54,585 bases of DNA from Verrucomicrobiota bacterium (lineage in GTDB: Bacteria > Verrucomicrobiota > Verrucomicrobiia > Limisphaerales > J093). The translations under genes and the position numbers were made by a program. Below the pieces are notes generated by a model. It was not told where the DNA came from. It saw only the letters and a list, made by a program, of their open reading frames with translations, and searched no databases. This document shows, piece after piece, positions 1 through 54,585 of the stretch. The DNA lies in NCBI GenBank assembly GCA_029556615.1, contig JAKQDD010000040.1, positions 1 through 54,585 of the forward strand. Reading direction: 5' to 3'. Position 1 is the stretch's first letter. Each line of letters begins with the position of its first letter.

Positions 1-157
1 CCCGCTCTCTCGCGACAACGCGTCCCCCTTTGACCCGGTCCGCCACCGCGTCCTCGCGCTCCTACCCCCAAGGCACCCCCCACCGTCCCACCGCCCGCCC
101 CGCGCTCACGCTCGCCCTCCCCCCAGTGTCTGAGTTGCAGAGGCACTCCATCGAAGG

Positions 158-187
158 TTGCCACCTCTACTCGGGAAATGCTATAAT
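158..187 (+). promoter_or_regulatory. Sigma-70-type promoter of the WD40 kinase gene
   Basis: TTGCCA at 158-163 and a perfect TATAAT at 182-187 are separated by 18 bases, which fits a housekeeping sigma-70 promoter. It lies about 120 bases ahead of the likely kinase start and no other gene begins between them. This is the clearest -10 box seen in this GC-rich window. Confidence 0.6.
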
Positions 188-308
188 AGCCTTTACCACT
201 CCCCTGCTCATCGCGTTGGCCTTGTACGAGGAGTGATCGACGCAACCATGAAGGGCCAGGTGCCTCGTGAAATCGAACCGCCACCGCAACGACAAGGGGC
301 AGGCTGCG

Positions 309-3300
309 ATGCCCAATGGGCCTGCCGGAGTGGAGCCTCGGCTCTCGCCGGAGGCTGAATCCGGGTCCTCCCCCGGAGGGAGAACTTGCACCCCTCCTGC
401 GCCCCACGCCCCGCCCCAGATTCCCGATTACGAACTGGTCCGCTGCATCGGCGTGGGCAGCTACGGCGACGTGTGGCTGGCGCGCAACGCCCTGGGCCGC
501 TACGACGCCGTAAAGGTGATCTATCGTGATCGCTTCGAGCACGCGCGACCGTACGATCGCGAGTTCGAAGGAATTCGGAAGTACGAGCCGGTGTCGCGCA
601 AGCACGCCAGCCAAGTGGCGCTGCTCCATGTGGGGCGAGATGCGACCGACCAGTATTACTACTACGCCATGGAGTTGGCCGATGACGTCGAGCGCGGTCA
701 GGAGATCGAGCCGGAGAGCTACCGGCCACGTTCGTTGGAGACGGAATTGCGGCGGCGAAGCCGCTTGCCGGTGGGGGACTGTGTGGAGCTGGGATTAGCC
801 CTGACGCAGGCGCTGGAGCAATTGCATGCCGAAGGATTGATTCACCGGGACATCAAGCCAGGGAACATCATCTGGGTGGGCGGCGTGCCGAAGCTGGCGG
901 ACATCGGCTTGGTGGCGGAGAAGGACCAGACAATGACGCTGGTGGGCACGCGGGGGTATCTGCCCCCGGAGGGTCCCGGAAGCGTGGCTGGGGACATCTA
1001 CAGTCTGGGCAAGGTCCTTTACGAATGCAGCACCGGCCAGGATCGCCAGGAGTTTCCCAATCTGCCGGCGGAACTGGCGGACCGAATCGGCCACGCACAG
1101 TTCCTGGAATTCAACGAGGTCATCCTCAAGGCCTGTCACAGCGATCCCCGTAAGCGATACCAAGCGGCCCGTGAGGTCCATGACGACCTGATGCTGATCC
1201 ATGCCGGCAGGTCCCTGCGCCGCAAGCACGTGTTGGAGCGGCGCTTCACCCTGCTGGCTCGCGCGAGCATGGCGGTGGCGGCCTTGGCAATACTCGCCGC
1301 GAGCGGCTATTGGTTTCAAAAACGCCAAACGGAGGAGGCACAAGAATCCCGGCAACGCGCCGAGCGCGCCGTCAAGCATTTGGAATTGAAGCAGGCGGAG
1401 GAAATGTTCGCCGCGGATCAGGCCTCCACCGCGTTGGCTAGCTTGGCCCGATTGCTACGAGAGGACCCCACGGACCGGATGGTGGCCGAGCGGATCCTCG
1501 CGGCCCTGAGCCAGCGCAGCTTCCCGCTGCCAGTGGCACGGCTGGCTCACACCGCAGATGGGACGGTGGCCACATTCTCCTCCGACGGGCGCCGGATCAT
1601 CACCGGCTCGCAGGATGGGACGGTAACCGTGTGGGACGTTCAAACCGGCGGGCGCATCGGTCCGCCGCTGCAGCATGACGGTCCGATCAGCTTCATCGAG
1701 CCCAGTCCCAGCGGGCGAATGACCGCCACGGCGAGCGGTGGACAGGTGCGCGTTTGGAACGCGGAAACCGGCCAACCGGTGACCGACTGGCTGCCGCAAT
1801 CGCGGCCGGTGCGAATAATCCGGTTCAGCTCCGACGAAACACGACTGCTGCTTTGTCTGTCCAGCGAGGCAGTGATGCTTGATGCCAGGAACGGGAACAA
1901 GCTGGCAGGACCTCTGCACATGCCGGAAGCCATTACCGGGACCGATGCCAAAGCCGACTTCAGTCCCGATGGAAACCGCATTGCGGTGGCATGTTCGGAT
2001 CGGGCAGTCAAAGTCTGGGATCTGCAAACCGGTTCGTTGCTCTGCACCTTCACTCATCCCGGCAGAGCCTCCGTGGTTTGTTTCAGCCCCGACGGCACGC
2101 GCCTGCTCATCGCCTCGGGCGTGAACACCGCCCGCCTCTGGGATTCCCGCACCGGCAGGTTGCTGGTCAGCCTTGTTGGGCACGATTTCCCGGTCAATCA
2201 CGCGGCTTTCAGTCAGGATGGGGCGCGTGTGATCACCGGTTCAAACGACCGAACGGCCAGGATTTGGGACGCCCAGACCGGCGAACTGCGGGTAGGCCGC
2301 TTGCAACATTTCGGTTTTGTCTCCCATGTAGATTTCAGCGCCGATGGCCGGCTGGCACTGACAGCATCCGCCGTTGGCGACCTGCGGGTCTGGAACGCCC
2401 AAAGCGCAGAGCCCATCCACGAAGCTCGTTACGACAACCAGAGCATCCCGTGCCAGGAGTTGAGTCCGGACGGGGAGCACATCCTCGTCAAGCTCCGAAA
2501 CGAATCGGTGGCCTGGCTCCTGGATGCACGCCTTGGCCAGAGCCTGCCCAGAGTTCTACCCCACGAGGATTTTGTGGTCTTTGCCCGGTTCAACACCAAT
2601 TCTTCGCGGCTCTTGACCACCACCGATTGGGTGGTGTCCAACATCCAAACGCCTCGGTCAACTCGCGACGACGAACGCCAACCCGATCCCATTCTGCGGG
2701 GCGCCGCCCGAGTCTGGGAAGTTGCCAGCGGCCAGCCGGTAACGCCGCCATTGGCGCATGAAGACGGCTTGCTCTCCGCGGACTTCAACCCGGATGGCAC
2801 CCGCATCGCGACCGGCTGTCGCGACCAAGCGGCTCGGATCTGGGACGCCACCACCGGTGAATTGCTGCGGGAACTCCCGCATGAGAGCCGCCGGGGCGTT
2901 CGCAGCGCGCTTTTCACTCCGAATGGCCGCAATCTCCTCACCAGTTGTTGGCTGAACGACGGCGCGCTCTGGGACGCACGCACCGGCCAGATGCTTCGCC
3001 GATTCCAGGACCAGGACGAGGACGAAGGCAGCAACTATTTCATGCCCGTGCGCACCGCCGACATGAGCCGCGATGGACGCCTCGTCGTTACCGGCTCGCG
3101 GGACGGGGCCCGTGTCTGGAACGTCGAAACTGGCGAACGCCTGCCGTATGTGTACGGCGCTGGCCAGAACGTCCGGGCCGCGCGTTTCAGTCCTCAAGGA
3201 GACCGGCTGGTCACCGCTGCGAGAAGGGAAACCGGGGACTCACCCAGTTGCGCCCAGGTCTGGGACGTGGCGACCGGGCAGGCCGTCACCCATTTCCTGC

Positions 3301-3902
3301 TGCACAACGATACCGTCCGCCATGCCGAGTTCAGTCCGGACGGCGCGCGCGTCGTCACGGCGTCACTCGACCGCACCGCGCGCATCTGGGACGCCCGCAC
3401 CGGCCGGCAACTCATCGAACCGCTCCAGCACAAGGGCTGGGTGATGCACGCCGAGTTCAGTCCGGATGGCCAGCGCGTGGTCACCGTGTCCTGGTGGGAC
3501 CATGCCGCCTTTCTCTGGGACGCCCACACCGGCCTGCCGCTGGGCGACCCGCTCCGGCACGACGACTGGGTGACTTTCGCCACCTTCAGTCCGGACGGAC
3601 GCTGGCTGGTCACGACCTCGTGCGACGGGACGGCGAAGATCTGGGCGCTACCCCAGGCCACCGCTCCCGTCCCGGCCTGGCTGGCGGATCTGGCCGAAGC
3701 GGTCGGCGGCCAGCGCCTCGATGACCTACGCCTCCCGCAGGCAGTTTCCTTGGAAAAACTATGGAATCTCCGAACCCAACTGCTGGCCAGTCCGGACGCG
3801 GATGCCTACACCCGCTGGGCCCAGTGGTTCTTCGCTGATCGGGCCACGCGCCCCAACTCGGCCTACACAGGGTCGAACGCGACAGACGCATCAACGCCCT
3901 GA
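309..3902 (+). CDS. Ser/Thr protein kinase fused to WD40 propellers
   Basis: Membrane-anchored Hanks-type kinase of about 1197 residues. The kinase domain (about residues 40-295) shows the glycine loop GVGSYGDVW, the ATP lysine in AVKVI (about K69) and the catalytic loop HRDIKPGN (D about 181). The metal-binding motif reads DIG rather than DFG, and the APE region reads PPE. One transmembrane helix lies at about 315-336, followed by a short charged linker. From about 410 to 1130 come around 16 WD40-like blades ending in WD/WN motifs such as VWDVQTGG and IWDARTGR, enough for two propellers, presumably extracytoplasmic. Start: ATG 309 has GGGGCAGG just upstream; an in-frame GTG at 267 would add 14 residues. 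The class is common in Planctomycetes and Verrucomicrobia; the signal sensed is unknown. Blades are near-identical in layout, so internal duplication is likely. Confidence 0.93.
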   Translation: MPNGPAGVEPRLSPEAESGSSPGGRTCTPPAPHAPPQIPDYELVRCIGVGSYGDVWLARNALGRYDAVKVIYRDRFEHARPYDREFEGIRKYEPVSRKHASQVALLHVGRDATDQYYYYAMELADDVERGQEIEPESYRPRSLETELRRRSRLPVGDCVELGLALTQALEQLHAEGLIHRDIKPGNIIWVGGVPKLADIGLVAEKDQTMTLVGTRGYLPPEGPGSVAGDIYSLGKVLYECSTGQDRQEFPNLPAELADRIGHAQFLEFNEVILKACHSDPRKRYQAAREVHDDLMLIHAGRSLRRKHVLERRFTLLARASMAVAALAILAASGYWFQKRQTEEAQESRQRAERAVKHLELKQAEEMFAADQASTALASLARLLREDPTDRMVAERILAALSQRSFPLPVARLAHTADGTVATFSSDGRRIITGSQDGTVTVWDVQTGGRIGPPLQHDGPISFIEPSPSGRMTATASGGQVRVWNAETGQPVTDWLPQSRPVRIIRFSSDETRLLLCLSSEAVMLDARNGNKLAGPLHMPEAITGTDAKADFSPDGNRIAVACSDRAVKVWDLQTGSLLCTFTHPGRASVVCFSPDGTRLLIASGVNTARLWDSRTGRLLVSLVGHDFPVNHAAFSQDGARVITGSNDRTARIWDAQTGELRVGRLQHFGFVSHVDFSADGRLALTASAVGDLRVWNAQSAEPIHEARYDNQSIPCQELSPDGEHILVKLRNESVAWLLDARLGQSLPRVLPHEDFVVFARFNTNSSRLLTTTDWVVSNIQTPRSTRDDERQPDPILRGAARVWEVASGQPVTPPLAHEDGLLSADFNPDGTRIATGCRDQAARIWDATTGELLRELPHESRRGVRSALFTPNGRNLLTSCWLNDGALWDARTGQMLRRFQDQDEDEGSNYFMPVRTADMSRDGRLVVTGSRDGARVWNVETGERLPYVYGAGQNVRAARFSPQGDRLVTAARRETGDSPSCAQVWDVATGQAVTHFLLHNDTVRHAEFSPDGARVVTASLDRTARIWDARTGRQLIEPLQHKGWVMHAEFSPDGQRVVTVSWWDHAAFLWDAHTGLPLGDPLRHDDWVTFATFSPDGRWLVTTSCDGTAKIWALPQATAPVPAWLADLAEAVGGQRLDDLRLPQAVSLEKLWNLRTQLLASPDADAYTRWAQWFFADRATRPNSAYTGSNATDASTP

Positions 3903-3954
3903 AGAATCCAGGAGTTGGCGACCATTCGGAGTGGCTTGGTATGCGCGCCAGCGT

Positions 3955-3984
3955 CTTGGAGTGCGGCGGTCTTCCGCCGCTTTG
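3955..3984. repeat. REP-like hairpin (GGAGTGCGGCGG family), copy 1
   Basis: In the 270-base gap after the kinase gene, CTTGGAGTGCGGCGG is followed by a perfect hairpin, GCGGCGG-TCTT-CCGCCGC (3963-3980), and then TTTGG. A related sequence lies at 41771-41803. The rest of the gap (3985-4171) holds no convincing gene; it contains GC-rich repeat-like sequence. Confidence 0.5.
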
Positions 3985-4198
3985 GTCTCAGCGCGGAGCG
4001 CGGGGGAGCACGGACCGGCCTTCGGCCAGATTCCTCTCGCGGCAGGCCCTCTCAGCGTCCCGTAGCAGTCGAGGTGACGAGGCTCGTACTTCACGGACAC
4101 CAGAGCCTGCCAAGGAATGGGGCGACTGGTTGGGGCAGTCTCAGCGAGGCCCACAACGAATGATGATGGCGTCAGTGCCCTGGACGGCCGGCGGATTC

Positions 4199-5557
4199 CT
4201 ACTGGCCCACGATGCGGACTTGATCCCAACCGCGCACGGCCAGGCCGGTCACGGTCGTACCGAGGAGCACCACCTCCGTGCTCTGGTTGTCCCGCGCGCC
4301 CGCCGCCCCAAAGTCCCGCGCCTAGCCAAAGTCCACGCTCACGTCCATCAAGCCGTCCCCGTTCACGTCGGCCAGGCTCGCCCCCCGCGCGGCGACGGTG
4401 CCGGGCAGGTTGGGATCGCCCAGGGTCACGGTGGCGAGGTCCAGCATGGTGGCGTCGAAGTCCGCAGTGGAGACCACGCCCACTTCGAGCGGTTTGTTGC
4501 TGGTGAGGTTGAACGGGTCCACCTCGTTGGGATAATTCTACAGCTTGAGATCCATCTCCACCTCCACCAGCGGGTCCTTGATCACCGTCGTGAAGTTGTC
4601 AAGCAGGGTGGCGTTCGGGTAGGAAGTCACGCGGACGCTGCTGATGAGGTTCTCCTCGGTCTCGACGGACAGAACGTCCCATGCGACAAGACCTTGGCCA
4701 TACACCCAATTGCCGGCGCCCACAGTCGTGGCAATCACGTTCTTGCTGGAGTCAGAAGCCTCCAGCGTTACAGGCCAATACGCCGCGTAGTAGAACGCCA
4801 CGGCACCGACTGGCACATCAAATGACACGTCGGCGGATAGCTCCGAGGTCCAGAAAGCCACCGTCGGATCCGAGGGTTTGTTGGCGAACGGCCCACCCAA
4901 CAGCGTCCGCCGCGGAGCCGGGAAGCGCATCCTCGAGGCGGTGCCCTCGGTCAGCCCGCCGTTCTCCGGATTAATCAGCCCGCCCTGAGTTCCGCCCTCG
5001 AACGTGCAGACGTCAATCACCTGGGTGTTGGCACGCCAGACCTACAGATCGTCGAGGTAGAACGAGCCGCCAGTGTAACCCGAAAACTCGAGGGCAATGA
5101 TCACGGTCTCGCCGGCGTCAAGCGTTACCCGGTCCCAAACGGAAAGAGGCTTCCACATGTCGGACCAGTCCGGGTTGGGAGGAAGAGTCTGTTCGTAGTC
5201 GCCGGTTTTGGCGCGGACCGTAACCGGGTGGTCAAAGCTGGAGGCATAGTAGAAGCTGACTCGGGCTACGGGCGGATCGAAGGCAACCACGCCAGGGCTG
5301 GTTTCGAAGAAAGCCACCGTGGGAACGGACGGGTTGTCCTTGTAAACATCCTCATTGCGCGTATACCAGCCGTTCATCACGATCCCGGCTTCGGGAACCG
5401 CGCCGATCTCCGCCTCGGGCGTCATTCCCTCAAAGGTGACCTGGGCCGATTCGCCGATCTGAAAGGACTCGATGGCCTGCCCTCTCGCGAGTTGCGCGGC
5501 GGCACACATAAGGCCGCATACGAGCGCCAGCTTGGTCGCATGTCTGAGTGTTTTCAC
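4199..5557 (-). pseudogene. Secreted two-domain protein interrupted by three in-frame TAG codons
   Basis: Starts at GTG 5557 (AAAGGA upstream) with a signal peptide of about 26 residues ending near QLARGQA. A first domain of about 145 residues follows (TVAFFE..., VARVSFYYAS), ending FYLDDL at a TAG (5042-5044). The frame continues without a shift into VWRANTQVID and a second copy of the same domain (TVAFWT..., GAVAFYYAAYWPVTLEA). A TAG follows MDLKL (4538-4540), then comes a C-terminal domain resembling the IDIKPGS..PN module (NYPNEVDPFN, STADFDAT, ADVNGDG). A third TAG (4322-4324) precedes ARDFGAAGARDNQ. The frame ends at VRIVGQ-TAG (4199-4201), or at TGA 4172 if that TAG is also read. No frameshift or deletion is visible. 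It is either a gene inactivated by nonsense changes or one read through at amber codons; CAG-to-TAG would explain each site economically. Confidence is for the gene structure, not for its activity. Confidence 0.75.
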
Positions 5558-5608
5558 AATCAGATTCCTTTGATTTGAGTTGCGATTGATTGTTCCCTGG
5601 CCGCAAGC

Positions 5609-6349
5609 TCAGGGAGCGGTCCGGTAAACCGTGATGGTCATGGGCATCCAATACGTTCCGACGACGACGGGCTTGCCCTTGCCCGAAGAGTTGATGAGTT
5701 CGGCCGCGGCAACGTCATGCTCGCCCGTAAGGGGATTCTGCGTCGTGAGCACTGCCGTGTCGGCGTCAACTCTGACGACATAGAGCGGCTCCAGGTAGCT
5801 GAGCTGCCAGTTCCTGCCTGCTTCGTCGCCGTAGGGGCCTTCCCAGAATTTGAAAACCACCGCATCCCGGACGGTGTCCTTGAACACGTCGGCATCAATC
5901 CAGACTCCCACCGCGTCGCCAAATCCACCGCTCTCCGGATAGCCCAACTCGGCTTCCAAATCTGGATCCGGGCTTTTGGGGTCCAGCGGTTCCCAATTGA
6001 GCACAACCCCGCGTCCGAGGTTCCTGCCCAGATCGCCTTCAAAGGCCGTGCTGAAGAGCCATCGACCTCCCGTGTCGAGGTCCGACTTGCCGACGGCATA
6101 TTCGGCGGGACATTCGGAATCCCTGTAATCCCAATAGTCCCACCCATTGTAAGAGATACCATCGGCGAGGATGTTGACATCCTCGTCGGCAGTCGTGTCG
6201 GCAAAGTCGGCCCGTACCAGGTATGCGGGACCATCGACGGGCTTGGGCGGTTTGCCGCCTTTGGCCTCGTAAGCGCCCGCCATTCCCAGCGCGATGATCA
6301 CCAGCGAGGCCAGCGCCCCGCGGATGAGGTTGGATTGTGTCCTTTTCAT
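5609..6349 (-). CDS. Secreted hypothetical protein
   Basis: 246-residue protein with an N-terminal signal peptide: MKRTQ, a hydrophobic stretch ALASLVIIALGMAGA, and a cleavage region near AYEAKG. The start at ATG 6349 is preceded by AAGGCAGCAAGATT; an upstream in-frame start would add 34 charged residues ahead of the signal and is unlikely. The mature part is acidic and rich in aromatic residues (NGWDYWDYRD, FKFWEGPYGDE, YWMPMTITVY), suggesting a compact beta protein. I do not recognise a family. It lies 51 bases upstream of the amber-interrupted secreted protein on the same strand, so the two may be co-transcribed. Confidence 0.7.
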   Translation of the reverse strand: MKRTQSNLIRGALASLVIIALGMAGAYEAKGGKPPKPVDGPAYLVRADFADTTADEDVNILADGISYNGWDYWDYRDSECPAEYAVGKSDLDTGGRWLFSTAFEGDLGRNLGRGVVLNWEPLDPKSPDPDLEAELGYPESGGFGDAVGVWIDADVFKDTVRDAVVFKFWEGPYGDEAGRNWQLSYLEPLYVVRVDADTAVLTTQNPLTGEHDVAAAELINSSGKGKPVVVGTYWMPMTITVYRTAP

Positions 6350-6577
6350 AATCTTGCTGCCTTCTTTCGTGGGTTGGAGGACAAGCTCGTAACCCGGGCC
6401 AGAGCTGCTCGGGCCGGACCGCCCATCCCGTTTCTCGTTTGCCTGTTTCATTGGTTTGCTCGCTCGGGCTCAACCGCAAGAGCAGTATCGCCGTGACACC
6501 CTGGCGAGCGGCCGGTTGCGCCAGTTGCGTGCCGGGGCTTGGCCGGCGCCGCTCTCCTGTCTCTGGAGTGGAATTTG

Positions 6578-7177
6578 TCAGTCTAGGAGGATCTCCTCAT
6601 TGAACTTGCCGTGCCACGAGCTGATGACCACGCGACAGGGAGCGGCCGGTGTCCCCTGGTCACGGCCTGGCGGCAGGCAGAACGCCGCTCCGCCCGGCCC
6701 GTCGATTTCGGCCGCTTCGCTGCTCCGCGTCGCAGGCTTCGGTGACAGCGTGAACCACTCTGTAAACCGCTGCCACCGGGTCCGCTGACTCCGCGCCCGC
6801 TCACGTCGGAGGGCTTCCACAATCCGTGGCACCTCGTCGCAGGCGCAGGCGTCAGTCGCCACCAACCTCTCGCCCTGGTACACTTGCAGCGTCACCACCC
6901 GCTCTTGCAGCAGATTCCGGACGAACTGGATGCACTCTCTGAACTGCTGTTCCTCATCGCCCGTGTCAAAGTGCGCGTGATGGGTGGCCAGGAACACGGA
7001 CAACCGCAGTTCCTCCGTCCGCACCTCCAGGAATGCGCCGGGCTGATTCGAGAGTCGCGACAGATCCAGCGACAGGAAGCCATGATCCGCGGAAGGTCTG
7101 AGGAATGCCGACCACTCTGGAGAATCGCGCTCGACTCGCCTTGCAAAGCGCCGGTCGTATTCTGCCTGATCATCCAT
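6578..7177 (-). CDS. Hypothetical cytoplasmic protein
   Basis: 199 residues starting MDDQAEYDRRF at ATG 7177, 13 bases after the stop of the large LamG protein, so very likely translated from the same message. There is no signal peptide or membrane helix. The first 110 residues look folded (GFLSLDLSRL, LRLSVFLATHHAHFDTG, RNLLQERVVTLQVYQGE); a basic stretch with RERARSQRTRWQ follows, and the C-terminus is VVISSWHGKFNEEILLD. No family recognised. The next 228 bases downstream (6350-6577) hold no gene that I can support. Confidence 0.65.
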   Translation of the reverse strand: MDDQAEYDRRFARRVERDSPEWSAFLRPSADHGFLSLDLSRLSNQPGAFLEVRTEELRLSVFLATHHAHFDTGDEEQQFRECIQFVRNLLQERVVTLQVYQGERLVATDACACDEVPRIVEALRRERARSQRTRWQRFTEWFTLSPKPATRSSEAAEIDGPGGAAFCLPPGRDQGTPAAPCRVVISSWHGKFNEEILLD

Positions 7178-7190
7178 GGGCGTGTCCTTG

Positions 7191-9575
7191 CTACGGAAGG
7201 GTGATCTCAGCCGTCTGCGTCTTGTTACAGATCTCGGACCTAACGGTCCACGTGCCATTGCCGGCGGGGGCGAATGTCCGACGAATCGGTTGCAGCACGT
7301 CCACAAAGGCTCCGGGGCCGGTGATGACCACGTGCGGAGGGTCGGCGCAGTTACCGTGCTTCCCTCCACCGGCGACGACCTTCTGGATGCCGTTGAAGGT
7401 CCCTCCCACAATGCCGCACCACGGATTGCAGTCACAAGGGGGTGGCGGTCTGACAACCACCTTCACTACGACTATTGTGAGTGCGAGCCGTGCTACACCA
7501 CCAGGCGGCACGTCAATCTCAACGACAATCTCTTCCTTGACAACCTCAACCTCACCGCCTTCCTCGTCGAGTACGAGGACATCCTGCTCAAACACTAAGG
7601 ACGCCAAACCGGCAATCACGCCGCCGAGATTAAACGCACCTTCGTTGTCAGTGACGGTTGACTGCCCGGTTCCCTGCACACGGATCATCTGGTTTGCCAA
7701 CGGTTCGCCTGTACCGTCTTTTAACAAGCCGCTGATCTCACCGGTGGGCGCGGTGCCATTCATAAGCCGCCAGAACGCGTTCGTCTCAAGAACGGGAATC
7801 CTGACGGATCGGTCATGGGTGGTTAAGAGGTTGCCCCACGTGTCACTGCTAACATCGAGTGATTCCTGAACCGTGAACGGCGCCATACCGCCAGTCCAAG
7901 AGAGCGTGATCGTTCCGTCGCCATTGTTGACGCCGTGCATCACTAGGGGCTCCTCAGTCATCCAAGGCTCCCCATCCGGGCCCGCCTCGTAACTGAGCAG
8001 GATTGGCTCGGGATCGAGGACAAATGGGTAGATGCGAAACTCATCAAACTCCCCTTGCATGTTGTTGTCCGGCCAATTGGAGCGGCCCAACCAGTTGTTG
8101 ACGTCGTTGATCGCACTCATGCGTTTGTCCGTGAACAGCGTTCCGACCTCCAGACCGTTCTCATAGGCTTTGATGAAGCCGTTCGCTTCGTCCCAAGTGA
8201 GAGCAAAATGCAGGTCGGTATTGAAGGTGAAGGTGCCGTAATCGAAGATGTCCCTTCCGGCGCTGGCCCCGTCGTCATTGCGGACTTCGACGCGGCGAAC
8301 GTTAACGTCGCCCATGAATTCGGCGGACAGGACCAGGTAATCAAGGCCTTGTGCACCCGTTCCCCCCGGACCGGTCAGTTCGCCAGTCGTTGTCGAGCCG
8401 AAATCAAAGATACGTGACGTCCCCTGGTTACCCGTGATCCTCACCCAGCCTTCAATGGTGACTTGACCTGAACCGCCGTTGTCCGCGCTCTGGCTGGAAA
8501 GCAGTCCGTTGGGTAAATCCACGTACGGGGCCACGTTGAGGCTGCCTCCGCTCAAGGCGAGGCGTGAGCCGGTGGAGGTGGCAGTGCCGCTGCCATTGAT
8601 CACGATACCGTCTGCGCTGCCCACCAAGTCCTCTATGATCGACCCCGCTGCATCCATCGATGGCGGATTGTTGAAGCTCCAACGATGGATCGGAGAAGGA
8701 ATAGACCCCTCTCCCGTTGGATTCTCAAAGTCGCCCTTTTCAGCGTTGTAGTTGTTCAGCACTTGGGCGCCAGTCAGCACCCCATCATGAATCCGTATCC
8801 GAGCGAGAGTCAGACTGCCGCGGTGTTCCGGGGTGACCGTGGTGCCGTTTGACTCCAGTTGGGCGCCCAGTTGAATGGGCGTCCCCGAATGAGTGTTCAC
8901 AGCGCCAGAGCCAAGCACTTCGGAGTTGGCTAGCGCGCCATCCGCATAGACGCGCGTGGTCGTGCCGTCGTAGGTGTACACCAAGTGATGCCATTGGCCA
9001 GCGAGAGGCGGTCCCTGCGGACTCCAACCAATGTCCGGGTTGCCCCATCCACCCAGCGCTCCCCAGGCCTCGATGGAGCCATAGCCGAAGGAGCAATTGC
9101 TGCCTGAGGGTCCGCCGCGTTTGCCGATGGACACCATCGTTTCCTCGCCTCCGATTGATGGGTTGTACACCCAGACCTCGATGGAGCGAGTTGGGTTGAG
9201 TCCAACCAGACCGGCTGCTGCAGGCAGTGACGCTCCTCCCTTGCTCATCACGTGTCGCAGGTAATCATTGCCGTCGAACTGGATTCCCCGCGTGCCGTTG
9301 CCATTGGCCGGCATGAGCCAAGGTGTGGTCGTGCCGCCCCCGCGGGCTTCAAATCCACCTCCCATGGTCCCGTTGTTTGGGATATAGTCGAGCCATCCTA
9401 CGCCATGAGTTGTGGCGTTCACGTCCACCAGCAGGTCTCCGGCGGTCTGGATTTGCGCATTCGCGTTTATTGCACCTCCACTTCCAGCGCAGCAGAGGAC
9501 TGCGGCTGCCAAGAGTGACAGGGGCGTGTGCTGAGAGTGGAGACTGCCGAGCGGCTCGATATGCTTCAGTTTCAT
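7191..9575 (-). CDS. Large secreted LamG-domain protein
   Basis: 794-residue exported protein. The start is ATG 9575 (MKLKHIEPLG), followed by a hydrophobic signal LSLLAAAVLCCAGSGG and cleavage near NANAQ. Two concanavalin-A/LamG-like beta-sandwich modules are visible: the first at about 60-270 (RSIEVWVYNP, HHLVYTYDGTTTRVYADG, SLTLARIRIHDGVL) and the second at about 285-540 (TIEGWVRITGN, NNMQGEFDEFRIYP). A carboxypeptidase-regulatory-like segment follows (GEISGLLKDGTGEPLANQ, TVTDNEGAFNLGG), and then a Cys-containing C-terminal domain (CDCNPWCGIVGG). LamG proteins of this type in Verrucomicrobiota are usually surface or polysaccharide-binding proteins; the ligand is not evident. No PEP-CTERM or other sorting signal is visible at the C-terminus. 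Confidence 0.85.
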   Translation of the reverse strand: MKLKHIEPLGSLHSQHTPLSLLAAAVLCCAGSGGAINANAQIQTAGDLLVDVNATTHGVGWLDYIPNNGTMGGGFEARGGGTTTPWLMPANGNGTRGIQFDGNDYLRHVMSKGGASLPAAAGLVGLNPTRSIEVWVYNPSIGGEETMVSIGKRGGPSGSNCSFGYGSIEAWGALGGWGNPDIGWSPQGPPLAGQWHHLVYTYDGTTTRVYADGALANSEVLGSGAVNTHSGTPIQLGAQLESNGTTVTPEHRGSLTLARIRIHDGVLTGAQVLNNYNAEKGDFENPTGEGSIPSPIHRWSFNNPPSMDAAGSIIEDLVGSADGIVINGSGTATSTGSRLALSGGSLNVAPYVDLPNGLLSSQSADNGGSGQVTIEGWVRITGNQGTSRIFDFGSTTTGELTGPGGTGAQGLDYLVLSAEFMGDVNVRRVEVRNDDGASAGRDIFDYGTFTFNTDLHFALTWDEANGFIKAYENGLEVGTLFTDKRMSAINDVNNWLGRSNWPDNNMQGEFDEFRIYPFVLDPEPILLSYEAGPDGEPWMTEEPLVMHGVNNGDGTITLSWTGGMAPFTVQESLDVSSDTWGNLLTTHDRSVRIPVLETNAFWRLMNGTAPTGEISGLLKDGTGEPLANQMIRVQGTGQSTVTDNEGAFNLGGVIAGLASLVFEQDVLVLDEEGGEVEVVKEEIVVEIDVPPGGVARLALTIVVVKVVVRPPPPCDCNPWCGIVGGTFNGIQKVVAGGGKHGNCADPPHVVITGPGAFVDVLQPIRRTFAPAGNGTWTVRSEICNKTQTAEITLP

Positions 9576-9851
9576 GGTTGCTGGGGTTCCCCTGATGGGG
9601 AGCGCTGGTTGCTGGTTGTCCACAATTCCGTCTTCGTGCAAGGTCCGGTGCGGCCTGTGCCTGATAGGCGCTTCTCCTACTCCAGAGCCGCTCCGGGTAG
9701 ATCGCCCGTCTATTTCTGGGTTGTCCGCATTGTTCGGTTTGCTCTGCCGGGCACCAGGCGCGAATTCCTGAGCCCATCCATACACGGAGGGAGTGGGGAG
9801 GTTCTTTCAAAACATCTTCATTCACCGGAGGGCGTTTCAGAATTCCTCTGG

Positions 9852-9933
9852 CGTAGCGGCGAACTGGCGTTCGCCGCCATTGTCTCGCGGGAAAGCCGGT
9901 TGCTTGCGGCGAACACCAGTTTCGCCGCTACGG
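9852..9933. repeat. Imperfect inverted repeat (GTAGCGGCGAA hairpin)
   Basis: Arms of about 28 bases: CGTAGCGGCGAACTGGCGTT on the left and its near-complement AACACCAGTTTCGCCGCTAC on the right, around a loop of roughly 25 bases. It lies in the 270-base gap between the LamG gene and the ECF sigma gene, which otherwise holds no gene. REP or palindromic-unit type; could also act in mRNA 3'-end stability. Confidence 0.65.
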
Positions 9934-10059
9934 CGTATCGAAAGAGCCCTGCCGGGACGCGGGGACTTGAACCACCTTCGGGCCTTGGGTGAAGAGACCT
10001 TTCAGTCAATTCCAGTTCCCTGCATTTTGCTTGAAAGGAAGTGAAGGGCCGTTACGTGT

Positions 10060-10740
10060 ATGGATAAGACAGGCCAGGCGGTCGCCGGGTGTCCGACGAG
10101 CATGAACCATGAACTGAACCAACTGCTGCCGACGCGGCACAGTCTCCTGAGCCGGTTGAAGGACCAGGAAGACCAGGAGAGTTGGCGGGATTTCTTCGAG
10201 ACCTACTGGCGGCTGATCTACGAGGTGGCCCTCAAGGCTGGATTGACCGAGACCGAGGCCGAGGAGGTCGTGCAGGAAACGGTCATCTGCGTGTCGCGCA
10301 AGATCGGTGAGTTCAAGACCGATCCCGCGCGCGGCTCGTTCAAGGCGTGGTTGATGCACCTGACCCGGTGGCGCATTGCCGACCAGTTCCGCAAGCGCAG
10401 TCCGCGGCTCGAACCGCTGCCCTCGCCGTCTGGCAATGGCACGCAGACGGACGTGGAGGAGCGGTTGCCGGACCTGGCCGACGACGGATTGGAGCCGATT
10501 TGGGACGCGGAATGGGAGAAGAGCCTCCTTCGGGCCGCTCGGGAGAAGGTGGTGGAGAAGGCATCGCCGCGGCAGCTTCAACTCTTCGATCTGCATGTCA
10601 CCCAGGGGCTTTCGGTGACCCGGGTGGCGCAGATGCTGAAGGTCACGGCCATGCAGGTCTATCTGGCGAAGCACCGGGTGGGTCGGCTGTTGCAGAAGGA
10701 GGTCGCCCGCTTGCAGGCCAGCGCCGACTGGTGGCGGTGA
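10060..10740 (+). CDS. ECF-type RNA polymerase sigma factor
   Basis: 226 residues. Region 2 is clear (SWRDFFETYWRLIYEVALKA, EAEEVVQETVICVSRKI, FKAWLMHLTRWRIADQFR), and region 4 follows at about 170-215 (RQLQLFDLHVTQGLSVTRVA, TAMQVYLAKHRVGRLLQKE) with a helix-turn-helix. Such factors recruit RNA polymerase to a small regulon. The start is uncertain: ATG 10060 has a distant AGGAAG, while ATG 10102 (MNHELNQLL) begins nearer to conserved sequence. No anti-sigma gene follows. In this lineage similar ECF factors often sit beside WD40 kinases like the one at the left of the window, but here they are 6 kb apart. Confidence 0.9.
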   Translation: MDKTGQAVAGCPTSMNHELNQLLPTRHSLLSRLKDQEDQESWRDFFETYWRLIYEVALKAGLTETEAEEVVQETVICVSRKIGEFKTDPARGSFKAWLMHLTRWRIADQFRKRSPRLEPLPSPSGNGTQTDVEERLPDLADDGLEPIWDAEWEKSLLRAAREKVVEKASPRQLQLFDLHVTQGLSVTRVAQMLKVTAMQVYLAKHRVGRLLQKEVARLQASADWWR

Positions 10741-10846
10741 CCCAGGCGTGCAGGCCGGAAGAACGCCCTTCCATGAGCGGTGGTTGAGCAGGAGCGCGGG
10801 TGAAGCCTATCTGCTGGGTCGTTTACCTAACGTCGAAGAAGGCAAT

Positions 10847-11135
10847 GGGGTCGCATCTGAATAGTTGACAAATCGCTCTCGAGCTTTGCAACGAAGCGCT
10901 TGCGCTCCGGGTGATCGGCCAACCCTTGCGCGGAACGGTCCGCCAGTTCCGCCACCGGCCACCGCACGCAGAGTGCTGCGCCGGTCCGCATCCTGCAGGA
11001 GCAGCGCTCTGGCTCGAGGTCCCCGAATCAGCACAGGATACCCTGCGTCCACCACTTCAATGCGCAACGGCTGCCCGCTACGCCCGACACAGCACGCCAC
11101 CAGGCTGCGTCGGTCAAGGATTCGGATGTGACCCC
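10847..11135. mobile_element. Inverted-repeat-bounded remnant element without a transposase
   Basis: Bounded by GGGGTCGCATCTGAAT (10847-10862) and the complement of GGGGTCACATCCGAAT (11120-11135), matching at 14 of 16 positions. The same end sequence type flanks the RAYT-containing element 1.3 kb away. The interior (about 255 bases) has no convincing gene; its minus strand could be the decayed 3' end of a similar transposase, but I cannot prove that. Confidence 0.5.
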
Positions 11136-11158
11136 ATGGGCGGAGCCAGGGGCGTTTG

Positions 11159-11290
11159 TCACTCCGGCTCCAATCGCACCACCTTGTCGGGTTTGTTCAG
11201 GACGACGTACGGCAAGCCATCGGGTCCGGTCGCCACGTCACGCACCCTGCCGATGCCTTTGCAGAGGAGTTCTTGAACAGGCCCATCAAG
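11159..11290 (-). pseudogene. 3' remnant of a PQQ-type glucose/sorbosone dehydrogenase gene
   Basis: The minus strand encodes GIGRVRDVATGPDGLPYVVL and NKPDKVVRLEPE before a TGA (11159-11161). This matches the characteristic C-terminus of soluble aldose sugar dehydrogenases (the last propeller blade, with R-V-R-D-V and GPDG-YV). Nothing upstream continues the protein, so only the last 40 or so residues survive. It lies between the two inverted-repeat elements, suggesting deletion associated with their movement. Confidence 0.6.
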
Positions 11291-11411
11291 AAGGAGGGCC
11301 GAGCCAACGCCGGCCCCGGACAAGAGAGACCCGCCGCCCGGAGCGCACTGGAGGGCCTCACGAGTTGACACTGAGGGCGCCGCGGTGCCCGGCCGTGTCT
11401 CCTGCGCTGTG

Positions 11412-12380
11412 TCAGGCTTTCTCCGCCCGCGGGTGCTTGAAGATCAGGCCGACGGCGGCGGCCCGTTCCTTCAGCGCTGCTGCCTCCGTTGGCGTGAGCG
11501 GCGAGAACTGCGAAGCAAGTCTCAGAGCGAGCCGGAAACAGGGTTCATACGCAGGGCTGACGGCCGCGGTGACGGGATGCGATAGAGTGAACCGGAGAGC
11601 CAGGAGCGCTTCGGCGGGATCGAGGAACGGCTCGTACCAGCAATTCGGGGCGAACCGCTTGGCGTCTTTGGGCCACGGTTGCTTGGCCAGCGACTTGAGC
11701 GCGAGGATGCCCATCTGCTGCTGGTGCGCGCGGGACAGCACCTGGGGACCGAAGTCACCCGCATGCCAGGTCGCGTAATTGAAAGGGAAGAGGATGCTGT
11801 CGAACTCAAACCGGTCCATCAAGGCGAGGGCGGCTTCCACGGAGTGGGCCGAGAAGCCAAGGAACCGGACCTTGCCGGCCTTGCGGGCGGCGGTAAATGC
11901 CTCGATAGCTCCGCCCGGACCGAAGATCGTCGCCACGTCCTGGTCGGTGGTCACGGCGTGCAGCTGATAGAGATCGAAATGATCCGTGCGCAGTTGGCCG
12001 AGCGAACGCTCCAACTCGGCGGCGGCTTCGGCCCGACGCCGCTGGGTAGTCTTGCAGGCAAGAAACACACGTTGCCGGAACGACGCCAACGCCGGCCCCA
12101 GCCGCTCCTCGGCGTTGCCGTAGGTTGGCGCTACGTCGAAGTAGTTCACCCCCGCGTCGATCGCCTCTGCGACCAATCGGCCGGCCGCCTCCGGCGTCAT
12201 GCCGTTGAGCATGAAGCTCCCGAAACCAATGACGGAGAGCTTCTCGCCGGTCCGCCCCAGCGAGCGCCGTTCGAGCCGCCCGGAAGTCAGATCGCGTTCA
12301 ATCCCGCTCAGTGCGGCTGGGAAGCAAGCGACCGTGGCTGCGGCTGAAGCGGTCCCTTTGATGAAGGAGCGTCTCTTCAC
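11412..12380 (-). CDS. Tat-exported aldo/keto reductase
   Basis: About 322 residues from GTG 12380 (MKRRSFIKGTASAAATVA), a twin-arginine signal typical of oxidoreductases moved folded across the membrane; an upstream in-frame GTG at 12470 would add 30 residues before the Tat motif. The mature part is an aldo/keto reductase barrel: RRSLGRTGEKLSVIGFGSF, the catalytic Asp/Tyr in NYFDVAPTYGNAEE, Lys in LACKTTQRR, His in DLYQLHAV, and the late strand VRFLGFSAHS. The family reduces or oxidises carbonyls with NAD(P)H; the substrate is unknown. It has no operon partner: a sugar-dehydrogenase remnant lies downstream and a mobile element upstream. Confidence 0.88.
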   Translation of the reverse strand: MKRRSFIKGTASAAATVACFPAALSGIERDLTSGRLERRSLGRTGEKLSVIGFGSFMLNGMTPEAAGRLVAEAIDAGVNYFDVAPTYGNAEERLGPALASFRQRVFLACKTTQRRRAEAAAELERSLGQLRTDHFDLYQLHAVTTDQDVATIFGPGGAIEAFTAARKAGKVRFLGFSAHSVEAALALMDRFEFDSILFPFNYATWHAGDFGPQVLSRAHQQQMGILALKSLAKQPWPKDAKRFAPNCWYEPFLDPAEALLALRFTLSHPVTAAVSPAYEPCFRLALRLASQFSPLTPTEAAALKERAAAVGLIFKHPRAEKA

Positions 12381-12462
12381 GGGCGGAGTATCGTTCAGCC
12401 GGTGGCCTTCGACAAGAGGGCTTTGGAGGCGCGGGGAACCAGTTCGAGTGGTGAGGGACCAT

Positions 12463-13082
12463 GGGATCACATCTCACGATTACACAGTGGACGCATTGTC
12501 TGGGAGCGGAAGGGTTGCGTTCATGGCACGGCCTTTGCGGATTGAGCGGGCGGGCGGTTGGTATCACGTGAGTGCCCAGGGCAATGCACGGAGAGCGATT
12601 CACCCGGACGATCGCGACTGGCGGCATCTCCTGGAGGTGCTCGCCGAGATGGTCCTCCGTTATCGCGTCCGGCGGCATGGGTTCGTTGCTGCGGGAGCAG
12701 GTGGTGCTGGGCGGGGCCAAGTTTCTGGCGCGCTTGAGGGCGCCTGGGAGTGGGAACCGGCAGGAGCAACGTGGAGCGGGGCGGTTGCTGGTGGAGCGGT
12801 CGGCGTTGGATGCCGTGGTCGCGGCGGTCGAGAATGTGAAGGGACTGCCGTGGCCGGACTTTCGGGACCGCAATGGAGACACGGGGCGGGAGATGACGCT
12901 GACCTTGGGGCGGCGGCTCTGCGGGCTGAAGGTAGCGGAAGTGGCGCAGGCGGTGGGGTTGCGGAATTACGGGGTGGCGACGACCAGCGTCAAACGGTGC
13001 GAAGGGCGATTGGCCCACGACCGCGCGGAGAGGGAACGAAGGCAGCAGAGGCGTGAATGGTTTAATTGTGAGATATGACCCC
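12463..13082. mobile_element. Inverted-repeat-flanked RAYT element
   Basis: GGGATCACATCTCACGATTA (12463-12482) and the complement of GGGGTCATATCTCACAATTA (13063-13082) match at 17 of 20 positions and enclose a degenerate REP-associated tyrosine transposase gene. Ends of the same type bound 10847-11135. The left end lies in the 5' region of the aldo/keto reductase gene on the opposite strand and may have replaced its native promoter. Confidence 0.65.
12523..13078 (+). pseudogene. REP-associated tyrosine transposase (RAYT), internally deleted
   Basis: The N-terminus MARPLRIERAGGWYHVSAQG, followed by NARRAIHPDD, is the hallmark start of Y1/IS200-like RAYT proteins. After about 48 codons the reading frame changes by +1 near 12665-12690. 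The next recognisable part is a C-terminal segment (LREQVVLGGAKFLARL, GREMTLTLGRRLCGLKVAEV, YGVATTSVKRCEGRL with a helix-turn-helix) ending at TGA 13076-13078. The central catalytic region with the HUH motif and the nucleophilic tyrosine is missing. The gene is therefore inactive and could move only if a complete copy elsewhere acts in trans. Confidence 0.8.
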
Positions 13083-13302
13083 GCTTTTTCAATCGTTGAC
13101 AAGTCTGCCTCAGCGGCATGGATCCGGCGCGGCCAGGCTTTGTCCCGGTCTCTCTGTTCTTGAACCGGCCGGAGCGCCTGCGCCAGCGCCTTGCACCCCA
13201 GAGCGCCCGATCACCGCGCCAGCTGCTGAAGCCTCCGATGGACGTTGCGGACGGGCGGTGAGACTTGATTGCGGGGTCGCCATGGGCTATAGGAGCAGGA
13301 CG

Positions 13303-15621
13303 ATGACACCCGCCCTAATCCTGGACTTCCTTCGGACCCGCGTGTCGCTTTTCCGCCATCTGCCGGCCGATCGTCTGGAATCGGTGATCAGGGAGTCGCG
13401 CGTCGTCTCGGTCGAACCCCACGAAGCGGTCATCGAGTTTGGCGATGAGGCGAGATTCCTGGGCGTGCTACTTGAGGGCGAAATCGGCGTCTCCGTTGTC
13501 GGAGAAGGGGGGCGGCGCCAGGTGTTGGGCCATTTCGCCGCGGGCGACACTTTTGGCGAGATGGCGCTGATGAGCGGTGAGAGGACCCAGGCCGACTTCA
13601 TTGCGGTGACGCGGTGCCAGGTCCTGCGGATTCCGGTGGCGCTCTTTCAGTCGGTGATCCTGACGGAGCCCGCGGCGTTGCAGCACGTCTCGAAGACGCT
13701 GGCGAGCCGTTTCCAGCAGATGATGGCGGACCCCGCCTTGGCAGCGGCGGCGTTTCGCCAGAGCGCAGATCCCTACGGCCTGAACTTGAAGGGGGAACGG
13801 CCGGAGAAGGTCCTTGTCATCAACTGCGGTTCGTCGTCGCTCAAGTACGCGTTCTTCGACACGGATGGCGCTGCGGATCCGACGCGCGGCGTGATCGAGC
13901 GGATTGGGGGGCAAGGCACGCGGCTGGTGCAGCAGGGGCCGCGGGGTGAAGTGGCTTACGAGCTTCCGCGGGGCGGCTACGAGGAGGCCTTCGAGGCCAT
14001 GCTCGGCGCGCTCATGGCGCCGGAGACGGGTGTCGTGCGCGAACCGTCGGAAATCACGGTGGTTGGCCATCGTGTGGTGCATGGCGGGGAGCGGTTCAGC
14101 GAGGCGGTTGTCATTGACGACGCGGTGCTTCGGGAGATTGAAGCGTTGAACCGGCTGGCGCCCTTGCACAATCCGGTGAATCTGGCCGGGATCCAGGCGG
14201 CGCGGCGGGCTTTTCCGGCGGTGCCCCACGTGGCGGTGTTCGACTCCGGGTTTCACCACGCGCTGCCGTCGTACGCGTACCTCTACGGACTGCCCTACGA
14301 GTATTACGAGAAGAGCGCCGTGCGCCGCTACGGGTTCCATGGAAGCTCGCACGAGTACGTGTGTCTCCGCGCGGCGCAGCATCTGCAGCGGCGGGTGAAC
14401 GAACTGGAGATCGTGAGCTGTCACCTGGGCAATGGCGCTTCACTCTGCGCGGTGGATCATGGGCGGTCGGTGGACACGACGATGGGGTTCACCCCGGGTG
14501 AAGGGCTGATCATGGGGACGCGCTGTGGCGACCTCGACTCGGGCGTGGTTGCCTATCTCGAGCGCGAGCAAGGACTCACGGGGGCCCAGATCGACGAATT
14601 GCTCAACAAGAAGAGCGGGTTGCTCGGTCTCTCGGGCATTTCCAGCGACATGCGGGAAATCGAGAAGGCGGCCGAAGACGGCGATTCCCGGGCGCTGGTG
14701 GCGCTCAAGGCGTTCTGCTATCGGGTGCGCAAGTACATCGGGGCGTATCTGGCGGCGATGGGGGGCATGGACGTGCTGGTGTTCACGGGGGGCATCGGGC
14801 AAGGCAGCGCCGGGGTGCGGTCGCTCGCCTTGCAGGGCCTCGGCTGCATGGGGATCGAACTCGACGAGCGCCGCAACCGCGACGCCCGCGGCTTTGACGA
14901 GATCTGCCGCATTTCGGCGGACGGTTCCCCCGTGACGGTTTTGGTGGTGCCGACGGACGAGGGGCGGATGATTGCGCGGGAGACGTTGCGGGCCCTGAGT
15001 CGTTCCTACCTTACGCGCGTGCTCGAGGCGCACCGGAACGAGCCGATTCCCATCGAGGTTTCCGCGCATCATCTCCATCTGGCTCAGGGACACGTCGAGG
15101 CGCTCTTTGGCCCGGGGCACCAACTCTCGTGGCAGAGCGATCTCTCGCAGCCTGGCCAGTTTGCCTGCCAGGAGCAGGTCACGATTATCGGGCCCAAGGG
15201 TCGTGTGGAACGTGTGCGGGTGCTGGGGCCTACGCGCAACGCCACGCAAGTGGAGATCTCGATGACGGAGCAGTTCAAGCTGGGCATCCATCCGCCGATT
15301 CGCGAATCCGGAGATCTTCAGGGGACACCCGGCTGCACGCTCGAAGGGCCCGCCGGCCGCGTTGCGCTCGAGCGCGGAGTCATCTGCGCGATGCGCCACA
15401 TTCACATGACACCTGCCGACGCGCTGCGCTACGGGGTGAGGGACAAGTCGACGGTGCGGATCCGCGTGCCGGGAGACCGGGAGTTGATCTTCGGCGATGT
15501 GCGCGTTCGGGTGGGCGCGAACTATCGGCTTGCGATGCACATTGACACCGATGAAGCCAATGCCGCCAACCTCAAGACTGGCGTGCAGGGCTACCTGGAC
15601 GGCATTCAGAGCCAGGACTGA
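13303..15621 (+). CDS. cNMP-binding / acetate kinase / PduL fusion protein
   Basis: 772 residues from ATG 13303, preceded by AGGAGCAGG. Residues about 18-140 form a cyclic-nucleotide-binding fold (VLLEGEIGVSVVGEGG, FGEMALMSGERTQADF). Residues about 168-565 are a complete acetate kinase: VLVINCGSSSLKYAFFD, GHRVVHGGERF, FDSGFHHALP, RRYGFHGSSHEYV, SCHLGNGASL, TGGIGQ. Residues about 582-768 are a PduL-type phosphotransacylase with the zinc motifs VSAHHLHL and MRHIHM and the end HIDTDEANAA. Together they can interconvert acyl-CoA and acylate plus ATP on one chain. The cNMP-like domain has GEMALMSGERTQAD where CRP-type proteins have GE..L...R.A, so ligand binding is plausible but unproven. No shell-protein genes are nearby, so a microcompartment role is not supported here. 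An in-frame ATG at 13282 is an alternative start. Confidence 0.93.
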   Translation: MTPALILDFLRTRVSLFRHLPADRLESVIRESRVVSVEPHEAVIEFGDEARFLGVLLEGEIGVSVVGEGGRRQVLGHFAAGDTFGEMALMSGERTQADFIAVTRCQVLRIPVALFQSVILTEPAALQHVSKTLASRFQQMMADPALAAAAFRQSADPYGLNLKGERPEKVLVINCGSSSLKYAFFDTDGAADPTRGVIERIGGQGTRLVQQGPRGEVAYELPRGGYEEAFEAMLGALMAPETGVVREPSEITVVGHRVVHGGERFSEAVVIDDAVLREIEALNRLAPLHNPVNLAGIQAARRAFPAVPHVAVFDSGFHHALPSYAYLYGLPYEYYEKSAVRRYGFHGSSHEYVCLRAAQHLQRRVNELEIVSCHLGNGASLCAVDHGRSVDTTMGFTPGEGLIMGTRCGDLDSGVVAYLEREQGLTGAQIDELLNKKSGLLGLSGISSDMREIEKAAEDGDSRALVALKAFCYRVRKYIGAYLAAMGGMDVLVFTGGIGQGSAGVRSLALQGLGCMGIELDERRNRDARGFDEICRISADGSPVTVLVVPTDEGRMIARETLRALSRSYLTRVLEAHRNEPIPIEVSAHHLHLAQGHVEALFGPGHQLSWQSDLSQPGQFACQEQVTIIGPKGRVERVRVLGPTRNATQVEISMTEQFKLGIHPPIRESGDLQGTPGCTLEGPAGRVALERGVICAMRHIHMTPADALRYGVRDKSTVRIRVPGDRELIFGDVRVRVGANYRLAMHIDTDEANAANLKTGVQGYLDGIQSQD

Positions 15622-15770
15622 TATCGTGTTGAACGTGAGAAAGGGCCGCTCGAGTCGCCCAGACCGGGCTGACTCGCCAGCCCCTTGGCAGAGGCCATAG
15701 GAGCGAAGAGGCCTGGCTCGTAGTCACAGGGGGAGGGAAGAACCGGCGCGCGGGGACGTTCCACCGATCC

Positions 15771-16172
15771 TCAGAACATCTTATCGAAGGAGCTTTCGGG
15801 GCGGGCTGGTTGCCAGTAGGACGTGGCTGAAGGGGGGCGCTTGAGGGCCAGGGGGTCTTTGCCCAACAACCGCAGCAGCAGGCCGAGAGGGGTCACGACC
15901 AGGAAGAAGACTGCCATCAGGATCATCCAGGAGAGCAGGCGGGCGATGCGAAACGCGATCCGGCTGCCGAGGCGATAGTAGCCTCGGAAGGCGCGGGGGT
16001 GGAGGGTTGCCGCGAGGGCGACGCCGGCGAGAAGCAGGAGCCCGAGCGCGACGCCGAGGGGGGGCAGGACACGTTTCCAGCCGAGGAGACCGCAAAGCAG
16101 CGCGGGACCGATGAGGCTGAGGCAGGTGAACTTGCGCCATTCCCGGGGATTCTCTTGGAGGACGAGCTGCAT
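15771..16172 (-). CDS. SxtJ-like membrane protein
   Basis: 133 residues with three or four hydrophobic helices (LSLIGPALLCGLLG, PLGVALGLLLLAGVALAAT, LLSWMILMAVFFLVVTPLG) and a polar tail. Size, helix pattern and position directly after a NodU/CmcH-type carbamoyltransferase match the SxtJ family, which accompanies such enzymes. It begins 26 bases after the carbamoyltransferase stop, and that spacer holds a copy of the GAGGCGCGCCTC repeat. It is the last gene of the minus-strand operon. Function unproven; probably a membrane partner of the carbamoyltransferase. Confidence 0.75.
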   Translation of the reverse strand: MQLVLQENPREWRKFTCLSLIGPALLCGLLGWKRVLPPLGVALGLLLLAGVALAATLHPRAFRGYYRLGSRIAFRIARLLSWMILMAVFFLVVTPLGLLLRLLGKDPLALKRPPSATSYWQPARPESSFDKMF

Positions 16173-16179
16173 GATTCAT

Positions 16180-16201
16180 CCGTCTGAGGCGCGCCTTGCT
16201 A
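16180..16201 (-). repeat. Dispersed TAGCRAGGCGCGCC motif, copy at carbamoyltransferase stop
   Basis: On the minus strand TAGCAAGGCGCGCCTCAGAC starts with the TAG stop of the carbamoyltransferase and ends shortly before the SxtJ start. It shares the inner palindromic core GGCGCGCC and the CTCAGAC tail with the copies at 36596 and 40686. Confidence 0.6.
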
Positions 16202-18034
16202 GTCCGGTTGGGGGGGGACGGGCCGGGGCCGGGGCTGGCGCGGTTGGGCGGCGCGATCGAGGACGAAGGAGCCGAGGACGAGCGCATCCATTTCCGTATT
16301 GACGAAGCAGCGGTAGGCATCGTCGGGGCTGCAGACGATGGGTTCTCCGCGGATGTTGAAGGAAGTGTTGACGAGGACGGCGCAACCCGTTGCGGCGTGC
16401 CAGCGGGTGAGCAGGGCGTGCAGCCGCGGGTTTTGCGCGGGGGAGACCGTCTGGATCCGAGCGGAGTAATCGACATGCGTGACGGCGGGCAGGGTGGAGC
16501 GTTCGGTGCCGAGCAACGCAAGGCCGGCGAGTCCGGGCGGCAGCGGGCGGCGGAGCTCGGGGCGGACGGGAGCCACGAGCAGCATGTAGGGAGAATCGAC
16601 GTCCAGGTCGAAGTACTTCGAGGCTTCCTGGGCGAGCACCACGGGTGCGAAGGGCCGGAAGGACTCGCGGAATTTGACCTTGAGGTTCATGACCGACTGC
16701 ATGCGCGGCGACCGGGGATCGCCGAGGATGGAGCGGTTGCCCAGGGCGCGCGGGCCGAATTCCATGCGGCCCTGGAACCAGCCGACGACCTGTTCCGAGG
16801 CGAGGCGGTGGACGGTATGATCGAGCAACGCCTCGGGGCTGAGCCGGGTATAGACGGCGTCCTGGGCCCGGAGGGTCGCTTCAATCTCCTCATCGCTGTA
16901 TTCGGGGCCCAGGAGGGCCGACCCCATGCTGTCGGCGTCGGGTGCGGCGGTGGCGGGTCGGGAGCGGTCGGCCTTGAGGTGAAGGTGCCAGTAGGCGAGG
17001 GCGGCGCCGAGGGCGCCTCCGGCATCTCCGGCGGCGGGCTGGATCCAGATCCGGTCGAAGAGGCGTTGCCGGTGGATGAGGCCGTTGGCGACGCAATTGA
17101 GGGCGACGCCGCCGGCGAGGCAAAGGCAGGGCTGGCCGGTGAGGTCGCGGGCGTGGCGGGCGAGACGGAGCATGACGTCCTCGGTGACCGTCTGGATGGA
17201 GCGGGCCACGTGCAGGTGGCGTGGTTCGATCGGGGCTTCCGGCTGCCGCGGCGGCCCTCCGAGCAGCGCGTGGAACCGCTCATTGGTCATGGTGAACCCG
17301 CGCAGGAAATCGAAGTATGCCAGGTTCAGCCGGAAGGAGCCGTCGGCCTGGATATCGATCAGTTCGCGGCGGATGGCCTCGGCGTATCGGGGTTCGCCGT
17401 AGGGTGCGAGTCCCATCAGTTTGTATTCCCCGGAGTTGATCCGGAAGCCGCAATACGCGGTGAACGCGGAGTAGAGCAGGCCGAGGGAGTGGGGAAAGCG
17501 GAGCTCCCGGAGGATCTCGATGTGGCGGTCGCGGCCCACGCCGAGGGTGGTGGTTGCCCATTCGCCGACGCCATCGATGGTGAGGATGGCAGCTGTGGCG
17601 AAGGGGGAGGGGTAGAATGCGCTGGCGGCGTGGGCCTGGTGATGCTGGGTGAAGCCGAGAACGGCGCGGGGATCGAGCCCCGGCAGTTCCCGCCGGAGGG
17701 TACGGCGGACATCGAGTTTTTCGGCGAACCAATCGGGCAGCACGTGGGGGAAGGTCCGCCAGCCCCCCGGGGCGACCGCCAGGTAGCTCTCGAGGAGACG
17801 CGAGAACTTCAGGAGCGGCTTGTCGTAGAACACCACTGCGTCGAGCTGTGCCGGGGTGATCTTCCCTTGCCGGAGGCAGAATGCCACGGCCGCGTGGGGG
17901 AAGCCGGGGTCATTTTTTCGGCGTGAGAATCGCTCCTCCTGGGCGGCGGCGACGATGGTGTCTCCCTGGATGAGGCAGGCGGCGGCGTCGTGATAGTAAG
18001 CTGAGAGGCCGAGGATGTGCGGCGCTGCCGGCAT
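16199..18034 (-). CDS. Carbamoyltransferase (NodU/CmcH family)
   Basis: 611 residues starting ILGLSAYYHDAAACLI, the family N-terminus with the Kae1-like nucleotide fold; QEERFSRRKNDPGFP and TQHHQAHAASAFY supply metal-binding histidines. The C-terminal part (about 390-600) has the YrdC-like and NodU signatures QGRMEFGPRALGNRSIL and VNTSFNIRGEPIVCSP. Such enzymes transfer a carbamoyl group from carbamoyl phosphate to a hydroxyl on a sugar, antibiotic or lipid. The ATG (18034) is three bases after the TGA of the small DUF5989 gene, indicating translational coupling. The stop is a TAG lying inside a copy of the dispersed TAGCRAGGCGCGCCTCAGAC repeat. The acceptor is unknown. Confidence 0.93.
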   Translation of the reverse strand: MPAAPHILGLSAYYHDAAACLIQGDTIVAAAQEERFSRRKNDPGFPHAAVAFCLRQGKITPAQLDAVVFYDKPLLKFSRLLESYLAVAPGGWRTFPHVLPDWFAEKLDVRRTLRRELPGLDPRAVLGFTQHHQAHAASAFYPSPFATAAILTIDGVGEWATTTLGVGRDRHIEILRELRFPHSLGLLYSAFTAYCGFRINSGEYKLMGLAPYGEPRYAEAIRRELIDIQADGSFRLNLAYFDFLRGFTMTNERFHALLGGPPRQPEAPIEPRHLHVARSIQTVTEDVMLRLARHARDLTGQPCLCLAGGVALNCVANGLIHRQRLFDRIWIQPAAGDAGGALGAALAYWHLHLKADRSRPATAAPDADSMGSALLGPEYSDEEIEATLRAQDAVYTRLSPEALLDHTVHRLASEQVVGWFQGRMEFGPRALGNRSILGDPRSPRMQSVMNLKVKFRESFRPFAPVVLAQEASKYFDLDVDSPYMLLVAPVRPELRRPLPPGLAGLALLGTERSTLPAVTHVDYSARIQTVSPAQNPRLHALLTRWHAATGCAVLVNTSFNIRGEPIVCSPDDAYRCFVNTEMDALVLGSFVLDRAAQPRQPRPRPVPPQPD

Positions 18035-18037
18035 GGC

Positions 18038-18190
18038 TCACATGAACGGATACAGGAGCCAGGTGATTCCGGAGCCGCCGCCAAAGACCAGGAGGGCACC
18101 CACGGCCACGAGCAGGACCACCAAGGGGATCAGCCACCACTTTTTCTCGTGGCACAGGAACTGGCAGAACTCACGCAGCAGCGCCCACAT
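18038..18190 (-). CDS. DUF5989-type small membrane protein
   Basis: 50-residue gene starting MWALLREFCQFLCHEKKWW, then a single transmembrane helix (LIPLVVLLVAVGALLVFG), and ending WLLYPFM. This is the layout of DUF5989 proteins, which are typically encoded with NodU-type carbamoyltransferases and SxtJ. The ATG at 18190 is six bases after the stop of the upstream isomerase-like gene, and the TGA is three bases before the carbamoyltransferase ATG. It is short and easily missed; the conserved trio supports it. Confidence 0.8.
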   Translation of the reverse strand: MWALLREFCQFLCHEKKWWLIPLVVLLVAVGALLVFGGGSGITWLLYPFM

Positions 18191-18196
18191 GCGGCC

Positions 18197-19156
18197 TCAC
18201 TTCGCGGTGGCGGCGGGTGTTACGGTGTTATTGGCAGCGACCTCGAATTCGGCCTGGACCTTTTCGAGGAGCTTCTTGGTGGCGCGGATGCCCTCGGGTT
18301 CCGGGAGTCTTTCCCCTTCGTATTCGATGCCGACATAGCCGCGATAACCGGCGTCGAGGACGATCTTGATCATCCGCCGGTAATCCGTGCGGGTTTCCTG
18401 GCCGTCGGCGTCGAAGTCATGGCTTTTGGCGCTGACCGCCTTGGCGTAGGGCATCATTTCGCTGACGCCCTGGTAGCGGTCGTACTCCCGGTTTTCGGCG
18501 ATCCGGAAGTTGCCGAAGTCGGGCAGCGTGCCGCAATTGGGGAGGTCGACGGCCTTGATGACATCGGAGAGCCATCCGCCATGGGAGGAGAGGCCGCCGT
18601 GGTTTTCGACGAGGACGTTGAGGCCGTGTTTCGAGCCGAACTCGGCGAGGGCGCGGAGGCCTTCCACGAGTCGTGCGGCTTGGTCCTGGGTGGTCCCGAC
18701 GCCGCCGGTTTCGGCGTTGACGCGGATCGAGTGGCAATCGAGGGCTTTGGCGGCTTCGATCCAGGGCCGATGGTTTTCGACGGCCTGTTGGCGCTGGGCG
18801 GGATCGGGAGCGCCGAGGGCGCCTTGGTCGTCCACCATGATGAGGAGGGTTTTGACGCCGGCGTCATCGGCCCGCTTTTTGAAGTCGGCGAGGTAGGCCC
18901 GGTCGCGGGCCTTGGCTGGGAAGAACTGGTTGACGAGCTCGATCGCCTCGATGCCGTAGTCCCGTTTGGCGATCCTGGGGAAATCGAGGTGATCGATGGT
19001 TTTGGCTTTAAGCGCGCGGTGGAGGGACCACTCGGCGAGGGAGATCATGAACGGCAGGCGCTTCGAGTTGCCACCGCCGAGGGTGGGAAAGGCGGGTGCG
19101 AGGCAGAGTCCGGCGCCGAGGAGCCCGGTCCGGTTGAGGAAGGAACGACGATTCAT
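18197..19156 (-). CDS. Exported sugar-isomerase-like TIM barrel protein
   Basis: 319 residues from ATG 19156, starting MNRRSFLNRTGLLGAGLCLA, a twin-arginine-like export signal. The mature protein is an AP-endonuclease-2/xylose-isomerase-like barrel: FMISLAEWSLHRALK, LLIMVDDQGALGAPD, the glutamate in NVLVENHGGLSSHGGW, and the late strand GYRGYVGIEYEGERLPEPEG, with conserved Glu and His metal ligands visible. Families include hydroxypyruvate isomerase and sugar epimerases; the substrate cannot be deduced. The gene starts four bases after the stop of the glcD-like gene, so the two are co-transcribed. An alternative start at 19291 would overlap glcD and is unlikely. Confidence 0.85.
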   Translation of the reverse strand: MNRRSFLNRTGLLGAGLCLAPAFPTLGGGNSKRLPFMISLAEWSLHRALKAKTIDHLDFPRIAKRDYGIEAIELVNQFFPAKARDRAYLADFKKRADDAGVKTLLIMVDDQGALGAPDPAQRQQAVENHRPWIEAAKALDCHSIRVNAETGGVGTTQDQAARLVEGLRALAEFGSKHGLNVLVENHGGLSSHGGWLSDVIKAVDLPNCGTLPDFGNFRIAENREYDRYQGVSEMMPYAKAVSAKSHDFDADGQETRTDYRRMIKIVLDAGYRGYVGIEYEGERLPEPEGIRATKKLLEKVQAEFEVAANNTVTPAATAK

Positions 19157-19160
19157 GGGG

Positions 19161-20543
19161 TCAATCGAAGAGCTTGCCCGGGTTGAGGATGCCATTCGGA
19201 TCGAGGGTCCGGCGGAGCTCGCGCATGACGCGCATGGACTCGTCGCCGGCGAAGCGGGCGAGGAACCGCTTTTTGGCGACGCCGATGCCATGTTCGCCGG
19301 TGATGGTACCGCCGAGGGCGATAGCTTTGTCGAAGATCTCCTCGAAGGCCTGTTCGACCCGGTGCATTTCCTCGGTGTTACGCTCGTCGGTGAGGAAGGT
19401 GGGGTGCAGGTTGCCGTCGCCCATGTGACCGAAGGTGCCGACGCGGAGCTGGTATTTGCGGGCGACGCCCTCCACGAAACGGATCATCTCGGCCAGGGCG
19501 CTGCGGGGGACGGTGGCATCTTCGAGGATGGTGGTGGGGGCGACGCGGGCGAGGGCGGAGAAGGCGGTGCGCCGGGCGCTGGCGAGGCGTTCGGCTTCGT
19601 CGTTGTCCTTGGCGACGCGGATCTCGCGGCACTCGTTCTTTTTTGCGATGGCTTCCATCCGGTCCGCCTCGTCGGCGACGACGGCGGGGTGGCCGTCGGT
19701 TTCCATGAGCAGCAGGGCTTCGCAGTCGAGCGGCAGTCCGATCTTGGCGAACGACTCGACGCAATGGATGGTGGTGCGGTCGAGAAACTCGAGGGTGCAG
19801 GGGATGATCTGGGCGGCGATGATATCGGAGACGGTTTGGGCGGCCTGATCCATGCGCGCGTAAGTGGCGACGAGGGTTTTCTTGGCTGCGGGTTTGGGGA
19901 TGAGTCGGAGCAGGACCTCGGTGATGACACCGAGGGTACCTTCGGAGCCGACGAAGAGGTCCTTGAGCGTATAGCCGGCGACGTCTTTGACGCACTGGTT
20001 GCCGGTCTTCAAAATCCGGCCGTCGGGGAGGACCACTTCGAGGCCCATGACATAATTGCGGGTCACGCCGTATTTGAGGCCGCGCAGGCCGCCCGAGTTC
20101 TCAGCGACGTTGCCGCCGATGGTGGAGATCTTCATGGACCCCGGGTCGGGGGGGTAGAAGAGGCCCTTGGTGGCGGCGGCGTCCGAGACGGCCTGGGTGG
20201 TGGCTCCGGCTTCCGCGCGGAGGGTCAGGTTGGCGGCGTCGAGATCCAGGACCCTGTCCATCCGGGCGAGGCAGAGCACAATGCTGTCGGCGACGGGGAG
20301 GCTGCCTCCGCTCAGCCCGGTGCCCGAGCCGCGGGTGACCACCGGGGTACGGGTGCGGTTGGCGAGTTGGAGGATTTGAACGATCTGGTCTGTCCGACGA
20401 GGGAGGGTCACGCAACCTGGCATCTGCCGCAGAGCGGCGGTGCCGTCGAAGGAATAAGGTATCAGGTCCTCGGTTGCGGTGAGGACGGGATCCGCCCCGG
20501 CGATTGTCTGGAGGGCCTTAAGAACATCGGGCGCGAGCGGCAT
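19161..20543 (-). CDS. glcD: FAD-linked oxidase, glycolate oxidase GlcD-like
   Basis: 460 residues from ATG 20543 (MPLAPDVLKALQTIAG). The N-terminal PCMH FAD-binding domain has VVTRGSGTGLSGGSLPV, GGNVAENSGGLRGLKYG and FVGSEGTLGVITEV. The C-terminal cap contains GTFGHMGDGNLHPTF and the signature TGEHGIGVAKKRFL. Members oxidise 2-hydroxy acids (glycolate or lactate), passing electrons to a quinone or an Fe-S partner. No glcE or glcF is adjacent, so it may act alone or with subunits elsewhere. It is the first gene of the apparent five-gene operon reaching 15771. The symbol is given by family; glycolate versus D-lactate is unresolved. Confidence 0.9.
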   Translation of the reverse strand: MPLAPDVLKALQTIAGADPVLTATEDLIPYSFDGTAALRQMPGCVTLPRRTDQIVQILQLANRTRTPVVTRGSGTGLSGGSLPVADSIVLCLARMDRVLDLDAANLTLRAEAGATTQAVSDAAATKGLFYPPDPGSMKISTIGGNVAENSGGLRGLKYGVTRNYVMGLEVVLPDGRILKTGNQCVKDVAGYTLKDLFVGSEGTLGVITEVLLRLIPKPAAKKTLVATYARMDQAAQTVSDIIAAQIIPCTLEFLDRTTIHCVESFAKIGLPLDCEALLLMETDGHPAVVADEADRMEAIAKKNECREIRVAKDNDEAERLASARRTAFSALARVAPTTILEDATVPRSALAEMIRFVEGVARKYQLRVGTFGHMGDGNLHPTFLTDERNTEEMHRVEQAFEEIFDKAIALGGTITGEHGIGVAKKRFLARFAGDESMRVMRELRRTLDPNGILNPGKLFD

Positions 20544-20602
20544 GGACCGGTTATGCAAGAGCCTTGGGGCGGGGTCAAGCAAACTGCGGCCGCGATCGAG
20601 TG

Positions 20603-21520
20603 TCAGATCTGGTAGTCGGGGCCTGGGGAATGCGTTGGTTTGGCGAGGACCTTGATTCGGACGTTCTCGTTAAGGACGAGGGAGTGGGGGGGGACACTCT
20701 GGGTGAGGAAGACATTAGCGCCGATGGTACTGCCGGCGCCGACGATGGTATCGCCGCCCATGATGGTGGCGCCGGCGTAAACGGTGACGCGGTTTTCGAG
20801 GGTGGGATGACGTCTTTGGCCGCGCAGGCTATGTCCACCGGAGAGGGATCGGGCCACCAGGCCGACGCCTTGGTAGAGCCGGACATGGTCTCCCAAGCGG
20901 CTGGTTTCACCGACGACGGTGCCGGTGCCGTGGTCGATGAAGAAGTGGCTTCCGATGCGTGCGCCCGGGTGGAGGTCGATGCCTGTCCGGCCATGGGCCC
21001 ATTCGGTCATAATTCGCGGGATGAGGCCGACCTGGCGTTCGTAGAGCACATGTGCCAGTCGTTGAACAGCAATGGCTTCCACGCACGGATACGCCACCAT
21101 GACCTCCTCCGGACTGAGAGCTGCAGGATCGCCCCCGTAAGCGGCTTCGACATCGGTGGCGAGCAGGTCCCTGAGTTCGGGCAGTTGCTGCAGGAATTCC
21201 CGGGCGAGAGTCGCTGCCAGTGGGCGGCTTTCCTCGGTTTGGACTCCTGGGGGCGGCGCATACTCGAGGCTCTTGTCGATCTGGTTTTCGAGTCGGCGTC
21301 GGACGGACTCGAGTCGAGCCTCGGTCTCGCCGCGCAGTTCGGCGGAATGGACGACGCGTTCGTCGAAGTACCCTGGAAACAGCAGGCGGAGAAGGTCCAG
21401 GGTGATTTCGGCGATCATTCTTTTGGAGGGGAGGTTTTTCCCATCCAGGTAGTTGATGCCGCCGATGCGGGCGTAGGAGTCGAGGAGGAGTTGGGTCAGA
21501 TGTTCGAGGGTATCGTGCAC
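20603..21520 (-). CDS. cysE: Serine O-acetyltransferase
   Basis: About 305 residues. The C-terminal left-handed beta-helix carries HPGARIGSHFFIDHGTGTVV, GDHVRLYQGVGL and NRVTVYAGATIMGGDTIVG; the N-terminal helical part (MIAEITLDLLRLLFP) is extended as in EpsC/SrpH-type enzymes. It makes O-acetylserine from serine and acetyl-CoA for cysteine synthesis. Start: GTG 21520 has GAGG with a six-base spacer; that GAGG belongs to the terminal repeat of the 87-base element at 21522-21608. A second in-frame GTG at 21544 lies inside the element and would add eight residues encoded by it. The nearby ferredoxin and complex I genes do not explain its placement. Confidence 0.92.
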   Translation of the reverse strand: MHDTLEHLTQLLLDSYARIGGINYLDGKNLPSKRMIAEITLDLLRLLFPGYFDERVVHSAELRGETEARLESVRRRLENQIDKSLEYAPPPGVQTEESRPLAATLAREFLQQLPELRDLLATDVEAAYGGDPAALSPEEVMVAYPCVEAIAVQRLAHVLYERQVGLIPRIMTEWAHGRTGIDLHPGARIGSHFFIDHGTGTVVGETSRLGDHVRLYQGVGLVARSLSGGHSLRGQRRHPTLENRVTVYAGATIMGGDTIVGAGSTIGANVFLTQSVPPHSLVLNENVRIKVLAKPTHSPGPDYQI

Positions 21521-21521
21521 A

Positions 21522-21608
21522 AGAGTCCTCGAGTTATGGAACACGTGGTCAACAGGTCAAGTTTGGTCCCTCTGGTTCCAGGCCTCCCGTTTTTACTTCG
21601 AGGACTCT
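21522..21608. mobile_element. 87-bp MITE-like element, copy A
   Basis: Perfect 11-base terminal inverted repeats, AGAGTCCTCGA and TCGAGGACTCT, enclose a core with GGTCAACAGGTCAAGTTTGG. Copy B (40777-40863) has exactly the same length in the opposite orientation and aligns without gaps at about 73 of 87 positions. Copy A ends one base before the likely start codon of serine acetyltransferase. No coding capacity; mobilisation would need an enzyme encoded elsewhere. Confidence 0.75.
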
Positions 21609-21638
21609 CGAAGGGGCTGACGGGATATGCAAACACGA

Positions 21639-21666
21639 GAGCCGCAAGCGCCTGGGCCTGCGGCTC
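21639..21666 (-). terminator. Hairpin, candidate terminator of the ferredoxin gene
   Basis: GAGCCGCA pairs with TGCGGCTC around a 12-base loop; on the minus strand it is followed by a modest T-containing stretch (TCGTGTTTGC). It lies 66 bases beyond the ferredoxin stop. The weak U-tract keeps confidence low. Confidence 0.35.
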
Positions 21667-21732
21667 CCGCGAATGGACTGTTCGGTCCGAGGCGACCCTT
21701 GAAGGGGCATGGCGGACCGTGGCGCCGTTCGA

Positions 21733-21963
21733 TCAGCCGTTGTTGCCGATGGCTTCAGCGGGACAGCGGACGATGGCTTCTTCGCACTCGGCGATTTCGG
21801 CGGTGGTGACGGGCTGTTTCCAGACGTAGCTACCGCCGGCTTCATTCCTTTTGAAGTGATTGGGCATGTCTCGCGAGCACTGGTCGCAATCGATGCACAA
21901 TTCCTTGTCAACGTAGTACTTACCAGGAACGTTCAGCTCGTTTTTCTTGTTCGGGTCAGGCAT
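21733..21963 (-). CDS. Small 4Fe-4S ferredoxin
   Basis: 76 residues. One cluster motif, CIDCDQC (C23, C26, C29), with the fourth ligand in RCP (C67), as in monocluster ferredoxins that carry low-potential electrons; an additional Cys60 is present. It starts MPDPNKKNELNVPGKYYVD and has no signal peptide. It lies 146 bases beyond nuoN on the same strand; the gap has no gene. An electron-transfer role is certain by family; the partner enzyme is not, and proximity to nuo is suggestive only. Confidence 0.88.
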   Translation of the reverse strand: MPDPNKKNELNVPGKYYVDKELCIDCDQCSRDMPNHFKRNEAGGSYVWKQPVTTAEIAECEEAIVRCPAEAIGNNG

Positions 21964-22109
21964 AATTCCAGTTCGTTATGTTGGGTCCTTCGGACACCGG
22001 ACGGGTCACGGGCGACGGCACTCGACCCTCTCCGGCGGCTGACGGAACCGTTGGTCTCGTTGGCGGTAATGTTTAGGCCGATCCGACCAAAAGCAAGTTC
22101 CTTTTGGGG

Positions 22110-23561
22110 CTACATGAGCGTACCGATCGCCTGGTCGGCGAGATTGACGACAGCGTTGGGGAAGATCCCCAGCCAGAGGAGGCCGGCCAAGCAGGTCCAC
22201 AAGGCCACGCGCGCGGGCCAGTTGATGCCGATGCGGCAGCCCTGGCGTCTGGCTGAGGGTTCGGTCCAGTAGAGGGTTCGGATGACGCCGAAGTAGTAAT
22301 AGATGGAAATGACAACTCCGAGGATGGCGATGCCGACGAGCGCGTACATGCCGTGGGACACTTCGCCTCGGGAGACAGCCGCCTTGAGGAGCAGGAATTT
22401 GCCGAAGAAACCCGCGAGTGGGGGGATGCCTGCCAGGGAGACCATGGCGGTGGCGAGCGTGGCCGCGAGGAGGGGCGATTGACGATGCAATCCCGCGAGG
22501 GCGCTGATTTCCTCTTCCTCGGTGGTTCTGGCGACCAGGCAGAGGACACCGAAGGCGGCTGCCAGTGCGAACAGGTAACCCGCGAGGTAGAAGAGAACGG
22601 CGGCCAGACCCTCGCGGGTGGTGGTGCAGATTCCGAGGAGCAGGTACCCGGCGTTGGCGATGCTCGAGTAGGCGAGCAACCGCTTGAGGTTCCGCTGGGG
22701 TATGGCGCAGAGAACGCCGTAGACCATACTGGCTCCGGCGACGATCATCAGCAAGAGTTGCCAATGCGGGTCCAAGCCGGGCAGCAAGGCCATCAGCCAT
22801 CGGACCAGGAGGGCGATGCCTGCCGCCTTGGATCCGATGGCCAGGAACGCGGTGGTTGGGGTGGGAGCGCCCTGGTAGACATCCGGTGCCCAGACCTGGA
22901 AGGGGACTGCTGCGAGCTTGAACGCCAACCCTGCGAAAACGAGGAGCAGCCCTGTCTCGAAGAGCGGCCCGCGCAGGACGTCTGCCGGTGCCGCCGCCAA
23001 TCGGGGCAGGCTGAGTGTTCCGCTGGCTCCATAGACGAGCGCGATGCCATAGACCAGGAACGCGGACGACAAGGCGCCGAGGATGAGGTATTTGGCGCCC
23101 GCTTCGAGGGACACCGGTTGACGCCGGTGATAGCTGGTCAGGACGTAGAACGTGATGGTCACGAGTTCGAGCGCCAGGAACAACAGGCTGAAGTCGTTGG
23201 CCGAGGCGGCGAACATCATGCCTGTGAGCGCGAACAGCGTCAGGGCGGAGTACTCGGTCTCGCTTCGTTCGCGGTCGGCGGGGGATTCGACGGCGAACAA
23301 GAGGACCAGGAGGGCGGCCAGGAGGAAGAACCGCTTGAAATAGAGGGCGTATTCATCGAGGACGTACATGCCGCCGAACGCGGTGCGGGGTCCCGGGGTG
23401 ACGAAGGCGAAACTGGCGAGGAAGATGACGCCGACGGCGATGACGGCGGCGTAACTGAGGACGCGTTTTTCGGCCGGCGGCGTCCAGAGGTCGAGCAACA
23501 GGAGGGCGAGAGCGGTGATTAGCACCGCGGCTTCCAGGCCCATGGTCATCAGGTCGCTCAT
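22110..23561 (-). CDS. nuoN: NADH-quinone oxidoreductase subunit N
   Basis: 483 residues, about 14 transmembrane helices, an antiporter-like proton-pumping subunit of complex I. Characteristic pieces: LFLALELVTITFYVLTSYHR with the conserved membrane glutamate, PFQVWAPDVYQGAPTP, and LLAYSSIANAGYLLLG. The C-terminus WLGIFPNAVVNLADQAIG is typical. ATG 23561 follows the nuoM stop by six bases. It is the last gene of the nuoJKLMN run; the stop is TAG. Confidence 0.95.
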   Translation of the reverse strand: MSDLMTMGLEAAVLITALALLLLDLWTPPAEKRVLSYAAVIAVGVIFLASFAFVTPGPRTAFGGMYVLDEYALYFKRFFLLAALLVLLFAVESPADRERSETEYSALTLFALTGMMFAASANDFSLLFLALELVTITFYVLTSYHRRQPVSLEAGAKYLILGALSSAFLVYGIALVYGASGTLSLPRLAAAPADVLRGPLFETGLLLVFAGLAFKLAAVPFQVWAPDVYQGAPTPTTAFLAIGSKAAGIALLVRWLMALLPGLDPHWQLLLMIVAGASMVYGVLCAIPQRNLKRLLAYSSIANAGYLLLGICTTTREGLAAVLFYLAGYLFALAAAFGVLCLVARTTEEEEISALAGLHRQSPLLAATLATAMVSLAGIPPLAGFFGKFLLLKAAVSRGEVSHGMYALVGIAILGVVISIYYYFGVIRTLYWTEPSARRQGCRIGINWPARVALWTCLAGLLWLGIFPNAVVNLADQAIGTLM

Positions 23562-23567
23562 GCCGGG

Positions 23568-25190
23568 TCAGGAGTCTTCCTGCTGCGCCCTGGCGTCGGT
23601 TGGAGGGGGCTTCTGCAGGAGCATGGGCGTCATTGCGGGCGCCACGGACGATGAGGACTGGAGGGGTTGGGTCTGCGGGTTGTTGGGGGTTGCCGGCGAT
23701 TCGGCGAGGCTGGGCCCGTGCACGGCATGGATGATGTCGAGGGTTGTCGCCTGGATCCGCTCGGTGAGCAACCGCGGGAAGCAGCCGAGCAGGATCAGCG
23801 CTGCGAGCAGGAGGGCGAACGGGGTTTTAGGCCACGCCCCGGCGAGGTCAGTGAGCCCTGCCCAGCGTGCGGGCAACGGGCCGTGGAGCAATCGCCGCAC
23901 CGCCCGCAGGGCATAGACGGCGCCGACAACCAGGCCGGCCCAGGCGGCGAGGCTCACCACCACGGGATGGGCCTTCCACGCCCCGAACAGGACCAGCATT
24001 TCGCCCGGGAAATTGGCGAACCCGGGCAGGCCGCAGCCTGCCAGGAGTGCGAGGGCGAGTGCGGTTCCCACGAAGGGCATCCGTTGCAGCAAGCCACCCA
24101 GGTTGTCGAACTCGACGGTACCCAGGCGTTCGCGCAGGAATCCGGCGAGGCCGAAGCTGAGTGCGGCGAGCAGTCCATGGGCGACCATGACGACGACCGC
24201 GCCGGTGATGCCGACGAGGGTGAGGCTGGCGATACCGAGGAACACGAAGCCCATGTGGGCCACGCTCGAGTTCCCGAGCAGCAGCGTGAGGTTGCGCTGG
24301 CGCATGGCCACGAGCCCGCAGTAGAGCAGGTTGCCCAGGCAGAGAACCGCCAGGACACCGATCCAATCCCGGGCGGCGGCGGGCAGCATGGGCACTGCCA
24401 CGCGCAGCAGGCCATAGAGGCCGAACTTCTTGAGGACGCCGGCGTGGAGCATTGCGGTTGCGGTTGGGGCGGTGTCGTAGGCGATGGGGGCCCACGTGTG
24501 GAATGGCCAGAGGGAAACCAGAATGCCGAATCCGAAGAGGAGCAAGGGGAAGAGGGTGGCTTGGGCCGACTCGGAGAGCGGGTGGGCGGCGAGATGGCGT
24601 CCCAGCTCGACCACATCAAAGGTTTTCGCGTCTGAAACCACGTAGAGACCGATCAAGCCCAGCAGGACGAGGAGGGCGCCCAGGCTGAGGTAGATCGTGA
24701 TCTTGAACGTTGCGTAGGCGCGTCGCTCGCCCCGGCCCCAGATCCCCATCATCAGGAACGTCGGCACGAGGGCCAGCTCGTGGAAGAAGTAGAAGAAGAA
24801 CAGGTCGAGCGAGGCGAAGGTGCCGAGAACCCCGCAGATCATGACCAGGAGGAGCAGGTAGTACTCCTTCTGTCGGTCGGTGATCTCGCGCGAGGCGGCG
24901 GCTGCGGCGAAGCCGACGAGGGCGGCCATGACGATCAGGCCGAGGTTCAATCCGTCGGCCCCCAGGTGGAATCCGATGCCCACCGAATCGACCCAGGGCA
25001 TGTACTCCTCGAACTGGATCCGGGCGGTGCCGGGTTCGAACCCGGCGAAGAGGGCGAGGGCGCCGAGGAGAGAGAAGAGGGTGGTGCCCAGGGCGATGAG
25101 TCGGAACAGGAACTGGAATCTCCTGGGGGTGAGGGCGATGGCGGCAGCGCCTGCTGCCGGACACAACACGATGAAAGAGAGTGTGTCCAT
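23568..25190 (-). CDS. nuoM: NADH-quinone oxidoreductase subunit M
   Basis: 540 residues, antiporter-like subunit of complex I. It shows FFYFFHELALVPTFLMMGIW with the conserved glutamate, SLWPFHTWAPIAYDTAPTAT, LKKFGLYGLLRV and NSSVAHMGFVFLGI. The C-terminal 50 residues are polar and proline- and glutamine-rich (TPNNPQTQPLQSSSS), longer than usual. The gene starts three bases after the nuoL stop. Confidence 0.95.
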   Translation of the reverse strand: MDTLSFIVLCPAAGAAAIALTPRRFQFLFRLIALGTTLFSLLGALALFAGFEPGTARIQFEEYMPWVDSVGIGFHLGADGLNLGLIVMAALVGFAAAAASREITDRQKEYYLLLLVMICGVLGTFASLDLFFFYFFHELALVPTFLMMGIWGRGERRAYATFKITIYLSLGALLVLLGLIGLYVVSDAKTFDVVELGRHLAAHPLSESAQATLFPLLLFGFGILVSLWPFHTWAPIAYDTAPTATAMLHAGVLKKFGLYGLLRVAVPMLPAAARDWIGVLAVLCLGNLLYCGLVAMRQRNLTLLLGNSSVAHMGFVFLGIASLTLVGITGAVVVMVAHGLLAALSFGLAGFLRERLGTVEFDNLGGLLQRMPFVGTALALALLAGCGLPGFANFPGEMLVLFGAWKAHPVVVSLAAWAGLVVGAVYALRAVRRLLHGPLPARWAGLTDLAGAWPKTPFALLLAALILLGCFPRLLTERIQATTLDIIHAVHGPSLAESPATPNNPQTQPLQSSSSVAPAMTPMLLQKPPPTDARAQQEDS

Positions 25191-25193
25191 GGC

Positions 25194-27086
25194 TTACCGG
25201 GCCAGGAGTCCCGCCAGCAGGAGCAGGGCGCCTGCGGCGAACCAGAGGGCGTAGGTTTGCAGGTTGCCGGTCTGAGCGAGCCTCAGGAGCCGGCCGGCGA
25301 TCTCGAAGGTCCCATGGGTCCCGCGCACCATCAGGCCGGCGATGATCCAGCGGTCAATCCAATCGGCGCAGCGGGCCAGGGGTTCCTGGGTGACGCGGAT
25401 GAGCCAGGCGTAGAACTCGTCGATGTAGAACCGGTTGGCGAGGATTCTCGCCAGGGCTCCCAGCCGGGAGGGTAGGGGATCGGTCAGTTGCCCATGGTAC
25501 AGGAATCCGGCGACCGCCATGCCGCCGAGGGCGGCGAGCAAGCCACCTGCGGCGGCCAGAGGGGCGTGGGTGAAGGGTTCGGCCAGCGTCGCCCAGATCC
25601 CGGTCGGTGCGGGTCCGGAGGGTCCCAAGGCGTGGGCGCAGGCTTGGCCGAGCCCCCAGAAGCCGGACAACACGGTGGGGACGGTGAGGAGTGCCAGGGG
25701 CACGGTCATGATCAGCGGCGACTCGTGGGCTTCCCTGGCCTGCTGGGTCCGGGCCGGGCCCAGGAAGGCGACGAAGACCAGGCGGGCCATATAGAAGGCG
25801 GTAAGGAAGGCCACGCCGACGCCGAGGGCGAACAACGGCGGGCTCTGGTGCTGGGCGAGGGCCAGGATGGCGTCTTTGCTGAAGAAGCCACTGAAGGGCG
25901 GGAGGCCGCAGAGGGCGAGGGTGCCGGCCAGGAACGTGACGAACGTGAGCGGCAGGCGCCGGCCGAGGGCTCCCATGTGCCAGATGTCCTGCTCGTGGTG
26001 CAGCGCGTGGATGACGGATCCTGCGCCGAGGAACAGGAGGGCCTTGAAGAAGGCATGCGTGATGAGGTGATGGAATCCGGCATCAGGTCCGGTCTGGGCG
26101 CCGGAGAGGCCGACGGCCATCACCATGTAACCGAGCTGGGAGAGGGTCGAGTAGGCGAGGATTCGCTTGAGGTCGTTTTGCTGAATCGCCATGAGTGCCG
26201 CGATCAGGGCGGTGATGGCTCCGGTCCATGCGATGACGGGGAGGGCCTGCGAATCCGGCAGCGCGAGCAGGAAGAACACGCGGCAGAGGAGATAGACGCC
26301 GGCGGCGACCATGGTAGCGGCATGGATGAGGGCGCTGACCGGCGTCGGTCCTTCCATGGCGTCGGGAAGCCAGACGTGCAGGGGAAACTGGGCGGATTTG
26401 CCGACCGCGCCGCAGAAGACCAAGAGGCCGACGGCGGTGGCGAGGGGACCCAGCGCGTGGGGATTGGCGTCAAGCTTGGATTCGAGCACGGCGTAGTCGA
26501 GCGACCCCAGAGTGGCCCAGAGAAGGAGCAGGCCCAGAAGAAACCCGAAATCACCGATACGATTGACGAGGAAAGCCTTCTTGCCGGCGTCGGCAGCGGC
26601 CGGGCGTTGGTGCCAGAACCCGATCAGGAGGTAGCTGGCGGCGCCCACCAGTTCCCAGAAGATGAACAGGACGAGGAAGTTATCGGCGAGGACAATGCCG
26701 GTCATGGCAAACGTGAAGAAGCTGAGGCCTGCATAATAGCGGCCCATGCCGGGGTCGTCCGCCATGTAACCGTACGAATAGAGGTGGATCACCCCGGCCA
26801 CGCCGGTCACGACGAGCAGCATCAGGGCGCTCAGCGGGTCCAAACGCAACCCGAGGTCGACGAGGAAAGCGGTGGTACCATCCGTGAGTGAGATCCAGGG
26901 GACGGCGACGCGTCCTTGAACATGGCCGACGAAGAGGAGGAGACTGGCCGCGAAGGCGGCGATCACGGCGCCGATCGAGAGGGCGGCGCTGAGGCGCCCG
27001 TGGCGGAGCGTGGCCAGGGTGATGCCCGCGGCGGCCGCGAGCGGCAGGAGCAGGATCAGCCACACGAGTTGGATCTGGGGGGACAT
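25194..27086 (-). CDS. nuoL: NADH-quinone oxidoreductase subunit L
   Basis: 630 residues, the distal proton-pumping subunit of complex I with the lateral C-terminal helix. Signatures: LFIFWELVGAASYLLIGFWH, NRIGDFGFLLGLLLLW, FPLHVWLPDAMEGPTPVSA, and AYSTLSQLGYMVMAVGLSG. The C-terminal part (NRFYIDEFYAWLIRVTQEPL onward) is the amphipathic helix plus last transmembrane segment. Stop TAA; it lies six bases after nuoK. Confidence 0.96.
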   Translation of the reverse strand: MSPQIQLVWLILLLPLAAAAGITLATLRHGRLSAALSIGAVIAAFAASLLLFVGHVQGRVAVPWISLTDGTTAFLVDLGLRLDPLSALMLLVVTGVAGVIHLYSYGYMADDPGMGRYYAGLSFFTFAMTGIVLADNFLVLFIFWELVGAASYLLIGFWHQRPAAADAGKKAFLVNRIGDFGFLLGLLLLWATLGSLDYAVLESKLDANPHALGPLATAVGLLVFCGAVGKSAQFPLHVWLPDAMEGPTPVSALIHAATMVAAGVYLLCRVFFLLALPDSQALPVIAWTGAITALIAALMAIQQNDLKRILAYSTLSQLGYMVMAVGLSGAQTGPDAGFHHLITHAFFKALLFLGAGSVIHALHHEQDIWHMGALGRRLPLTFVTFLAGTLALCGLPPFSGFFSKDAILALAQHQSPPLFALGVGVAFLTAFYMARLVFVAFLGPARTQQAREAHESPLIMTVPLALLTVPTVLSGFWGLGQACAHALGPSGPAPTGIWATLAEPFTHAPLAAAGGLLAALGGMAVAGFLYHGQLTDPLPSRLGALARILANRFYIDEFYAWLIRVTQEPLARCADWIDRWIIAGLMVRGTHGTFEIAGRLLRLAQTGNLQTYALWFAAGALLLLAGLLAR

Positions 27087-27092
27087 TCCGGA

Positions 27093-27398
27093 TCAGAGCT
27101 TAAGCGTGGCGAGATCCTCGACTTGGGCCGAGCGACGGCGGCGGTAGAGGGCGACGAGGAGGGCGAGGCCGACGGCGACTTCGGCGGCCGCGACGGTGAT
27201 GATGAAGAAGACCATGACCTGTCCGTCGATGCCGTGGCGGAAGCGCGAGAACGCGACGAGGGCCAGGTTTGCGGCGTTCAGCATCAGTTCGAGGGACATG
27301 TAAAGGACCAGGAGGTTGCGACGGGTCAGGACGCCGGCCAAGCCCAGGCAGAAGAGCAGCACGCTCACGGCGAGGTAATGTTCGAGGCCAGCCGTCAT
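27093..27398 (-). CDS. nuoK: NADH-quinone oxidoreductase subunit K
   Basis: 101 residues, three helices. YMSLELMLNAANLALVAF contains the conserved membrane glutamate (E37) used in proton coupling, and GQVMVFFIITVAAAEVAVGL is the third helix. ATG 27398 overlaps the nuoJ stop by four bases (ATGA), so translation is coupled. Confidence 0.95.
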   Translation of the reverse strand: MTAGLEHYLAVSVLLFCLGLAGVLTRRNLLVLYMSLELMLNAANLALVAFSRFRHGIDGQVMVFFIITVAAAEVAVGLALLVALYRRRRSAQVEDLATLKL

Positions 27399-27895
27399 GC
27401 GGGGTCCTTCCGGCTGAGGAGGATGACCCCCACCATGGCGACGAGCAGGAGGCAGGAGACCATCTCGAACGGGAGCACGTATTGCCTGAAGAGCGCCTCG
27501 CCCAGGGGAACGGTGGCGCCTTCGACCGCCGGCGGTTGAGTCGGGGCTGGGGGCAAGCGGTGGAGTGCGGAGCCGAGGATCCCGGCCAGGCCGGCGGCGA
27601 CGGTGCCACCGGCCACAAGGCCGAATCGCCGGAGTCGGCGGCGTTGGGTGGCGGGCGGGTCCAGGAGCATGATCACGAACAGGAACAGGACGACCACGGC
27701 TCCGGCGTAGACCAACACCTGAATCGCGGCGAGGAAGTAGGCGTGCAGCAGGACGAACAGGCCGGAGAGCGACACCAGGGTCAGAACCAGGAACATGGCG
27801 GACGTAACCGGGTCCCGACTGACCGGGTTGGCCACGACAAGAAAGGCACATCCCAGCGTCAGCGCGCTGAACAGGTAGAACAACAGGTCCTGCAT
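27395..27895 (-). CDS. nuoJ: NADH-quinone oxidoreductase subunit J
   Basis: 166 residues from ATG 27895 (MQDLLFYLFSALTLGCAFLV), five hydrophobic helices, with the family motif VLVYAGAVVVLFLFVIMLL. It is the first gene of the nuoJKLMN cluster. The remaining complex I genes (nuoA-I) are not in the window; upstream, the sulfatase gene diverges, so the cluster begins here with its own promoter in 27896-28051. Confidence 0.93.
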   Translation of the reverse strand: MQDLLFYLFSALTLGCAFLVVANPVSRDPVTSAMFLVLTLVSLSGLFVLLHAYFLAAIQVLVYAGAVVVLFLFVIMLLDPPATQRRRLRRFGLVAGGTVAAGLAGILGSALHRLPPAPTQPPAVEGATVPLGEALFRQYVLPFEMVSCLLLVAMVGVILLSRKDPA

Positions 27896-28051
27896 CGCAA
27901 TGTCCCGGACTGGTCGCAGCAATCGAATGGCAGGTCGCGCCGTCCGGGGGTGGCGGCGGACCGAGTGCGATTCAACCGGAGGGGGGCAAACCGCGCAAGT
28001 CCCAACGTTGTGCATGAAACCGGGTTGCCAGCGGCAGTTCGTTGGGGCTCA

Positions 28052-29518
28052 ATGGGCGGCATGCGGAACCTGCGATGCCTGTTGATGGTCGGCAGCCTGG
28101 TGCTGGCCTGGATGGTTGTTCACGGGGCGCCCCGTCCCAACGTGTTGGTGGTATTGACGGACGACCAGCGCTGGGACGCCCTGGGTGTGGTTCAGCGGGA
28201 GCTGGGGGATCGAGCGTTGTTTCCGTGGTTCCAGACGCCGCACCTGGATCGTCTGGCGGCGGAAGGCGCCCGGTTTGCGAATGTGTTTGTGACCACGTCG
28301 TTGTGTTCGCCGAGTCGCGCCTCTCTCCTGAGCGGCCGCTACGCCCGCAGCCACCAGGTGCTGAACAACTTCACTGAATACCCGAACTCACTGCCTGGCT
28401 ACCCGGGTCGGCTGCACGCCGCTGGTTATGAGACGGCGTACATCGGCAAGTGGCACATGGGGGAAGACAACGACGAGCAGCGCCCCGGTTTTGACACATG
28501 GATGAGCCACCGCGGCCAGGGGAACTACTTCGATAACACATTCAATGTGAACGGGGTGCGGAAGGTGTTCCCGGGGTACTACACGACGACCGTGACGGAC
28601 ATGGCGGTCGAGTGGATTCGGCGGCCGCACGCGAAGCCCTGGCTGTTGATCGTGGGCCAGAAAGCCCCGCACGGCGGGCCGATCCAGCCCGAACCGCGGT
28701 TCGAGCGCGCCTTGGATTCGTTTCCGGTGAAGCTGCCGGCGAATGCCAGCGACTATCGGGTGTCGGGCGGGAAGCCGGCGTGGCTCGAGGAGAGCTATCC
28801 GACCTGGCACGGCGCCGGCGGGCCCCTTTATGGGCAGAAGGACTACGGCGCGTTTGTTCGCGCTTATCTGGCGACTTTGCTGTCGGTGGACGAGAGCGTA
28901 GGGCGGATCGATGCGGCTTTGAAAGGGTCCGGGCAGTACGACAACACCGTGGTCGTGTTCACGAGCGACAACGGGTTTGCGCTGGGCGAGCACGGGCGGG
29001 TCGACAAGCGCACAGCCTACGAGGAGAGCCTTCGCATTCCCCTCCTGGTTCGCTATCCGCCGCTGACAAGACCGGGGACGGTGATTCAGGATCTGGTGTT
29101 GAGCCTGGATCTTGCGCCCAGTGTGCTCGACCTCTGCGGGGCCCGGCGGTTGGGCTCGATTGCGGGCCGGTCCTGGAAGCCGTTGCTCGAGGGGAAGCCG
29201 GTCCGGTGGCGGCAGTCGTTCCTTTATGAATACAACTTCGAGGAGCAATTCCCCTACACACCGAATGTCCGCGCGGTGCGGACCACCGACTGGAAGCTGA
29301 TTCGTTATCCGCACGGCGACGGGGGGCCGGACCGATTCGCGCGGGAGTTGTACGATCTGCGGCAGGATCCGTTCGAGAGGACGAATCTGGCGTCGGACCC
29401 GGCGCACAACGGGCAGTTGCGCCGGATGGAGCGCGAGCTGGACCGGGTATCGCGGCAGGCCGGGGCGGATTCGATGCCGGTGTATGGGGGGATTCGGAAC
29501 GTGCTGCCCAAGTATTAG
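28052..29518 (+). CDS. Secreted formylglycine-dependent sulfatase
   Basis: About 488 residues with an N-terminal signal peptide (MVGSLVLAWMVVHGA). The metal-binding start NVLVVLTDDQRWD (D37, D38) and the maturation motif CSPSR (C85, to be converted to formylglycine) make it a type I sulfatase; IGKWHMGED and FTSDNGFALGEHGRVDKRT complete the active site. Family members remove sulfate from sulfated glycans. No second carbohydrate enzyme is adjacent and no formylglycine-generating enzyme is in the window. ATG 28061 is an alternative start three codons in. The TAG stop is the first three bases of a dispersed repeat copy. Confidence 0.92.
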   Translation: MGGMRNLRCLLMVGSLVLAWMVVHGAPRPNVLVVLTDDQRWDALGVVQRELGDRALFPWFQTPHLDRLAAEGARFANVFVTTSLCSPSRASLLSGRYARSHQVLNNFTEYPNSLPGYPGRLHAAGYETAYIGKWHMGEDNDEQRPGFDTWMSHRGQGNYFDNTFNVNGVRKVFPGYYTTTVTDMAVEWIRRPHAKPWLLIVGQKAPHGGPIQPEPRFERALDSFPVKLPANASDYRVSGGKPAWLEESYPTWHGAGGPLYGQKDYGAFVRAYLATLLSVDESVGRIDAALKGSGQYDNTVVVFTSDNGFALGEHGRVDKRTAYEESLRIPLLVRYPPLTRPGTVIQDLVLSLDLAPSVLDLCGARRLGSIAGRSWKPLLEGKPVRWRQSFLYEYNFEEQFPYTPNVRAVRTTDWKLIRYPHGDGGPDRFARELYDLRQDPFERTNLASDPAHNGQLRRMERELDRVSRQAGADSMPVYGGIRNVLPKY

Positions 29519-29536
29519 CGAGGCGCGCCCAAGACC
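29516..29536 (+). repeat. Dispersed TAGCGAGGCGCGCC motif, copy at sulfatase stop
   Basis: TAGCGAGGCGCGCCCAAGAC begins with the TAG stop codon of the sulfatase gene and lies in the 37-base spacer before the SDR gene. Other copies: 36596, 40686, 40863, and 16201 on the minus strand. Confidence 0.6.
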
Positions 29537-29555
29537 CAACCAAGTTCGCGATCTC

Positions 29556-30341
29556 ATGAAAGGCAGAGGATCAGTGCTGGATGGGAAGCGGGTGGTGATC
29601 ACGGGGGCTTCGAGCGGCTTTGGCGCCGCGGCGGCGCGCGCTTTTGGGGCGGCGCAGGCGCATCTCCTGCTTGGCGCCCGGCGGGTCGACCGCCTGGCCG
29701 TGGCGGCGCAGGAGGGATTGTCCGCCGGCGCTCGCGCGGCGGCTTTCCATCGGCTGGATGTCACGCGCACGGAGAGTGTCGGCGCGTTTGTCGAATGGGT
29801 GCGGAGCCAGACGCCGCGGGTTGATGTCCTGATCAACAACGCGGGGGGGGCGCTCGGGCTCGAGCCGGTGGCGGAGGGGCGGGACGAGGATTGGGAGACG
29901 ATGATGCAGACCAACGTCCTGGGGCTGCTGCGGATGACGCGGGCGGTGTTGCCCCTGATGTTGCCGCACCCGGGAGGGACTATTCTCAACATTGGGTCGG
30001 TGGCGGGCCATGTGGCCTACGAGGGTGGAGCCGCCTACTGCGCGGCCAAGGCGGGCGAACTGCAGATCACGCGGGCCTTGCGGCTCGAGTTATGCGGGAC
30101 TGGTCTGCGGGTGGCGACGATCGATCCCGGGATGGCGGAGACGGAGTTCTCGATGGTCCGGTTCAAGGGGGATGCCGATCGGGCGGCGAAAGTGTACGAG
30201 GGTGTGGAAGCGCTGCGGGCGGAGGACGTGGCGGAGGCGATGGTTTGGGTAGCCAGCCGGCCGCCGCATGTTTGCGTGGATGAGATGCTTCTGAAGTGCA
30301 CGGACCAGGCGGCGATCCACAAGGTGCATCGACGGAAGTAG
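29556..30341 (+). CDS. Short-chain dehydrogenase/reductase (YdfG-like)
   Basis: 261 residues from ATG 29556. Rossmann motif VVITGASSGFGAAAARAFG; NNAGGALG; catalytic S148, Y161 and K165 (GSVAGHVAYEGGAAYCAAKA). The C-terminus with VDEMLLKCTDQAAIHKVHRR is close to the NADP-dependent 3-hydroxy acid dehydrogenase (YdfG) group, which oxidises serine and related hydroxy acids; the assignment to that subgroup is by sequence feel only. It lies 37 bases after the sulfatase on the same strand, with a repeat motif in the gap. Confidence 0.88.
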   Translation: MKGRGSVLDGKRVVITGASSGFGAAAARAFGAAQAHLLLGARRVDRLAVAAQEGLSAGARAAAFHRLDVTRTESVGAFVEWVRSQTPRVDVLINNAGGALGLEPVAEGRDEDWETMMQTNVLGLLRMTRAVLPLMLPHPGGTILNIGSVAGHVAYEGGAAYCAAKAGELQITRALRLELCGTGLRVATIDPGMAETEFSMVRFKGDADRAAKVYEGVEALRAEDVAEAMVWVASRPPHVCVDEMLLKCTDQAAIHKVHRRK

Positions 30342-30379
30342 ACAATTCCGAGGGCCTGCTGCGTCCTCGATGTGGAGAC

Positions 30380-30895
30380 ATGCTGGCTGCCCCCGATCTT
30401 GATCGGTTGTACGACGCTCACGCCCAGGCGTTGTTTGGCTTTCTCCTGAACCTGACGCGGAGCGAGGGGGACACGAAGGACCTGCTTCAGGAGTTGTTCT
30501 GCCGGCTGGCCGCGCGGCCGGGCATTCTGGATGGGGTCCGGGACGAACGGGCTTTTCTCTTGCGGCTGGCGCGGAATCTCGCCGTGGACGGCGTGCGGCG
30601 ACGGAGTGTTCGGGAGCGGGCGGCGGAGCGGGCATCGGTCGAGGAGGGGCGTTTGGTGTTTGCGCCCGGGGACACCCCTGATGAGGAGACATTTCGCAGG
30701 GAGCTCGAGTCGGCGTTGGCGGCACTTCCGGCGGACCAGCGCGTGGTGGTTCATTTCAGACTCTGGGAGGGCATGACCTTCGAGTGCATCGCCGAAGTGC
30801 TCGAGATTCCGCTGAACACGGCCGCGAGCCGTTATCGCTATGGCTTGGACAAACTTCGCGCCCGGCTGCGTCCCCTCTACGAAGAACTGCAATGA
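30380..30895 (+). CDS. ECF-type RNA polymerase sigma factor
   Basis: 171 residues from ATG 30380 with GGAGA just before it. Region 2: LYDAHAQALFGFLLNLTRSE, TKDLLQELFCRLAARPG, FLLRLARNLAVDGVRRR. Region 4: LAALPADQRVVVHFRLWEGM and FECIAEVLEIPLNTAASRYR. It overlaps the next gene by four bases (ATGA), the usual sigma/partner arrangement. Its targets may be the surface-protein genes downstream, but that is inference. Confidence 0.9.
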   Translation: MLAAPDLDRLYDAHAQALFGFLLNLTRSEGDTKDLLQELFCRLAARPGILDGVRDERAFLLRLARNLAVDGVRRRSVRERAAERASVEEGRLVFAPGDTPDEETFRRELESALAALPADQRVVVHFRLWEGMTFECIAEVLEIPLNTAASRYRYGLDKLRARLRPLYEELQ

Positions 30896-31365
30896 AACCG
30901 GATGCCTTTGAGAAGCGTGCGAGCGCGATGCGGCCGAGGCCGGTCCCGGCGGGGTGGCGGGACGAGATCCTGGCCGCGGCGCGGGCGGCGGCAGGCGATG
31001 CCGAGGCTGCCGATGGGAAGGCGTTGACATCTGAGACCGGGCAGCGGCGGATGGAACGGGCCGCGGTTTGGCGGTTGTGGGCGGTTTTGCGCGGGTGGCT
31101 TTGGCCGGCGCCGTGGGCCTGGGGCGGTCTGGCGGGAGTGTGGCTCCTGATCCTCGTCTTGCACCGGGTGGCGGCGGTGGATGAGCGTCCGGTGGCTGCG
31201 GTTGTGCCGTGGTCGTATCTGGCGCTGCAGGGTCCTCCGGCGATGACCGTGAACGAGGCGCGGCCGGCAGAACCGGCGCGTCGCCAAGCCTTGCCTGGGA
31301 CGGGGTGGCGGCAGCGATCGCCCATTGTGCCGGGGGTGGGTGGATCACGGTCCATGGCGGCTTGA
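30892..31365 (+). CDS. Single-pass membrane protein, candidate anti-sigma factor
   Basis: 157 residues translated from an ATG overlapping the sigma-factor stop. The N-terminal 75 residues are charged and helical (MKPDAFEKRASAMRP, RDEILAAARAAAGD), then one transmembrane helix (WGGLAGVWLLILVLHRVAAV), then an extracytoplasmic proline-rich tail. The layout (cytoplasmic domain, one helix, outer tail, coupled to an ECF gene) fits an anti-sigma factor, but there is no recognisable zinc-binding anti-sigma motif, so this is a positional inference. Confidence 0.65.
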   Translation: MKPDAFEKRASAMRPRPVPAGWRDEILAAARAAAGDAEAADGKALTSETGQRRMERAAVWRLWAVLRGWLWPAPWAWGGLAGVWLLILVLHRVAAVDERPVAAVVPWSYLALQGPPAMTVNEARPAEPARRQALPGTGWRQRSPIVPGVGGSRSMAA

Positions 31366-31384
31366 ATCTCAACCTAACTGAATC

Positions 31385-32974
31385 ATGAAAGCCCGACGTT
31401 GGCTCAGAGTGCTGTTGTTCGCGCTGGTGGCGGTGGTGACGCTGGCGGCTCTTGCGCTGGCCATCGAGAACTACCGGGGACGCCGCGCCTGGGAGGCGTA
31501 TCGCGCGCAGTTGGAGTCGAAGGGGGAGGTTCTGGACTGGATGCGGCTGGTGCCGGCGGCGGTTCCGGACGATCAGAATTTTGCCATGACGCCGCTCCTG
31601 GCGCCCTTCACCGAAACGGTGATGGACCCGCAGACTCGGCAGCCCTCGTATCGGGACACGAATGCCTGCGCCCGGCTCGAGAAGGAACTGGCCTGGACCC
31701 AGCATCTGCCGGCCGTGGCTGGTGGTTGGCGGGAGGGGACACCGGTCGATCTGAGGTCTTGGCAGGTTGCCTTGAGGGGGCAGACCAATGCGTCCGAGGC
31801 GGTTCTGCAGGCGATGGCAGGGCGGCCGCGGGGCGCGCCGGTTGAGGATCTGCAGTTCATCCTGGCGCAGCAGCAGGCGGTGTTGAAGGAGCTCCGGGAG
31901 GCGGTGGGGCGGCCGGGGGTGAACTTCAAGATCCGGTATGAGGATGGCCTTGGGCTGCTGCTCCCGAAGTTCTCCCTCTTCAAAGGCATGGCACGACTTT
32001 TCCAGGTGTCGGCGCTGGTCGAGTTGGCGGCTGGCAACACGGATGCGGCGTGTGCGGAGATCGTGGTGCTCCTCGAGTTGAGCCGGAAGACGTCCTCGGA
32101 ACCGCTGTTGATCGCGACTCTGGTGCGGCAGGCGGTGACCCAGCTCGCGCTCGAGCCGGTCTGGGAAGGCTTGGTGCGGCACCAGTGGCAGGAGGCGCAT
32201 CTCCGCCGGATCGAGGCCGCGCTCGAGCGGGCGAACCTGGTGGCGGACGCGCACCGGTGCCTGGTGGGCGAGCGGAGCTTCATGCTGGCAATTCTTGGGG
32301 GCGGGTCCGAGCCCGGGGGGAAGGAAGGTCCCGCGGGCTCGGTCGAGGCCCGGCTCCTCCGTCGGTATCCTTCCGGCTGGCGGCATCAGAATCAGCTCGC
32401 GATTGCGCGGATGTTCCACGAGGCGATTCTGCCCGCCTACCGGCCCGATGGGCCCTCCGTGGACTTGGCCGCGAGCGAGGCTGTGAGGGACGAGTGGAAG
32501 ATCAGAGGCGATTGGACGCGGAAGCGGGTTTGGCATCCCTACCGCATTTTCGCACAGCTGTTGATGCCGGCGATCGAGGGTGTGGCGACAAAGACGGCCC
32601 GGAACCAGGCGGTGGTGAGCCAGGCCCGGGTGGCGTGTGTGCTCGAGCGGCACCGGCTGACGCGTGGCCAGTACCCGTTGTCACTCGAAGCGTTGTGTCC
32701 GCAGTTCGCCGATCGTCTGCCGCCGGATCCGGTCAACGGCCAGCCGTTCCGCTATCGGTGTGTGCCCGAGGGCTACGTGCTCTACTCGATCGGCGAGGAC
32801 TTGGTGGACGACCAGGGCGCCCCGGTGGCGAAGGAAAGGGGCACGTCACCCGGAACACGGCAGGCGAAGGGCGATTGGGTGTGGCTGGGGCATGAGAAGG
32901 CGGCGGGACCGGCGGGGGCGCTCGGCAGAGATGCGGCTGCGGCTCAACCTCCTGGGCTGGACCAGACGCCTTGA
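31385..32974 (+). CDS. Membrane-anchored hypothetical protein
   Basis: 529 residues with an N-terminal helix (VLLFALVAVVTLAALALAI) after MKARRWLR, then a mostly helical soluble domain (MARLFQVSALVELAAGNTDA, ALERANLVADAHRCLVGE). The C-terminal stretch RHRLTRGQYPLSLEAL, PPDPVNGQPFRYRCVPEGYV and LYSIGEDLVDDQG resembles the C-terminal part of pseudopilin-like proteins common in Verrucomicrobiota. Function unknown. It lies 19 bases after the putative anti-sigma gene and is probably in the same transcript. Confidence 0.75.
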   Translation: MKARRWLRVLLFALVAVVTLAALALAIENYRGRRAWEAYRAQLESKGEVLDWMRLVPAAVPDDQNFAMTPLLAPFTETVMDPQTRQPSYRDTNACARLEKELAWTQHLPAVAGGWREGTPVDLRSWQVALRGQTNASEAVLQAMAGRPRGAPVEDLQFILAQQQAVLKELREAVGRPGVNFKIRYEDGLGLLLPKFSLFKGMARLFQVSALVELAAGNTDAACAEIVVLLELSRKTSSEPLLIATLVRQAVTQLALEPVWEGLVRHQWQEAHLRRIEAALERANLVADAHRCLVGERSFMLAILGGGSEPGGKEGPAGSVEARLLRRYPSGWRHQNQLAIARMFHEAILPAYRPDGPSVDLAASEAVRDEWKIRGDWTRKRVWHPYRIFAQLLMPAIEGVATKTARNQAVVSQARVACVLERHRLTRGQYPLSLEALCPQFADRLPPDPVNGQPFRYRCVPEGYVLYSIGEDLVDDQGAPVAKERGTSPGTRQAKGDWVWLGHEKAAGPAGALGRDAAAAQPPGLDQTP

Positions 32975-33037
32975 GCCGCCCAGTCCGGGTGCGCCTTTCC
33001 GCCTTGTGTGCGGGGGGCGTCCTGCGTACAAGGGGGC

Positions 33038-36000
33038 ATGCTTCATTTCTCAGGAACCCATGATCGCTCTCCAGCCGTTGGTGGAGGATTCCAGGTCCGC
33101 TTCCGGTCCCGGCCGGGCGCGGCGGTGTTGATCGGGGTCGGGTGCTGCCTCTTGGTCTGGACACCGTTGCTCGAGGCGGCGACGAAGGTTTGGATTGGCG
33201 GCAGCAGCGGGTGGTCGACTCCGGCCGCATGGTCTCCCGCGGGTGTGCCCGATGCAGCGGACGAGATTCAGGTCGATGCCGGTTCGATCCAGTTGGACGT
33301 GGCGGTGACGATCAGCAATCGGCTCACGTGGAGCGGCGGCACGATTCGGAATGGCGCGCTTCGCATCGCCGCCGGGGCCACCGCGGAGCTGAATGGTTCC
33401 GGTGACAAGGCGCTGCAGAACGTGTCGCTAGTCAACGAGGGCGCTCTCCGGGTCAACCAGGGCCGGTTGGCCTTTCTGTTCACCGGATCGAGCCAGTATG
33501 CGACCCTCACGAATCAGGTGGGGGGATTGATCGAGATCGTCGACACGGCCCAGGTGGCCCTAGCAAATCCGAGCGGGTACACGCCGGCGGCGCTGGCCTT
33601 GGTCAACGAAGGCGTGATTCGGAAGACTGGGGCGGGAACCGGCGCGGTGGCGATGGTGCCGCTGGCGAACCGGGGGCGCGTCGAGGTGGTGGCCGGCCTG
33701 CTCCAATGGACGGGCGGGGGGATCTCACCGGGGACGTTCCACGTGCCGGAGGGGAGCGCGATGGATCTTCACACGGGGACCTATGCTCTCGCGGGGTCCC
33801 GCTGGGAGGGTTCGGGCGCAGTCCGCCTGCGGAACGACGCGACCGTGACGGGGGCGTTCCACGCGGAGAACTTCGGGATCACCGGCGGCGCGATCAACGG
33901 CGAGTTCGACGTCGACGGCGCCTTCGAGTGGACGGGCGGGAACCTGGTGGGTGCCAGGGTTCGATTGGGCGCGGGTCAGCATCAGATCGCCGGGAGCGCC
34001 ACGAAGGAAATGCGGAATGCCGGCCTATCGAATGCGGGGCAGCTGTTGGTTACCGGCTCGTCGGTGGGCCTCCGGTTCATCGCGTCGGGCCAGTCAGCAT
34101 CGATCACCAACGAAGCGGCTGGGACAATCACGCTCACCGGCAACGCCGTGATCGAGCAGCGGAATCCCTCGGGCTACACGCCTGCGCATCTGGTCCTGGT
34201 GAACGCCGGCACGTTGCGTTCGAGCGGGATCGCGACGAACCGGATCCAGGACATCCCGTTGAACAACTCGGGGGTGGCCGAGGTCGAGGAGGGACGTTTG
34301 GTTCATCGGGGCGGCGGAGACTCGACGGGGCGGTGGACCGTGGCTGCGGGCGCGGTGTCCGAGTGGCAGTCAGGCCGGTATCGGCTGACCGAGGCCACCG
34401 TGGACGGGCCGGGGTCGACGCTGCTGAACGGCACACTCACCCTGGAAGGCTCGGCGTCGGTCGAGGAGTTCGAGTTCAAGTCCGGGACGATGGCGGGTGC
34501 GTGCGAACTGCGGCGGGGGTTCCGATGGACGGGGGGTAGCCTTGTGGGTTGTTCGTTGAGGCTGGGAGCGGGCAACCATTGGATCGCGGGCGACGGGGGC
34601 CAGACGCTGCAGAACACGGTGGTCGTCAATGAGGGACGTCTGATTGCGGAGGGGACGATTGTGGGCTGCAACTTCAGCGGATCGAGCCAGTATGCGGTGC
34701 TGACGAATGAGACGAGCGGGGTGCTCGAGTTGCGTGCGGACAGTCGGATCCGGCAGGTTAACCCCAGCGGGTACACGCCGCTGAAGCTGGCGCTGGTGAA
34801 CCAGGGTTTGATGGTGAGCGCGGCGGAAGGGACGAACTGGGTCGAGTCGATTCCGTTGCACAACCAGGGGACGATTGAAATCACCGAAGGCACGCTGCGG
34901 CAGACGGGGGGTGGGGTATCGCCGGGGGAGGTCGAGATCGCCTCCGGAGCGGCCTTCAAGCTGAGCGGGGGCATTTATGATTTGGATGGGGGTCATTGGA
35001 CGGGGCCGGGGATGGCGCGGATTGTGGCGAGCAGCCGGTTGCTGGGCGTGTTCGAGGCGGAGAACTTCGGTTTGGCGGGGGGCGATTTGGACGGCACGTT
35101 TGACGTCTCGGGGGGATTCGAGTGGACGGGAGGATGGTTGGTGAACGCTGAAGCCAGGTTTGGGCGTGGGAACCATCGGATTGCGGGGGCAGGGGGCCAG
35201 ACGCTGCGGAACACGGTGCTGAGGAACGCGGGGCATCTCGTGGCGGAGGGGACGATTGTGGGCTGCAACTTCAGCGGATCGAGCCAGTATGCGGTGCTGA
35301 CGAATGAGACGAGCGGGGTGCTCGAGTTGCGTGCGGAGAGCCGGATCCAACAGGTCAACCCTTCCGGGTATACGCCGCTGAAGCTGGCGCTGGTGAACCA
35401 GGGTTTGATGGTGAGCGCGGCGGAAGGGACGAACTGGGTCGAGTCGATTCCGTTGCACAACGAGGGGACGATCCAGATCCCGGAGGGCATGCTGCGGCAC
35501 ACCGGGGGCGGAACTTCTCCGGGCCGGTTCGAGGTCGGGGCGGCAGGCCGTTTCGAGTTCTCGGCGGGGACCTACCAACTCGAGGGGAGCCAGTGGTCTG
35601 GGCCTGGGGCTGCGGCCATCGTGGGGACGGCCACGGTCCAGGGGGCGTTTGCCGCTGAGGACCTTCGCCTGGAGAAGGGTGATCTATCGGGAGCATGCGA
35701 GATCAGCGGCGGCTTTCACTGGACCGGGGGCAATCTCCTGAACGCCCAAGTCCGGTTGGGACCTGGGGAGCATCGGATCTCGGGTCCGGACAGCAAGGTG
35801 CTGCATCGCTCGACTCTGACGAATGCGGGTCATCTGGTGGTGGAAGCGACGACCGTTGCCCTGATGTTCAACGGGGGAAGTCAGACGGCGGCGGTGGACA
35901 ACGGGGTGGGGGGGCAACTGGATCTTCTTGGGGGCGCCCGGATCGAACTGCGGAATCCGAGTGGCTACACGCCGCTGCGCATGGGCGTGTTCAACGACGG

Positions 36001-36598
36001 CGTGTTGCGCAAGGTCGGGGGCGGGACGGCGGTGCTGGCAGGCGTGCCGCTGGTCAACCGGGCTTCGAGCGAGTTGATGGACGGGGTAATGCGGGTCGAG
36101 GGCAACGCCACGTTTGAAGCTGGCGGGAAGTTGACGGTGGGCTTGGGCGCGGAACCCGGGCTACAGATCACGGGGACGGCAACTTTGGGCGGCGTCCTCG
36201 AAGTGGCGACCGCGCCCGGGTTCGAGGTGACCGCGGGTGCGACGTACACGCCGCTGAGTGCGGGGGTGATCAGCAGCCAGTTCGTGAATGACGTGGCGCT
36301 GAATCCGGGTCACATCTACGAGTACAGCATGGGGTACTCGGCGAAGCTTCTCACCTTGACGGCGGAAGGGGGGCTGATGCAGCCGATCGAGCTGATCGGG
36401 CCGAGGCTGACGGAAGGGGTGATGGAATTGGACATTATCGGCCGGTCGGGGCTGCAGTACGGGATTGAGTCCTCGACGAACCTGGTGACGTGGCAGCTTG
36501 ATTTCACCACGAACGGGCCGGCGGACACGCTGACGGTTGTTGATCCCAGGGTGCCGTTGGTTCCGAGCCGGTACTACCGCGTTGGCGTGCTGCCGTAG
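33038..36598 (+). CDS. Giant repetitive surface/adhesin-like protein
   Basis: About 1186 residues; ATG 33038 follows AAGGGGG (an in-frame GTG at 33008 is possible). A hydrophobic segment VLIGVGCCLLVWTPLLEAA serves as the export signal. The body is five tandem units of about 199 residues, each opening with FEWTGGNLVGARVRLGAG or a variant (about 33326, 33925, 34520, 35120, 35718) and containing NPSGYTP, LALVNQG, IPLHNQG and GGGVSPG, which is parallel-beta-helix-like and autotransporter-passenger-like. The C-terminus (YGIESSTNLVTWQL, PSRYYRVGVLP) is a small domain frequent at the end of verrucomicrobial secreted proteins; there is no outer-membrane barrel. Units 3 and 4 contain long identical DNA blocks. 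The stop TAG starts a dispersed repeat. Confidence 0.85.
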   Translation: MLHFSGTHDRSPAVGGGFQVRFRSRPGAAVLIGVGCCLLVWTPLLEAATKVWIGGSSGWSTPAAWSPAGVPDAADEIQVDAGSIQLDVAVTISNRLTWSGGTIRNGALRIAAGATAELNGSGDKALQNVSLVNEGALRVNQGRLAFLFTGSSQYATLTNQVGGLIEIVDTAQVALANPSGYTPAALALVNEGVIRKTGAGTGAVAMVPLANRGRVEVVAGLLQWTGGGISPGTFHVPEGSAMDLHTGTYALAGSRWEGSGAVRLRNDATVTGAFHAENFGITGGAINGEFDVDGAFEWTGGNLVGARVRLGAGQHQIAGSATKEMRNAGLSNAGQLLVTGSSVGLRFIASGQSASITNEAAGTITLTGNAVIEQRNPSGYTPAHLVLVNAGTLRSSGIATNRIQDIPLNNSGVAEVEEGRLVHRGGGDSTGRWTVAAGAVSEWQSGRYRLTEATVDGPGSTLLNGTLTLEGSASVEEFEFKSGTMAGACELRRGFRWTGGSLVGCSLRLGAGNHWIAGDGGQTLQNTVVVNEGRLIAEGTIVGCNFSGSSQYAVLTNETSGVLELRADSRIRQVNPSGYTPLKLALVNQGLMVSAAEGTNWVESIPLHNQGTIEITEGTLRQTGGGVSPGEVEIASGAAFKLSGGIYDLDGGHWTGPGMARIVASSRLLGVFEAENFGLAGGDLDGTFDVSGGFEWTGGWLVNAEARFGRGNHRIAGAGGQTLRNTVLRNAGHLVAEGTIVGCNFSGSSQYAVLTNETSGVLELRAESRIQQVNPSGYTPLKLALVNQGLMVSAAEGTNWVESIPLHNEGTIQIPEGMLRHTGGGTSPGRFEVGAAGRFEFSAGTYQLEGSQWSGPGAAAIVGTATVQGAFAAEDLRLEKGDLSGACEISGGFHWTGGNLLNAQVRLGPGEHRISGPDSKVLHRSTLTNAGHLVVEATTVALMFNGGSQTAAVDNGVGGQLDLLGGARIELRNPSGYTPLRMGVFNDGVLRKVGGGTAVLAGVPLVNRASSELMDGVMRVEGNATFEAGGKLTVGLGAEPGLQITGTATLGGVLEVATAPGFEVTAGATYTPLSAGVISSQFVNDVALNPGHIYEYSMGYSAKLLTLTAEGGLMQPIELIGPRLTEGVMELDIIGRSGLQYGIESSTNLVTWQLDFTTNGPADTLTVVDPRVPLVPSRYYRVGVLP
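34646..34863 (+). repeat. Homogenised DNA block, unit 3 copy
   Basis: Ninety-five identical bases from 34646, then a short variable patch, then about 88 more identical bases ending near 34862, repeated 597 bases later at 35243. It lies within the coding repeat of the giant surface protein. Confidence 0.8.
35243..35462 (+). repeat. Homogenised DNA block, unit 4 copy
   Basis: Second copy of the block at 34646. Differences cluster in one short patch around the AESRIQQVNPSGYTP segment, mostly at synonymous positions. Other repeat units are much more diverged at DNA level. Confidence 0.8.
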
Positions 36599-36617
36599 CG
36601 AGGCGCACCTCAGGCCG
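36596..36617 (+). repeat. Dispersed TAGCGAGGCGCRCC motif, copy at surface-protein stop
   Basis: TAGCGAGGCGCACCTCAGGC: the first three bases are the TAG stop codon of the giant repetitive protein. One base differs in the palindromic core relative to the 40686 copy. Confidence 0.55.
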
Positions 36618-36697
36618 ATGAAACATGCAGTCCCAAGGATCCGGGGCGTCTTGAATTCGTTGACGTGGCGGCCAGGGGTGTCAGACACTCGATGCTC

Positions 36698-38014
36698 ATG
36701 AAGACGTGCTTTGGCCTGGTTTGGCGGCGGGGGTGCTTGGGTCTGGTATTGGGGTTACTGGTGGCGGTGGGGGTCCCGGGCAGGGCGGCGGACGGGGCTT
36801 CAGCAGACGCACTCGCGTCGAAGTTCAAGCTGCTTCCAGCCCCTTCGGTTTCCGGTCCTGTGCTGCGGGAAGGCGACCGGCTGGCGATCTGCGGGGACTC
36901 GATCACCGAGCAGCGGATGTACTCGAGGGTGATCGAGACCTACGTGACGGTGTGTGTGCCTGAGCTGCAGGTGTCGGTGCGGCAATACGGCTGGGGCGGG
37001 GAGACGGCGCCGGGTTTCCTGAGGCGGATGACGAACGATTGCCTGATCTTCCAACCGACGGTGGCGACCACCTGCTACGGGATGAACGACCACGGGTACC
37101 GGGCATACGAACCGGCGATTGGGGAGAAGTACCGCGAGGCGTCCCGGGCGATCATTCGAGCGTTCAAGGGCGCAGGTGCGCGGGTCGTGCACGGTTCGCC
37201 GGGGTGTGTTGGATCCAAGGTCGAATGGAGCCAGTCGAATACGGACGCGATGAACCAGAGTCTGTGTGCGCTTCGGAATCTCGGGATCCAGCTCGCAGGG
37301 GAGGAAGGCGTGGGGTTTGCCGATATGTTTTGGCCGATGATGAAGGCGGGAGAGACGGGTCGGGAGCGGTATGGGGCGGACTATCGGATTGCGGGGAAGG
37401 ACGGCGTCCACCCGGATTGGGCGGGGCACGTGGTGATGGCGTATGCGTTTTTGAAGGCGCTGGGTTTGAACGGGGAGATTGGCCGTGTCACGGTGGATCT
37501 GGCGCAGGAGCAGGTGGCTGCTTCGAGCGGTCACGAGGTGCACGGGTTTTCGCAGGGAACGCTCACGCTCACGAGCCATCGGTATCCGTTTTGTGCGACC
37601 GGCGATTTGAACCGGGACAATTCGATACGGTCGGCGATGACGCTGGTGCCTTTCAACGCCGAGCTGAACCGGTTCCAGTTGGTGGTGAAGGGGGCGGCCC
37701 GCAAGGAGTATCGGGTGGTGTGGGGGAACACGGCGCGGGTTTACAAGGCCGAGGATCTGGCCCGGGGGATCAACCTGGCGGAGGACTTTGTCGAGAACCC
37801 GTTCTCGGAGGCGTTCCGGCGTGTGGACGAGGCGGTTGCGGCCAAGCAGGCCTATGAGACCCGCCAAGTCAAGACACTCTTCCACGGTGAGGAGAGCCTG
37901 GTGGATTTCGATGCGATCATCGATCTCACCGAGTTGGTGCGGGCGCGCTATGTGAGCCGCATTGCCGGGGCTTTCAAGCCGGTGACGCACGCGCTGCGCA
38001 TCCAGCCGGAGTAG
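36698..38014 (+). CDS. Secreted SGNH/GDSL-family hydrolase
   Basis: About 438 residues with a signal peptide (LGLVLGLLVAVGVPGRA). SGNH blocks: LAICGDSITEQRMYS (nucleophile Ser near residue 68), GWGGETAPGF (Gly block), CYGMNDHGYRAYEP (Asn) and KDGVHPDWAGHVVMAYAFL (Asp/His). This family includes carbohydrate esterases and lipases. The region after about 270 (HGFSQGTLTLTSHRYPFC onward) is an additional domain. It is the last gene of the plus-strand run; an ATG at 36692 is two codons upstream. The substrate is unknown; carbohydrate deacetylation would suit the sulfatase nearby. Confidence 0.88.
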   Translation: MKTCFGLVWRRGCLGLVLGLLVAVGVPGRAADGASADALASKFKLLPAPSVSGPVLREGDRLAICGDSITEQRMYSRVIETYVTVCVPELQVSVRQYGWGGETAPGFLRRMTNDCLIFQPTVATTCYGMNDHGYRAYEPAIGEKYREASRAIIRAFKGAGARVVHGSPGCVGSKVEWSQSNTDAMNQSLCALRNLGIQLAGEEGVGFADMFWPMMKAGETGRERYGADYRIAGKDGVHPDWAGHVVMAYAFLKALGLNGEIGRVTVDLAQEQVAASSGHEVHGFSQGTLTLTSHRYPFCATGDLNRDNSIRSAMTLVPFNAELNRFQLVVKGAARKEYRVVWGNTARVYKAEDLARGINLAEDFVENPFSEAFRRVDEAVAAKQAYETRQVKTLFHGEESLVDFDAIIDLTELVRARYVSRIAGAFKPVTHALRIQPE

Positions 38015-38107
38015 AAGCATGCTGTAGCCGCCCGCGGTGAGGGCGGCGAGGGGACTGTTGGCGTGTTGCTGGCACCGGCCGCGGTCGGCACCCGCGGGTA
38101 CAGACCC

Positions 38108-38860
38108 TCAGGGGCGGGGGGCGGCGAAGATGCGGTTGGCTTCCTCGAGCGATTCGCGGGATCCGATGTCGTACCAGAGCCCTGGGACCTGCCAGGTGTA
38201 GACAGGGGTTTTGGGATAGAGCCACTGGATGAGGCGTCCGGGCTGGTCGGGGTTGTTGCCTTCGGCGATGTAGTCGCTGATGCGCGGCAGGACCGTCTTG
38301 GGGTAGTAGTAGAGAGCGATCCCGGAGAGGGTGGAGGTGGGGTGGGCGGGTTTTTCCTCGAAGAAGGTGATCCTGCCGGAGGCGTCGACGGTGATGGCGT
38401 TGTATTTGCGGACGAGGTCGAGGCTGGCGACGTCGTAGACCCCGAGCACGGGTGCCTGGAGGCCCTGTCCGCGGGCGGCGAAGCCTTCCAGGCTATGGCT
38501 GAAGAGGTTATCTCCCGCAACGACGATCAGGTCGTCGTCAATCGGTTGCCGGGTGAGGACGAAATGGATATCGCCGATGGCGCCGAGCTTGTTGGAGTCG
38601 TCGGTGGAGCCGTCATTGACGATGGTGAACTCGAGCGGGCAGACATCCCGCCGGTAATGGGCGGCCCAGCGTTCGAAGGCGTCGACGAACTTGGCGTTGG
38701 TGACCACGTAGACGCGGCGGATTGCCTTGATGGGCGTGAGGTGGTTGAGGACATGTTCGACCATGGGCTTGCCGGCGACGGGCAGCAGGGGTTTGGGCTG
38801 GCGGAGCGTGAGGGGATACAGCCGTGTGGCGTAGCCGGCGGCGAGGATCAGAACATTCAT
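38108..38860 (-). CDS. Sugar nucleotidyltransferase (NTP transferase family)
   Basis: 250 residues. N-terminal nucleotide-binding motif LILAAGYATRLYPLTLRQPK (the family consensus has G-T-R-L-P-L-T and K), KPMVEHVLNHL, and the Asp of VVAGDNLFSHSLEG. The C-terminal WYDIGSRESLEEANR matches glucose-1-phosphate nucleotidylyltransferases. It transfers a nucleotide from NTP to a sugar 1-phosphate to make an NDP-sugar, likely for surface polysaccharide. It begins one base after the stop of the PTS enzyme I gene, so the two are co-transcribed. Nucleotide and sugar specificity cannot be read from sequence alone. Confidence 0.9.
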   Translation of the reverse strand: MNVLILAAGYATRLYPLTLRQPKPLLPVAGKPMVEHVLNHLTPIKAIRRVYVVTNAKFVDAFERWAAHYRRDVCPLEFTIVNDGSTDDSNKLGAIGDIHFVLTRQPIDDDLIVVAGDNLFSHSLEGFAARGQGLQAPVLGVYDVASLDLVRKYNAITVDASGRITFFEEKPAHPTSTLSGIALYYYPKTVLPRISDYIAEGNNPDQPGRLIQWLYPKTPVYTWQVPGLWYDIGSRESLEEANRIFAAPRP

Positions 38861-38861
38861 C

Positions 38862-40643
38862 TCAAGGTTTCATCTGAAAGAGCCCCGGCGCGATCGATTC
38901 GGCCAGAGCCTGGGCCTTTTCAAGGACGGCGGGCCCGCTCTCGGATTGGAGCGCGAACGCCGCGAGTGCCCGGGCGTCGGCGAGTTGGAGTCGGCGAATG
39001 AGGAACTTGACGGCGGGGGCGAGGGACGGGGAGGCGCTGAGTTCGTCGGCTCCCAGTCCGATGAGCAACGGGGCCAGGACGGGGTCTCCGGCCATCTCGC
39101 CGCAGACACCGACCCAGATACCGGCGGCGTGGGCGGCTTGGACGGTTCGCTGGATCAGGCGGAGGACGGCGGGGTGCGTGGGTTCGTAGAGATGGGCGAT
39201 CCTGGGGTTCATCCGGTCGACGGCGAGCGTGTACTGGATGAGGTCGTTGGTGCCGATGCTGAAGAACCGGACGCGTTTGGCGAGGGCTTCAGCGATCATG
39301 ACGGCGGCGGGGATCTCGATCATCACGCCGACTTCGAGACCGGCGTCGAAGGCGATGCCTTCGGCCTGCAGTTCCGCCTTGCAGCGATCGAGCAGGGCGT
39401 TGGCCTGGGTCAACTCCTCGAGGCCGGAGATCATCGGGTACATCATCTTGACGTTGCCGCAGGCGCCGGCGCGGAGAATGGCGCGGAGCTGAGCCCGGAA
39501 CAGGTCGTGTTCCTGAAGGCAGATGCGGATGGCCCGCCAGCCCAGGAACGGATTGTGTTCTTCGGGTGCCTGGCGGTGGGTCATGACCTTGTCACCGCCG
39601 AGATCGAGGGTGCGGATGATGACCGGCTGGGGGTTCAGGGCGGCAGCCACCTCCCGATAGGCGGCGAACTGCTCTTCTTCCGAGGGCGGCGTGTCGCGGT
39701 TGAGAAAGAGATACTCGGTGCGGAAAAGGCCGACTCCCTCCGCCCCGGCCGCGCGCACGTCGTCGGTTTCTGACGGCTTCTCGATATTGGCGGAGAGGGT
39801 GATGGCGGTGCCGTCGAGGGTCACCGCAGGCTGGTTGCGTACTTCCTGGAGGCGGTCTTCGAGCGCGAGTCGGCGTCGGGCGAGCTGTCCGTACTCGTAC
39901 AAGGTTTGCTCGCTCGGATCCAGAGCCAGGAGGCCGTTGAAGCCGTCGAGGAGGGCGAGCTGGCCGTTGCGCACGCGCTGGCTCGCCGATTCGAGGCCGG
40001 CCACTGCCGGGATTCTCAGGGACCGGGCCAGGATGGCCGAATGGGACGTCTTGCTGCCTTGATCGGTGGCGAGGCCGAGCACTTTGCTCTTGTCCAGCAG
40101 CGCGGTCTGGGAGGGGGTGAGATCGTCGGCCACCAGGATGCACGGTTCCGCGATTCTGGAGAGATCGGCGGGCTCCTCGTTGCTCTGCAGGTTGTGGAGA
40201 ATGCGCTCCGTCACGTCGCGCATATCGGCCACCCGTTCGCGCAGGTATTCGTCCCCGATGGCGGAGAGCGTCGTGATATAGCGATGGGCGACGATGGAGA
40301 AGGCATGCTCGACGTTGACCCCATCGCGTCGGATATGGCGGACGACCTCATCCAGGAGCACCGGGTCATCCAGCATGAGCATCTGGGCATCGAAGATCGC
40401 GGCGTCCTCCGCCCCCATGGCCTGTCTGACTCGCTCCTGGATGGCGAGGATCTGGTTTCGGGTCCGGAGGAGAGCCTGCTCGAAGCGGGCGGTTTCGTGG
40501 TCGACGTCGTTTGGGCCGACGGGGTATCGGAGCGGACTGGCGGACTGGCTGCGATGAAAAAGGAAAATGGGTCCCCGGCAGACGCCGCTGGAAACGGGAA
40601 TGCCTCGGAGCACATGCTCACTCGCCTGGGGCCGCGTGGCCAT
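38862..40643 (-). CDS. ptsI: Phosphoenolpyruvate-protein phosphotransferase (PTS enzyme I)
   Basis: 593 residues from ATG 40643, with GGGTAGGGAAAGG before it. The active-site histidine is in DQGSKTSHSAILARSLRIPA (H201). The PEP-binding barrel includes GLFRTEYLFLNRD, LDLGGDKV, GWRAIRICL, MIEIPAAVM, FFSIGTNDLIQY and the catalytic cysteine in WVGVCGEMAGD. Enzyme I phosphorylates HPr; no HPr, EII or GAF domain is present here, so it is ptsI-type rather than ptsP. Verrucomicrobia often carry enzyme I with few sugar permeases, where it may serve regulation. Upstream lies repeat-rich DNA including the 87-bp element. Confidence 0.95.
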   Translation of the reverse strand: MATRPQASEHVLRGIPVSSGVCRGPIFLFHRSQSASPLRYPVGPNDVDHETARFEQALLRTRNQILAIQERVRQAMGAEDAAIFDAQMLMLDDPVLLDEVVRHIRRDGVNVEHAFSIVAHRYITTLSAIGDEYLRERVADMRDVTERILHNLQSNEEPADLSRIAEPCILVADDLTPSQTALLDKSKVLGLATDQGSKTSHSAILARSLRIPAVAGLESASQRVRNGQLALLDGFNGLLALDPSEQTLYEYGQLARRRLALEDRLQEVRNQPAVTLDGTAITLSANIEKPSETDDVRAAGAEGVGLFRTEYLFLNRDTPPSEEEQFAAYREVAAALNPQPVIIRTLDLGGDKVMTHRQAPEEHNPFLGWRAIRICLQEHDLFRAQLRAILRAGACGNVKMMYPMISGLEELTQANALLDRCKAELQAEGIAFDAGLEVGVMIEIPAAVMIAEALAKRVRFFSIGTNDLIQYTLAVDRMNPRIAHLYEPTHPAVLRLIQRTVQAAHAAGIWVGVCGEMAGDPVLAPLLIGLGADELSASPSLAPAVKFLIRRLQLADARALAAFALQSESGPAVLEKAQALAESIAPGLFQMKP

Positions 40644-40685
40644 GCCTTTCCCTACCCTGAATCGGCCGTCTTGAGAATCCAAATC

Positions 40686-40708
40686 TAGCGAGGCGCGCCT
40701 CAGACCCA
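40686..40708 (+). repeat. Dispersed TAGCGAGGCGCGCCTCAGAC motif, intergenic copy
   Basis: This is the most complete copy and carries the perfect 12-base palindrome GAGGCGCGCCTC. It lies between ptsI and trpA and is not at a stop codon. Together with the copy at 40863 it brackets 87-bp element B. Confidence 0.6.
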
Positions 40709-40776
40709 GTCGAGTCCCCAGGTTCATGAAGACCCTGCTGTGCCTGCCCACCCTCTCTTCCGCGCCTGGCTGATGT

Positions 40777-40863
40777 AGAGTCCTCGACGGAAGGAGGGAA
40801 GGCCTGGAAAAGCAGGGACCAAACTTGACCTGTTGACCACATGTTTCAGAAGTCGAGGACTCT
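40777..40863. mobile_element. 87-bp MITE-like element, copy B
   Basis: Same length, terminal repeats (AGAGTCCTCGA / TCGAGGACTCT) and core as copy A (21522-21608), inverted relative to it. It lies between the divergent ptsI and trpA genes. Its last base overlaps a TAGCGAGGCGCG motif, suggesting insertion next to, or association with, that motif. Confidence 0.75.
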
Positions 40864-40884
40864 AGCGAGGCGCGACGGGGCCCA
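40863..40884 (+). repeat. Dispersed TAGCGAGGCGCG motif, copy at element B edge
   Basis: TAGCGAGGCGCGACGGGGCC at the right edge of 87-bp element B. The core diverges after GCGCG. The region 40885-40929 leads to the trpA start. Confidence 0.45.
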
Positions 40885-40929
40885 GTAGAAGGCTTGTGGG
40901 AGATCCTGTGGGGTGGCAGGCTCGCCGAC

Positions 40930-41730
40930 GTGAACCGGATCGAACAGCGGTTTGAGGCGTTGCGGCGGGAGGCTCGCAAAGGCTTGATCATCTACATCGG
41001 GGCCGGGGATCCTGACTTGGAGACGACCGTGGCCCTGGCGCGGGCGTTTGACGCGGCGGGGGTTGACGTGATCGAACTGGGTGTGCCGTTCAGCGATCCG
41101 CTGGCGGACGGTCCGGTCAACCAGTTGGCGGCCCAGCGCGGCCTTGATTCCGGGACGACTCCGGAACGGGTGTTGTCGGCCGTGGCGCAGCTTCGGCAGG
41201 ACTCGCAGATCCCGGTGGTGTTGTACATCTACTTTAACTTGGTGCATCGGTATGGCCTGGCCCGGTTCCTGGAACATGCCGCGGCGGCGGGTGTGGATGG
41301 GCTCTTGGTGCTCGATTTGCCGCCCGAGGAGGCCGGAGAGTACGCAGCGCTGGCTGCCAGGGCCGGGCTGTGTGCGATTCACCTGATTGCGCCGACGACT
41401 CCTGAGGATCGGATCCAGAGGATCGTGCAAGAGGGCCGGGGGTTTCTCTACTATGTCTCACGGGAGGGGGTGACGGGAATGCAGGCCCAACTCTCGCGGA
41501 GCGTGGCGGAGCGTGTGGCGCTGATTCGACGCCACACGACACTCCCGGTGGCGGTTGGATTTGGCATCTCGGACGCAGCCCAGGCTGCGGAGGTGGCTCG
41601 GGGCGCGGATGCCGTGGTTGTGGGGAGCGCTGTGGTCCAGCGGATTGCCGATCGGTTGGGGCGCCCTGACATGGTCTCGCACGTGGTGGAGTTTGTGAAG
41701 AGTCTGGCAACGGCGGTGAAGGGCGTTTGA
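40930..41730 (+). CDS. trpA: Tryptophan synthase alpha chain
   Basis: 266 residues from GTG 40930 (MNRIEQRFEALRREARKG), the standard N-terminus; an upstream in-frame TTG would add 12 residues. Catalytic E49 and D60 are exactly where the family has them (DVIELGVPFSDPLADGP). Other signatures: FLYYVSREGVTGMQ and PVAVGFGISDAAQA. It cleaves indole-3-glycerol phosphate and passes indole to TrpB. No other trp gene is in the window, so it is separated from trpB. A repeat-rich leader (87-bp element plus two dispersed motifs) precedes it. Confidence 0.95.
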   Translation: MNRIEQRFEALRREARKGLIIYIGAGDPDLETTVALARAFDAAGVDVIELGVPFSDPLADGPVNQLAAQRGLDSGTTPERVLSAVAQLRQDSQIPVVLYIYFNLVHRYGLARFLEHAAAAGVDGLLVLDLPPEEAGEYAALAARAGLCAIHLIAPTTPEDRIQRIVQEGRGFLYYVSREGVTGMQAQLSRSVAERVALIRRHTTLPVAVGFGISDAAQAAEVARGADAVVVGSAVVQRIADRLGRPDMVSHVVEFVKSLATAVKGV

Positions 41731-41770
41731 GCGCTCGATGACGCGATCGTGTGGATCGCGGGCGCGAGTT

Positions 41771-41803
41771 GTTGGAGTGTGGGCGGCCCTCCGGCGCTTT
41801 CCC
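41771..41803. repeat. REP-like sequence (GGAGTGYGGGCGG family), copy 2
   Basis: GTTGGAGTGTGGGCGGCCCT and CCGGCGCTTTCCC resemble the hairpin-bearing copy at 3955-3984 (TTGGAGTGCGGCGG ... CCGCCGCTTTGG). It lies between trpA and the PEP-CTERM gene terminator. Confidence 0.45.
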
Positions 41804-41846
41804 AAGCGGCAGGGGCAAGTTGCATTCGAGCGCGAGCGGACCTCAC

Positions 41847-41879
41847 AAAAAGCGAAAAGCGCAGGCAAAGGCCTGCGCT
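41847..41879 (-). terminator. Intrinsic terminator of the PEP-CTERM gene
   Basis: On the minus strand AGCGCAGGC-CTTT-GCCTGCGCT forms a 9-bp perfect stem with a 4-base loop, followed by TTTCGCTTTTTG, a good U-tract. It starts 22 bases beyond the TAA of the PEP-CTERM gene. It could also stop trpA transcription from the other side, though the U-tract on that strand is poor. Confidence 0.8.
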
Positions 41880-41901
41880 TTCGAAGTACTGGAGAGCGGA
41901 T

Positions 41902-42642
41902 TTACTTCCGGCGGATGAGCCAGAGACCCATGGCGCCCAAGCTGGCGAAGAGGCCCAACTGCAGCACGCTCGGCTCGGGGATGGCGAGAACCTGAGCGTA
42001 GAAATTGGCGGGAACAAATCCGCCTTCGAGCTCGCGCAGAACCCATCCGGTCGGTTCGAGAACCCAGAAGTCATCGGCGCTGCTCCCAACCGCCACTGGG
42101 TTGAAGAGGTCGAGGCCGACATCATCGCCTTCTTCGAGGCCTTGGAACGAAACGGTCCAGGTGAACCGCTTCGGGATGACGAACGAGAGGGCGGGCAGCG
42201 TGACGTAGGCACCGCCGTCGCCTTCGATCAAGCCTTCGACTGAAGGCGCCAGAAGGGTCATCGGCTTACGGCCGAGCTGAGGCATGTCGGGGTCGATGTA
42301 GGCACCGTCGTTCGCGTAGAAGTTCAAGACCCACTTCTTATCGGGCGTCGACACGAAGTCGAGTTCGGTGGTATAGGCGAACTCGAATGCTTTGATGACG
42401 AGGAGCTCTTGGCCTTCGAAGCCGCTCATGAGGATTTCGTCGCCGAACTCGTAGCGGACGTCGGATCCCGGATAGAGGGAGGTGGTGCCGAACCACGTGC
42501 CCAGGGAGTTGACCGTGTTGTCGTAGACGATGACAGCCGGCGGATCGAAGTTGATGTCCGGCGGTCCGGCGAGTGCCACGAACGTGACGGACGCGCTGAT
42601 TACCGCCAAGGCGGTTCCCGTGATAAGTTGCCGAGCGATCAT
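41902..42642 (-). CDS. PEP-CTERM sorted exported protein
   Basis: 246 residues from ATG 42642, with GGGAAGG close upstream. An N-terminal signal peptide (LITGTALAVISASVTFVALA) leads into a beta-rich body (ELDFVSTPDKKWVLNFYAND, FTWTVSFQGLEEGDD). The C-terminus is a PEP-CTERM tag: IPEPSVLQLGLFASLGAMGL followed by WLIRRK, that is PEP, a hydrophobic helix and a basic end. Exosortase would cut at PEP and transfer the protein to the surface or exopolysaccharide. No exosortase is in the window. The 235-base upstream gap (42643-42877) is AT-rich for this genome and contains the palindrome TTGACCGTCAA (42731-42741), a possible regulator site. Confidence 0.88.
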   Translation of the reverse strand: MIARQLITGTALAVISASVTFVALAGPPDINFDPPAVIVYDNTVNSLGTWFGTTSLYPGSDVRYEFGDEILMSGFEGQELLVIKAFEFAYTTELDFVSTPDKKWVLNFYANDGAYIDPDMPQLGRKPMTLLAPSVEGLIEGDGGAYVTLPALSFVIPKRFTWTVSFQGLEEGDDVGLDLFNPVAVGSSADDFWVLEPTGWVLRELEGGFVPANFYAQVLAIPEPSVLQLGLFASLGAMGLWLIRRK

Positions 42643-42877
42643 AGGCCTTCCCGTTCCTCTCATTCCCTCACAATTCAACAGCTCGTGTTTTGGGCTCAAA
42701 TTACTGAAGACTCTCTTAAACGCTGAGTCGTTGACCGTCAAGGAATTATTTCAGATTTTTCGATTCGCGCCGCTGGTGGTGCAAGGACTTTGGGCAGGCT
42801 GGAAAAAGCCGACTTGCGATCGCGTAAGAAATTGGCTATGAAAAGGTTGCTTGTGAACTCGACGGGAGGCCTCTGAG

Positions 42878-44011
42878 ATGACGGGATCGCCCCTCCAGGC
42901 GCGATGGCTGACGACCGGTGACGAGGCATACGCCTGCATGGCGGCCGACATCGACGGCGCCCGGCGCACGGTCCGCTTCGAGACGTACATTTATGCGGGC
43001 AGCGGGCCGGGTTTGATGTTCCGGGACCGATTGACCGCTGCGGCCCGCCGGGGCGTTCGGGTCCAGGTGCTCGTGGATGCGTTTGGCTCGCTGGGTTTGC
43101 ACGACGGGTTTTGGACGCCGGTCCGGCAGGCGGGAGGCGAGGTTCGCTGGTTCAATCCTCTTGATTTTCGTCGGTTCATGTTTCGCGACCATCGGAAACT
43201 GCTGGTCTGCGACGGGCGGGTGGCGTGTGTTGGAGGGTTCAACATCGCCCCTGAATACGCCGGGGACGGTGTGGCGCGTGGCTGGCGTGACACGGGTTTG
43301 CGGATCGAAGGCGATCTGGCCGGCGACCTGGCGGAGGCCTTTGACGTGATGTTCCTGCGGTCGCAGTCGCCGCATCGTCCCTTTACCCGCTTTCGCCGTT
43401 CGACGAGCCGCATGATCATTCACCGGCCGGGCGGGGCAGTCCTGCTGAGCGGACCCGGGCGGGGCCGCAACGCCATCAAGCGTTCGCTGCTTGGGGATTT
43501 GCATCGCGCGCGTTCGGTGCGGATTGTGGCGGCGTATTTTCTGCCGATGGGCCGGGTGCGCTGGCGGCTCCTGCGGGTTGCCCGCCGGGGCGGCACTGTC
43601 GAGCTGATCCTCCCAGCGAAGACGGACGTGCCCTTGTCGCAGGCGGCCACGCGGAGTCTGTACGTCGGGCTCATGGAGGCCGGGGTCCGGATTCTTGAAT
43701 ACCGTCCGCAGATCCTGCACACCAAGTTGCTGATTGTGGATGACGCGGTGTATGTGGGGTCGTCGAATCTGGATTCGCGGAGTTTGTACATCAACTACGA
43801 GGTGATGTTGCGGCTGACGGGCGCGGAGGTGCTCGAGGGGGCGGAGGCGGTCTTTTCGGATCACCGGCGGCACAGCAGACTGATTGACCCGCGCGTGTGG
43901 CAGCGGACTCGGACCTGTTGGGAGCGGATGCGACAGCGCTGGGCGCGATTGCTGCTGGCGCGGGTGGACCCCCTGCTGTTGCGGCGTCAGCTCCGCAGGC
44001 TGCCGGGGTGA
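42878..44011 (+). CDS. Phospholipase D-like cardiolipin synthase
   Basis: 377 residues with two HKD motifs: RDHRKLLVCDGRVACVGGFN (about 105-125) and LHTKLLIVDDAVYVGSSNLD (about 287-306), each H-x-K-x4-D. There is no N-terminal membrane helix, as in ClsB/ClsC-type enzymes that form cardiolipin from phosphatidylglycerol or phosphatidylethanolamine. The C-terminal 50 residues are very basic (RTRTCWERMRQRWARLLLAR), probably for membrane contact. Start ATG 42878 follows GGGAGG. It stands alone as a transcription unit. Confidence 0.9.
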   Translation: MTGSPLQARWLTTGDEAYACMAADIDGARRTVRFETYIYAGSGPGLMFRDRLTAAARRGVRVQVLVDAFGSLGLHDGFWTPVRQAGGEVRWFNPLDFRRFMFRDHRKLLVCDGRVACVGGFNIAPEYAGDGVARGWRDTGLRIEGDLAGDLAEAFDVMFLRSQSPHRPFTRFRRSTSRMIIHRPGGAVLLSGPGRGRNAIKRSLLGDLHRARSVRIVAAYFLPMGRVRWRLLRVARRGGTVELILPAKTDVPLSQAATRSLYVGLMEAGVRILEYRPQILHTKLLIVDDAVYVGSSNLDSRSLYINYEVMLRLTGAEVLEGAEAVFSDHRRHSRLIDPRVWQRTRTCWERMRQRWARLLLARVDPLLLRRQLRRLPG

Positions 44012-44097
44012 GTTGCGGCGGGGGGTGCAAGACAGGATGCCGGAGACTTGAATTCGGGGGCATGCTCCATGATCCGTTGCCTGTCCGGTGTGGGGAG

Positions 44098-44192
44098 GAC
44101 GGGATGGACGGGATGAACAGGATGCTTGGGGAGGTTCAGGGTTTTGGACGACGGTGATGGGTCCCCATCCTGTCGATCCTGTTAATCCCGTC
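44098..44192. repeat. Intergenic inverted repeat (GACGGGATGAACAGGATG)
   Basis: GACGGGATGGACGGGATGAA and CAGGATG on the left are nearly complementary to CATCCTGTCGATCCTGTTAATCCCGTC on the right (44166-44192), about 27 bases per arm with a 40-base loop. It lies in the 315-base gap between the cardiolipin-synthase-like gene and the TIGR04073 gene; the rest of that gap holds no gene. Confidence 0.65.
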
Positions 44193-44326
44193 TCAAAACG
44201 CGAGGGGATGAAAGAGGAGCATGCCCCGGGGGTGACCGTGTCGCCCCCTACACTGCGGTTCGGGATTGAAATCGCGCTTTACAAGCGGCGGTCTCGCGAT
44301 ACGCTTAACCGAAAGAGACGAGATCT

Positions 44327-44788
44327 ATGCAGCATATCAAGCGTTCCCTTGTGGGGGTGGCGGTTCTCGGGTGTCTGCTGGCGGCCGGCTGTGCGGGGCC
44401 GGAGCAGAAGCTTGGACGTGGCATCAACAACCTCACGGAGTTCGCGCGATTGGGGGAGATCCGGCGGTCGGTCGAGCAGACCGTGCTGATGGACGACGCG
44501 GCGACGGCCTACACGACGGGTTTCATTCGCGGGTTCAACCGGAGTCTGGTTCGAACCGGGGTGGGGTTGTACGAGGTGGTGACTTTTCCAATTCCGAGCT
44601 ATGACCCGATCCTGAGGCCGGGCGGGCCGATTTTGCATGATGCGACCGTGGGTCCGGCCTATCCGGACAGCTACAAGCCGCGTACGATCGCGGACACCAC
44701 GCTGGCCACGGACACGGCGCTGGGGTTCAGCGGGGGTGACGTTTTCCCGTTCGTTCCCGGCAGCCGGTTTCACGTGTTTGATTACTGA
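44327..44788 (+). CDS. Exosortase-associated TIGR04073-type lipoprotein
   Basis: 153 residues. The lipoprotein signal has the lipobox LAAGC after MQHIKRSLVGVAVLGCL. The mature part KLGRGINNLTEFARLGEIRR, then SVEQTVLMDD, FIRGFNRSLVRTGVGLYEVV and TFPIPSYDP is the pattern of the TIGR04073 family, known to co-occur with the exosortase/PEP-CTERM system in Verrucomicrobiota. It is probably attached to the outer membrane; its molecular role is unknown. A PEP-CTERM protein lies 1.7 kb to the left. Confidence 0.8.
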   Translation: MQHIKRSLVGVAVLGCLLAAGCAGPEQKLGRGINNLTEFARLGEIRRSVEQTVLMDDAATAYTTGFIRGFNRSLVRTGVGLYEVVTFPIPSYDPILRPGGPILHDATVGPAYPDSYKPRTIADTTLATDTALGFSGGDVFPFVPGSRFHVFDY

Positions 44789-44842
44789 GCGCTGCTGATT
44801 TCGCGAGGCGCCAGCTCGAGGGGGTTGGCGCCCGTTTCATTT

Positions 44843-45748
44843 ATGGGGTTGATCCTCGAGTCGCCGTGCAAAGTGAACCTGCTCCTGAACGTGTTGGGGC
44901 GGCGCGCGGACGGGTTTCACGAGTTGGAGACCGTGATGCACCCGGTGGCGTGGTGTGACACGCTCGAGTTCGAGCCTTGTCGAGCCGGGATCGCGCTGGT
45001 CTGCAGCGATCCGGATCTGGCTGTGGATGGGACGAATCTCGTTCATCGTGCCGCCACGCGTTTCTTCGCCGCCGCGGGTTTGAACGCGGGTGTCCGTATC
45101 CGGTTGACCAAGAGGATACCGTTGGAAGCCGGGCTGGGCGGCGGGAGCGGAAACGCCGCCACGACCCTGCTGGGGTTGAACCGGCTGTTCGGGGATCCGC
45201 TCGGCGAGGCCCGGTTGACGTCCCTGGCAGCGGAGCTGGGGTCTGACGTACCCTTTTTCCTGGGCCGGGGTCCGGCGGTGGCAACCGGGCGCGGCGAGAG
45301 GGTGCAGCGCCTGCCGGCATTGTCCGCGCTCGACGGGGTGTGGGTGGTGTTGATTCACCCGGGCTTCGGGATCCCGACGGCCTGGGCTTACCAGAGTCTG
45401 GCTCGGTTTCCGCAGGCGCTGGCGGGCGTGCCGGGACGCGCGGCACGGCTGGTCGAGCGGCTTCGCTCGGGGACGCTCGAGGCTGCTGCCGGCGACTTCT
45501 ACAACGCCCTCGAGGCGCCGGCACTGGCCAAGTACCCGATTCTCGGGATGTACCAGGAGTTCCTGCGACGGGAGGGGGCGTTGGCCACCCTGATGTCAGG
45601 GAGCGGTTCGACGACCTTTGCTCTCGTGCGGGAGCGGGCGGCGGCGGAGAGGCTGCGGGCTCGATTCACGGCGGAGTTTGGCCCGAGCGCGTGGACGGCG
45701 GTGACGACGCTCACGCTCTTGGGGGCTGGAGTTTTTCCCTTGGCGTGA
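44843..45748 (+). CDS. ispE: 4-diphosphocytidyl-2-C-methyl-D-erythritol kinase
   Basis: 301 residues from ATG 44843 (MGLILESPCKVNLLLNVLGR). GHMP kinase: K10 in SPCKVNL, the ATP loop IPLEAGLGGGSGNAATTLLG (about 92-111), the catalytic D135 in LGSDVPFFL, and the C-terminal GSGSTTFALV. It phosphorylates CDP-methylerythritol in the MEP pathway of isoprenoid synthesis. No other isp gene is near. A tRNA-Gln gene follows 43 bases later, an arrangement seen in other bacteria with ispE and tRNA-Gln. Confidence 0.94.
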   Translation: MGLILESPCKVNLLLNVLGRRADGFHELETVMHPVAWCDTLEFEPCRAGIALVCSDPDLAVDGTNLVHRAATRFFAAAGLNAGVRIRLTKRIPLEAGLGGGSGNAATTLLGLNRLFGDPLGEARLTSLAAELGSDVPFFLGRGPAVATGRGERVQRLPALSALDGVWVVLIHPGFGIPTAWAYQSLARFPQALAGVPGRAARLVERLRSGTLEAAAGDFYNALEAPALAKYPILGMYQEFLRREGALATLMSGSGSTTFALVRERAAAERLRARFTAEFGPSAWTAVTTLTLLGAGVFPLA

Positions 45749-45791
45749 GCGAGGGATCGGGGCTAGGATCCCCGGCTTGCAGCGGCCGGTT

Positions 45792-45865
45792 TGTCCGATG
45801 GTGTAAAGGTAGCACAGAGGTCTTTGGAGCCTTTAGTCCAGGTTCGAATCCTGGTCGGACAGCCA
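45792..45865 (+). tRNA. tRNA-Gln (UUG)
   Basis: Seven-base acceptor stem TGTCCGA/TCGGACA, T-arm CCAGG-TTCGAAT-CCTGG, and an anticodon loop CTTTGGA giving anticodon TTG (CAA codons, CAG by wobble). CCA is encoded. U1-A72 is the glutamine identity pair. It is the only tRNA in the window. Confidence 0.92.
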
Positions 45866-45891
45866 ACGCCGAGGACACCCTGCTGTGAGCG

Positions 45892-48800
45892 CTATTCCGA
45901 GAAAAGGTACTCGAGGTCGGCCTGGGTGAGGCTTCGGGCAAATCCCTCTTCGCCGAGGACATCGGCGATCGTCTGAGCCTTGCGCTGCTGGAGCTCCCAG
46001 ATTTTCTCCTCGACGGTTCCCGGGGTGATGAGGCGGTAGGCGTTGACGGTGCGGGTTTGGCCGATGCGATGGGATCGGTCGATGGCCTGGGCTTCGACGG
46101 CGGGGTTCCACCAAGGATCGTAGAGGATGACGTAACTGGCGGTGGTGAGGTTCAAGCCGGTGCCGGCCGCCCTCAGGCTCAGGAGGAAGATGGAAGGGGT
46201 GGAATCGACCTGGAACTTCTGGACGACCTCCATGCGGTTCTTGGTCTCGCCGGTCAGCATATGGGTGGGCAGGGACCGGGTCCGGCACTCCCGATCGAGG
46301 AGTTGGAGCATCTGGACGAACTGGCTGAAGACGAGGACCTTCTGTCCCTCTTCGAGGAGCGGTTCGACGAGTTCGAAGAGCGTCTCGGTCTTTCCGGACG
46401 GGGAATCGTTGCCGACGAGGTCGGGATGGCAGCAGATCTGGCGGAGGCGGGTAAGGGCGGCGAGCACGTGCATTTTGCTCTTGGCGAGGCCCCGTTCCTG
46501 GACGGTTTGGAGGACCTGCTCGCGGCTGCGCCTGAGCTCGGCGAGGTAGAGCTTGCGTTGTTCTTCGTGGAGCTCGCAGTCGCGGCGTTCCTCGATTCGA
46601 TCCGGGAGGTCCTTGGCGACCTGGCGCTTGAGGCGCCGGAGGAGGAGGGGGCGGAGTTTGGCGGAGAGTTTCCGGCGCGCCATGCGCTGGGCCCACTCGG
46701 CATCGGGTCCGGTGGGCTCGTAGGTGGCGTGGAACTGGTTTTGATTGCCGAGGTAAGCGGGCTGGACGAAATCGACGATGCTCCAGAGGTCGAGGAGGCG
46801 ATTCTCGAGCGGCGTGCCGGTGAGGGCCAGTCGATGCTCGGCGCGCAGCTGCTTGACCGACTGGCTGACCTGGGCTGCGGGGTTTTTGATGAACTGCGCT
46901 TCGTCGAGGATGACGGCGCGGAACTCGAACTTTCGGAGGGCTTCGAGATCCCGGCGGAGGAGGGCGTAATTGGTGACGATGAGGTCGTGCTGGGGGATTT
47001 GCTTGCGGAGGTGCTGGCGGGCAGGGCCGCTTTCGAGAACCAGCACCCGGAGGCTCGACGTGAATTTCTCGGCCTCGCGGCGCCAATTATGGAGGACGGA
47101 AGCCGGGCAGATGACGAGCGCGGGCTTGGGCTTGCGGGCGTTTTCCTGGAGCCAGACGAGCCAGGCCAGGGTTTGGAGGGTCTTGCCCAGTCCCATGTCG
47201 TCGGCCAGCACACCCCCCAGGCCGGTGCGGGCCAGGTGGCAGAGGAAGTCGAACCCGTCCTTTTGGTAGGGGCGGAGATCGGCGTTGACCGAGTCGGGGA
47301 GTGGGATCTTGGTGATGCCGCTGAACTGGGCGACCCGCTCGCGCAGGGTTTTGGCCTCGGGCAGATCGCCGAAGCGCCGGAGGCCTTCCTCATCCAGGTG
47401 GGAGGCCTGGAGGAGGTCCACTTTCTGCGGCAGGGCGGACAGGCCGTCGATGCCGATGTCCGCCATCGTTTCATGGGCTTTTTGGACGGCGCCCAAGTCG
47501 AGCTCGACCCAACCGCTATCCGGCAGTTTGACGAAGCGGGAGTTGGCGGCGGCGAGGCGCTCGAGGTCGGCCGGCGTGAGCCGGAGTCCTTCCTGTTCCC
47601 ATTCGGCGGAGACGGAGAACCAATCGATGCCGCTGCCTGCGACGATGATGCGGGGTCGGAGCTGCTTGGGGGCGAGGAAGAGGCGTTGAAACGCGGCGTT
47701 TCCGAGGTAATCCGCGCCCGAAGGCCGATCCGGCCAGGCTTGGGCGAGGGTGGCGAGGAAGTTCTCGTTGGCGTCGCCGATCCAGAGCCCGGGTTCAGGG
47801 GTGAACAAGTCCAGGCGCCGCAGCCACTGGGCGGCAGCATCGAGGCGCGGGTCGTCGAGGACCTCGGGCTTTTCGCCCCGTCGCGGGGGGGAATCGAGCC
47901 GCTGCCACTCGTGGCCGTTCCATTGCCACCGGGTTTGATCGCGTTCGCTGACGGCGAGGAGGCGGAGACGCACGGTGTCGGCCTCGAGCTCGAACATCAA
48001 CTGGGGTTGGGCGGCATGAACGAGGCAGAGGCTTTCCCAAGCATCGCCGTTGTGACCTCCGTTCTTGCGGAGGTGGGTGAGGAGGCGATGGCTGAGCTTT
48101 CGGACGGAGACGCCCGGTTTTGCGAGGAGCGAGTGCAGGACCGGCGTTGGCGCGGCGTTTCTGAGGAGATAGACGACATGATCGGCGGCGACGAGCGTCG
48201 GTTGGCCAGCGAAGAACCGGACACGATCAAGGGTGCGCTCCTCGCCGGACGGCAGCCGCAGCCGGTGGATTAATTCGAGGTCGTGGTCCTTTGGGGCGAG
48301 GTGGGGCACGATCTCGGCGAGTTGGCCGGTGAACTGGACCGCGTCCGGCTTGCCCGCCCACTCGATCCACGGGGGGTTGCCCCAGCGCGCGAGCCACTGC
48401 AGGAGTTCGATTCCGCTCAGGTGAACGGCATCGCCATTGCGGGCGGTCTTGCCGTAGGTGTCGGCGAGCCACTGGATGAAGGCCCAGTCCCGCGGCGAGA
48501 ACAGTTCCTGTTCGTGGACGGCACGGCTGGTGAGATCGATGAGGTCAACCAGGGACCGGGCGCGCTCGCCGGTGCGGGGCCGGAAGAGGACGAATTCGAC
48601 GAGGAGATCATGGAGTCCGGCTTCGTTGGGGCGCTGTTGGGCGCGGGCCAGGGCGCGCAGGTGTGCCCGGGGCGCATCGAGGTGCTCGGGCGCCGGGGGG
48701 AGCATCCACGCCTCGAGGGCGCGAATGCGGCGCTGATCTTCTTCCTCGCGCTCGATCTCGGCGAGCCTTCCGAAGTTGGCGTACCCGGCGAGCTCGGTGG

Positions 48801-49146
48801 GCAGGGGCCGGTTGGCGCGAAGGAAGAGGAGGGCGGTTTCTTCGAGGCGGGCCTTGCCTTGGGCTGCCAGGATCCGGGGCCACCATTCGGTGCCGGCGAA
48901 GTCCTTGCGCGCCAGCGAGAGCTTCTCGAAATAGTCTTCGAGGAGCAGCCATGCCCGTTGCGAGTCCACGCAATGGGCGAAGAGATTGAGGATCTCCGTG
49001 CGCTCAGCGACGGCGGTCTTCGAGTCGGCAAGTTCACGGCGGAGGTCGGCGAACGCACCATACGCCTCCTGGAGCGCGGAATGGTGCGCGTCGTACTTAT
49101 TGGTCTGCGCCGTTCGCGAGGCGCAGCCGTTCTTCGTCTTTCGCAT
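45892..49146 (-). CDS. SNF2-family DNA helicase/translocase
   Basis: 1084 residues from ATG 49146 (MRKTKNGCASRTAQTNKYD). The N-terminal 600 residues are a lineage-type region without recognised domain. The motor follows: GVLADDMGLGKTLQTLAWLV (Walker A, about 646-657), LVICPASVLHNW, VILDEAQFIKNP (DEAQ box), LTGTPLENRLLDLWSIVDF, then the helicase C half KVLVFSQFVQMLQLLD, LRAAGTGLNLTTASYVILYD and DRSHRIGQTRTVNAYRLI. It is an ATP-driven double-strand translocase of the kind linked to RapA/SWI2 proteins; the target is unknown. The N-terminus could sit upstream at an in-frame start (49185), but that adds 13 residues without support. Confidence 0.93.
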   Translation of the reverse strand: MRKTKNGCASRTAQTNKYDAHHSALQEAYGAFADLRRELADSKTAVAERTEILNLFAHCVDSQRAWLLLEDYFEKLSLARKDFAGTEWWPRILAAQGKARLEETALLFLRANRPLPTELAGYANFGRLAEIEREEEDQRRIRALEAWMLPPAPEHLDAPRAHLRALARAQQRPNEAGLHDLLVEFVLFRPRTGERARSLVDLIDLTSRAVHEQELFSPRDWAFIQWLADTYGKTARNGDAVHLSGIELLQWLARWGNPPWIEWAGKPDAVQFTGQLAEIVPHLAPKDHDLELIHRLRLPSGEERTLDRVRFFAGQPTLVAADHVVYLLRNAAPTPVLHSLLAKPGVSVRKLSHRLLTHLRKNGGHNGDAWESLCLVHAAQPQLMFELEADTVRLRLLAVSERDQTRWQWNGHEWQRLDSPPRRGEKPEVLDDPRLDAAAQWLRRLDLFTPEPGLWIGDANENFLATLAQAWPDRPSGADYLGNAAFQRLFLAPKQLRPRIIVAGSGIDWFSVSAEWEQEGLRLTPADLERLAAANSRFVKLPDSGWVELDLGAVQKAHETMADIGIDGLSALPQKVDLLQASHLDEEGLRRFGDLPEAKTLRERVAQFSGITKIPLPDSVNADLRPYQKDGFDFLCHLARTGLGGVLADDMGLGKTLQTLAWLVWLQENARKPKPALVICPASVLHNWRREAEKFTSSLRVLVLESGPARQHLRKQIPQHDLIVTNYALLRRDLEALRKFEFRAVILDEAQFIKNPAAQVSQSVKQLRAEHRLALTGTPLENRLLDLWSIVDFVQPAYLGNQNQFHATYEPTGPDAEWAQRMARRKLSAKLRPLLLRRLKRQVAKDLPDRIEERRDCELHEEQRKLYLAELRRSREQVLQTVQERGLAKSKMHVLAALTRLRQICCHPDLVGNDSPSGKTETLFELVEPLLEEGQKVLVFSQFVQMLQLLDRECRTRSLPTHMLTGETKNRMEVVQKFQVDSTPSIFLLSLRAAGTGLNLTTASYVILYDPWWNPAVEAQAIDRSHRIGQTRTVNAYRLITPGTVEEKIWELQQRKAQTIADVLGEEGFARSLTQADLEYLFSE

Positions 49147-49270
49147 CAGAGTGCCAGCCACCAAAGCTCTTCGTCCCGGACCCAAGTCCGACCGGGTCGA
49201 TTCCTCATTCTCCTATAGCAAAGGGCGGAGTTTGACAATGAAAGATACGTTGGGGGTCCCGGATCCTCGC

Positions 49271-50332
49271 CTAACGCGTGTGGCGCGAACGTTCGCCATC
49301 GGCACCTGGTGGGTTCTCGCCTTGAAGGCGCGTGGGTGTGTCGGCTCCGGCGTGGCCCGCCCGCGCCGAGGACGGCCCGATCACCGTCCGCGCGCCCCCC
49401 GCCCGCTGACCCACCGCCAGCACCGTCTCGAAGTGCGGCGGTTGCTCCTCCCGCGCCACCACCGTGATCTCGATCTCCCGAAAGCCCGCCAACTCGAGCC
49501 AGCGCTCGAGATCGCCCTCCGCAAACCCAAGCCAGTGGTCGCCATACAGCTCCCGCACCCTCGTGAACGTGTGCCGCAACAGATCCAGCACCAACACCTG
49601 CCCCCCCGGCCGCAACACTCGATGCGCGGCGGCCAGCGCGCGCGCCGGATCCGACGCGTGATGCAGCGCCTGGCTCAGGATCACCACGTCGACCGACTCC
49701 GGCGCTATCGGAGGATCCTCGAGGTCCCCGCACCGGAACTCGAGGTTCCGAATGCCGTTCTTCCGGGCCTTCGCTGCGCCGAACGCGACGATCTTCTCGG
49801 AGTTGTCCACCGCAATTACGCGGCGACACCGCTGCGCCAATAACTCGGACACCAGCCCCTCTCCGGAACCCAGGTCCGCCACCACCACCGGCGGCAGCAT
49901 CCGCAACAGCAGTTGGCCCATCGCCTGCCAGCTCCGACCCGGACCGTAGCTCCGGTCAAAACGCCCTGCCACCTGGTTGAAGAACAAACGCGCCTGGTCC
50001 TCCCGCAAATGCAACACCCGACGAAGGTTCACCAGGTCCGCCGCATGCCCGGGCTCCGCTTTCGCCCCCCGCAAGGCCAGCGCCACCAACTCCCGCAAGT
50101 CCGCTGCCATCTCCCCGTTCCGCCGGTAGAACACCCGCTTCCCCTCCCGCCGCGACACCAGCAACCCCGCCCCCACCAGCAGCCCAAGATGCGTCGAGAT
50201 CCGCGACTGCCGGAGCCGGGTGACCTCCTGCAGCTCCAGCACCGAAAGCTCGTCCCGCTCAAGCAACGCCAGCAGCCGGAGCCGCGTCGGGTCCGCCAGG
50301 GCCCGCAGTGATTTCAATAAGGGTACACTCAT
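49271..50332 (-). CDS. ArsR-type regulator fused to SAM methyltransferase
   Basis: 353 residues from ATG 50332 (MSVPLLKSLRALADPTRLRL). Residues 1-90 are an ArsR winged helix (LLALLERDELSVLELQEVTR, RQSRISTHLGLLVGAGLLVS) without obvious metal-binding cysteines. Residues about 145-300 are a class I methyltransferase: VVVADLGSGEGLVSELLAQR (SAM loop), VIAVDNSEKIV, SQALHHASDPARALAAAHRV, LRPGGQVLVLDL. The C-terminal 40 residues are disordered. The gene diverges from metK with a 125-base shared promoter, suggesting it regulates, and senses the products of, the SAM cycle. Binding of SAM or SAH as a signal is inference. Confidence 0.88.
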   Translation of the reverse strand: MSVPLLKSLRALADPTRLRLLALLERDELSVLELQEVTRLRQSRISTHLGLLVGAGLLVSRREGKRVFYRRNGEMAADLRELVALALRGAKAEPGHAADLVNLRRVLHLREDQARLFFNQVAGRFDRSYGPGRSWQAMGQLLLRMLPPVVVADLGSGEGLVSELLAQRCRRVIAVDNSEKIVAFGAAKARKNGIRNLEFRCGDLEDPPIAPESVDVVILSQALHHASDPARALAAAHRVLRPGGQVLVLDLLRHTFTRVRELYGDHWLGFAEGDLERWLELAGFREIEITVVAREEQPPHFETVLAVGQRAGGARTVIGPSSARAGHAGADTPTRLQGENPPGADGERSRHTR

Positions 50333-50371
50333 CCGCCAGATCACCGGCCTTCGCCGCCGGAAAATTACCTG

Positions 50372-50399
50372 TTGACGGTCTTGCGCGACGATATATCTT
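50372..50399 (+). promoter_or_regulatory. Candidate metK promoter and operator region
   Basis: TTGACG (50372-50377) and TATCTT (50394-50399) are separated by 16 bases, 59 bases upstream of the metK ATG. The surrounding CGATATATCTTCGGATCG with CGAT/ATCG ends is a partial dyad and could be the operator for the divergent ArsR-type regulator. No SAM or SAH riboswitch fold was recognised in this short leader. Confidence 0.4.
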
Positions 50400-50457
50400 C
50401 GGATCGTGATGCGTCAATACGAAAGCTGATTCGGAACGAGTCATCGAATCCAAGGTC

Positions 50458-51630
50458 ATGAGCCGACAGTTCATTTTCTCCTCGGAGTCCGTGGGCGAAG
50501 GTCACCCGGACAAGGTCTGTGATACAATCTCCGACGCCGTCCTCGACGCCTGCCTCGCCCAGGACCGCCGCAGCCGCGTCGCCTGCGAATGCTACGCCAA
50601 ATCCAATGTCGTGGTCGTCGGCGGCGAAATCACCACCCGCGCCGACCTCGACCTCGCCCGCATCGCGCGGGAGACCATCCGCGACATCGGTTACGTGAAC
50701 GAAGACGACGTCTTCCATGCCGACCGGGTCTTCGTCCTCAACATCACCACCCAGCAATCCCCCGACATCAGCCAGGGGGTCGACGCTGTGGCCGCAGCGG
50801 GCAAAAAGAAGGCCGAACAGGGCGCCGGCGACCAGGGCCTGATGTTCGGTTACGCCTGCGACGAGACGCCGGAGCTCATGCCGGCGCCCATCATGTTCGC
50901 CCATCACCTCGGCCGCGAACTGACCCGGATCCGAAAGCGCGGCAACGTCTCCTGGCTCCGCCCCGATGCCAAAAGCCAGGTGTCGGTCGAGTATGCCGAC
51001 GACCGGCCGGTCCGGATCACCAGCGTCGTCGTCTCGACCCAGCACACGGCCGACGTCTCCCACCGCGAGATCGAACGGTTCATCGTCGAGAACGTCATCC
51101 GCAAGACCCTGCCCGCCCGACTGCTGACCCGGCAAACCCAGTTCCTCGTGAATCCCACCGGCCGGTTCGTCGTCGGCGGCCCCCAGGGGGACACCGGCCT
51201 CACCGGCCGCAAGATCATCGTCGACACCTACGGCGGCATGGGCCGGCATGGCGGCGGTTGCTTCAGCGGCAAGGACCCCAGCAAGGTCGACCGTAGCGCC
51301 GCCTACATGGGCCGCTACGTGGCCAAAAACATCGTGGCCGCCGGCTTGGCCCGCCGCTGCGAGATCCAGTTCGCCTACGCCATCGGCTACCCGGACCCTG
51401 TCTCCGTCTCCGTCGACACCTTCGGCACCGGCATCATCCCCGACTCGAAGATCACCGAGGCCGCCTGCGCCGTCTTCAGCTTCAAACCCGCCGACATCAT
51501 CCGTCAGCTCGACTTGCTCCGCCCCATCTACCGCAAAACCACCAACTACGGTCACTTCGGCAAACAGGACGCCGACCTCACCTGGGAGCGCACCGACAAA
51601 GTGGCCGCGCTCCGCAAACTCGCCCGCTGA
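50458..51630 (+). CDS. metK: S-adenosylmethionine synthase
   Basis: 390 residues. [20 protein letters not shown] is the classical N-terminus (catalytic His of GHPDK), followed by [60 protein letters not shown] and RYVAKNIVA. It makes SAM from methionine and ATP. The divergent ArsR-methyltransferase lies upstream and ahcY is 29 bases downstream, forming a SAM production and SAH removal unit. Confidence 0.97.
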
Positions 51631-51659
51631 CCCGGCCGCCCAACCCGACACCTCACGCC

Positions 51660-53153
51660 ATGCCCACGGTCAAACAACTCCTCCGACGCGGGGCCATCTC
51701 CCGTCCCTCGAACCCACCCCGCACCCGTCCCCGCGCGCTGCCGCCCTCCCCCGGCGACTTCCGCGTGGCCGACCTCGGCCTGGCCGACCTCGGCCGGCGG
51801 GAAATCGAAGTCGCCGAGCACGAGATGCCCGGCCTCATGGCCATCCGAACCAAGTACGGCCCCTCGAAACCGCTCCGCGGCGCCCGCGTCTCGGGCTCGC
51901 TCCATATGACGGTCGAGACCGCGGTGCTGATCGAGACCCTGGTCGAGCTGGGCGCCTCGGTCCGCTGGGCCTCCTGCAACATCTTCTCAACCCAGGACCC
52001 GGCCGCCGCCGCCATCGCCAAAACCGGCATCAGTGTCTTCGCCTACAAGGGCGAAAGCCTCGAGGAATACTGGCAATTCACCCTCGACGCCCTGACCCAC
52101 CCCGGGGGCCTGGGACCCAACCTCGTCGTCGACGACGGCGGCGACGCCACGCTGCTGCTGCACAAGGGCTACCAGATGGAACAGGGCGACGACTGGGTCA
52201 ACACCCCGCCGACCTCCCGCGAGGAAGGCGTCGTGAAGGCCGCGATCCGCCGCTGCGCCGCGGACCGCCCCGGGTGGTTCACAACGGCTGTCAAGGACTG
52301 GCGAGGCGTTTCCGAAGAAACCACGACCGGCGTCCACCGGCTCTATCAGCTGCATGAGGTGGGCCGCCTCCTGGTGCCCGCCGTCAACGTCAATGATTCG
52401 GTCACCAAATCCAAGTTCGACAACCTCTACGGCTGCCGGGAGTCGCTCGCCGACGGCCTGAAGCGCGCCACCGGCGTCATGATCGCCGGCAAAACCGCCG
52501 TCGTGTGCGGCTACGGCGACGTCGGGAAGGGCAGCGCCCATTCCCTCCGCGGCTTCGGCGCCCGCGTCATCGTCACCGAAGTCGATCCCATCAATGCCCT
52601 CCAGGCCGCCATGGAAGGCTTCGAAGTCACCACGATCGAAGAAACCCTGGGCGTCGCCGACATCTACGTGACCGCCACCGGCTGCTGCGACGTCATCACC
52701 GTCCAACACCTGCTCCGGATGAAGGATCAGGCGATCGTCTGCAACATCGGCCACTTCGACAACGAAATCCAGGTCGAGCAGCTCGAGGCCACCCGCGGCG
52801 TGTCCCGCGTCACCATCAAACCCCAGGTCGACCGTTACGACGTCCCCGGTGACCGCAGCCTCTACATCCTCGCCGAAGGCCGCCTCGTCAACCTCGGTTG
52901 CGCCGAAGGCCACCCGAGCTTCGTGATGAGCAACAGCTTCACCAACCAGTGCCTCGCCCAGCTCGACCTCTGGCAGAACCGCGACCAGTACCAGCCCGGT
53001 GTCTACCGCCTCCCCAAGAAACTCGATGAAGAGGTCGCCCGGCTGCACCTCGAGAAAATCGGCGTCCGCCTCACCCGACTCACCAACGCCCAGGCTCAAT
53101 ACCTCGGCATCCCCGTCGAGGGCCCCTACAAGGCCGAGCACTACCGCTACTGA
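51660..53153 (+). CDS. ahcY: Adenosylhomocysteinase
   Basis: 497 residues; the first 32 are a proline- and arginine-rich extension ([18 protein letters not shown]) before the conserved [20 protein letters not shown]. Substrate region [18 protein letters not shown] loop [20 protein letters not shown]; the C-terminus ends YKAEHYRY with the conserved Lys/Tyr that close over NAD of the neighbour. It hydrolyses SAH to homocysteine and adenosine, relieving product inhibition of methyltransferases. It is co-transcribed with metK. Confidence 0.97.
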
Positions 53154-53281
53154 CCGCCGCATAGCAGGTTCAGAGTCGCCCGAGGCGCCGGACACCGCAG
53201 GCCCCTCGCGAGTCCATGCACCGCGCCGGCCTTGATCGAGTCCTCAAGGCTGTGAGAACCTCCGGATCACCGGATAAAGGC

Positions 53282-54085
53282 ATGGATTCGCTGACGGCCA
53301 TCCTGCGCGGAGCCCTCGTGGGCGACTTCGGCCGCGAGAGCCTGAAGGGTTATCTCGGCGTCCAGGCCGCGGTCTTCTGGACCCTGATCCTCCTCGCGTG
53401 GTGGGCTTATCCCGCGAACCACCACTTCTCGATCCTCACCCACACCTTCAGTTTCCTGGGCAGCCCCAACCCCGAGCATAACCCCCGATTCTGGTGGCTC
53501 TTCTCCCTCGCCATGGTCTTCTGGGGCTCGAGCGCCATGCCGGTCGTGCTGCACCTCCACCGCGGTTTCGCCTCCCTCGCCCCGTGGCTCGGCACCGCCG
53601 GCACCGCCTGCCTGGGACTCGGCTGCGTCGGCCTCGTGCTGATCGGCGTCTTCCCCGACGCCCGCCACGAGTGGCACGCCGGATTGACCTATAGCCAAGT
53701 GCACACCCGAATTGCCCTGCTCACCGCTGCCGCGTTCGGATCCGGCCTGACGCTCTACGGGCTTGCAGCGCTCAAATCCGCGCTGCTCGCCTCAGGGGCC
53801 GGAGCACCCGCCGGATTCCCGCACCGTCGGGCTGCCTGGCCGCTCCTGTTCTGGCTCGTCACGACCGGAACGAGCGTGTTCATGGTGCTGCGGTGGGCCC
53901 AGATCTACCGCCGACTCGAAGCCGCCGCGATCGCCGAAGGCCGCGCCATCGGCAGTTCCTGGACCGAAGGCCTCAAGACCTTGTACTCGTTCCCCCTCTG
54001 GGAGAACATCGCCATCTACGCGCTCTACATCACGCTGATCTGGCTCGCGCTCGCCGTCGGCCACAGCAAGCCGCCCCCGCACTGA
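53282..54085 (+). CDS. DUF998-like multi-spanning membrane protein
   Basis: 267 residues from ATG 53282 (MDSLTAILRGALVGDF). Six hydrophobic segments are visible (VFWTLILLAWWAY, WWLFSLAMVFWGSSAMPVVL, LGTAGTACLGLGCVGLVLIG, WPLLFWLVTTGTSVFMVL, IYALYITLIWLALAV). The motif FSILTHTFSFLGSPNPEHNP and the LIGVFPDARHEWHAG loop are DUF998-like. Function unknown. It follows ahcY by 128 bases; a link to the SAM cycle is not evident. Confidence 0.75.
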   Translation: MDSLTAILRGALVGDFGRESLKGYLGVQAAVFWTLILLAWWAYPANHHFSILTHTFSFLGSPNPEHNPRFWWLFSLAMVFWGSSAMPVVLHLHRGFASLAPWLGTAGTACLGLGCVGLVLIGVFPDARHEWHAGLTYSQVHTRIALLTAAAFGSGLTLYGLAALKSALLASGAGAPAGFPHRRAAWPLLFWLVTTGTSVFMVLRWAQIYRRLEAAAIAEGRAIGSSWTEGLKTLYSFPLWENIAIYALYITLIWLALAVGHSKPPPH

Positions 54086-54392
54086 GAGCCCCCCCCCAAT
54101 ACATCGTCCACAGCAAACGGCTGCGCCCTCATACGGCGTGGGAGGGTGCGTCCCCGGGCCAGGTGTACAACGACCCCGAAGCCTATGGTGCCAAGCAACC
54201 GGTCTGGGACAGCAGCCGGTGGTGAGCAGGGGAGCGCGGCCGGCCCTTGGCTTGACGGCGCCGCCCTTGAGCGGGACACTTGCCTTCGCAATGGAACTGC
54301 GAAGGGACATCAACCACCACAACAACCCCAAGCAGAACCCGAAAACCACAGCTTAATTTCCCCGTTCCGTGGTCCAAAGAGTGGGGTCCACC
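54086..54392. other. Gene-poor region with a possible coding fragment
   Basis: No complete gene. On the plus strand 54104-54225 reads IVHSKRLRPHTAWEGASPGQ and then VYNDPEAYGAKQPVWDSSRW before a TGA, with natural-looking composition but no start codon of its own and no recognised family; it may be the surviving 3' end of a lost gene. The remainder holds nothing I can support. Confidence 0.3.
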
Positions 54393-54585
54393 TCACCCCC
54401 GGCGAACCCATTCGGCAAAGTCGTCGTCCTTGGTGATCAAGACAGCGGCCTGGGCATCGGCGTGTCTCCAAACCGCCGAGTCCTGGCTCTGGCTCAAGCC
54501 AGCCGAGAGCACATGACAGGCCCATGGCCGCGCGCCTCGATCCACGGCACCAGCGCTGCCGGCAACTGGTTGTCGACGAGAAACC
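54393..54585 (-). pseudogene. DUF5615 PIN-like toxin gene, frameshifted and cut by window edge
   Basis: Minus-strand FLVDNQLPAALVPWIEARGH (the first strand with its acidic residue, typical of DUF5615/Mut7-C-like PIN proteins) is followed, after a one-base shift near 54519-54523, by CHVLSAGLSQSQDSAVWRHA, DAQAAVLITKDDDFAEWVRR and G-stop. The two halves join perfectly if one G is restored to the GGG run (54521-54523). The 5' end lies outside the window, where a DUF433-type antitoxin gene would be expected. It is either a natural inactivating deletion or a base-call error in a homopolymer. Confidence 0.75.

Follow-up and report, generated by a model that had tools for sequence, protein, structure and literature searches.

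The window, by which we mean the whole 54,585-nucleotide stretch of Verrucomicrobiota DNA analyzed here, encodes a single polypeptide in which a cyclic-nucleotide-binding-type (CNB) domain precedes an acetate kinase (Ack) and a PduL-type phosphotransacylase. On balance, we favor a reading of the sequence in which these three domains on one chain convert acyl-CoA to acylate plus ATP outside a microcompartment and are switched by a ligand that is probably non-classical. The features on which this reading is built are collected in Table 1.

Table 1. Coordinates of the fusion gene and of its parts (positions are those of the window; residues are those of the 772-aa protein)
Feature	Position	Strand	Basis or remark
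Whole CNB-Ack-PduL fusion gene	13303..15621	+	Open frame, 772 aa; TGA stop at 15619-15621
AGGAG, Shine-Dalgarno-like	13291-13295	+	7 nt 5' of ATG 13303; direct reading of the sequence
CNB-fold domain, residues 1-153	13303..13761	+	Pfam core, residues 35-120 = 13405-13662
Phosphate-binding-cassette region, residues 84-101 (FGEMALMSGERTQADFIA)	13552..13605	+	Gap-free alignment to solved CNB domains; family columns
Canonical Arg position, here Thr95	13585-13587	+	Gap-free alignment to solved CNB domains
Conserved CNB-Ack linker, residues 154-168 (SADPYGLNLKGERPE)	13762..13806	+	Mean conservation 0.80 in 80 sequences
Acetate/propionate kinase domain, residues 169-559	13807..14979	+	PF00871, TIGR00016; aligns to 1g99 and 2iir
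Ack-PduL junction, residues 560-582	14980..15048	+	Mostly helix (553-576) in the predicted model
PduL-type phosphotransacylase domain, residues 583-758	15049..15576	+	PF06130, NF011652, alignment to 5cuo

An alternative upstream ATG at 13075 would extend the frame to 848 aa. The best 120 of 7972 matches in a protein search are 743-823 aa long, mostly 767-785 aa, and these lengths, together with the AGGAG, favor the start at 13303. A site scan of 12900-15900 returned no promoter-like site on the strand of the fusion gene and no terminator-like site.

The original prediction described a complete acetate kinase and a complete PduL on one chain with a cNMP-binding-like domain in front, and all three parts are borne out by profile searches. 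At the N-terminus, Pfam cNMP_binding (PF00027) scores 67.4 bits, above its cut-off, and with the corresponding fold predicted, the domain is a member of the CNB superfamily. The Ack domain covers the PF00871 (Acetate_kinase) profile from end to end (1-392 of 392; 472.6 bits against a cut-off of 22) and scores 467.5 bits with the NCBIfam model TIGR00016 (cut-off 293.4). The residues that we take to be catalytic in the Methanosarcina enzyme, in identity as in role (N7, R91, H123, D148, H180, R241, and E384), correspond in the alignment to 1g99 to N174, R257, H289, D314, H346, R407, and E553. Each of these seven positions is intact in 159-163 of the 164 rows of our family alignment, E553 having five gaps. 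This alignment comprises 153 proteins (the window's own included, its duplicate P0002 left out) and 11 translations from genomic loci, and 11 of its 164 rows are shorter than 700 aa. The junction that follows Ack is less conserved over residues 564-582 (column conservation 0.64). PduL is likewise complete, with PF06130 (PTAC) matched over positions 1-176 of 176 (256.6 bits) and NF011652 (NCBIfam) at 260.9 bits, both above cut-off. In rPduL, zinc is bound by H48, H50, E109, H157, H159, and H204, and R103 contacts phosphate (PMC4784909). A gap-free alignment to this structure (5cuo) places the six ligands at H590, H592, E651, H699, H701, and H746 and the phosphate Arg at R645, so that the zinc motifs noted at the outset are all accounted for; except for one H592Q, these seven residues are kept in all rows of the family alignment that reach them.

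The fusion is not peculiar to one assembly. All three domains are present in every one of the best 120 matches (the window's own entry among them); the 7972 matches in total come from a capped set of 7996 scored candidates that includes ordinary Acks. Full homologues occur in MAGs named Phycisphaerae, Planctomycetota, Akkermansiaceae, Hydrogenedentes, and Desulfobacteraceae. When residues 1-160 alone were used as the query, with candidates limited to about 425-1350 aa, 333 proteins matched; among the 120 listed, all contain Ack and 113 contain the three domains, while the seven without PduL are shorter (436-566 aa), one of them being named 'partial'. Our genome survey covered three phyla, two of them picked for a fusion already known, with Hydrogenedentes and Bacteroidota lying outside it. 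Full fusions were found in four of the 387 genomes of the window's own phylum (own genome included), in nine of 294 in the phylum of an Anammoximicrobium MAG, and in six of 297 in that of a Desulfobacteraceae MAG (centre genome included in both cases). The CNB-Ack-PduL fusion is thus rare per genome. Ack-PduL proteins without the CNB domain number 0 (among the rows listed), 4, and 1 in the same three phyla, a count that leaves out the partial 407-aa frame G721, and a Myxococcales MAG (L013) adds one more. Loci that encode proteins of this kind are L011, L013, and L154-L157. Separate but adjacent Ack and PduL genes are found at L014, L094, and L095. One further candidate, L015, matched over residues 97-566 and proved to be a plain Ack without a CNB domain.

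The suggestion that the fusion was created by assembly or annotation, its homologues always being split, does find isolated instances in its favor. L008 (2268-4543) and G701:C11 (2283-4543; L187) encode CNB-Ack and PduL in separate, overlapping frames, which may reflect either sequence errors or true splits, and one of the four own-phylum fusions, G217:C82 (L091), has an in-frame TAG within PduL of an otherwise full fusion. Against this stand the three-domain proteins that make up the best 120 of the 7972 matches, and the single-frame fusions in genomes of three phyla, among them the one in G502, whose contig measures at least 6.2 Mb. This recurrence across many genomes refutes the artefact explanation, to which we assign virtually no weight.

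The surroundings of the gene agree with the earlier remark that no shell genes lie here, in that a search with the shell-domain profile PF00936, which leaves aside the pentamer family PF03319, had no match on C112, the contig of the window. With PduL following Ack on the same chain as well, the protein does not fit the description of a BMC-encapsulated PduL. Elsewhere in the same genome there are five PF00936 matches. On contig C163, a stretch of about 2.7 kb (23100-25838; L002, L084-L086, L088) has a PduL in a row with three BMC shell domains and with an Ack match that covers profile positions 57-392 of PF00871, and two further BMC domains are found on C167 (L087, L089); a Pta is encoded on contig C52. 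With the bin at 94.68% completeness and 7.45% contamination, the assignment of these loci to the organism is no more than probable, but the Pta and the PduL/Ack pair beside shell genes indicate that the fusion is not the sole route of this kind.

Among the genes of the window that have a Pfam assignment, the closest one upstream encodes an aldo/keto reductase; downstream lie genes for a small protein whose SxtJ match stays below threshold (21.4 bits against 24.4), for a carbamoyltransferase, and for a xylose-isomerase-like protein. The small protein and the carbamoyltransferase (15771-18034) make up a pair of a kind familiar from natural-product gene sets. A conserved gene neighborhood was sought by comparing all ORFs from 110 aa against each other in 19 stretches (E 1e-8) and was rejected, because, shadow ORFs aside, only two neighbors recur: a pyruvate kinase gene in two unrelated genomes (L006, 844-2439; L013, 3047-4492) and a pair with 32% identity at L009 and L011, of which the L009 partner is a GGDEF/GAF protein. 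Flanks of only ~1.5 kb at L091-L095, and several named loci that are short on one side, mean that shared neighbors farther away could be missed. Just upstream of the fusion, out-of-frame pieces at 12499-13078 resemble by eye what we take to be a decayed IS200-like/REP-associated transposase, and match no Pfam or NCBIfam family. Other parts of the window encode a 1211-aa protein in which a protein kinase domain is fused to WD40 propellers (267-3902) and contain three long frames of 534, 872, and 1196 aa with no Pfam match at E 0.001 (28388-36598).

The distribution of the fusion among genomes probably reflects horizontal transfer, which is the simplest reading of the following comparisons. RpoB of the window's genome is 70% identical to that of the named Akkermansiaceae MAG, 57% to that of the Hydrogenedentes MAG, and 50-52% to those of three genomes from the phylum of the Anammoximicrobium MAG, which places the genome with Verrucomicrobiota. 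The fusion protein, in contrast, is 75% identical to its Hydrogenedentes counterpart and 64-69% identical to those of the same three Anammoximicrobium-phylum genomes, but only 59-67% identical to those of the four genomes nearest by RpoB (RpoB 67-71%); for two genomes from the phylum of the Desulfobacteraceae MAG, fusion and RpoB are level (55% and 60%). On a 41-row Ack-PduL tree, which is of a quick kind and has long branches, nine group labels require 16 changes, against a minimum of 8 and an average of 20.6 after shuffling, so that some clustering by label persists. A clade with support 96 brings together Planctomycetota, Verrucomicrobiota, Bacteroidota, and Hydrogenedentes, and this mixing of phyla suggests that the gene has moved. 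Misbinning of the contig was considered as a source of the odd gene tree and rejected, because NuoL from the same contig follows the organism: its best match is in a genome of the same order (59%, 693 bits), followed by Akkermansiaceae (52%) and class relatives, while one partial Planctomycetota-side piece, 57% identical over 342 residues, scores far lower. Despite the 7.45% contamination of the bin, the contig therefore looks native.

In the cassette of solved CNB chains, Arg occupies the phosphate-binding position in nine of the nine ungapped stretches shown (four chains), but it does so in none of the 164 family rows, where the residue is T in 98, M in 18, A in 11, V in 9, I in 8, N in 7, L in 6, S in 5, and F in 2. 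Other cassette positions are retained: the ribose-contacting Glu86 of the FGE motif in 162 rows, Gly85 in 160, and Ala88 in 157 (otherwise S 3, G 2, V 2). Over 80 rows, selected mainly for their similarity to the window's protein, mean column conservation is 0.80 for the cassette and likewise 0.80 for Ack, but 0.65 for the CNB barrel. A cassette conserved as strongly as the enzyme suggests that the pocket is functional and takes a different ligand, and the predicted CNB fold with its ribose-contacting Glu and its Gly keeps a ligand plausible, although FGE is partly structural and its conservation need not mean ligand binding. CNB domains without the Arg are common, as shown by eight of 13 other CNB places (among those listed for the phylum of the Desulfobacteraceae MAG), so that loss of the Arg is not special in itself; its uniform loss beside a kept FGE is. 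The linker that joins the CNB domain to Ack carries a DPYG motif that is altered or absent in six of 17 locus rows (L005, L009, L012, L092, L151, and L152), which weakens the case for a universal role in coupling. Ranking by fold was rejected as a guide to the ligand, because, with trypanosome PKA in the top Foldseek rows, E-values are close among many CNB domains.

These features bear unequally on what the CNB domain may bind. Control by a cyclic nucleotide, as the original prediction had it, would cast the domain as a classical cAMP/cGMP switch in which the conserved neighboring Lys/Arg94 takes the phosphate. The genome has nine matches to class III cyclase domains, so the cell likely makes cyclic nucleotides. 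Mammalian RI-alpha mutated at the equivalent Arg is still activated by cAMP, with what the 2019 trypanosome paper words as a '5-fold decreased EC50' (PMC10959531/PMC6440977), and a missing Arg is therefore compatible with a cyclic nucleotide. However, besides the canonical Arg being absent throughout the family, the spacing is gap-free on both sides, so that Lys/Arg94 sits one residue off, and 139 of the 164 rows have M, L, I, or V at the next position, where the nine solved stretches have A, S, T, or G and the window's own protein has Gln. We consider a classical switch improbable: the part of the earlier proposal that named a cyclic nucleotide is weakened, whereas the idea of a ligand as such survives. 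The absence of ligand-binding residues, which had been put forward as an argument against regulation, applies to the Arg and not to Glu86 and Gly85. Those same bulky hydrophobic residues, together with the missing Arg, would also suit a filled pocket in a structural or oligomerization module that binds nothing, and the existence of Ack-PduL proteins without the domain points the same way. The conservation of the cassette at the level of Ack rather than of the barrel argues against such a module, as do the surveyed genomes, in which fusions with the CNB domain outnumber those without it (4, 9, and 6 against 0, 4, and 1; G721 not counted). We regard it as unlikely.

Our first choice is thus a non-classical ligand, with no ligand and a cyclic nucleotide next: lacking the Arg that normally grips cyclic nucleotides, the CNB domain likely answers to another small molecule. 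Since the Ack-PduL pair also exists without it, the domain is probably an added control module and not part of catalysis; it probably came later, under selection for a working pocket. In a more specific form, which we put forward tentatively, a rebuilt pocket (Arg lost; Lys/Thr and a usually hydrophobic residue fixed) would sense a non-cyclic metabolite (candidates are nucleosides, compounds related to CoA, and molecules that report the energy state) and would directly gate a one-protein machine for making ATP from acyl-CoA, passed horizontally among phyla. The enzyme might also run in reverse, spending ATP to turn acetate or propionate into acyl-CoA. Other candidates for the forward route exist in the organism and would leave room for such a role, but the sequence is neutral as to direction and no uptake-family Pfam match occurs among the neighboring window proteins searched; we think reversal somewhat unlikely.

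In the preferred model, a single cytosolic protein would catalyze acyl-CoA + Pi + ADP → acylate + CoA + ATP, with acetyl- or propionyl-CoA yielding acetate or propionate. Both enzyme domains would be active with flux towards ATP, and the acyl phosphate intermediate may be handed between the PduL and Ack sites. The route would be that of Pta-Ack with PduL in the place of Pta, as Erbilgin et al. proposed for fusions of this type (PMC4784909). The CNB domain would be a regulatory switch that acts through the conserved DPYG linker upon binding an unusual ligand other than a classical cyclic nucleotide. If it does gate the enzyme, substrate-level phosphorylation and acetate or propionate overflow would be under direct allosteric control rather than control of gene expression. 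The family would also provide a bacterial orphan CNB domain that combines a well conserved, non-classical pocket with an attached enzyme whose output can be measured, so that the search for its ligand would become a simple assay. Finally, it points to a shell-free use of PduL in a genome that probably has a second PduL/Ack pair beside shell genes.

Parts of this design have precedents. The fusion of Ack to PduL and the idea of channeling are already published: Erbilgin et al. (2016; PMC4784909) report PduL domains in proteins annotated as Acks, propose channeling, and propose that these fusions, which have no encapsulation peptide, replace Pta. The present protein likewise joins PduL to acetate kinase, but differs from the proteins described there in having a CNB-fold domain in front, with a conserved non-classical cassette; neither 'cyclic nucleotide' nor 'cNMP-binding' occurs in that paper. 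We found no description of the CNB-Ack-PduL combination among the titles and abstract openings listed from open-access PMC. BMC-associated rPduL (5cuo) aligns to the PduL part of the fusion with 168 bits and shares all zinc ligands and the phosphate Arg; in the fusion, by contrast, PduL follows Ack on one chain, with no PF00936 in the window and the shell domains on other contigs. For a CNB domain without the phosphate Arg, the regulatory subunit of trypanosome PKA offers a parallel, as it binds nucleosides according to two reports (PMC10959531, PMC6440977). There, as here, Arg is replaced by Thr or other neutral residues while the fold is kept, but Ala202 is changed to a Glu that binds ribose, whereas the fusion family keeps this Ala (Ala88). 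A nucleoside-binding pocket of the trypanosome type was rejected on this ground, the Arg-to-Thr change fitting and the Ala-to-Glu change being absent. The mycobacterial lysine acetyltransferase Rv0998 also has an N-terminal CNB domain, but in front of a different enzyme; it was solved with cAMP, as its structure title states, whereas the CNB-Ack-PduL family has dispensed with the phosphate Arg.
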